Source of the DNA: an uncultured Bacteroidota bacterium
Lineage (GTDB): Bacteria > Bacteroidota > Bacteroidia > Bacteroidales > 4484-276
DNA: 33,408 bases
NCBI GenBank assembly: GCA_903944895.1
Contig: CAJATL010000113.1
Location: forward strand, 1-33,408
Direction: 5' to 3'
A model generated the notes under the pieces. That model saw only the letters and a program-made list of their open reading frames with translations. It had not been told where the DNA came from and ran no database searches. Numbering within the stretch: position 1 is the stretch's first letter; every line of letters starts with the position of its first letter. The translations under genes were made by a program, and so were the position numbers. Shown here one piece after another: positions 1-33,408 of this stretch.

Positions 1-242
1 GGAACGATGATAATGGCCAGGATAGCAAAAATGATGATAAACGAGGCCAGCTTAGGCTTTCCGCCCATTTTTACCGAAAGCGAATGGTGAAGTGGATACA
101 TGGCGAGGGCAAGAATGATACTCCACAAAATGATACTAACAAAAGGCAACATGATCATGAGGCACCATCCGACAATTAATAAAAGGATGAAGAGCCGGAT
201 TGTGATGTCGTAAACTGAATTGTTTGAAGAAAGATTTTTCAT
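1..242 (-). CDS. AI-2E family (PerM/UPF0118-type) permease, N-terminal part only
   Basis: Reading leftward from an ATG at 242-240, the frame stays open to the window edge and gives about 80 residues: MKNLSSNNSVYDITIRLFIL and onward. The segments LFILLLIVGWCLMIMLPF and LASFIIIFAILAIIIVP are hydrophobic helices. Between them lies ILWSIILALAMYPLHH, a stretch typical of the first helices of AI-2E/PerM-type permeases (about 350 residues, inner membrane). The rest lies outside the window, so completeness cannot be judged. Members of the family export AI-2-like or other small molecules or couple to Na+; the substrate cannot be inferred here. The family call rests on short hydrophobic sequence and is moderate. 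Confidence 0.6.
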   Translation of the reverse strand, partial: MKNLSSNNSVYDITIRLFILLLIVGWCLMIMLPFVSIILWSIILALAMYPLHHSLSVKMGGKPKLASFIIIFAILAIIIV

Positions 243-398
243 ACCCGATATTTTTTTTGATTTTTATTTAGTGAAAACCGGAACTGCTGCCATTAAGCTG
301 AAATTTGATTTCCTGCCAAAAACAGCTTAACGAAATTAATGATTTTTCATACTGTTTCATTGGTTTTAGCAAAATCATTTCGTGATTTTGGATACATG

Positions 399-860
399 CT
401 AATTTTTAATAAAAGGAACCCCCTTAAGTATTTCCATTCGTATGGCCGTAAGAATATAGGTTTCGATCTGGTAAAACTGTGTAGCAACTTTTCCATCCGA
501 AGCCTTTTTAACCTTTGCATAATAGATTTCGATAAGGCTATCAGTTTTTTTCTGAAGTGCAATAACCTGTTTTGTCCAGGCATCGGCCTGTTCACTGGTC
601 ATTTTCTGATATTTCCCGGCATACTCTTTCAGCAGATCGATGCGTTGCCTGCCAAGTTCCTGCCGCTTTGTTTCGTATTCGTCGTAAATGGCCCAGAAAG
701 CAACTTTTTGAGTATCGGAGGGTTTAACGAATTCGGCTATGGCGGCTCTTTTATCCATCCCAAAGGTGGCCTGCATCAATTCGACTTCTTCTTTGTTGGA
801 TTGGGCATTGGCAAAAAACACAAGAAATATTGCTGCAATGATTAACGTGATTTTTTTCAT
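399..860 (-). CDS. small secreted protein of unknown function
   Basis: 153 residues. The N-terminus MKKITLIIAAIFLVFFANAQ is a clear Sec signal peptide ending at an AQ cleavage site, typical of Bacteroidetes exported proteins. The mature part is charged and helical, rich in Glu, Lys and Gln (for example KRQELGRQRIDLLKEY around residues 65-80), and looks like an antiparallel helical or coiled-coil periplasmic protein. I do not recognise a named family with certainty; the layout recalls Spy/LTXXQ-like helical periplasmic proteins, but no diagnostic LTxxQ motif is seen. It lies between the permease at the left edge and the antiporter, all leftward, with a 7-bp-period repeat tract just upstream. 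The long plus-strand frame over the same DNA is an antisense shadow. Confidence 0.7.
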   Translation of the reverse strand: MKKITLIIAAIFLVFFANAQSNKEEVELMQATFGMDKRAAIAEFVKPSDTQKVAFWAIYDEYETKRQELGRQRIDLLKEYAGKYQKMTSEQADAWTKQVIALQKKTDSLIEIYYAKVKKASDGKVATQFYQIETYILTAIRMEILKGVPFIKN

Positions 861-887
861 CTTTTATAAAATTGATGATTTAGGATT

Positions 888-1018
888 GATGATTGAAATT
901 TGAGTTTTGTGATTTGTGAAAGTCGCTTAGCGCTTAGCGCAGAGCGCTCTACCCTTTGAGATTTGAGTTTTGAGTTTTGAGTTTTGTGATTTTGGATTTG
1001 TGATTTGTGATTTTTTAA
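888..1018. repeat. heptad (7-bp period) low-complexity tract around a GC-rich inverted-repeat core
   Basis: About 130 bp between two leftward genes consist of degenerate 7-bp units of the type GATTTGA/GTTTTGA/GATTTGT, from about 888-925 and again 957-1015. In the middle (about 925-950) sits a GC-rich segment with AGCGC repeated in both orientations (AGCGCTTAGCGC then AGAGCGCT), able to form a hairpin. Such heptad tracts are common intergenic spacers in Bacteroidetes; no function is inferred. Confidence 0.6.
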
Positions 1019-1024
1019 TATTAA

Positions 1025-2257
1025 TTATTCAGAAATTTCAACCTGCTTTTCGGGTGATTTTTCATCTAAACCTGATAACTTACGTGCATAAAGGTTAATT
1101 CCCGGCAAGGTGGTAAATCCGTGGGCAAAAATACTAAGCATCACCGTTACTATAACAACCAGACGGATAATGCCTTCGCCGGCTGTGTTTGTCTCCTGTT
1201 CAAGATAAACCAGCCCCAGCACAATGGACGCAAGTCCCCGCGGACCAAACCATCCCATGAAAATGACTGTCGGTTTGCTGAGCTTCGTTCCAATCAGCGC
1301 AATCGCAACGGGAATCATTCTTACAAGCGTCAGGCTGATTACGGCATAAATCACCATTTTATAATCGAAGTTGCCCCAGGCCTTTATCGCAAACGCGCCA
1401 AAGAGGAAAAAAACAAAATAATTGAGCAGTTGCCCCCAACCTTCGGTAAATTCGACGCTGTGCTTGGCGGCTTCTGCGTACCTGTTTTGCACGGCCAGAC
1501 CAGCTACAAAAGCAGCAATGAACATACTGGCACCGATGGGTTCAGAAACCAAAGCACAGAAAAATGGTAAGGTAATAAGTCCTAATTGCTGCATCGAACT
1601 GGTCATCCACCCTTTTTTCCTGGCAATATCTAGGAACAAACCGCCAAAAAACCCAATTCCCACACCTACCAAAACTCCCAGCCCAAGTTGCTCAAACACG
1701 AACCTTGTAAGCACGCTGCCTGCACCTTGTGAGCTGCTGAGCGAAAGTGCGATGAAAAACATCAGGAAAGGCACCGAAATCCCATCGTTAAGGCCTGCTT
1801 CAACATTCAGCGACTGCCGGATGCGTTCGGGTACCCTGGGACTGTTCACAATAACCTGTCCAAGGCCTGCATCAGTTGGGGCAAGGATTGCAGCTAATAT
1901 TCCGGCCTCCCATATCGTCAGTTGGCTGAAGATACCCAGCGCAGCCAGGGTACCGAGAATAATCGTCAGAAGCAATCCGATGGTAAGCAGCCTCACCGGT
2001 ATGTATCTGTTGCGTTTCAGAATTTTACGGTTTACATTGGTAGCATCCGTAAACAAAAGCATGACCAGACCGATTTCGGCAATTTTCAGCAGCGTTTTCA
2101 TGTCGAAGTCAATTTCTTCCTGCACAGGCGTGTAAAAGAAAATCAACATACCGGCAGCACAAAAGAGGATTGGAGCAGTGATCACGGTCTTTTCAAGCCT
2201 TTTTGAGAGCAGGCTGTACAAAAATACCAGAAAGGTAAACACCAGAAATAGTATCAT
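1025..2257 (-). CDS. CPA1/NhaP-type Na+(K+)/H+ antiporter
   Basis: 410 residues, close to the usual length of the transmembrane domain of CPA1 antiporters, with about 12 hydrophobic segments and no cytoplasmic TrkA domain. Family signatures: LAPTDA near residues 125-130; NVEAGLNDGISVPF near 151-164, the conserved ND ion-binding pair; and GWFGPRGLASIVLGL in the C-terminal third, the typical GxRG motif. It would exchange protons for Na+ or K+ across the inner membrane. The N-terminus MILFLVFTFLVFLYSLLSKR is itself a first membrane helix, which supports the start. It is transcribed leftward, without overlap, downstream of the outer-membrane protein gene. Ion specificity cannot be read from sequence. 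Confidence 0.88.
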   Translation of the reverse strand: MILFLVFTFLVFLYSLLSKRLEKTVITAPILFCAAGMLIFFYTPVQEEIDFDMKTLLKIAEIGLVMLLFTDATNVNRKILKRNRYIPVRLLTIGLLLTIILGTLAALGIFSQLTIWEAGILAAILAPTDAGLGQVIVNSPRVPERIRQSLNVEAGLNDGISVPFLMFFIALSLSSSQGAGSVLTRFVFEQLGLGVLVGVGIGFFGGLFLDIARKKGWMTSSMQQLGLITLPFFCALVSEPIGASMFIAAFVAGLAVQNRYAEAAKHSVEFTEGWGQLLNYFVFFLFGAFAIKAWGNFDYKMVIYAVISLTLVRMIPVAIALIGTKLSKPTVIFMGWFGPRGLASIVLGLVYLEQETNTAGEGIIRLVVIVTVMLSIFAHGFTTLPGINLYARKLSGLDEKSPEKQVEISE

Positions 2258-2350
2258 AAATCAGATAATTTTGTGTTGATCATGTAACCCTCGAAATCTT
2301 TTTCTTACAAGCCAAAACGGTATTGTAACCCACCGATAAATTGCTGGCGG

Positions 2351-3058
2351 CTACTTTTCGTCTTTTCCGGCGCCAATGGGTATTTTTATGAAGAAGTAAA
2401 AAGCCGAATTTTTTATGGTCAGGTCGGGATTATTACTTACATCTACCAGGCCATAATAATAGTTAACGCCTGCACTCATACTCTTTATTTCTTTCTTGAA
2501 TTTGTAGCCCACACCGCATTGAAGTCCTGCATCAATGCGTTTATAATCATCCATAACCGTTTTTTCAAAAGAAAGGTCTCCACCGTCATGTGTTGCTTCA
2601 AAAAGATCGGTTGGTTTGTAAATTAGTCCCAGTGTTGGCCCTAACTCAACATACCACCTGTTGTTAAACCGCTGGTGAAAAAGAATAGGCACATAAAAGC
2701 AGGGGATTTTTTTTGTTAATGTTCCATTCTGATAAATCGAATCAATAGCAGCATCGCCCAAGGGATAAGTGGGCATACCGGTGGCACCCACATTTGATTT
2801 TACATGTACTCCGGTGCTTAAATAGGAATTGTTTTTTAAATAAACATGAAAATAAAATCCGAGGTCAAAGCTGTTCAGGCCTTTCGAACTGCTGATATCA
2901 TTAATGTAAGAGCGGCTCATCCCGCCGGCGAGTCCGAATTCTATTTTATCGGTATTCAGCGCTTCTCCAAAAACGAGTGATATTAACACCTGCCCGTTAA
3001 CAGTGACGCTAAAAAATACCAGCAACGAGAGTACAATAAACTTTCTAAAATTTTTCAT
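2351..3058 (-). CDS. PorT-like outer-membrane beta-barrel protein
   Basis: 235 residues from the chosen start. MKNFRKFIVLSLLVFFSVTVNGQ is a signal peptide. The mature protein shows alternating aromatic/polar strands (SFDLGFYFHVYLKNN, WYVELGPTLGLIYKP, GVGYKFKKE, AGVNYYYGLVD) and ends SAFYFFIKIPIGAGKDEK, as in the OMP_b-brl/PorT-type barrels of Bacteroidetes. The frame extends upstream to an ATG at 3091, but a TAnnTTTG element at 3096-3089 covers that codon, so transcription would begin downstream of it and the ATG at 3058 is preferred. Role unknown; many relatives are orphan 8-stranded barrels. Confidence 0.75.
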   Translation of the reverse strand: MKNFRKFIVLSLLVFFSVTVNGQVLISLVFGEALNTDKIEFGLAGGMSRSYINDISSSKGLNSFDLGFYFHVYLKNNSYLSTGVHVKSNVGATGMPTYPLGDAAIDSIYQNGTLTKKIPCFYVPILFHQRFNNRWYVELGPTLGLIYKPTDLFEATHDGGDLSFEKTVMDDYKRIDAGLQCGVGYKFKKEIKSMSAGVNYYYGLVDVSNNPDLTIKNSAFYFFIKIPIGAGKDEK

Positions 3059-3088
3059 AACATTTGTTTTCAATTTAATTAACAGCAG

Positions 3089-3096
3089 CAAATGTA
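3089..3096 (-). promoter_or_regulatory. Bacteroidetes-type -7 element (TACATTTG) for the barrel-protein gene
   Basis: On the minus strand TACATTTG matches TAnnTTTG exactly. It lies about 30 nt upstream of the ATG at 3058, leaving a short leader. No clear TTTG -33 box is seen at the expected distance. It decides the start codon of the gene at 2351-3058. Confidence 0.5.
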
Positions 3097-3182
3097 ATTA
3101 AAAAGTAAAAACTACGCTTTTCACAGTCGCAATGGTAAATACATTATAAAGAAATACTTACTATTCGGTATGTTTAATTCAT

Positions 3183-3336
3183 GAGACTGGTCTAAAAACT
3201 GTTTATTTTGGGCTAAAGCCCGGTAGCTACCTGGTATTCAATTGCCCCACCCTTAAGGGTGGGGCAATTGATGTCCTTTACATTCTGGGCTTTAGCCCCA
3301 TTCCTTTTATTCTCGATGCCTTTTAGGACCAGTCTC
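3183..3336. mobile_element. 154-bp MITE-like element with nested palindromes and a 6-bp target duplication
   Basis: The ends GAGACTGGTC (3183-3192) and GACCAGTCTC (3327-3336) are perfect 10-bp terminal inverted repeats, extendable with one single-base indel. The element is flanked by the direct repeat ATTCAT (3177-3182 and 3337-3342), which looks like a target-site duplication. Inside, GGGCTAAAGCCC (3210-3221) and GGGCTTTAGCCC (3287-3298) are inverted copies of each other. At the exact centre is a perfect 32-bp palindrome (3239-3270) containing GCCCCACCCTTAAGGG. It encodes nothing and would fold as one long hairpin, as expected of a non-autonomous element mobilised in trans or of a REP-like unit. 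Confidence 0.7.
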
Positions 3337-3353
3337 ATTCATGTAAGATATAA

Positions 3354-3542
3354 ATCCTGTTTCTTAATGGACAAGCTATCAAAATAACCGGCGCCCATTA
3401 TCCGGGACACGTATTTTTTGATGGCAAAAAATGGAATCCGGAAATACAAATCATCAGTGCCGCCTACTGCCAAACCAAATCGGTAGGTTGAATTAGCTTT
3501 GAAAATGCATCAGCCTGGGCAGGAGTAAATTCTCCGCACTAA
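3354..3542 (+). pseudogene. decayed fragment of an unidentified gene
   Basis: Between the MITE-like element and the MscS gene, one forward frame reads 63 codons without a start. It begins ILFLNGQAIKITGAHYPG, continues HVFFDGKKWNPEIQIISAAY and QTKSVG, meets an in-frame TGA at 3489-3491, and continues ISFENASAWAGVNSPH to a TAA at 3540-3542. The amino-acid texture (mixed charged, aromatic and Gly residues) is that of real protein rather than random AT-rich DNA, so I read it as the beheaded, stop-interrupted 3' end of a former gene. I do not recognise the family. The upstream part would have stood where the mobile element now lies. Confidence 0.35.
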
Positions 3543-3659
3543 AATTCATATGGCTGACTTCACGCTGATAATTGAATTTTTTATTAGCCTTTTTCTGATA
3601 GTGACAAATCATCTGTTAGAATTATTTTATCTTTGATCATTCCAAAAATCAAAATAAAT

Positions 3660-5324
3660 ATGTGCAAAATTATCAATAAGTCATTTTGTAAAATCAGGCC
3701 AGGTGGCTTACTCGTTTTATTGTTTTTGTGGATAAGCATGTTATTACCAGGCAGTTTATCCGGACAAACAATTGATGAAGACGCTGTGGAATTTGAGGGT
3801 ATCACGCAAAAGCTTGCCCCTGTTAAAGTGGATGGAAACGTGTTGTTTTATGTCACTGGCATTGCTTCCTATACTGCTGAGCAGCGTGCAGCAGCTATCA
3901 GCGAAAGGATTAAAAAAATTGCTGCCGATGAATCTGTTTCACCCGACTCGGTAAAAATCGTCAAAGGCGAAGACCGGCTAAAAATTTGTGTTGGGGAAGT
4001 ATTAATCCTGAATGTATTTGAAGGTGACGTAAAAAACCTGGGGATCAGCTTGAAGGGCATGGGTGATTTCATGAAAAATGAAATCGTTTCAGCTATTGAA
4101 TCCTATCGCAATAACCGAAGCAGGCCGGTATTAATAAAAAACCTACTGCATGCGATTGGTGCTATAGTGCTTATGGCGGCTCTTTTATTTGTGCTTTTAT
4201 GGCTTGTCAGGCGGCTTAACACATTTTTGCTAAACCGTTTTAAAATGAGAATCGATCAGGTTGACAGCAAATCATTCAATCTGATTAAGTCGAGTCAGTT
4301 ATGGAAAGCCATCCAGGTTTCATTTAAAACACTCAGGATCGTTGTCATAATTTTTGTTATTGCTACTTTTCTCCAATACATACTTGGTCTGTTTCCCTGG
4401 ACAAATAATATCGCAACCTACACACTCGATCTCGTTCTGGATCCGGTTCGTAAAATGTGGACAGGATTTATCGGCTTTATCCCCAGCCTTGTTTTTTTGA
4501 TTGTATTATTTGTGGTCACCCGTTATTTACTTAAACTCATCAGATTATTCTTTGCAGGAATCGAAAATGGGGGAATTGTAATCCGCGAATTTGATAACGA
4601 TCTGGCCATGCCAACGTTCAAAATTTTGAGATTTTTCATCATCGCTTTCGCCATTGTTGTGGCATATCCTTACATTCCCGGCTCTGAGTCGAGTGCTTTT
4701 AAAGGGGTTTCAGTATTTCTTGGAATCTTGTTTTCGCTCGGGTCATCATCGTTTATTTCCAATCTTATCGCTGGATATTCGATGACTTACCGTGGCGCTT
4801 ATAAAATTGGTGACTTAATAAAGTTAGATGATAATATTGGTTTTGTTGAAGAGCAAAGATTGCTGATAACCCGCCTGCGTTCGTTTAAGAATGAAGAGAT
4901 CGTAATCCCGAATTCGTTGCTGCTCAACAGCAATATTATCAATTACAGCAAAAGAGCCAAAGACCTGGGATTGATCATTCATACCATTGTTGGCATAGGC
5001 TACGAAACGCCCTGGCGACAGGTTGATGCGATGCTAAAACTTGCTGCCGATCGCACCGAGGGCCTTTTGAAACAACCACCACCTTATGTCCTGAAGAAAT
5101 CACTTGGCGATTTTGCTGTGAATTACGAGATTAACGCGTATTGCAATGATGTAGTCAGAATGAATGTACTTTATACTACGCTGCATCAAAATATTCTGGA
5201 TATTTTTAACGAAAACAATGTTCAGATTATGACACCTGCCTACGAAGGCGATCCTGAAATCCCGAAAGTTGTACCCAGAGATCAATGGTTTACACCACTT
5301 GCTGGTGAAGGGAATCAACAATAG
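3660..5324 (+). CDS. MscS-family mechanosensitive ion channel with signal peptide and periplasmic N-terminal domain
   Basis: 554 residues from the ATG at 3660; an upstream in-frame TTG at 3633 would add 9 residues and is less likely. Residues 1-36 form a signal peptide (LLVLLFLWISMLLPGSLSGQ). About 110 periplasmic residues follow, then four membrane helices at about 160-180, 225-245, 270-295 and 318-338. The MscS pore/beta core is at about 345-435: FLGILFSLGSSSFISNLIAG (pore helix), then GAYKIGDLIKLDD, and IVIPNSLLLNSNIINYS, the classic IPN...NY segment. The protein would act as an osmotic safety valve in the inner membrane, with the extra N-terminal domain typical of Bacteroidetes homologues. 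A hairpin terminator follows at 5346. Confidence 0.88.
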   Translation: MCKIINKSFCKIRPGGLLVLLFLWISMLLPGSLSGQTIDEDAVEFEGITQKLAPVKVDGNVLFYVTGIASYTAEQRAAAISERIKKIAADESVSPDSVKIVKGEDRLKICVGEVLILNVFEGDVKNLGISLKGMGDFMKNEIVSAIESYRNNRSRPVLIKNLLHAIGAIVLMAALLFVLLWLVRRLNTFLLNRFKMRIDQVDSKSFNLIKSSQLWKAIQVSFKTLRIVVIIFVIATFLQYILGLFPWTNNIATYTLDLVLDPVRKMWTGFIGFIPSLVFLIVLFVVTRYLLKLIRLFFAGIENGGIVIREFDNDLAMPTFKILRFFIIAFAIVVAYPYIPGSESSAFKGVSVFLGILFSLGSSSFISNLIAGYSMTYRGAYKIGDLIKLDDNIGFVEEQRLLITRLRSFKNEEIVIPNSLLLNSNIINYSKRAKDLGLIIHTIVGIGYETPWRQVDAMLKLAADRTEGLLKQPPPYVLKKSLGDFAVNYEINAYCNDVVRMNVLYTTLHQNILDIFNENNVQIMTPAYEGDPEIPKVVPRDQWFTPLAGEGNQQ

Positions 5325-5345
5325 GTAGCCCCGGACTTTTGATCC

Positions 5346-5369
5346 AGGCAAACTTGCATTGCCTTTTTC
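5346..5369 (+). terminator. intrinsic terminator after the MscS-family gene
   Basis: The stem AGGCAA/TTGCCT (5346-5351 with 5359-5364), a 7-nt loop and a TTTTTCTTT tract lie 22 nt after the stop codon. It sits between the convergent MscS and GH13 genes and has a T tract only in the plus direction. Confidence 0.6.
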
Positions 5370-5456
5370 TTTATGAATTTTGATAGCCTGCTTTTGTAAC
5401 CCAATTCAAGGCTAATCATAATATTTTGATTAAAATAGAGGTCAACGACAACGTAA

Positions 5457-7112
5457 TCAATCATCGTAATTGGAGCCATCGGACAAATATCTCGAATAGG
5501 CAGAATCCAGCAATACCGTGGCTTCAAAAGGCAAAACCCGCAGTCCTTTTAAATACTTCACCTCAGAGGTTGAGCGATGTGTCGAAAACAGGACTTCGCC
5601 AAACAGATGTTCCTGTAGATCTAATTTAATCGTATTTCCTGTAAAATTCAACAGAATAATAATACGCTCATCTTTTAAAAAACGAAGCAGGCAAGCAACG
5701 CCATTTTTTCCATTAAGCAGTGGGACCCACCTTCCCATTTGCAGCGCAGGATGTTTTTTCCGTAACTGAATCATTTTTTTATAAACCTGAAAAAGTGAGC
5801 GCTCATCCAGGCTTTCATTTTCAACATTGGTTGTGTGGTAGCTATTGTCGACTGGCAGCCACGGTTTAACATCTGAAAAACCGGCATTAAGTCCGTCGTT
5901 CCATTGCATGGGCGTTCTGGCCTTGTCTCTGCCGGTAAAGAATGGCCAGTAACGTTTTCCCAACGAATCCCTGATTGCATGCTGTGGAATCCGGCTATTG
6001 GGCATTCCAATTTCCTCACCATAGTAGATAAACGGCGTTCCGCGAAGCGTTAGAAGTAAAACTGCAGCTACTTTTGCCTTTTCGGTTTTATTTCTTGTAA
6101 AAGGGAACCTGTTTATACTTCTGAATAAATCGTGGTTTGATAATACATGGCAAGGCCAGCCCTGTTTAGGAATCTGTTTTTGGTAATTATTTATTGTGTT
6201 GATGTATTGGTGAGCATTCCAGGGCTTGAACATCAGCGAAAAGTCAAATGCAAGATTTAGGGAATTATCTCCTTTGCCGAGATAACTTACCGCAGCTTCC
6301 GGATCTCCCGGAGGCATAACATAAATTTCTCCAACAGTCATTTTATCTTCATAACCATCCATCAATTTACGAAGGTCTTTTACAATTTTGAATGAACGGC
6401 TTCTGTTACGGGTATAAACAGGCTGCTGAAGAAATGGAAACATCGGAAAGACTGGATTATCCCTGAATTTTTTATCCTTTACAATGAAATTAACAACATC
6501 CAGCCTGAAACCATCAACCCCAAGGTCGAGCCAAAATTGAAAGATTCCGAAAAATGCATCAGAAAGTTGCTGGTTACGCCAGTTTAAATCTGGTTGCTCC
6601 TCAAAAAATGAGTGAAGATAATATTGGTTTGTAAGCGGATCGAACTTCCAGGCACTGCCACCGGTTGCCGATTTCCAGTTATTCGGCAGGTTTCCGCTTT
6701 TCCCATCCTGCCAGATGTACCAGTCGCGTTTAGGATTTGTAAGCGAGGAACGGGATTCGGTGAACCACGGATGCTGGTCGGAGGTGTGGTTCATGATTAT
6801 GTCGAGAATTATCCTGATGCCAAGATTATGCGCTTCATTAACGAGCTGGATAAAATCATCCATTGTACCATAATCAGGTGAAATGGAATTAAAATCAGAA
6901 ACATCATAACCAAAATCTACATTTGGCGAAGCAAAAACCGGCGAAAGCCAGATGGCATCAACACCAAGATCGGCTAAATAATTCAACTTTCCAATAATGC
7001 CGGGAATATCACCAATGCCATCATGATTTGAATCAGCAAAACTCCTGACATAAATATGGTAAACCACTCCATGTTTCCACCATATTCGGTTTTCGATCTC
7101 GATTTTATACAT
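5457..7112 (-). CDS. GH13 alpha-glucosidase / oligo-1,6-glucosidase-like glycoside hydrolase
   Basis: 551 residues, the usual length for GH13 alpha-glucosidases. The (beta/alpha)8 signatures are complete: DIIMNH at 104-109 (region I), GFRLDVVNF with nucleophile Asp205, TVGEIY with acid/base Glu262, and LSNHD with Asp328. GDIPGIIGKLNYLADLGVDA near residues 34-53 is characteristic of the oligo-1,6-glucosidase/sucrose-isomerase-like branch. There is no signal peptide, so it is cytoplasmic and would cleave imported oligosaccharides or act as a glucosyl transferase. The ATG overlaps the last codons of the upstream GT4 gene by 8 bp, so the two are translationally coupled. Linkage pattern cannot be decided from sequence. 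Confidence 0.9.
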   Translation of the reverse strand: MYKIEIENRIWWKHGVVYHIYVRSFADSNHDGIGDIPGIIGKLNYLADLGVDAIWLSPVFASPNVDFGYDVSDFNSISPDYGTMDDFIQLVNEAHNLGIRIILDIIMNHTSDQHPWFTESRSSLTNPKRDWYIWQDGKSGNLPNNWKSATGGSAWKFDPLTNQYYLHSFFEEQPDLNWRNQQLSDAFFGIFQFWLDLGVDGFRLDVVNFIVKDKKFRDNPVFPMFPFLQQPVYTRNRSRSFKIVKDLRKLMDGYEDKMTVGEIYVMPPGDPEAAVSYLGKGDNSLNLAFDFSLMFKPWNAHQYINTINNYQKQIPKQGWPCHVLSNHDLFRSINRFPFTRNKTEKAKVAAVLLLTLRGTPFIYYGEEIGMPNSRIPQHAIRDSLGKRYWPFFTGRDKARTPMQWNDGLNAGFSDVKPWLPVDNSYHTTNVENESLDERSLFQVYKKMIQLRKKHPALQMGRWVPLLNGKNGVACLLRFLKDERIIILLNFTGNTIKLDLQEHLFGEVLFSTHRSTSEVKYLKGLRVLPFEATVLLDSAYSRYLSDGSNYDD

Positions 7113-8253
7113 TCGCTTTGGCTACCTCAGGCATTCCTACGTTTTTTAAAAAATGTCCGAATATTTCCCCGGAATTATATGTTTTGCTGCGCTCACGGGC
7201 GGCTTGCCGCATTTTTTCGTGTAAAGTACCATCCATGAAAAATTCTTGAATTTCCATTGCCATCTGATTGCTGTCATCAGCAAGAAATCCGCATACTCCA
7301 TGTTGAATAATATCTTTAGGTCCTTTGGTATTGTAGGCTATTACCGGAAGTCCGCAACTTAATGCTTCCAAAACAGAACAACTAAAGGTATCGAAGCGTG
7401 AAGGAAGTATTAACAGGTCGGCGGCCGAAAACAAACCGGGTAGTTTATCATGGTCAATCCAACCGGTAAAAATAGCCTCAGGGAATATTTCCTTTAGTTT
7501 ATCGGCTGCTGGTCCGTTGCCTGCAATGACCATTTTAAGGTTGGGTATTGTTTGGATTACCTTCCTGAATATCCCGGGCAATTCCATGATGCCTTTTTCG
7601 AGGCTAAGCCGGCCGGCGAACAACAATACAGGGGTATTTTCAGGCAAGCCCAGGACTTCCATTTTCGACACTTTTTTTGGGGCGAAAATCTCGTCAACCC
7701 AATGCGCGGTTAAAAAAACACGCGATTCATCAAATTTCATTGTTTTACCTGAAAGCCATTTCTGTTGGTCGGTGTTGAGTACAAATATTCCATCGTAGCT
7801 TTTGTAGTAAAAACGTAAAAGGCGGGTAATAACCGAAATCCCGGCCTTTCCAATTTTCATGGCAGTTTGTGCAAACATCAGCCAGTCGGTGTGCAGATAA
7901 CAAAAAGATTTTGCCCCTGCCGTTTTACGGAGATAAAGGGCAGCCATTCCCATCGGACCTTCGGTTGAACTAATAATGCGGTTGTAGCCTCCGCTAAGGA
8001 ATAATCTTTTAAGATTAAAAAAGCCGGGGATACAAATTGGCTGCTGCCTGTAAAAAGGAAGTGAAAATTCGGCCACAGGTTTTACAACCAATAAATTTGG
8101 CCTTGCCTTTATTGTGCTACTGCAAACAAGAATATCAATCGGAAGGTTTCTTTTAGTTATTTCCTGATGAATCGACTGCAAAACCATGGATACGCCATTC
8201 CTGTCATCAAAAGTATCGGTAAGCCAAAGTATTCTGTCGGATATAGATTTCAT
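7105..8253 (-). CDS. GT4 glycosyltransferase, possibly a lipid glycosyltransferase
   Basis: 382 residues with a GT-B fold. The N-terminal Rossmann domain starts RILWLTDTFDDRNGVSMVLQ, a pattern seen in diacylglycerol glycosyltransferases of the SqdX/Agt type (TDTFxDVNGVS). The C-terminal nucleotide-sugar domain has LLFAGRLSLEKGI, MVIAGNGP, FTGWIDHDKLPGLFSAADLL and SRFDTFSCSVLEALSCGLPV. In the last, the first Glu of the GT4 EX7E motif is Asp, as in many TDTFG-type glycolipid transferases. It is divergent from the metallophosphoesterase at 8390, with a Pho-box-like tract between them. That context suggests sugar transfer to diacylglycerol when phosphate is scarce. A role in other glycoconjugates or, given the coupled GH13 gene, in alpha-glucan metabolism remains possible. 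No membrane segment is visible. Confidence 0.78.
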   Translation of the reverse strand: MKSISDRILWLTDTFDDRNGVSMVLQSIHQEITKRNLPIDILVCSSTIKARPNLLVVKPVAEFSLPFYRQQPICIPGFFNLKRLFLSGGYNRIISSTEGPMGMAALYLRKTAGAKSFCYLHTDWLMFAQTAMKIGKAGISVITRLLRFYYKSYDGIFVLNTDQQKWLSGKTMKFDESRVFLTAHWVDEIFAPKKVSKMEVLGLPENTPVLLFAGRLSLEKGIMELPGIFRKVIQTIPNLKMVIAGNGPAADKLKEIFPEAIFTGWIDHDKLPGLFSAADLLILPSRFDTFSCSVLEALSCGLPVIAYNTKGPKDIIQHGVCGFLADDSNQMAMEIQEFFMDGTLHEKMRQAARERSKTYNSGEIFGHFLKNVGMPEVAKANV

Positions 8254-8304
8254 AATGGTGCAAAAATCTACAAAGAATCGTTCACTTTAAGCCAATACAC
8301 TAAA

Positions 8305-8344
8305 CTTAATGATTTGTTAACCATTACTTAATGAAGACTTAACG
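8305..8344 (+). promoter_or_regulatory. Pho-box-like operator: four 7-bp boxes at 11-bp spacing
   Basis: Boxes CTTAATG (8305), GTTAACC (8316), CTTAATG (8327) and CTTAACG (8338) start exactly 11 bp apart, separated by 4-bp AT-rich spacers. Tandem 7+4 bp direct repeats are the hallmark of PhoB/OmpR-family response-regulator sites, and CTTAAC resembles the Pho box described for cyanobacterial SphR. The tract lies between the divergent GT4 and metallophosphoesterase genes and could serve both. The same design recurs at 9290-9329. Confidence 0.6.
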
Positions 8345-8376
8345 ATGCTTCCGGTGATCGTTCAGAATTGATATTT

Positions 8377-8384
8377 TACTTTTG
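8377..8384 (+). promoter_or_regulatory. -7 element (TACTTTTG) immediately before the metallophosphoesterase start
   Basis: TACTTTTG matches TAnnTTTG and ends only 5 nt before the ATG at 8390. Transcription would start at or within a few bases of the start codon, so the mRNA may be leaderless or nearly so. No -33 TTTG is visible, which fits activation from the upstream tandem boxes. Confidence 0.5.
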
Positions 8385-8389
8385 CGGCC

Positions 8390-9247
8390 ATGAAAAATCC
8401 TAATATTCAAAAAAGAAATGTAGAGGTTGTAATCATTTCTGATGTTCATCTTGGTACTTATGGATGCAGGGCAAAGGAGTTGCTCATGTATCTGCGGAGC
8501 ATCAATCCCGGGATACTTATTCTTAATGGCGATATTATTGATGTTTGGCAGTTCCGTAAAAACTATTTTCCAAAATCGCATATTCAGGTCATCAAATATG
8601 TTACTGGTTTGATAGCTAAAAATACCCGCGTTGTTTATGTTACCGGGAATCACGACGAAATGATGCGGCGCTATGCAAATTTAAAATTCGGTACTTTCAG
8701 GCTGGTAAATAAATTCATGTTAAAAATTGATGACACCAGATCCTGGATTTTTCATGGTGATGTTTTTGATGTCACTATGAAACACAGTAAATGGATTGCA
8801 AAACTTGGATCGATGGGTTACGATATGTTAATCCTGCTTAACAGTTTCATCAATTTTATGCTGGTAACTTTTGGAAAAGAGAAGATTTCCTTTTCCAAAA
8901 GAATAAAACACAGCGTTAAAAGAGCGGTTTCGTTTATCAATAAATTCGAAGAAACTGCCGCTGAAATAGCAATTTCCAATGGGTATCAAAATGTGATTTG
9001 CGGGCACATTCATCAGCCCGAAATCAGGGAAATATCCAATCAACATGGTTCGGTAAAATATATGAATTCCGGCGACTGGGTCGAAAACCTGAGTGCGCTG
9101 GAGTATAACGAGGGAGCCTGGAGCATTTACAGTTTCCGGAACGATCCTTTCGCCAAAGCTTTTTCCGAAAAGCAAGACCATTCCGAGTTACCCGAGGACA
9201 GGAAAATATTTGAAGACCTCCTTTTGGAAATGAGCATCGGCAGATGA
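8390..9247 (+). CDS. calcineurin-like metallophosphoesterase (PlcP-like phospholipase C or LpxH-like)
   Basis: 285 residues with the full dinuclear metal motif set: SDVHLG (Asp18, His20), NGDIIDVW (Asp48), TGNHDE (Asn87, His88), FHGDVFD (His122) and CGHIHQPE (His206, His208). No signal peptide. The family includes UDP-2,3-diacylglucosamine hydrolases (LpxH/LpxI-like function in lipid A synthesis) and the phosphate-starvation phospholipase PlcP, which is often annotated as LpxH. The Pho-box-like tract upstream and the divergent GT4 gene favour PlcP: phospholipid cleavage to diacylglycerol, which the GT4 would then glycosylate. The central insert (about 128-195, KHSKWIAKLGSMGYDMLI and on) is hydrophobic/basic and could bind membrane lipid. 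The family call is firm; the substrate is inference. Confidence 0.85.
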   Translation: MKNPNIQKRNVEVVIISDVHLGTYGCRAKELLMYLRSINPGILILNGDIIDVWQFRKNYFPKSHIQVIKYVTGLIAKNTRVVYVTGNHDEMMRRYANLKFGTFRLVNKFMLKIDDTRSWIFHGDVFDVTMKHSKWIAKLGSMGYDMLILLNSFINFMLVTFGKEKISFSKRIKHSVKRAVSFINKFEETAAEIAISNGYQNVICGHIHQPEIREISNQHGSVKYMNSGDWVENLSALEYNEGAWSIYSFRNDPFAKAFSEKQDHSELPEDRKIFEDLLLEMSIGR

Positions 9248-9289
9248 TCATTTTTTTAAATGAAAAAACCGATTAGCATAAAGGGCTGA

Positions 9290-9329
9290 CTTAACAATTT
9301 CTTAACATTTTGATAAAACTGACTTAACA
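9290..9329 (+). promoter_or_regulatory. second Pho-box-like operator: four boxes at 11-bp spacing
   Basis: CTTAACA (9290), CTTAACA (9301), the degenerate GATAAAA (9312) and CTTAACA (9323) are spaced by exactly 11 bp with 4-bp spacers. The last box ends 20 bp before the -7 element at 9350, the place of a -33 region, as expected for activator-dependent PhoB-type promoters. The sequence and period match the tract at 8305-8344, so the two promoters probably share one regulator. Confidence 0.62.
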
Positions 9330-9349
9330 TGATCAGGGATTTGTCTTAT

Positions 9350-9357
9350 TACTTTTG
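9350..9357 (+). promoter_or_regulatory. -7 element (TACTTTTG) for the CarboxypepD_reg gene
   Basis: TACTTTTG is identical to the octamer at 8377-8384 and lies 23 nt before the ATG at 9381 and 20 bp after the last Pho-box-like repeat. Confidence 0.55.
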
Positions 9358-9380
9358 CATCATTCTAAAAACATACAAAT

Positions 9381-9734
9381 ATGAAAAATTTAATGCTTTT
9401 GCTTTCGATATCAATTGGTTTATTGTCAGGTTTCACGAGTGCTTATGCTTCAGATGGCCCTAATAATCCACCGGTTGCCAACGCTGAAATTAAAGGACAA
9501 GTAAATGATTTAACAACTGGTGAAACGCTTGCCGGTGTTGTTGTAACACTTGAAGGAACTGATCAAACGACTTACACCGATCTGGATGGTAATTTTAAAT
9601 TTAACGGGATGTTGCCCGGAAAATATAACCTGGTATTTTCATACATTTCGTACGATAAGAGCTTAGTCGAAAATGTTAGCTTAACCGAAAGTGAAATAGA
9701 AAGCATTGAAGTAAATTTACAGGAAACAAGATAA
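9381..9734 (+). CDS. small secreted CarboxypepD_reg-like domain protein
   Basis: 117 residues. The signal peptide is MKNLMLLLSISIGLLSGFTS up to about residue 24 (YASDG). The rest is one carboxypeptidase-regulatory-like beta-sandwich: EIKGQVNDLTTGETLAGVVV, then VTLEGTDQTTYTDLDGNFKF, then LPGKYNLVFSYISYDK. This domain usually forms the N-terminal extension of SusC-type TonB-dependent receptors; here it stands alone and the gene ends with a terminator, so it is a free single-domain protein rather than a visibly truncated receptor. It has its own promoter preceded by a Pho-box-like tract, so it may belong to a phosphate-responsive regulon. Its function is unknown. Confidence 0.8.
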   Translation: MKNLMLLLSISIGLLSGFTSAYASDGPNNPPVANAEIKGQVNDLTTGETLAGVVVTLEGTDQTTYTDLDGNFKFNGMLPGKYNLVFSYISYDKSLVENVSLTESEIESIEVNLQETR

Positions 9735-9763
9735 GCTTTTTGATGAGAATAAATTAATTGAGA

Positions 9764-9789
9764 AAAGCAGTCCTTTGGGCTGTTTTTTT
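9764..9789 (+). terminator. intrinsic terminator after the CarboxypepD_reg gene
   Basis: The stem AAAGCAGTCC/GGGCTGTTTT with loop TTT, continuing into a run of T residues, begins about 30 nt after the stop codon at 9734. Confidence 0.75.
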
Positions 9790-9894
9790 GTTTTAATAAA
9801 GGCTTGATTGAATTTGTGATGCTTATGGCATCTTTAAACTTCAAATATTTTGCACCAGGTTATTTTCTTAGTGTAAACATTCAAGAATTTATAG

Positions 9895-9902
9895 TATTTT
9901 TG
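9895..9902 (+). promoter_or_regulatory. -7 element (TATTTTTG) for the MORN-repeat gene
   Basis: TATTTTTG matches TAnnTTTG, 34 nt before the ATG at 9937 and downstream of the preceding terminator. No convincing -33 box is seen. Confidence 0.4.
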
Positions 9903-9936
9903 CTATCGTATTTAATACATTAAACGTGAGGGTAAT

Positions 9937-10395
9937 ATGAAAAATGTTGTATTAATTTTTGTGGTTTTGCTTGGATTTTACAGCTCGATAAGTGCTCAGG
10001 AGATCGTTTCGAAAGATGGACTATATTATAAAGATAATCAGCTATTTACAGGTAAGTATTCCGAATTTTATTCGGATGGTGTTTTGAAAATGGAAATGAA
10101 TGTTCTTAATGGAAAAGAGGACGGTACCGTAATGCTTTTCTTTCCAAATGGAAAAAAAAAGGAGCATAGGTCTTTTAAAAATGGTTTAAAGGACGGTAAA
10201 TGGTTAACCTGGGATGAAAACGACAATCTTACTGCAGAGGCGAATTTTAAGAATAATTTGAAGCATGGTCACTGGTATGTATGGGATTCGAATGGCAAAA
10301 AACGCTACGACATTTATTATGAATTGGGCGAAAAGAAAGGTGAATGGTTTATGTGGGATGAACAGGGAAATCTTACCATGCAAAAGAAATATTAA
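9937..10395 (+). CDS. secreted YwqK/MORN-variant repeat protein
   Basis: 152 residues. The signal peptide MKNVVLIFVVLLGFYSSISA is followed by AQ. The mature part is built of about five repeats of roughly 20-22 residues of the pattern G-x-W/F-x-x-W/F-D/N-x-x-G (YSEFYSDGVLKMEMNVLNGK, MLFFPNGKKKEHRSFKNGLK, GKWLTWDENDNLTAEANFKN, GHWYVWDSNGKKRYDIYYEL, GEWFMWDEQGNLTMQKKY), which is the MORN_2/YwqK repeat. Such proteins are common and poorly characterised in Bacteroidetes; the YwqK name comes from a Bacillus antitoxin, and nothing here suggests a toxin partner. Confidence 0.78.
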   Translation: MKNVVLIFVVLLGFYSSISAQEIVSKDGLYYKDNQLFTGKYSEFYSDGVLKMEMNVLNGKEDGTVMLFFPNGKKKEHRSFKNGLKDGKWLTWDENDNLTAEANFKNNLKHGHWYVWDSNGKKRYDIYYELGEKKGEWFMWDEQGNLTMQKKY

Positions 10396-10930
10396 GTAAA
10401 TGATACATTGGCTTACCATCCAACCCTTAGGATAGAATGTAAAACCCAACAAAGCTTTCAGCTTGTTATTTAGGTGATCATCCATTTTAATTTTTAATTA
10501 CTGTCGACTGGCTGTAACTATTTATCCCCAACCTGGAATAAATAATAGCTCTTATCATATTATATTACCGTCCTTAATTCCATTCCTGAAATCAGCAACA
10601 GGCCTTTTATTATTATTGTTCGAATTCGATACTACCTGTTCTAATACCCTTTAGATGTTAGGCGAAACAAGGATTTCAGCAGCAAAAACTGTAGTCTGCA
10701 TTTCTTTTTTACTGCAAAATAAAGCTTTTCACTACTGACCGACAAGAATATCATGAATTTGCTGAATGCGTTGTTATTATTACGTCCCTACGGGATAACA
10801 TTAATACTTAATAACAACATTAAACCACCTTAAATAAATTCTTTAAATCATTTCAAAAACCCAATATTAACAGGCTTTTTAGATACATTTAAAAATAATC
10901 CATGTAAAGCAATTTAATAACAAAATTAAC
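10396..10930. other. gene-free spacer at the left margin of the integrative element
   Basis: About 535 bp without a credible open frame. A weak hairpin (AACAAAGCT/AGCTTGTT, 10448-10467) may end the MORN-repeat transcript. A short TCCC-TAC-GGGA palindrome lies near 10783-10794. The left attachment site of the element should lie in or near this interval, but I found no repeat of it at the right side, and no tRNA gene is present. Confidence 0.5.
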
Positions 10931-10960
10931 TTGCTATTTCAAATTGTGTGCGTATTTTTG
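10931..10960 (+). promoter_or_regulatory. promoter of the integrase gene
   Basis: TTG at 10931-10933, a 19-bp spacer and TATTTTTG at 10953-10960 form a complete Bacteroidetes -33/-7 pair. It overlaps a possible GTG start at 10948, so the ATG at 10993 is the better start. Confidence 0.6.
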
Positions 10961-10992
10961 TGCGTAAATTCATTCACACTAATACTAATATT

Positions 10993-12291
10993 ATGTCTTA
11001 TTCAATCCGTTTTTATACTGACATGCGCAAAGATAGTACAGGAAACCCAAAAGTTAAAAATGTACCTATCAGATTTTCATTTACTGGTGATGGAATCAGG
11101 ATAATGTCCACCACAGGCCAAAAACTTGAAAACATTAACCAATGGAGTAAAATAGGCCGCAACTACAAAGCAAGTGTCGCCAATGCTTCCGACAAAAATA
11201 AAAAGCTGGAGGATTTTGCCAAAAGTATCGAAAAAATTTATCTAGATGCAAAAAAAGCAGGAATAAAATTTAATCTGGAGTATTTGAGGACGGCATTACT
11301 TGAAAAAAAACAGCAGAAAGAAGCAGAAACCACACCGGAATCATTTTATGATTTATTCGACAGGTTCGTTACTGAACAAAAAGTAAAAAACTCCTGGACA
11401 ACCGGAACTATAAATTTATGGATTGTCCTAAAAAATAAATTCATCGAATTTGAATCAAAGCAAAAGAAAAACTACAAAATTGAAATCTCAAAAATTGATG
11501 AAGATTTTTTACAAACCTACCTTAAATTTTTGCTCGAAAAGGACTACAAAAACAGCTACATAAAAAAAACATTAAAGCTGACATTTTGGTTTTTTAATTG
11601 GTGCAGAACAAAAGGAATAGAATTTCCTTATGATTATTCTAAATTCAAATTTAAAGGCAATACGCCAAAGGCCGGGGCTAATATCAGACCGTTAACGATG
11701 GAACAGCTTTTGTACCTTTACAGGATGCCAATACAAAATTTAGAGTTGTCACAGGTTCGCGATGTGTTTTGTTTTTCATGCTTTACGGGATTGAGATATT
11801 CAGATTTGAAGAACCTTAAAAAGGCTGATATTTCCGAAAACAAAGAATTCATAAAACTAATTACCATTAAAACCAGCGAGCCGCTGTTAATCCCTTTGGT
11901 TAAATTTGCCAGGGAAATTCTATCGAATTATGAAAATACCTTTTCTAAAATGGCTTTGCCTGTTTTCTATCAGATAAAATATAACCACCATTTAAGGGAA
12001 CTTGGAAAACTTGCAGAATTTAACGAGGAAATACCTTCAGTAAATTTTAGCGGAAACAAACGAATCGAAATCACCTTCAAAAAATGGGAGCGGTTAACTT
12101 CTCACGTCGGGCGGCAAACCTTCATAACAAATGCAATTTTCCTGGGTATGCCAGGCGAAGTAGTAAAAGATCTTACAGGCCAAAGCAGTGATGAGATGCT
12201 TAGGATTTATTATAAAATACTCGATAAACAGAAACTTGCTGAAATGGCTAAATTTGAGCAATACGATAATAAAATATCAAATGGTGTTTGA
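10993..12291 (+). CDS. tyrosine recombinase / phage-type integrase
   Basis: 432 residues from the ATG at 10993. An N-terminal arm-binding domain (about 1-105: MSYSIRFYTDMRKDSTGNPK, rich in basic residues) and a SAM-like core-binding domain (about 110-225) precede the catalytic domain. Catalytic residues: Arg268 (FTGLRYSDL), Lys near 293 (TIKTSE), His371 and Arg374 (SHVGRQTF), and nucleophile Tyr406 (RIYYK). The usual second His of the GHSS motif is Gln397 (TGQSSDEM). It would catalyse site-specific integration and excision of the element whose replication genes follow. It has its own promoter and a strong terminator, so it is transcribed alone. The in-frame GTG at 10948 lies inside the promoter and is rejected. 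Confidence 0.9.
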   Translation: MSYSIRFYTDMRKDSTGNPKVKNVPIRFSFTGDGIRIMSTTGQKLENINQWSKIGRNYKASVANASDKNKKLEDFAKSIEKIYLDAKKAGIKFNLEYLRTALLEKKQQKEAETTPESFYDLFDRFVTEQKVKNSWTTGTINLWIVLKNKFIEFESKQKKNYKIEISKIDEDFLQTYLKFLLEKDYKNSYIKKTLKLTFWFFNWCRTKGIEFPYDYSKFKFKGNTPKAGANIRPLTMEQLLYLYRMPIQNLELSQVRDVFCFSCFTGLRYSDLKNLKKADISENKEFIKLITIKTSEPLLIPLVKFAREILSNYENTFSKMALPVFYQIKYNHHLRELGKLAEFNEEIPSVNFSGNKRIEITFKKWERLTSHVGRQTFITNAIFLGMPGEVVKDLTGQSSDEMLRIYYKILDKQKLAEMAKFEQYDNKISNGV

Positions 12292-12315
12292 TCCATTTGG
12301 CCTTGACTTTTGCAC

Positions 12316-12344
12316 AAGCCTTGCAGCAATGCAGGGCTTTTTTT
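12316..12344 (+). terminator. strong intrinsic terminator after the integrase gene
   Basis: A 10-bp stem (AAGCCTTGCA with TGCAGGGCTT) closed by a GCAA tetraloop and followed by TTTTTTT starts 24 nt after the integrase stop. It insulates the tandem-repeat array downstream. Confidence 0.85.
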
Positions 12345-12370
12345 ATTCACATCAGTAAAACGATTAATTT

Positions 12371-12785
12371 GTCCTATGAAAAATTCCATCACAAAAACGT
12401 GCCTATTGTCCTATGAAAATATTTCGTCACAAAAACGCGCAATTTGTCCTATGAAATTATCCCGTCAGTTATTTAACCAATTTGTCCTATGAAAATATTT
12501 CGTCAGTTATTTGACCAATCTGTCCTATGAAAATATTTCGTCAGTTATTTGCAAGTTTTGTCCTATGAAAACATTACGTCACAAAAACGCTGAAATTGTC
12601 CTATAAACGCTTTTCGTCAGTTAAATCGTCATTTTGTCCTATGAACCTACCTTAAGGCTTGCTAAAATAATGCTTTTCTTATCAGTTAATCGTACGTTTT
12701 GTCCTATTTGAACCAACCTACCAAAGCCGCCTGAATCGCTTCTTTTCTCATCAGTTAATCGGAAGTTTTATCCTTTTTGCACCGG
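12371..12785 (+). repeat. 38-bp-period tandem array of GTCCTATGAA units (iteron-like)
   Basis: GTCCTAT-type units start at 12371, 12408, 12446, 12484, 12522, 12560, 12598, 12636, 12701 and (as ATCCTTT) 12770. The spacing is 37, then six times 38, then 65 and 69 bp. Each unit begins GTCCTATGAA, has ATATTTCGTCA about 11 bp in, and then one of two tails, CAAAAACG or GTTATTT, before an AT-rich end. The last complete units carry an extra 27-31 bp in the middle. The array is gene-free and lies between the integrase terminator and the excisionase-like gene, where iterons of an origin, recombinase arm sites or a nucleoprotein scaffold would be expected. It is not a CRISPR. Confidence 0.85.
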
Positions 12786-12844
12786 ACTTACAATAGCGAA
12801 TTTCAATAGTTTTCTTTATAATATTCATAAAGCTACATGTATTT

Positions 12845-12882
12845 AATGTAATTGATATTAAGTTAATTACATTTTCAAAATG
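12845..12882. promoter_or_regulatory. two overlapping palindromes upstream of the excisionase-like gene (operator candidate)
   Basis: AATGTAATT (12845-12853) and AATTACATT (12865-12873) form perfect 9-bp arms around an 11-bp spacer. ACATTTT-C-AAAATGT (12868-12882) is a second perfect palindrome sharing the right arm. They lie about 90 bp before the ATG at 12969, a likely site for a dimeric regulator. The AATTACA half-site resembles the AATTACACTA octamers found at 14884-15123. Confidence 0.5.
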
Positions 12883-12968
12883 TGTCCTTTTTTTTCGGTG
12901 TTTCTTAGCCCACTTTTGCCAACAAATACAAAATAATAGGAATTTATAAAAACTTAAATCAGATAAAC

Positions 12969-13229
12969 ATGAATGAATTAATCTTAATCGGGAAACAAGA
13001 GTACAAGCACCTCACCGAACAGTTGAGCCAGATAGTAGGTATTTTGAACAATACCGAAAAAAGCGAACCTATGGCGGATTATTTCACGCCTAAGGAATTC
13101 CAAAAGAAATTTGGCATTTCACAGGTAACACAATGGAAACTTCGGAAAGCTGGGAAACTGCCGTATCGAACCATTGGAAAACAGATTTTCTACAAACTTT
13201 CTGAAATCGAAAGTTTCTGCAAATCTTAA
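12969..13229 (+). CDS. excisionase-like helix-turn-helix DNA-binding protein
   Basis: 86 residues. An N-terminal helical lead (MNELILIGKQEYKHLTEQLS) precedes a MerR/Xis-type winged HTH (HTH_17): DYFTPKEFQKKFGISQVTQW (first helices), KLRKAGKLPYRTIGKQIFYK (wing) and LSEIESFCKS. Such proteins serve as recombination directionality factors or local regulators in Bacteroidetes mobile elements. It is the first gene of a rightward run with the small unknown gene (12 bp downstream) and the helicase. The palindromes at 12845-12882 lie in its promoter region. Confidence 0.75.
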   Translation: MNELILIGKQEYKHLTEQLSQIVGILNNTEKSEPMADYFTPKEFQKKFGISQVTQWKLRKAGKLPYRTIGKQIFYKLSEIESFCKS

Positions 13230-13241
13230 AAAATCGGCCAA

Positions 13242-13625
13242 ATGATTAAACCCTCTTATCTTAAAAGGTTAATGAACAAGATAATTCCAGCCCAAACAGC
13301 ATTGGAAATTTTGAAAAGAAAAATTGACCAAAGCGGGATACTTTCAAAAAGCGAATTGAAGCAACTCCTCAATGGACAATTAACAGAAAATTACCCAAAA
13401 TTCAGCCACTTTAAAGCACCGGTAACCAATACAACACCGACAAAAGAATTAGACATTTTACAGCTTCACCAGGCCATCTCAGGCAATTATTATAAAAAGG
13501 TTACTGAACAGTTCAGGGCGTTGGAACCAGGGGAAGCAAAGGGCGAATTTAAGAAAAACCGTTTCGACCATTGTATAAACTTAAAACATGAAATAACGTG
13601 GATCCAACTGACGATTTGCAAGTAG
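13242..13625 (+). CDS. small protein of unknown function in the replication module
   Basis: 127 residues, no signal peptide or membrane segment. It starts 12 bp after the excisionase-like gene, and its 3' end overlaps the helicase start by 28 bp, which suggests coupled translation. The sequence is basic and helical (PSYLKRLMNKIIPAQTALEI, then LSKSELKQLLNG). No family is recognised. The position just before a P4-type helicase suggests a replication accessory factor or an N-terminal primase-like piece of a split protein, but that is inference. The last 10-15 residues, in the overlap, may not be functionally important. Confidence 0.5.
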   Translation: MIKPSYLKRLMNKIIPAQTALEILKRKIDQSGILSKSELKQLLNGQLTENYPKFSHFKAPVTNTTPTKELDILQLHQAISGNYYKKVTEQFRALEPGEAKGEFKKNRFDHCINLKHEITWIQLTICK

Positions 13626-14881
13626 CGGAAGCAATATTGAAAGAAAATCAGATTTTCTTTTGCAATCAATGTTTTTATCAATTTGACGAAGATTTGCACC
13701 TATGGGTAATCATTGACGAAGGAACTATCAAAGGAATAATTCTCAAAAAAATCGGGAATAAGTACAAACAATCTACTGTTAGAAACATCATCGATATTAT
13801 GGGCGTAACTTCAAAAAAGAAAGAGACGGACATAAATCAGAATGAAAGAATGGGCCAGATAAACTGCCGGAATGGATTCTATGACATCAATTCCGGGGTC
13901 TTGAACCTTCATTCAGAAGAAACAAAAGCGTATTACTCTACAAATCAATTTCAGGTAAATTACTCACCAGGGGCGACCTACAACAGGTGGTTGAAATTTG
14001 TCGATGAAATATTCGAACCTGATAGCGATAAAGAAGATAAGAAAAAATTATTGCAGGAAATTATGGGTTTGTGCCTCACCATGGAAACTAAATTCGAAAA
14101 AGCGTTTTATTTTCTCGGGAATGGGCAAAATGGTAAATCCAAAGCCATTACTGTTATTGAGACAATTTTAGGTAGTTCAAATTTTAGTTCATTGGACTAT
14201 GAACAGTTAGGGCAACAATTTCAAACAATAAAGTTGTTGGGGAAGCTGGCAAATATCAGCAGCGATATTGACTTTAAGAATAAAGCGTCAACAGGCGTTT
14301 TTAAAAAGATTACATCAGGAGATAGCATCTTTGCTGATGTTAAAAATCGCAGTGGTATTACATTCAAGGCCTACTGTAAATTGATTTTTGCCGCCAACAA
14401 GCTACCACACACCACAGACACCTCAAAAGGTTACTTCCGTCGTATTATGATCCTCACGTTCAACAGATCGTTTGAAGGAAAGGAAAAGGATCAGGATTTA
14501 GAAAAAAAGCTGTTGGCAGAAGTAGATGGGATTTTCCTTTGGGCTATTGATGGGTTGCAACGTCTGAAGGCGAACGATAGACTTACCACTCCGAAAAGCT
14601 GCGAAGAAGAACTTGCAAAATATCTGGAAAACTCAAATTCAGTAGTAAGTTTTGTAAACGAGCAGTGCGAAATTTCAGAACAAAAAAATACCTGGACAGA
14701 ATACCAGGAATTTTATGATGCTTACAGAAAATACTGTAATGAATCCGGGCTTCACAGCTTTAAGAAAACAGAAATGAAGCTGGAAATTATTGATCGGCAA
14801 TTTAAAGGAAGGGTTACAATAGTCAGATGGGGGAGTGGGTCGAGATTTCAAAACATAAAAATTATAAAATTACCTCAATAA
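13598..14881 (+). CDS. P4/D5-type phage-plasmid replicative helicase (SF3-like AAA+)
   Basis: 427 residues with a GTG start overlapping the previous gene. An N-terminal D5_N-like region (about 85-165, MGQINCRNGFYDINSGVLNL) is followed by the helicase core: Walker A GNGQNGKS at 174-181, LANISSDIDF at 217-226 (Walker B region), KLIFAANKLP at 261-270 (sensor 1) and Arg281-Arg282 as finger candidates (GYFRRIMIL). This is the arrangement of phage P4 alpha and related D5/DUF5906 proteins of integrative elements and satellites. It would unwind the element origin as a hexamer. At 427 residues it lacks a full N-terminal primase domain; the primase-like function seems to reside in the separate toprim protein at 15182. 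The repeat cluster between the two is the obvious origin candidate. Confidence 0.85.
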   Translation: MDPTDDLQVAEAILKENQIFFCNQCFYQFDEDLHLWVIIDEGTIKGIILKKIGNKYKQSTVRNIIDIMGVTSKKKETDINQNERMGQINCRNGFYDINSGVLNLHSEETKAYYSTNQFQVNYSPGATYNRWLKFVDEIFEPDSDKEDKKKLLQEIMGLCLTMETKFEKAFYFLGNGQNGKSKAITVIETILGSSNFSSLDYEQLGQQFQTIKLLGKLANISSDIDFKNKASTGVFKKITSGDSIFADVKNRSGITFKAYCKLIFAANKLPHTTDTSKGYFRRIMILTFNRSFEGKEKDQDLEKKLLAEVDGIFLWAIDGLQRLKANDRLTTPKSCEEELAKYLENSNSVVSFVNEQCEISEQKNTWTEYQEFYDAYRKYCNESGLHSFKKTEMKLEIIDRQFKGRVTIVRWGSGSRFQNIKIIKLPQ

Positions 14882-14883
14882 AA

Positions 14884-15123
14884 TTACACTAATTACACTA
14901 ACTATATATATCTAATTCATTATCAATACTATAATAACGAAAAAAGTAGTGTAAAACATAGTGTAAAACTAGTGTAAAAGGTGTAAAATTGAAAAAAAGG
15001 GTTCATGTTTATTCCAACGAAATTACACTAATAATACACGAAATTACACTAATTACACTACCAATTACACTACGTAAATAAATGTATTTCAATTGATTAA
15101 GTGCCATAGTGTAATTAGTGTAA
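14884..15123. repeat. cluster of TTACACTA octamers in both orientations (candidate replication origin)
   Basis: Eleven exact octamers lie in 240 bp. Forward TTACACTA at 14884, 14893, 15023, 15044, 15053 and 15065; reverse TAGTGTAA at 14947, 14959, 14970, 15107 and 15116. Near matches lie at 14980 and 15034. Three pairs have identical 9-bp spacing. The order is forward-reverse-forward-reverse, giving large-scale inverted symmetry. The cluster lies precisely between the P4-type helicase and the primase-like gene and is AT-rich, as expected for an iteron origin recognised by the helicase/initiator; P4 has similar repeats in ori and crr. Confidence 0.8.
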
Positions 15124-15181
15124 ATTTTTTCAAGTTTATTTATTTATAGAAATGATAATTACCTCTTTAAACAGAAAAACA

Positions 15182-16033
15182 ATGAACATTTCACAGCTGA
15201 AAGACAGCATCAGTGTAGCCGACTACTTAAGCTCTATCGGAATGAAACCATCACGAAAATATTCCGGTCATAACTGGTATCATTCACCATTTCATCAGGA
15301 TAAAAACCCATCATTCGTGGTAAACATAAAGAAAAACCTTTGGTTTGATCTTTCATCAGGTAAAGGTGGCGATTTAATCGAGATGGTAAAGATGTTACAC
15401 CAAACAGATGTTGCAGGAGCAATTGTCGCGCTCTCAGGCAATGATCCAGTAAAACCTGTTTATCCTTTATGCCTGCAAAATTCTACTGCTGTCCAGGGGG
15501 GTAAAATTGAGATTAGTCAGATGCGACCCATCAACAGCCCAGCGTTGATACAATACCTTCTGGATCGCAGGATACCGTTATGTATTGCGCGGAAATATTT
15601 AAAAGAGGCTCATTACACCACAGGACAAGAAAAGCGGTATTTTGCTCTTGCGTTTCAAAATGACCATGGTGGATTTGCTTTGCGTAATAAATTCTGGAAA
15701 GGCTCAAACAGCCCTGCGTACTTTACCACAATCCCTGGCAAATCGAATAGCCAGATCAATCTTTTTGAGGGTGTATTCGACTTCCTTTCTGCCCTGGTAT
15801 TTTTTAATACAGATACACCAAAGTTCGACTGCCTCATTTTAAATTCTACCTCGCATTTAAATAATGCTTTATCCTTACTTCATGCCTACCAACGTGTAAA
15901 TCTATTCCTGGATAACGACAAAACCGGTTACCAGTGCACAGCAAAAGTCTGTGAAGCTCATCAAAATGTGATTGACTATGCTTCTAAAATCTACCCGGAG
16001 CATAATGATTTTAATGATTTCCTGAAAAGTTGA
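15182..16033 (+). CDS. toprim-domain primase-like protein with degenerate CHC2 zinc finger
   Basis: 283 residues from the ATG at 15182; an upstream ATG at 15152 would add 10 residues. The N-terminal region follows the CHC2 primase pattern: YHSPFHQDKNPSF near 33-45 and LWFDLSSGKGGDLIEMV near 53-69. However, the zinc-binding Cys residues are replaced (SPFH for CPFH, DLSSG for the CxxC segment), as is frequent in primase-like proteins of Bacteroidetes mobile elements. A toprim domain follows: LFEGVFDFLSAL with catalytic Glu near 195, and LFLDNDKTG with the DxD pair near 244-246. It would prime replication of the element together with the helicase at 13598. An alternative is a mobilisation-linked toprim protein. 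Confidence 0.82.
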   Translation: MNISQLKDSISVADYLSSIGMKPSRKYSGHNWYHSPFHQDKNPSFVVNIKKNLWFDLSSGKGGDLIEMVKMLHQTDVAGAIVALSGNDPVKPVYPLCLQNSTAVQGGKIEISQMRPINSPALIQYLLDRRIPLCIARKYLKEAHYTTGQEKRYFALAFQNDHGGFALRNKFWKGSNSPAYFTTIPGKSNSQINLFEGVFDFLSALVFFNTDTPKFDCLILNSTSHLNNALSLLHAYQRVNLFLDNDKTGYQCTAKVCEAHQNVIDYASKIYPEHNDFNDFLKS

Positions 16034-16310
16034 AAAGCATGTGAATCCGGATAATATCAAGTTTTCCAGAAGATAATAAAACCCGTTTTCGGAAATTGCC
16101 GTTTGCCTTCTGTCTAATCGAAAAAACAGAATAATATGGTACGATGTCTGAAATTACACACAAATGCAAAGTCATCTTACATAATTTGAGCTTACAATAG
16201 GGATTTGTATTTTTACATAAACACAAACTGGGGAAAAAACTAAAGTAATACTGTTTACATTTGAGGCTCGGGCATTTTCGGAATCGCGTGCTAATTTTAC
16301 AATCGTTTTC
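16034..16310. other. spacer between the replication module and the defence cargo
   Basis: About 280 bp, AT-rich, without a credible gene, terminator or repeat that I can support. It separates the end of the primase-like gene from the hsdR promoter. Confidence 0.5.
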
Positions 16311-16339
16311 TTTGATTCAAACTTCTTTTTCTATCTTTG
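16311..16339 (+). promoter_or_regulatory. promoter of the hsdR-led defence operon
   Basis: TTTG (16311-16314), a 17-bp spacer and TATCTTTG (16332-16339) match the Bacteroidetes -33/-7 consensus. The predicted transcript has a leader of about 210 nt before the hsdR ATG at 16555, containing no gene that I can support. No other clear promoter is seen up to hsdM, so this may drive the whole operon. Confidence 0.55.
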
Positions 16340-16554
16340 AGCCTAATATTTTAAATAAAGGGTTGGTAAATAGCTTCACGCAATGAATTTTCCAAAAATA
16401 TGGGAACAAAAATTAGTAATACAACTACACAAATTCTGATTCGTCTTTTTCACTTTGACTTAGAACTTGATAGCATCCAATTTCCAAAGCCCTTATCTTA
16501 CAGATAGTTACTTAAATGAAACGTCCAAAATCCCTAAATTTAGATCTTAAATAA

Positions 16555-19389
16555 ATGCCTAACCAAAACCCCGAACAAAAAGCAAGAGACAATATCGACA
16601 ACGCCCTTGAGCTGAGTGGTTGGATTATCCAGGGGATCAGGCGAGTAAATCTTCATGCAGGAATTGGTGTTGCAGTTAAAGAATACCTGACCGATGTTGG
16701 CCCTGCCGACTACGTTTTATTTGTTGATGGCAAACCCTGTGGAGTGGTTGAAGCAAAACGGGAAGAAGAAGGGCATAAATTAAGTGTTCATGAAGACCAG
16801 ACCGAAGGCTATGCTACGGCTAAACTCAAGCATCTCAAAAATGAGCCATTACCCTATGTTTACATCAGTACAGGCGAAATAACCCGTTTTACCGATTTTA
16901 CCGACCCAAAGCCTCGGGCAAGAGAAGTTTTTAGTTTTCACCGGCCAGAAACATTGCGAGACTGGCTTAAAAAAGATAAATCGCTCAGGAAAAGATTGCA
17001 TGATTTACCTGTCCTGAAAACTGACGGTTTACGGGAATGCCAAATCAATGCAATTACGAATCTGGAAATTTCCTTTAAGGAAAACCGTCCAAGAGCATTG
17101 ATACAAATGGCAACCGGTTCCGGTAAGACATTCACGGCCATCACCACAATTTACCGTTTGCTGAAATTCGCTAAAGCAAAACGTGTTTTGTTCCTGGTTG
17201 ACACCAAAAACCTTGGCGAGCAGGCCGAACAGGAATTTATGGCTTTCGTCCCAAACGACGACAATCGCAAGTTTACCGAACTTTACAATGTCCAACGATT
17301 AAAATCGAGCTATATCGCCACCGATAGCCAGGTTTGCATCAGCACCATCCAGCGGTTATATTCCATTTTAAAAGGAACCGAACTGGACGAAAAAGCTGAA
17401 GAAGAAAACCCGAACGAACGGAAATACCAGCCCAAAGAAATTCCTCCGGTTGAGTACGATCCCAAAATGCCCATCGAGTTTTTCGACTTTATTGTGATTG
17501 ATGAGTGCCACAGGAGCATTTACAATTTATGGAAACAAGTGCTGGAATATTACGATGCTTTTGAAATTGGATTAACGGCCACACCCGACAAACGAACCAT
17601 TGGTTATTTTGATCAAAACATGGTGAGCGAATATTCGCACGAAATGGCTGTTGCCGATGGTGTAAATGTGGGCTATGATGTTTATACTATCGAAACAAGG
17701 ATATCCCGGCAAGGTGCCACCCTTTGGCAGGGCGAATACATCGAGCACCGGGAGCGGTTGAGCCGTAAAAAAAGGATGGAATTGCAGGATGAAGACGAAC
17801 AGTATTCAGCTCAACAGTTGGATAAGGATGTTGTAAATCCCAACCAGATCAGGACCATCATCAGAACCTTTAAAGAAAAATTGCCAATCTTATTTGAAGA
17901 GCGATACGACAAAAACGGGAATTTTGAAGTTCCAAAAACTTTAATCTTTGCCAAAACCGACAGCCATGCCGACGATATTATCCAAATTGTGAGGGAAGAA
18001 TTTGCCGAAGAAAACCGTTTCTGCAAAAAGATAACTTACACCTCCGAAAAAGACAGGAAGGATGCTGATGACAACATCATCGAAAAAGGTGAAGACCCGA
18101 AAAGTACGCTGGCCCAGTTTCGAAACGGATACCACCCGCGCATTGCTGTAACCGTTGATATGATTGCAACAGGCACGGATGTGAAACCTCTGGAATGCTT
18201 GCTTTTTATGCGCGATGTGAAAAGCAGGAATTATTTTGAACAAATGAAAGGCCGGGGCACCAGAACCATTGACCTGGATAATCTGAAAAAGGTTACACCC
18301 ACTGCCAGATTTACCAAAGACCATTTTGTGATTGTTGATGCCATCGGTGTTACTAAAACTTTAAAAACCGACAGCCGGCCATTGGAGAAAAAGCCGGGCG
18401 TGCCGTTGAAAGAATTATTGCAGGCCATTGCTGTAGGTGCCAGGGACGAAGAATTGTTTACTTCGATAGCTAACCGGTTGACCCGATTAGACAAGCAGAT
18501 TACACCAAAGGAAAAACAGAAGTTTACTGAAAAAGCTAATGGAAAAACCGTGTCACAGGTTGTAAAAGACCTGCTGAACGCTTTTAATCCGGATGTAATC
18601 GAAAATGTAGAAACACGAATCACAAATGAAAAATCCGGGGCTTCTCCTTTTGAAATTGAACAAACAGTGAAACGGGAAATGGAGAAAATCCAAAACGAAG
18701 CTGCCAGGGTGTTTACCGGTGAACTGAACGAATACATCGAAAATGTCCGAAAAGCTCATGAACAACGGATTGATATCAGCAATCCCGATGAAGTGATAAA
18801 TGTAGGCTGGGACAAAGACAACACGGAAAAAGCAAATGAACTGGTAAAAGATTTTGCTGCATGGATGGAACAAAACAGGAATGAATTAACTGCATTGCAG
18901 ATATTCTACAACCAGCCATTCCGCAGACGGGAACTCACTTACACGATGATAAAGGAGGTTTTGGAAAAACTTCTGAACGAAAAGCCTAACCTGGCTCTGA
19001 TGAACGTATGGAGGGCTTTTGCTTCGACAAGCTCTGCAACTACCGAGGTGACCGGTTCCCCAAAAACAGATTTAATGGCTTTGGTTTCGTTGATAAGAAA
19101 GATATGCGGAATTGATAGTACACTTACAGCTTACGACAAAACGGTGGATAAGAATTTCCAGGACTGGGCATTTGCCAGGCAGGCCGGCAATGCTCCGAAA
19201 TTTACCGAAGAACAAATGCAATGGCTGCGAATGATAAAAGATTATGTAACAAACAGTTTCCATATCGAAAAAGATGATTTCGATTTGAATCCATTTAATG
19301 CACAGGGCGGGTTAGGGAAAATGTGGCAACTGTTTGGTGAACAGACCGATGAAATTATTAACGAATTAAATGAGGCGTTGGCGGCATAA
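16555..19389 (+). CDS. hsdR: type I restriction enzyme, endonuclease/translocase subunit R
   Basis: 944 residues, normal for the EcoEI-like HsdR group. The N-terminal PD-(D/E)xK nuclease has Asp52 (ADYVLFVDGK) and Glu66-x-Lys68 (VVEAKRE). The SF2 translocase follows: Walker A MATGSGKTFTAI at about 185-196, DECH at 316-319, GLTATPDKRT, and the later motif TVDMIATGTDVKPLECLLFM with MKGRGTRT. The C-terminal EcoEI_R region (about 680-930) carries the long helical part. It would cut DNA distally after ATP-driven translocation, in complex with HsdM and HsdS. It overlaps hsdS by one base (TAATG), so the two are coupled. It is unusual that hsdM is not adjacent: it lies 6 kb downstream beyond four other genes. 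Confidence 0.97.
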   Translation: MPNQNPEQKARDNIDNALELSGWIIQGIRRVNLHAGIGVAVKEYLTDVGPADYVLFVDGKPCGVVEAKREEEGHKLSVHEDQTEGYATAKLKHLKNEPLPYVYISTGEITRFTDFTDPKPRAREVFSFHRPETLRDWLKKDKSLRKRLHDLPVLKTDGLRECQINAITNLEISFKENRPRALIQMATGSGKTFTAITTIYRLLKFAKAKRVLFLVDTKNLGEQAEQEFMAFVPNDDNRKFTELYNVQRLKSSYIATDSQVCISTIQRLYSILKGTELDEKAEEENPNERKYQPKEIPPVEYDPKMPIEFFDFIVIDECHRSIYNLWKQVLEYYDAFEIGLTATPDKRTIGYFDQNMVSEYSHEMAVADGVNVGYDVYTIETRISRQGATLWQGEYIEHRERLSRKKRMELQDEDEQYSAQQLDKDVVNPNQIRTIIRTFKEKLPILFEERYDKNGNFEVPKTLIFAKTDSHADDIIQIVREEFAEENRFCKKITYTSEKDRKDADDNIIEKGEDPKSTLAQFRNGYHPRIAVTVDMIATGTDVKPLECLLFMRDVKSRNYFEQMKGRGTRTIDLDNLKKVTPTARFTKDHFVIVDAIGVTKTLKTDSRPLEKKPGVPLKELLQAIAVGARDEELFTSIANRLTRLDKQITPKEKQKFTEKANGKTVSQVVKDLLNAFNPDVIENVETRITNEKSGASPFEIEQTVKREMEKIQNEAARVFTGELNEYIENVRKAHEQRIDISNPDEVINVGWDKDNTEKANELVKDFAAWMEQNRNELTALQIFYNQPFRRRELTYTMIKEVLEKLLNEKPNLALMNVWRAFASTSSATTEVTGSPKTDLMALVSLIRKICGIDSTLTAYDKTVDKNFQDWAFARQAGNAPKFTEEQMQWLRMIKDYVTNSFHIEKDDFDLNPFNAQGGLGKMWQLFGEQTDEIINELNEALAA

Positions 19390-20603
19390 TGAGCAAAGTC
19401 AAAGACATACCAAAGCATTGGCAAATCAAAAAGTTAGGCGAAGTGTGCAAAATATTGCCTGGTTATGGCTTTCCATTAAATTTTCAAGGTTCAAAAGCTG
19501 GCAAATATCCTTTTTATAAAGTTGGCGACATTTCAAAAAATGTAAAAGCGGGAAATAGGCAACTTGAGCTTTGTGATAATTTTATTGACGAAGAAACATT
19601 ACTGAAAATTAAAGCCATACCATATCCAAAAAACACTATTGTTTTTGCAAAAATCGGTGAAGGGTTAAAGTTAAATAGAAGAGCGATTATTAAAACTCCC
19701 GGTATTGTTGACAATAATGCAATAGGTCTTAAAGCAATTGAAAATATCTGTAGTGACTTATTCCTGTATAATTTTCTAACAACTGTTAAACTTGAAGATT
19801 ATTCTAAAGCAACTACGGTTCCTTCTGTCAGAAAATCGGAAATCGAAGATATTCCTTTTCTTCTTCCCCCGCTCCCCGAGCAACTCGCCATCGTTTCCAA
19901 AATTGAAGAACTACTCAGTGATCTGGAAAACGGCAAACAACAACTGCAAATCGCCCAACAGCAATTAAAAATTTACAGGCAAAGTTTGTTGAAATGGGCG
20001 TTTGAAGGAAAACTCACCGACAAAAATGTGAAAGATGGTGAATTACCGAAGGGGTGGAAGTGGGTGAAAATTGAAGATGCAGCATTGTCATTAGACAACA
20101 AAAGAAAGCCCATCAACAAAAGTGAAAGACTTAGTCGAGTTGGAGACTTTCCTTATTATGGAGCAAATGGAAGGGTAGGATGGATAAATGATTTCATTTT
20201 TGATGAAACATTAATTTGTGTTGTTGAGGATGAAACATTTACTGGCAGAATTATCCCTTTTTCTTATAAAATTACTGGTAAAACTTGGGTCAATAATCAT
20301 GCGCATGTATTAAAACCAAAGGATAATACAAACCTCGATTTCCTTAATCATCAATTAAGCTTTTATCCTTTTTTACCATTGACAACCGGCACAACTGGCA
20401 GAAAGAAATTAACTAAGAGCGCTTTAATGAATGCTCCCATAAAACTGTGTTCCTTGGTAGAACAGCAACTCATCGTTGACGAATTAGAAAGCAAACTCAC
20501 AGTTTGCGATAAAATAGAAGAAACCATCAGCCAAAGTTTGCAGCAAGCCGAAACTTTAAGGCAGAGCATTTTAAAAAAGGCGTTTGAGGGGAAACTAATT
20601 TAA
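19389..20603 (+). CDS. hsdS: type I restriction enzyme, specificity subunit S
   Basis: 404 residues with the standard two-half layout. The first target-recognition domain is at about 10-150. The central conserved coiled coil is at about 155-205 (LPPLPEQLAIVSKIEELLSD, LKIYRQSLLKWAFEGKLTDK). The second TRD is at about 210-345, and the distal coiled coil at about 350-404 (EQQLIVDELESKLTVCDKIE, AETLRQSILKKAFEGKLI). The TRDs decide the bipartite target; it cannot be predicted here. The start overlaps the hsdR stop. The last 90 bp of the gene reappear in the scar at 23134-23219, including an exact 28-bp copy of 20518-20545. Confidence 0.96.
   Translation: MSKVKDIPKHWQIKKLGEVCKILPGYGFPLNFQGSKAGKYPFYKVGDISKNVKAGNRQLELCDNFIDEETLLKIKAIPYPKNTIVFAKIGEGLKLNRRAIIKTPGIVDNNAIGLKAIENICSDLFLYNFLTTVKLEDYSKATTVPSVRKSEIEDIPFLLPPLPEQLAIVSKIEELLSDLENGKQQLQIAQQQLKIYRQSLLKWAFEGKLTDKNVKDGELPKGWKWVKIEDAALSLDNKRKPINKSERLSRVGDFPYYGANGRVGWINDFIFDETLICVVEDETFTGRIIPFSYKITGKTWVNNHAHVLKPKDNTNLDFLNHQLSFYPFLPLTTGTTGRKKLTKSALMNAPIKLCSLVEQQLIVDELESKLTVCDKIEETISQSLQQAETLRQSILKKAFEGKLI
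20518..20545 (+). repeat. 28-bp direct repeat, copy 1 (inside the hsdS 3' end)
   Basis: Exact copy of 23137-23164; it begins AAGAAACCATCAGCC. The two copies flank the MBL and SIR2 genes and lie within a longer diverged match that runs to both stop codons. Confidence 0.95.
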
Positions 20604-20613
20604 AACTTACGAT

Positions 20614-21858
20614 ATGACACGTGAAATAGAAGCTAATTTTGAATTTCATCCTGTTGGCCAAGGGTGTTTTTACACTGGTACGATTAAAAATGGCGGTAGA
20701 ATAAAAAATAAGTTCCATTTCGTATATGATTGTGGAACAAAATCGAAGATGTTTTTTCTCGATAAGGAAATTAAGAAGTACAAAAACCAATTGGAAAATA
20801 ATTCGATTGATCTCCTTATTATTTCGCATTTTGATGAAGATCACGTAAATGGTGTAATTGATTTGCTGAAAAATACTCATTGTAAGCGGCTGGTTATACC
20901 ATATTACCACCCCCTTCAACGATTGCTACTTTTCGCTTTAAGTTCTTCGTTGGACGATGAATATATCTTAATGTTAATAGATCCAATTGCATACTTTGCA
21001 GATGAAAATCGCTTCAAAATTGATGAAATAGTAGTTATTGCAGGAAATGAAAATAGCGATCCCCCGCAAAGTACAGAACTTTTACCTTTATCCCCTTATG
21101 ACAACGAGCAAAGGCGCAATTTTCCTGAAAGACTTGAATTAGAAAGTATGGAAGGGAAAAATGACTATGACCTTGAAACACGTATTTTACAACACGAAAA
21201 CAGATCTACAGGGTATCGAAATACATTTTTTCAAGAAGTCCCTGGCAAGATGATAATTTCAGGTAAAGTTTGGGAATTCGTTTTTTATTTGCGCGACTTT
21301 ATTGAGACCCAAACAATCAGGGCGTTTAAAATTGAAATTGATCAATTATTAAATGGTAATTCCCTGAAAATGCTTTTCAACAAAGAATTTAGAGATAAGG
21401 TTAGAGAAATCTATAAATTAAAATTTAAAGACATTAATATTACTTCTTTGTGCATGTTTCATGGTCATCTTTTTCATCATAAAATTGCGGAATATATCAT
21501 GACTGGTCATTATCTTCATGAGTATTGTGAATTTGAGAAGCATTTAGGTACATTATTAACCGGCGATATTAATTTGTCTTCTACTGAATGGCTAAACCAT
21601 TTTACAAAGTATTATCAATCCTTTTTGCCTCGTGTTAGAATTTTTCAAGTGCCTCATCATGGTTCAAGGAAAAGCTGGAATTTCAAAAATTTTAATGGTA
21701 TAAATACTTTTAGTACTTATGTAATAAATCATGGAGTGGGTAGATCATCTCATCCATCGGCTGATGTTATTTTGAATATAGAAAATAATTGTCAAAATGG
21801 GAGAATATTCCTCAATAATGAAGTCAATGAGATGCGTTATACTGAGCTATATTTATAA
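20614..21858 (+). CDS. metallo-beta-lactamase-fold hydrolase of the ComEC/Rec2-like type, defence-associated
   Basis: 414 residues, no signal peptide or membrane helices. MBL signatures: ISHFDEDHVNG (the HxDxDH motif as His72, Asp74, Asp76, His77), LLTGDIN near 314-320, VPHHGSRKSW near 346-355, and INHGVGRSSHPS near 371-382. The HHGS and terminal SHPS pattern is that of ComEC-type MBL domains, some of which act on nucleic acid. The middle insert of about 150 residues (180-310) is unlike the standard fold. It starts 10 bp after hsdS and precedes a SIR2-like gene. I know no named defence system with exactly this pair, so a nuclease or signal-hydrolase partner of the SIR2 protein is inference. 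Confidence 0.8.
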   Translation: MTREIEANFEFHPVGQGCFYTGTIKNGGRIKNKFHFVYDCGTKSKMFFLDKEIKKYKNQLENNSIDLLIISHFDEDHVNGVIDLLKNTHCKRLVIPYYHPLQRLLLFALSSSLDDEYILMLIDPIAYFADENRFKIDEIVVIAGNENSDPPQSTELLPLSPYDNEQRRNFPERLELESMEGKNDYDLETRILQHENRSTGYRNTFFQEVPGKMIISGKVWEFVFYLRDFIETQTIRAFKIEIDQLLNGNSLKMLFNKEFRDKVREIYKLKFKDINITSLCMFHGHLFHHKIAEYIMTGHYLHEYCEFEKHLGTLLTGDINLSSTEWLNHFTKYYQSFLPRVRIFQVPHHGSRKSWNFKNFNGINTFSTYVINHGVGRSSHPSADVILNIENNCQNGRIFLNNEVNEMRYTELYL

Positions 21859-21975
21859 ATGTGATTTTGCAATCGCTGGGGTTCGACTACTTAATTTAAC
21901 AGATTTTCACAGGAGTTAAAATAAAGGCAAATTTTTTTTAGGAGGGTATTTTTAAAGAATATTTTAGGTATAAAT

Positions 21976-23010
21976 ATGATGAAAGAAAGTTATACAGGCA
22001 AAAAAGCGTTTTTTTTAGGGAATGGAATTCATAGGACTGAAAATAATAATGGAATCTCATGGGGTAAATTATTGCAACAAATATCAACATACTTCAGTAT
22101 TGATACTGACTTGAAAAACGAGCTGAAACCTTTCCCACTGACTTTTGAAGAGATGTTATATGCTAAGGAAGGTAGAAATGAATTTCAGAGCAAATTAAGG
22201 AACCTTAAATCTAAAATTTCCCTAACTCTTTTAAACAATGAAAATAAGTTGGTGGATAATGAAATTCACATAGGATTTATGAAAAGTGGTATAAAAGAAA
22301 TTATCACGACTAATTATGACTATAATCTAGAATCATCAATCATCGCAAATTTCCTAGCAACAAAAACGGAATATTCAATAAATAATCTTGAATCAAAACA
22401 TAGTTTATATCGTGGTTATAAAGTTGAAAACATAACAGTCAGACACATTCATGGGGAGCTAAAGCACAACAGAAATATCGAAATCTCTGACAAGAGTTAT
22501 CCTGAAGAATCAATTATGATTGGATTTAAGCACTATTCAGATTACTTTGCAAAAATCCAAAGTATAGTTAAAGGTGATAGCGGTAAACAAAGTGAAACTG
22601 AGAAAAAGAGTTTGTTGGTTAGGATAAGGGATAGTGACACCAATAAAATCTGGACTGATTTATTTTTTACCCACCATTTAATCATTGCAGGTTTTTCTTT
22701 AGATTTTTCAGAAAACCATTTATGGTGGCTTTTAATTCAAAGAGAAGAACTAAAAAGGAAAAGCAATAAATTGGATGTTCGTATCAACAATGAAATTACT
22801 TTTTGCATTCCAATACTTCCAAAGGATTCAATTTCTTACAAAATAAACACTGAGGAGGATTTCAATAAACTTTATAAAAATAAACTTAACGAACAAAAAA
22901 ATAAAGGAGTTACCGATATCTTAAAATCCTTAAAAGTAAACATCAACCAAATTGAATGTAAAAATTATCGGGAATTTTATCTTAAGGTAATTGATTATTA
23001 TAGAAACTAA
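21976..23010 (+). CDS. SIR2-like (SIR2_2-type) protein, probable NAD+-consuming defence effector
   Basis: 344 residues. SIR2 Rossmann motifs: AFFLGNGIHR near 11-20 (nucleotide-binding GN), EIITTNYDYNLE near 108-119 (Asn113, Asp115), RHIHGEL near 156-162 (His159 in the catalytic position) and LIIAGFSLDFSENHLWWLL near 235-253. The same set occurs in SIR2 domains of Thoeris ThsA, DSR and other abortive-infection systems that deplete NAD+. There is no membrane segment. Two Met codons at 21976 and 21979 are both possible starts. A 117-bp gap separates it from the MBL gene without an evident promoter or terminator. The hsdM'/hsdS' scar begins 8 bp after its stop. Confidence 0.82.
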   Translation: MMKESYTGKKAFFLGNGIHRTENNNGISWGKLLQQISTYFSIDTDLKNELKPFPLTFEEMLYAKEGRNEFQSKLRNLKSKISLTLLNNENKLVDNEIHIGFMKSGIKEIITTNYDYNLESSIIANFLATKTEYSINNLESKHSLYRGYKVENITVRHIHGELKHNRNIEISDKSYPEESIMIGFKHYSDYFAKIQSIVKGDSGKQSETEKKSLLVRIRDSDTNKIWTDLFFTHHLIIAGFSLDFSENHLWWLLIQREELKRKSNKLDVRINNEITFCIPILPKDSISYKINTEEDFNKLYKNKLNEQKNKGVTDILKSLKVNINQIECKNYREFYLKVIDYYRN

Positions 23011-23018
23011 AAAATATA

Positions 23019-23219
23019 ATGAGCATTAACACTTCAAGTGAAGAATCAAAAGTATGGTCATTTTGCAATCCATTCAGTGATACCGGTGTTGGTTAAGGAG
23101 AATATTTAACACAATTCTTAAATGGCAACAAAATAAAAGAAACCATCAGCCAAAGTTTGCAGCACATTGAAATATTAAGGCAAAGTATTCTGAAGAAAGC
23201 ATTTATTGGAAAATTATAA
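23019..23219 (+). pseudogene. in-frame hsdM'-hsdS' chimeric scar with one nonsense codon
   Basis: The frame from ATG 23019 reads SINTSSEESKVWSFCNPFSD then TGVG, a TAA stop, then GEYLTQFLNG. This aligns residue by residue with the start of HsdM at 25442 (SNNTSSIVSKVWSFCNPLRD, VGVGYGDYLEQL), and the stop replaces Tyr26. After FLNGN the frame switches without a shift to an HsdS C-terminus, KIKETISQSLQHIEILRQSI then LKKAFIGKL, matching the end of the HsdS at 19389-20603. It is therefore the remnant of an hsdM-hsdS pair whose middle (roughly 2.7 kb) was deleted in frame, later inactivated by a Tyr-to-stop change. It separates the SIR2 gene from the AAA gene. Confidence 0.88.
23137..23164 (+). repeat. 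28-bp direct repeat, copy 2 (inside the hsdM'-hsdS' scar)
   Basis: Identical to 20518-20545 in hsdS. Homologous recombination between the copies would remove the MBL-SIR2 module and still leave an intact hsdS reading frame with a near-identical end. Confidence 0.95.
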
Positions 23220-23230
23220 CAAAAGACGAA

Positions 23231-24847
23231 ATGAAAGACAAATTGAAGGACGAAGTGTTTAATTGTAAAGGATTTAAACTAATCTCTCTTGAATTGATTA
23301 ATAATACTCTAATGAGTAAGGGTAACCTGTTTTACAATTTCATTGAATCAGCGGATAAGCAAAACGAAATTTATACAACCGTTTTAATTGGAGCTAATGG
23401 AACAGGAAAAAGTAATTTGTTCCGAATAATAATCGAATTATTCAAAGAGTTAAATGATTTGGCCAAAGGTAAAACGTATTCAAGTAATGTCGATGGAAGT
23501 TTTAATTTGAAATATTCGCTGAATGGAGATATTTATGAATACACCAACATACCTGAAAGAGGTAAGTTTATGGACTTTGTTGTTTCGAATAAAGGTACCA
23601 AAACCCACTTAATGAAAAATGGGAACAGAATTGCTTTTCATGAAGCGATGTTTCCAATTGCAATAGTAGCTAACTCCATTTCCTTGACAGATAAATACCC
23701 GTTTTACAGAAAAGACACTACAAATGAAGGAGAAAAGGTAGACACTTTTTTGCAATACAAATATTTGGGAGTTAGAAATGTAGCACAAAATGCAAGTACC
23801 CGTGCATATGTGCGTAGAACCGTTGAATTCATTGTTCAGGAATATCAATCTGACGCTTTTAGAAATGGCTTAGTAAGAGCACTAAATTTTTTGGGTCTTG
23901 AAAAAGAGATTGAGATTTTTTACTACACATCAAATTCATCTAGATTTTTTAATGGGAATTTAAGTCCTGAAGGATTAGCTGTTTATTTTGATGAGATAAA
24001 TAAAAAATATCCTACACCAGAGAGCAATCCCCCATTTAAGTTAAACCACTATTTAAAGATTAAAGAAGACAAAAAGATTCTCTTCAATATTTGCAGTTTT
24101 TGTAATATGCTTTTTGATGAAAAGCGCGTCTTAAAATCAGATATCAAACACAGCATTTCCCGCAAAATAATATATAATTTATTTGATAAAAATTCCTTTG
24201 AGCAACTAAATAATGAGTTCTCACTAATTGAGCACTTGAGGCAATTAGGAATGATATCAGTACCGGAAATCAAGCTTAAAAGACAAGAGGGATATTCATT
24301 GCAGGAGAGCAGTTCAGGAGAATACCATTTTTTCTCATCAATGGTTGGTTTAATGTCAACTGTAAAAATGAATAGTTTAGTTTTTATTGATGAACCGGAA
24401 ATTAGTTTACACCCAAATTGGCAAATGAAATATCTTTCGTTCATTAGAGAATTGTTTGCTGATCCTGAGTATGCTACTTCCCATATCATAGTTGCAACTC
24501 ATTCACATTTTTTAATATCAGATTTAAAAGGAGAAAGTTCAAAAATTATTGGATTGAAAATGGCAAATGGATTTATAGAAACTGTTGCATTACCAAAAGA
24601 TATAGACACCTTCGGTTGGTCAGCTGAAGAGGTTTTATATTCCATTTTCAATGTCAGATCTACTAGAAACTCATTCCTTGAATACGACTTAACTAAACTA
24701 GTAACCATGGTTAATCGGAATTCAAAAGATTATGCGGAAATTGAAAGAATTTTAAAAAAAATATCGACACTAGTATTAAGTGACAATGATCCTCTTAAAA
24801 TATTAAAAGAGAAAGCACAAAATTATTTGGAACAAAACAATGCTTAA
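23231..24847 (+). CDS. AAA ATPase of the OLD/AAA_21 type, Septu PtuA-like
   Basis: 538 residues. An ABC/SMC-like ATPase: Walker A LIGANGTGKSN at 52-62, a signature-like SSSGE at 360-364, Walker B SLVFIDEPEISLHPNW at 382-397 and the H-loop region IVATHSHFLIS at 420-430. No Toprim or C-terminal nuclease domain is visible, which argues against OLD/Gabija GajA. The gene overlaps the HNH-nuclease gene by 8 bp. An AAA_15/21 ATPase coupled to an HNH protein is the layout of Septu (PtuA-PtuB), where the ATPase controls the nuclease. The helical middle (about 190-345) may mediate assembly. Assignment to Septu is by architecture, not by alignment. Confidence 0.8.
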   Translation: MKDKLKDEVFNCKGFKLISLELINNTLMSKGNLFYNFIESADKQNEIYTTVLIGANGTGKSNLFRIIIELFKELNDLAKGKTYSSNVDGSFNLKYSLNGDIYEYTNIPERGKFMDFVVSNKGTKTHLMKNGNRIAFHEAMFPIAIVANSISLTDKYPFYRKDTTNEGEKVDTFLQYKYLGVRNVAQNASTRAYVRRTVEFIVQEYQSDAFRNGLVRALNFLGLEKEIEIFYYTSNSSRFFNGNLSPEGLAVYFDEINKKYPTPESNPPFKLNHYLKIKEDKKILFNICSFCNMLFDEKRVLKSDIKHSISRKIIYNLFDKNSFEQLNNEFSLIEHLRQLGMISVPEIKLKRQEGYSLQESSSGEYHFFSSMVGLMSTVKMNSLVFIDEPEISLHPNWQMKYLSFIRELFADPEYATSHIIVATHSHFLISDLKGESSKIIGLKMANGFIETVALPKDIDTFGWSAEEVLYSIFNVRSTRNSFLEYDLTKLVTMVNRNSKDYAEIERILKKISTLVLSDNDPLKILKEKAQNYLEQNNA

Positions 24848-25442
24848 TATAAATACAAAAATAACACTTTCAACAGAGAGCGAATGTTATATACAAACGC
24901 TCAAGTCAAGACAAGGCGGTAACTTTACCCAAGCTTCTTGGGGCATGATTAGGAATTCGGTCAAGAATGAAATATCTGGAAAGTTGTTTGCAAATCAAGG
25001 CTTAAAGTGCGTCTTTTGTGAAAGGTATTTAATAGGTCTTGGTCATGAGATGGATCATTTTGCTCACAAGGGAGACTACCCTGAATTTACTTTTTCCCCT
25101 GAGAATATATTCTACTCATGCAAGTCTTGTAATTCACCGGAGCGGAAAGGTCAAAAAAATACTATTGATGTAAAAAAGCCTGTGTACAATAGATGTACTT
25201 TTTTAATAGTTCACCCTTTTTTTAACGATCCGACAATTGAAATAATATTTACTGACCATGATAGAATATATTTTGATAGGGTAAAGTGCACTCAACTTGG
25301 AAAAAATACGATAGATTTTTTCAGGTGGGATGATTTACTTTACTCCACAATCCGTTCAAGAACCTTAATAAATGAGAGATTGAACCCACTAACCAGCCAA
25401 GAAGAAATCGCACTTATTCAACTATCAATAGCTTACAAATAA
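24840..25442 (+). CDS. HNH endonuclease, Septu PtuB-like
   Basis: 200 residues. The HNH/zinc motif set is complete: CVFC (Cys57, Cys60), GLGHEMDHF (His69, Glu70, Asp72, His73), SPENIFYSCKSCNSPERKG (Asn89, Cys94, Cys97, Asn98, Lys103). This is the CxxC...HExDH...N...CxxCN arrangement found in PtuB-type nucleases and retron-associated HNH effectors. The ATG lies inside the 3' end of the AAA gene (8-bp overlap), and its TAA shares a base with the hsdM ATG (TAATG), so AAA, HNH and hsdM are translated as a coupled series. It would cleave nucleic acid on phage sensing. Confidence 0.85.
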   Translation: MLNINTKITLSTESECYIQTLKSRQGGNFTQASWGMIRNSVKNEISGKLFANQGLKCVFCERYLIGLGHEMDHFAHKGDYPEFTFSPENIFYSCKSCNSPERKGQKNTIDVKKPVYNRCTFLIVHPFFNDPTIEIIFTDHDRIYFDRVKCTQLGKNTIDFFRWDDLLYSTIRSRTLINERLNPLTSQEEIALIQLSIAYK

Positions 25443-26938
25443 TGAGTAACAACACCTCAAGTATAGTCTCCAAAGTCTGGTCTTTCTGTAATCCGCTTCG
25501 TGATGTTGGCGTAGGTTACGGTGATTATTTGGAACAGCTTACCTACCTGCTGTTTTTAAAAATGGCCGATGAATACAGCAAACCGCCCTATAATCGTAAG
25601 CTGAACATTCCAAAGGAATACAACTGGGAAAGCTTAACGGAACTAAAAGGGGCAGCCCTGGAAATCCATTATGTAACCTTGCTTCGTGAGTTAAGCACGC
25701 AAAAAGGAATATTGGGTCAGATTTTTACCAAGAGCCAGAATAAAATTCAGGACCCTGCCATGTTAGCGAAGATCATTGACATGATTGACAGCGAACAATG
25801 GCTGGTGATGGGTGCCGATGTGAAAGGCGATATTTATGAAAAACTGCTGGAACAAAATGCACAGGATGTAAAAAGCGGGGCAGGCCAGTATTTCACCCCA
25901 CGTCCATTGATCCGTGCTATGGTGGAATGTGTTCAGCCGCAACCCATGAAAACCATTGCAGACCCAGCTTGTGGAACAGGCGGTTTCTTTTTGGCTGCTT
26001 ACGATTTCCTGGTTTCAAACAACAAACTGGATAAAGAGCAAAACAAGTTTATCAAGCTTCAAACCTTTTTCGGGAACGAAATAGTTGCCGGAACCAGGCG
26101 ATTAGCCTTGATGAACATGTTTCTGCACAACATTGGCGACATCGACAGCGATAATTTCATTTCTCCTGCCGATGCCCTGATTGCTGCCTCACCAATTACC
26201 TATGATTATGTACTGGCTAATCCGCCATTTGGGAAAAAGAGCAGTCAGACTTTTACCAACGATGAAGGCGAACAGGAAAAGGACGATTTAACTTACAACC
26301 GTCAGGATTTCTGGGCGACCACCAGCAACAAGCAACTGAATTTTGTCCAGCATATCCGCACCATGCTCAAAACAACCGGCCTCGCTGCCGTTGTTGTTCC
26401 CGATAATGTTTTGTTCGAAGGTGGAGCCGGTGAAACAGTCCGGAAAAAGTTGATGGAAACAACCGACCTGCATACTATTTTGCGTCTGCCAACCGGAATA
26501 TTTTACGCCCAGGGTGTAAAAGCAAATGTTATTTTCTTCGACAACAAACCTGCCAGTAAAGACCCATGGACAAAGGAAATCTGGGTGTATGATTATCGGA
26601 CAAACATTCATCATACACTCAAGAAAAATCCCTTAAAACTGGACGATTTAAAAGATTTCATCATTTGCTATAATCCTGCAAACCGGTTTAAGCGAAAAGA
26701 AACTTTTAACGCTGAAACCAATCCGGAAGGTCGTTGGAGAAAATTTGCCTATGAAGAAATAATCGCCAGAGACAAAACAAGCCTTGACATTACCTGGCTA
26801 AAAGACAAATCACTTGCTGACCTCGACAACCTGCCTGACCCGGATGTGATTGCGGAAGAAATCATCGAAAATTTGGAAGCAGGCCTCGAGAGTTTCAGAG
26901 AAATAATGATAAAGTTGAGTTCAAAAGGAGCGGTTTAG
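25442..26938 (+). CDS. hsdM: type I restriction-modification system, adenine methyltransferase subunit M
   Basis: 498 residues, normal length. N-terminal HsdM_N region (about 1-130, starting VWSFCNPLRDVGVGYGDYLE), then the N6-adenine methyltransferase core: AGQYFTPRPLIRAM near 147-160, motif I DPACGTGGFFLAAYD at 174-188 and motif IV NPPFGKKSS at 260-268. It would methylate the target chosen by HsdS and form the M2S trimer needed for restriction. It is the last hsd gene, separated from hsdR-hsdS by about 4.8 kb of nested genes. The start overlaps the HNH stop by one base. Its first 25 codons have a diverged relic copy at 23019. Confidence 0.96.
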   Translation: MSNNTSSIVSKVWSFCNPLRDVGVGYGDYLEQLTYLLFLKMADEYSKPPYNRKLNIPKEYNWESLTELKGAALEIHYVTLLRELSTQKGILGQIFTKSQNKIQDPAMLAKIIDMIDSEQWLVMGADVKGDIYEKLLEQNAQDVKSGAGQYFTPRPLIRAMVECVQPQPMKTIADPACGTGGFFLAAYDFLVSNNKLDKEQNKFIKLQTFFGNEIVAGTRRLALMNMFLHNIGDIDSDNFISPADALIAASPITYDYVLANPPFGKKSSQTFTNDEGEQEKDDLTYNRQDFWATTSNKQLNFVQHIRTMLKTTGLAAVVVPDNVLFEGGAGETVRKKLMETTDLHTILRLPTGIFYAQGVKANVIFFDNKPASKDPWTKEIWVYDYRTNIHHTLKKNPLKLDDLKDFIICYNPANRFKRKETFNAETNPEGRWRKFAYEEIIARDKTSLDITWLKDKSLADLDNLPDPDVIAEEIIENLEAGLESFREIMIKLSSKGAV

Positions 26939-27088
26939 GATAATGAATAGTGTTATTGATTTATGCTTAATAATAACAATCATAAAATGTGCAGTAAAAA
27001 GCCATCGACACCGTATTGAAACAGGAGGAGTTGCTGGCGGATAGTTTGGTAGGTTAGCAGGAAAAAAATAATTTAAGCAGAGGAAATA

Positions 27089-27442
27089 ATGAACATATTA
27101 AAACCAGATAACTATCAGGAGAAAATAAATTCATATTCAAAAGCGGACTGGGCTCCACTCCTTGATTTAATTCCGGAAATTGAAAAAACGGAGAAGTTTG
27201 ATGAGACACCTGAAATAGATTATCTCCCTCAGAACTACCGCATCCGTTACACCATCCATCCCGAGGCACGCAAGGAAATCATCAGACGCCTCCTCGAACT
27301 CAACCACAAAATCCATGAGGAGGAAGTGAAGGCGGGCTTGTGGGAAAAGAAGAAAACGCCATCCAAGAAAGTTTTAAAAAATTATGAGGTTAACGAGCCG
27401 GAGGTTGGGTATGGGGATTTGTTTGGTGGGAAGGTGGATTAG
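27089..27442 (+). CDS. small protein of unknown function downstream of hsdM
   Basis: 117 residues, no signal peptide. The N-terminal part is acidic (YSKADWAPLLDLIPEIEKTE). The middle reads IHPEARKEIIRRLLELNHKI, a phrase resembling the C-terminal tail of Eco57I-like/COG1002 methylase-endonucleases, where a helix with LLxLNHxxxxEE recurs. The end is Lys- and Gly-rich (EVGYGDLFGGKVD). It lies 150 bp after hsdM in the same direction and is the last gene of the defence run. It could be an accessory subunit or a displaced tail of a former type IIG enzyme; neither is proven. Codon use at the 3' end (CTCCTCGAACTCAACC) is more GC-rich than in its neighbours. Confidence 0.6.
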   Translation: MNILKPDNYQEKINSYSKADWAPLLDLIPEIEKTEKFDETPEIDYLPQNYRIRYTIHPEARKEIIRRLLELNHKIHEEEVKAGLWEKKKTPSKKVLKNYEVNEPEVGYGDLFGGKVD

Positions 27443-27882
27443 TTAAATTATCGAACGACCCTGGTTTTCCATACCACACCGACACACATTAATCAAACAA
27501 ACGATCGCCCATTCTTTCTTCCTTCATTCCTAAAGCATCATCAGGCTGCTTTCTGAAAAATCAGGATAGCAATGATAGCTGTTTTCTGATTTAGCCTTTT
27601 TCTTTAGTTTTCGGCTTTGTTTAATTCTTTTTTCCGGGTAATTTTGATCAAATTATTTAGAATGAAAATAAATTTCGCCAAATGCGAAAACACGTTCCTT
27701 CGATATAAGCATACGTTCCTTCGATATAAGCATACGTTCCTTCAAGATATCGAACATTTTTGGTTTTTCCGGATTTCGCAAAAATCCAATTTTTTCGATA
27801 GAATATTTTGAAAATTCAAATTACTTTTCTAATTTTATCCTTTAGTAACTACTAACTTAATTACGAGGATATTACAAAATAA
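27443..27882. other. gene-poor AT-rich spacer at the probable right margin of the element
   Basis: About 440 bp with no convincing gene. It contains an imperfect hairpin (AAATCAG 27558-27564 with CTGATTT 27586-27592) and a short tandem repeat at 27692-27752. The right attachment site of the integrative element may lie here or just beyond, but I find no copy of it on the left. Confidence 0.45.
27692..27752 (+). repeat. 21-bp tandem repeat, two and a half copies
   Basis: ACGTTCCTTCGATATAAGCA + T is repeated exactly at 27692-27712 and 27713-27733, and a third unit starting ACGTTCCTTC at 27734 diverges after 10 bases. The period is a multiple of three, so a 64-codon frame (27617-27811) reads through it as HTFLRYK repeats. 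I do not regard that frame as a gene. Confidence 0.8.
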
Positions 27883-28179
27883 ATGGAAAAAAGCGGCGTA
27901 TTTTTTTATCTCCATCAAAATGGAGCTTTATTTAGGTTTTATGTTTACGATTCTTTTGTAAATAAATTCATAAAAAAATTTACCTGCAAAAGGTACCGCA
28001 CTAAAATAGCATTCGCTACTCCAAAGATTGATGCACTAGATTCTATTTTTCAAATATTTAGTAAACAACAGACTAACTTTTGTAATTCAGATACTTACTA
28101 CTATGAAACATTCAAAATATTCAACCCGGTTTATGTGATGCAAAATGTTCTAAACGATTATCGGCATTTTTTAGGGTAG
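27883..28179 (+). CDS. possible small hypothetical protein
   Basis: 98 residues from an ATG after a long AT-rich spacer, rich in Phe, Tyr and Lys (VFFYLHQNGALFRFYVYDSF). No signal peptide, domain, promoter or Shine-Dalgarno sequence is recognisable, and the composition is close to what random AT-rich DNA gives. It is listed because nothing else occupies this interval. Confidence 0.25.
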   Translation: MEKSGVFFYLHQNGALFRFYVYDSFVNKFIKKFTCKRYRTKIAFATPKIDALDSIFQIFSKQQTNFCNSDTYYYETFKIFNPVYVMQNVLNDYRHFLG

Positions 28180-28330
28180 CCAATTTTTTATCACAATTAA
28201 TACATCGTTAGTAAATACCTCAGCTATGACTAAAAATGACTTTACAAAAAAGACGCAACGAATTTTAAATTAATAAGGTTTTCCTTCAATTACTGCCATG
28301 TAAAAAATTAACAAATTAAATTTTAGTGCT

Positions 28331-30913
28331 ATGAAAAACAATTATTTGACCTTGGTTTTTATTTGTTTGAGCATTCACTTAAGTCTTTTTAGCCAAAGCA
28401 CCGGAAAAGGTTTTGGAGATGTGATTTGTACGGTTTCAACCGACAAAGAAATCTACATAGTTGGTGAAAATGTTGAAATTACAGTTCAGTTATTCAATAG
28501 CGGCAACGAAACTGTTACCATAATTTTTCCTTATGCTTGTTTGATCAATTATATCATTGATTATAATTACAACCATTTAGAAGGAATGTTATGTGCCGCG
28601 ATGTTAACTGAGATTGTTCTTGCACCAGGACAGAGTTTCCAGGAATCCCTGATTCATACCCCGTCGCAATACATACTCGGTCTGGGGGTTCACAATATTG
28701 ATGGCATGACTGAATCTCCACCGTATTTTTCTTCCATTACGTCAATTTCTGTAGTCGAGGAAATTCAGGGAACCACACTTTTCACCGAAACCTTTGAAAC
28801 CTACACCCCCAATCAACAGCTTTGTGGCCAGAACAATACACTTTGGAAACCCTGGAGCGGAATTCCCGGGACTACGATGGATCCTTTTGTGAAGAATAAC
28901 AATCCACGTTCTGGCAATAATTCTTTATTGATAGAAGGTTTAAATGATGCAGTACTTCTGCTTGGAGATAAAAGTAGCGGCAGGTATTCCGCTTCTTTTT
29001 ACCTGTTTGTTCCAGCAGGTTTTACAGCATATTACAATCTCCTTTCGGGATATACTGATGCAATACAACCCAGCATAAACGGTCAGGTGTATTTTGATTT
29101 GGCAGGTCAATGCAGAATTGATGCAGGAATAGCAAATGCAGCTACATTCAGCTATAATTACAACCAATGGATTTTTATCGAAAACATTGTTGATATTGAT
29201 TCGGACAGCGCATGGATAAAAGTGGATGGCATACAAAAAGTCGCCTGGAAATGGAGCAAAGGGGCAGGAGTTACCAACCAGTGGACTGTGCGCCAATGGT
29301 CTGGGATTGATTTTTATGCCTGGAATGCTACTGGAACACCCAAATATTATCTCGACGACATTAGCTTTGAAATACTCGAAACACCAGCTTCGGCACTGGT
29401 AACACCAGCTGATTTGCATTTTTATTCCCCTGATTCCTTAACCCGGTCTTTCCTGATCGAAAATACCGGGCAAAGCCCCCTTTCATACGAAATTACCTCC
29501 GAGTACTATTTTCCAAATCTAATTTTTCCAACAAAAAAACAAACACTTGTTTCAGAGTTACCTATCGAAAGTCCTTATTCTGATGAAAAGCTTAAGAAGG
29601 ACGATCCCGGATATTTATCCGCCGCCTGCAACCGTGAACCAATCGAATTTACTGATGAATTAAGGGAAAACCCAATCGTACATTTTGATGGCAATAACAT
29701 CGGAAGATTAGGTTTCTCAGCTTCATCCACCCAGCAGATAGCAGTAAGGTTTCCTTATAACCGCCTGGGCGAATATGTTGGGAGGAAGTTGGAAGCGGTA
29801 CATATTTTTGTACGCGACCTGCCGATAAATACATCAATAATAGTTTGTCGTAATAGATGGGATGTCATCAATAGCCCTGGTGATACGCTTTGTATTGAAA
29901 GTTTTGTGCCACTGGCTAACCAATGGAACACCATAAGCCTGAATATACCAGATGCTGAAATGCAAAAAATTTGGGATAGCGAAGAAATCTGGGTAATTTT
30001 CAAGCATACACAAATTTCAACAGGCAGATCCATAGGTTTTGACGGTGGCCCATCAAATTCTGATGGCAGTTGGTATTTATCAGGTAACGAGTGGAAGCAG
30101 TTTTACAAGTTATATCCAAATTATTGCTTCAACTGGAACATCAGGCTCGAATTGTCAGGCGACCAGGCTTTTGACTGGCTTAAATGTGAAAATTCACAAG
30201 GCATTATCAGTCCAGGCAGTAGTCAAATTATTTCTGCTACAGCTAATGCTGACTCTCTAATTTACAATGTCTCACACTATCCGGCTCATATTAATTTTCA
30301 TTCAAATGATCCCTCCTCACCTCTACAAATCAGATCAGCATGGTTTACTGTTTGCGATTCTATCCAAATACCTTTAAAGATGGGTTGGAATCTTATTTCA
30401 ACCATCATTAACCCAATTAATAATTCACCTGAAATTGTATTTCAAGATGCAATTGATAATAATTCACTGGAGGTTGTTACAGGGTATGTTAACCAGCAGG
30501 GAGTTTTCTTTGATCCTGATGGTCCTCCATTTTTGAACACGCTCACCACTATTAATAGTGAAGCAGGTTATTGGGTAAAAGTTAACCAGGATACCGAAAT
30601 AAAGATTTATGGTGGATGGGGGGATGGTTGGAATTGGTGGCCACCTGAGGTATTTCTGACTGCCGGATGGAACCTGGTTGGATGTAAATATTTTTATTCT
30701 CCGTTAACTCCTGAAGTAGCATTTGAAAACCTAATTTTTGAAGGGGTTTTACAAACAGTGACTTCATATAATGAGGGTGGTCTCTTTTTCGATCCAAACG
30801 GATTACCATTTTTAAACACCCTTACCGAAGTTAACAACGGCTTTGGCTATTGGGTAAAAGTGACAACAGATTGTTTTTGGTATCCCTCGAATCCTTTATT
30901 TCAAGGTAAATAA
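28331..30913 (+). CDS. large secreted multidomain protein with two C-terminal GWNL repeats
   Basis: 860 residues. A signal peptide (MKNNYLTLVFICLSIHLSLF then SQ) is followed by a BsuPI-like beta domain (about 35-135: VSTDKEIYIVGENVEITVQL, PGQSF), a LamG/concanavalin-like region (about 155-350: FTETFETYTPNQQ, ending YYLDDISFEI) and an Ig-like stretch starting ALVTPADLHFYSPDSL. At the C-terminus are two copies of a module of about 80 residues. The first starts MGWNLISTI, has GVFFDPDGPPFLNTL and ends GYWVKV. The second starts TAGWNLVGCKYF, has LFFDPNGLPFLNTL and ends GYWVKV. The same module occurs twice in the next gene. No T9SS C-terminal domain is obvious. Probably a cell-surface or secreted adhesin-like protein; the function is unknown. 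Confidence 0.75.
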   Translation: MKNNYLTLVFICLSIHLSLFSQSTGKGFGDVICTVSTDKEIYIVGENVEITVQLFNSGNETVTIIFPYACLINYIIDYNYNHLEGMLCAAMLTEIVLAPGQSFQESLIHTPSQYILGLGVHNIDGMTESPPYFSSITSISVVEEIQGTTLFTETFETYTPNQQLCGQNNTLWKPWSGIPGTTMDPFVKNNNPRSGNNSLLIEGLNDAVLLLGDKSSGRYSASFYLFVPAGFTAYYNLLSGYTDAIQPSINGQVYFDLAGQCRIDAGIANAATFSYNYNQWIFIENIVDIDSDSAWIKVDGIQKVAWKWSKGAGVTNQWTVRQWSGIDFYAWNATGTPKYYLDDISFEILETPASALVTPADLHFYSPDSLTRSFLIENTGQSPLSYEITSEYYFPNLIFPTKKQTLVSELPIESPYSDEKLKKDDPGYLSAACNREPIEFTDELRENPIVHFDGNNIGRLGFSASSTQQIAVRFPYNRLGEYVGRKLEAVHIFVRDLPINTSIIVCRNRWDVINSPGDTLCIESFVPLANQWNTISLNIPDAEMQKIWDSEEIWVIFKHTQISTGRSIGFDGGPSNSDGSWYLSGNEWKQFYKLYPNYCFNWNIRLELSGDQAFDWLKCENSQGIISPGSSQIISATANADSLIYNVSHYPAHINFHSNDPSSPLQIRSAWFTVCDSIQIPLKMGWNLISTIINPINNSPEIVFQDAIDNNSLEVVTGYVNQQGVFFDPDGPPFLNTLTTINSEAGYWVKVNQDTEIKIYGGWGDGWNWWPPEVFLTAGWNLVGCKYFYSPLTPEVAFENLIFEGVLQTVTSYNEGGLFFDPNGLPFLNTLTEVNNGFGYWVKVTTDCFWYPSNPLFQGK

Positions 30914-30936
30914 GCTATAATAAAACAGTAATAATT

Positions 30937-33408
30937 ATGAAAACATTTACTACCTCCCTCATCCGGCGACTCCTTGTAGTTACATTGCTGGCATTGGCTT
31001 TGGCTGTGCAGGCACAAAACAGAGACGAAAACACATTAGCAAACCCTGAAATGGATCAGGGCAAAATAAATCGCCTGGAACTCATCAAAAAGCGTTACCC
31101 CGAACGCTTTGCTAAAATGGATGAATTTGAGAGGAAAATGTTCCTAGAACATGAAGCACAAATGATTAAGTATAAAGAGACAAAACTCTTAGAAAATAAA
31201 ATTTCCCAGCCCCCAAAGGGTGTATCCGACAACTCACGGGTAAACACCAACGACAGCCTTGCACTAGTTGCACTTTACAACGCCACCGATGGCCTAAACT
31301 GGTATGACAATACCAACTGGCTTATCGGTCCCGTAAACACCTGGTATGGGATTACTGTAATCAACGGCTTTATTACCGGGATTGATTTATATCAAAATAA
31401 TCTTACAGGCAATCTCCCTTTGGAAATTGGGAACCTATCCAAACTTCAAAATCTTCAGCTCCAGGACAATGAGATTTCCGGCAGTATACCGTTTGAAATC
31501 GGGAATCTATCAAATCTGCAATATCTTAACTTTTGGTTTAACGAATTTTCAGGAAATATTCCATCAGAAATCGGAAATTTAACAAACCTTCTTAGTCTTG
31601 ATCTTTCGTGGAACCACCTTACAGGAGCTATTCCCCCCACAATTGGATATTTGACAATGCTTATAGAACTTAACCTTTATTTGAATCAGTTATCCGGCAG
31701 TATTCCGGTTGATATCGCAAATCTATCAAATCTGAAATATCTTTGGCTTAGTTCGAACCAGTTAACAGGCATTATTCCAGCCGAAATTGATGAATTACAA
31801 AACCTTATGCTTCTTTTACTGGATGATAACCTTCTTGAAAGCCCTATTCCACAAGAAATTTGCACATTACCAACCAATTTATCATTAACTTTGAATTTAA
31901 ATAATTTCGGCTTAGAAGATTGTCAGGTAATCCGATGTTTAATTGAGCGTGGAGGGTGGGGTAGTATTTCACATTCACCGCAAACAAATGGATTTAATTT
32001 TACTAATGATTGTGTTGATCTAACCGATGAAATCTATTTAACTACTGGCTGGAACCTCGTCTCCCTTGACCTAATTCCAACTCCGGCAACTCCGGATGCG
32101 GTTTTTGCGCCGTTGATTTCTGCTAATAATCTGCAAATGGTAACCGGTTTTCAGAATCAACAGGGTGTATTTTTCGATCCAACAGGTTTGCCATTTTTGA
32201 ACACTTTACAGAATATTGTGCCGGGCGAAGGCTACTGGGCAAAAGTAACTAACGGAACCACGCTGAGTGTAACCGGAACAGCTATTTCCCCAACCTTTGC
32301 CATTAACCCTAAAGCTGGTTGGAACTTAATTTGTTACTGGCCTGCCGAAACCATAACCCCCGAAACAGCTTTTGCACCACTGATAACTGCCGGAAAATTG
32401 CAAATGGTTACAAGCTATGAGCAGGGAGGCAAATTTTACGACCCAAATGGTTTACCCTTTTTAAACACCCTTACCGAAATTAAAAATGGCTTTGGGTATT
32501 GGGTGAAAATGAGCGCGGATTTTAATAATTTCTCCTATTCCCAAACTCCCTGGCTTTGCGGAGATAACTTTACAGATGGCCGCGATGGCAAAGTTTACAC
32601 CACTGTACAAATTGGAACCCAATGCTGGATGAAACAAAACCTGAACATTGGAAGCCGGATTGATGGAACTAACGTACAAACCAACAATGGAACGATAGAA
32701 AAATATTGTTACGATGATGTCGAAACCAATTGCGATATTTATGGTGGTCTTTACCGATGGGATGAGATGATGCAATACACAACAACAGCAGGTGTGAAAG
32801 GCATTTGCCCCATCAACTGGCAGCTGCCCACAGATGCTGAATGGACTGCGCTGACAAATTTCCTTGGAGGTGTAGATTTTGCAGGTGGGAAAATAAAAGA
32901 AACCGGTTTTATACATTGGACTTACCCAAATTATGGTGCTACAAACTCGAGTGGTTTCACAGGCCTTCCGGGCAGTAGACGCAACAATGTGGGGTGGTCA
33001 AGCATCCTTGGTGACGAAGGCTACTTCTGGAGTTCTACCCAGCTCTCGGCTTCAAATGCCTGGTTCCGGTCTCTGTCCTACTACGACGCGATAGTGTACC
33101 GGTACTACATTGATGAGTCGTTCGGGTTCTCGGTGCGCTGCCTCAAGGATGAATCCCCCTCCTTACAACTTGAAGTTAATCCACCTAACCAGAATGTTAC
33201 AGAATCAGCCTGTGAAACCAATTTTAATATTGCATCAAACACTACATGGTCAGTTACGGAGAATAATAGCTGGCTTTCGGTATCACCTCTGGGTGGCAGT
33301 AATAACGGCTTATTAACGGTTATTTATGTTGAAAATACGAGTACTGACCCAAGGGTTGGACAGATAATTATAACCGCCGAAGGTGGAATACCATCAGTAA
33401 CTGTATCA
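30937..33408 (+). CDS. secreted LRR / GWNL-repeat / Fib_succ_major / BACON protein, open at the right edge
   Basis: 824 codons without a stop to the window end. Signal peptide (RRLLVVTLLALALAVQA). About 95-320: leucine-rich repeats of 24 residues of the SGxIPxEIGNLxNLxxLxL type (LQYLNFWFNEFSGNIPSEIG). Then come two GWNL modules (about 368-450 and 455-530: TTGWNLVSLDL, GVFFDPTGLPFLNTL, GYWAKV; KAGWNLICYWP, GLPFLNTLTE, GYWVKM). Next is a Fib_succ_major domain (about 545-735: VYTTVQIGTQCWMKQNL, ICPINWQLPTDAEWTALTNF, YFWSSTQ, FSVRCLKD), followed by a BACON domain (from about 750: TTWSVTENNSWLSVSPLGGS). It starts 23 bp after the previous gene. It is a modular surface protein, probably binding carbohydrate or another polymer; the C-terminus and any sorting signal are outside the window. 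Confidence 0.85.
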   Translation, partial: MKTFTTSLIRRLLVVTLLALALAVQAQNRDENTLANPEMDQGKINRLELIKKRYPERFAKMDEFERKMFLEHEAQMIKYKETKLLENKISQPPKGVSDNSRVNTNDSLALVALYNATDGLNWYDNTNWLIGPVNTWYGITVINGFITGIDLYQNNLTGNLPLEIGNLSKLQNLQLQDNEISGSIPFEIGNLSNLQYLNFWFNEFSGNIPSEIGNLTNLLSLDLSWNHLTGAIPPTIGYLTMLIELNLYLNQLSGSIPVDIANLSNLKYLWLSSNQLTGIIPAEIDELQNLMLLLLDDNLLESPIPQEICTLPTNLSLTLNLNNFGLEDCQVIRCLIERGGWGSISHSPQTNGFNFTNDCVDLTDEIYLTTGWNLVSLDLIPTPATPDAVFAPLISANNLQMVTGFQNQQGVFFDPTGLPFLNTLQNIVPGEGYWAKVTNGTTLSVTGTAISPTFAINPKAGWNLICYWPAETITPETAFAPLITAGKLQMVTSYEQGGKFYDPNGLPFLNTLTEIKNGFGYWVKMSADFNNFSYSQTPWLCGDNFTDGRDGKVYTTVQIGTQCWMKQNLNIGSRIDGTNVQTNNGTIEKYCYDDVETNCDIYGGLYRWDEMMQYTTTAGVKGICPINWQLPTDAEWTALTNFLGGVDFAGGKIKETGFIHWTYPNYGATNSSGFTGLPGSRRNNVGWSSILGDEGYFWSSTQLSASNAWFRSLSYYDAIVYRYYIDESFGFSVRCLKDESPSLQLEVNPPNQNVTESACETNFNIASNTTWSVTENNSWLSVSPLGGSNNGLLTVIYVENTSTDPRVGQIIITAEGGIPSVTVS

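Follow-up and report, generated by a model that had tools for sequence, protein, structure and literature searches.

The window, that is the whole stretch of 33,408 nucleotides analysed here, carries an operon in which all genes lie on the + strand, in the order hsdR-hsdS-MBL-SIR2-fragment-PtuA-PtuB-hsdM (Table 1). By its gene content, with hsdR, hsdS and hsdM together, the locus is predicted to encode a type I restriction-modification system, and the same-strand genes between hsdS and hsdM, which are not hsd genes and have known defence relatives, would constitute embedded defence cassettes, here called X and Y. Cassette Y contains adjacent genes for a PtuA ATPase and a PtuB HNH protein, the gene content of a putative Septu system; the NCBIfam retron PtuA/PtuB models matched them below their cut-offs. 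The MBL and SIR2-like pair of cassette X (20614-23010) matches no named two-gene system. Between the two gene pairs lies the fragment under study, which starts 9 nt past the SIR2 gene and ends 12 nt ahead of the PtuA gene. Upstream of the operon, an integrase, a P4-family primase and a DnaG-like primase indicate that it is probably carried by a satellite-like integrative element; no tRNA gene was found within the window. The integrase gene is immediately followed by a run (12347-12712) of no fewer than eight copies of TTGTCCTATGAA, spaced 38 bp apart, which resembles an iteron or protein-binding array. Elsewhere, the window contains an 860-aa open frame (28331-30913) that was without match in Pfam, PADLOC and NCBIfam, and a 168-nt direct repeat, 70% identical (30705-30872 and 32354-32521).

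Table 1. Features of the hsd operon and its upstream context, in window coordinates.
Feature	Position	Strand	Basis or remark
Tyrosine integrase, P4-family primase, DnaG-like primase	10948..16033	+	context upstream of operon
hsdR, type I restriction subunit	16555..19389	+	Pfam ResIII, EcoEI_R_C; NCBIfam type I R subunit models below cut-off
hsdS, specificity subunit	19389..20603	+	Pfam Methylase_S (E 2e-37); PADLOC Specificity_I
hsdS 3' end, copy 1 of 92-nt direct repeat	20506..20597	+	28 bp identical from 20518
Cassette X gene 1, metallo-beta-lactamase-fold (MBL) protein	20614..21858	+	Pfam Lactamase_B (3e-8); weak PADLOC LmuA / RTasMBL; NCBIfam Avs1a far below cut-off
Cassette X gene 2, SIR2-like protein	21976..23010	+	Pfam SIR2_2 at cut-off, 24.5 bits
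M' relic, hsdM codons 1-31, TAA at 23094-23096	23019..23111	+	translation, DNA alignment, tblastn
Joint between M' and S'	23112..23126	+	clear homology to neither gene
S' relic, last 30 hsdS codons and stop, copy 2 of direct repeat	23127..23219	+	translation, DNA alignment, tblastn
Cassette Y gene 1, PtuA-like ATPase (Septu)	23231..24847	+	PADLOC PtuA (7e-96)
Cassette Y gene 2, PtuB-like HNH protein (Septu)	24840..25442	+	PADLOC PtuB (7e-27)
hsdM, methyltransferase subunit; 5' end is partner of M'	25442..26938	+	Pfam N6_Mtase (1e-67), HsdM_N (5e-11)

The fragment (23019-23219, + strand) is a 67-codon frame in which the first ~31 codons of hsdM are joined to the last 30 codons of hsdS, and the reverse strand is closed across the same interval. 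Its translation reads MSINTSSEESKVWSFCNPFSDTGVG-stop-GEYLTQFLNGNKIKETISQSLQHIEILRQSILKKAFIGKL-stop. The original prediction had described an hsdM'-hsdS' fusion with a single Tyr-to-stop change, and translation, DNA alignments and tblastn indeed agreed on this. In pairwise alignment, both halves scored far above shuffled sequence: M' (23016-23111 against 25439-25536) reached 63, the top of 200 dinucleotide shuffles being 26, and S' (23130-23212 against 20511-20594) reached 81, with 31 for the best shuffle. tblastn with the window's own proteins gave amino acid identities of 70% for HsdM residues 1-33 and 80% for HsdS residues 374-403. Codon 26 of the fragment is TAA, for TAC (Tyr) in hsdM. The M' half stops near hsdM residue 31-33 and is followed by ~15 nt without clear homology to hsdM or hsdS. 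Chance similarity was ruled out by the shuffle controls and a reversed-sequence control, and no further copy of the fragment was found elsewhere in the host assembly. Judged from its sequence, the fragment is thus an hsdM'-hsdS' relic that marks a cassette boundary, and it is probably without function today.

The substitutions in the relic bear on its origin. Over 30 codons, M' and the local hsdM differ at 18 third codon positions and at 4 each of the first and second (Fisher P = 1e-5), and a weaker third-position excess was observed between S' and the local hsdS (11 third, 5 first and 3 second; P = 0.014). Since the differences in M' are mostly at third positions, the divergence arose under protein-level selection, and M' is what is left of a second hsdM that had diverged while still functional; the same excess ruled out, for M', a recent local copy that decayed neutrally. 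The similarity of M' to other hsdM 5' ends is ~66-73%, about equal to that with the local hsdM, and no particular one is nearer. The proposal that a second hsdM-hsdS pair once stood at this site was accordingly upheld as far as a second, diverged hsdM lineage is concerned; that the pair was complete is less certain, because the scar of a single illegitimate joining would look no different. An assembly chimera of two strains' loci is an exceedingly improbable source of the joint: the host assembly is indeed a fragmented draft (424 contigs), but the two ends have no sequence in common by which an assembler might have linked them, M' contains a decayed codon, and independent genomes have the same architecture.

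An M'-S' fusion was indeed found in two further loci, L017 and L025, and the cassettes differ across the three. In L017 (Aquiflexum), the order is S, a GmrSD-AlbA gene, the relic, DUF4062 and AlbA genes, and M. L092 has the first cassette of L017 at 95% amino acid identity, with hsdS immediately before it and an intact hsdM immediately after, and this intact hsdM sits exactly at the position of the L017 relic: past the first cassette, the L017 DNA matches the beginning of the L092 hsdM (z = 6.3, 0/500 shuffles) and then enters the hsdS 3' relic (7684-7767). The M' relic of L017 rests on this comparison with L092, because the similarity of this stretch to L017's own hsdM is at chance level (z = 1.2). 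The second cassette of L017 stands directly behind hsdS in seven other loci (31-38% amino acid identity), and together with the L092 arrangement this makes L017 look like S-X-M plus S-Y-M with an M'-S' joint. In L025, the M' half is 80% identical over 60 bp (z = 16) and is followed by the hsdS tail (z = 8.5), the fusion frame being open throughout. These parallels and the intact hsdM of L092 agree with the original prediction that the scar marks a cassette boundary.

Related loci were found as HsdM relatives in genome collections, and their flanking DNA was scanned for R, S and M fragments using two relic tests, tblastn with a locus's own proteins and profile HMMs with reversed-sequence controls. 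The reversed sequences produced 0 hits of ≥10 bits, the real ones 39 off-gene hits that included genes cut by contig ends; contig-edge genes, frameshifted genes and the hits in L059, discarded as low-complexity, were not counted as relics. The weakest relics accepted had E-values of 0.006-0.007 (L025, L096), L025 being confirmed afterwards on DNA. The R-S-M order with variable gaps was the rule. With "filled" meaning more than 300 bp between hsd genes, the S-M gap was filled in 103 of the 148 loci having both S and M, a non-random set chosen by similarity to the window's HsdM in which some members are closely related (e.g., L126 and L128), and the R-S gap was filled in 60 of the 121 loci having R and S. 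Relics were present in 10 of the 103 filled S-M gaps (the window, L017, L025, L065, L094 with two, L099, L112, L132, L233, and L241), where all M relics were 5' ends and all S relics were 3' ends. Relics of the hsdR 3' end were present in 11 of the 60 filled R-S gaps (L030, L032, L034, L096, L112, L125, L126, L128, L136, L145, and L238). The gaps, 328 kb in total, thus yielded 21 relic cases; in 1.4 Mb of outer flanks, only a few credible relics were found (L121, L125, L041). The window fragment, which consists of gap-facing gene ends only and is sited between cassettes, reads as a relic of this hsd gene-end type. Three of the loci (L233, L238, L241) come from a phylum drawn around a Methanosarcina genome, so that archaea are included. 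The E. coli genomes contained no close relative, just short distant hsdM matches. Plasmid records held few relatives, two of them with unrelated neighbours of the insecticidal-toxin type, and the viral contigs contained six R-S-M loci (L158-L163), with inserts in neither gap of any.

Elsewhere, the relics were mostly M' or S' alone rather than fusions: the second half was absent next to the single relics of L065, L094, L099, L112, L132, L233, and L241, and present at L017 and L025. Several loci have architectures of their own. In L094, two hsdM 5' relics (9043-9204 and 10726-11003) split three cassettes, which include BovA-like and Fic genes, within one 10-kb gap. In L065, an hsdM 5' relic (7297-7419) separates a DUF4357/GIY-YIG gene from a DarT-DarG pair. 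At 9419-9757 and 10437-10499, L097 carries an hsdR 5' end fused to an hsdS 3' end, together with a second hsdS 3' relic, and neither an intact hsdR nor an intact hsdS was found in that locus. In L041, an hsdM 3' relic (13705-13845) lies ~2 kb behind hsdM, which suggests the same process on the outer side.

The R-S gaps of two loci, which we take with L123 to be of a Chlorobium-type genus, are also informative. L126 and L128 are organized as R-X-(R5'R3')-Y-S, an hsdR 5' end being kept beside an hsdR 3' end; as both ends are kept, the site of the relic must formerly have held an entire hsdR. In L123, an hsdR 3' end runs straight into the Y of L126 and L128, with the same junction sequence; this contig starts inside hsdR, and the visible 3' part reads as an intact hsdR end. 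The R3' relics of L126 and L128 are 91-92% identical to L123, compared with 87-89% to their own hsdR. These relics are out of frame, and the in-frame state of the window relic is therefore probably incidental. The alternative, that selection keeps the frame as a small gene or leader to maintain translation from SIR2 to PtuA, would fit a joint that is open bar one stop, the short distances to both neighbouring genes and the stop-free fusion of L025. We nevertheless regard it as very unlikely: the frame is broken at codon 26, other relics are out of frame or stop-rich, and a conserved product is not evident.

Taken together, these observations make it likely that two related type I loci were fused and then lost the duplicate hsd interior, the fragment being their fossil joint. 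Both halves' identity, their position, the recurrence of such joints and the intact L092 hsdM at the relic position of L017 all support such a fusion, which is also the simplest account common to the relic-bearing loci. In the window, the starting loci would have been hsdR-hsdS-[MBL-SIR2]-hsdM and hsdS-[PtuA-PtuB]-hsdM, which may have come to lie head to tail via tandem integration or capture of incoming DNA; this arrangement would leave the order M5'-S3'. We infer a deletion that began at codon ~31 of the first hsdM and spared only the final ~30 codons of the second hsdS, the outcome being a single working hsd set with both cassettes. The short stubs would have persisted because deletions reaching further would damage the adjoining cassette genes or their translation starts. 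An unreduced S-X-M-S-Y-M array was absent from the genomes examined. The search for siblings with or without one module found none among related genomes, and the surveyed loci included no single-cassette sibling of the window's own pair. The MBL and PtuA relatives within such gaps were just 28-32% identical; SIR2 gene relatives were absent from 375 genomes of the class, and MBL relatives from viral contigs.

The same S-X-M'-S'-Y-M order could also have arisen in a single event, if a linear piece carrying an hsdS 3' end, PtuA-PtuB and hsdM recombined through homology within hsdM, while non-homologous joining attached its free end at codon ~31 of the resident gene, which implies that no second complete hsdM-hsdS pair ever stood at the site. 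The lack of clear shared sequence at the joint is what illegitimate joining predicts, and the loci with single relics (L065, L099, L132) would be accounted for as well. However, neither the shortness of the relics nor their exclusive restriction to gap-facing ends is predicted by such joining, and the R5'-R3' relic of L126 and L128 needs a whole lost hsdR; we therefore consider this route unlikely, though worth keeping in view beside the fusion and deletion of two loci.

Repeats of hsd gene ends flank both cassettes, in line with the original prediction. Around MBL-SIR2, the hsdS 3' end is repeated directly (20506-20597 and 23125-23216; 92 nt, 77% identical), the longest identical run being 28 bp, from 20518 and 23137; around PtuA-PtuB, the hsdM 5' repeats are diverged, with a longest identical run of 8 bp. 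The further claim that cassettes could be lost or swapped through these repeats is on weaker ground: the hsdS repeat could, from its 28-bp identity, drive cassette loss or swap, but the hsdM repeat probably cannot drive loss or swap, because it is too diverged to be a likely substrate, and cassette deletion variants were not seen among the loci compared. When closely related loci are compared, 253 of 378 pairs show homology beginning no more than 5 bp from the start codon of hsdM, indicating that cassettes are flush with the hsd genes and turn over exactly at gene ends. This pattern and the hsdS repeat would suit a kept recombination site, with relics serving as homology arms for cassette gain, loss and swap that spare hsdS and hsdM. 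We hold such a role to be improbable, given the state of the hsdM repeat and the missing deletion variants; moreover, relic-free loci also vary in cassettes, and there recombination inside hsdS and hsdM would be enough.

Type I operons with embedded defence genes have already been published (PMC11411939, PMC12255303, PMC4619093). TgvAB of Vibrio cholerae lies inside a type I operon (PMC11411939), as does DarTG2 in EPEC, where the gap was called a potential recombination hotspot (PMC12255303). Like these systems and the R-linked ORFs of Campylobacter jejuni, the window has unrelated defence genes between hsd genes within one operon; by contrast, in the parts of those reports available to us each is described as one insert, with no mention of hsd-end relics between inserts. 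The PtuA-PtuB pair resembles Septu in its adjacent ATPase and HNH genes, predicted with strong PADLOC matches, and differs in being embedded between an hsd relic and hsdM. As in phase-variable multi-hsdS type I loci such as pneumococcal tvr (PMC6265443), hsdS sequence is repeated within the locus; unlike in tvr, the repeat covers the last 30 codons only, without a target-recognition domain, and so cannot change specificity. The row of cassettes with short recurring sequences between them also recalls integron gene-cassette arrays, from which the window differs in that its separators are decayed coding gene ends of varying length. No IntI integrase was found beside the array, the sole integrase being a phage-type tyrosine recombinase (10948-12291). 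It is conceivable, if doubtful, that hsdR-hsdS-hsdM operons act as cassette arrays growing without an integrase of their own, in which every fusion contributes a cassette and leaves a relic separator, the relics later serving as homology arms through which single cassettes are lost or swapped. As the embedding is published and no description of hsd gene-end relics as cassette boundaries was found in the portion of the open literature covered, the relics appear to be a new feature of a known arrangement.

Embedded defence genes are known, and the relics bear on the route by which several of them enter one restriction operon, of which they would be physical traces left by the joining events. They suggest that loci with cassettes can merge and then discard their duplicated hsd genes, in archaea as well as in a number of bacterial phyla. 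From a practical point of view, such relics may provide a sequence signature for cassette boundaries, and hence for new defence systems in operons of this kind.
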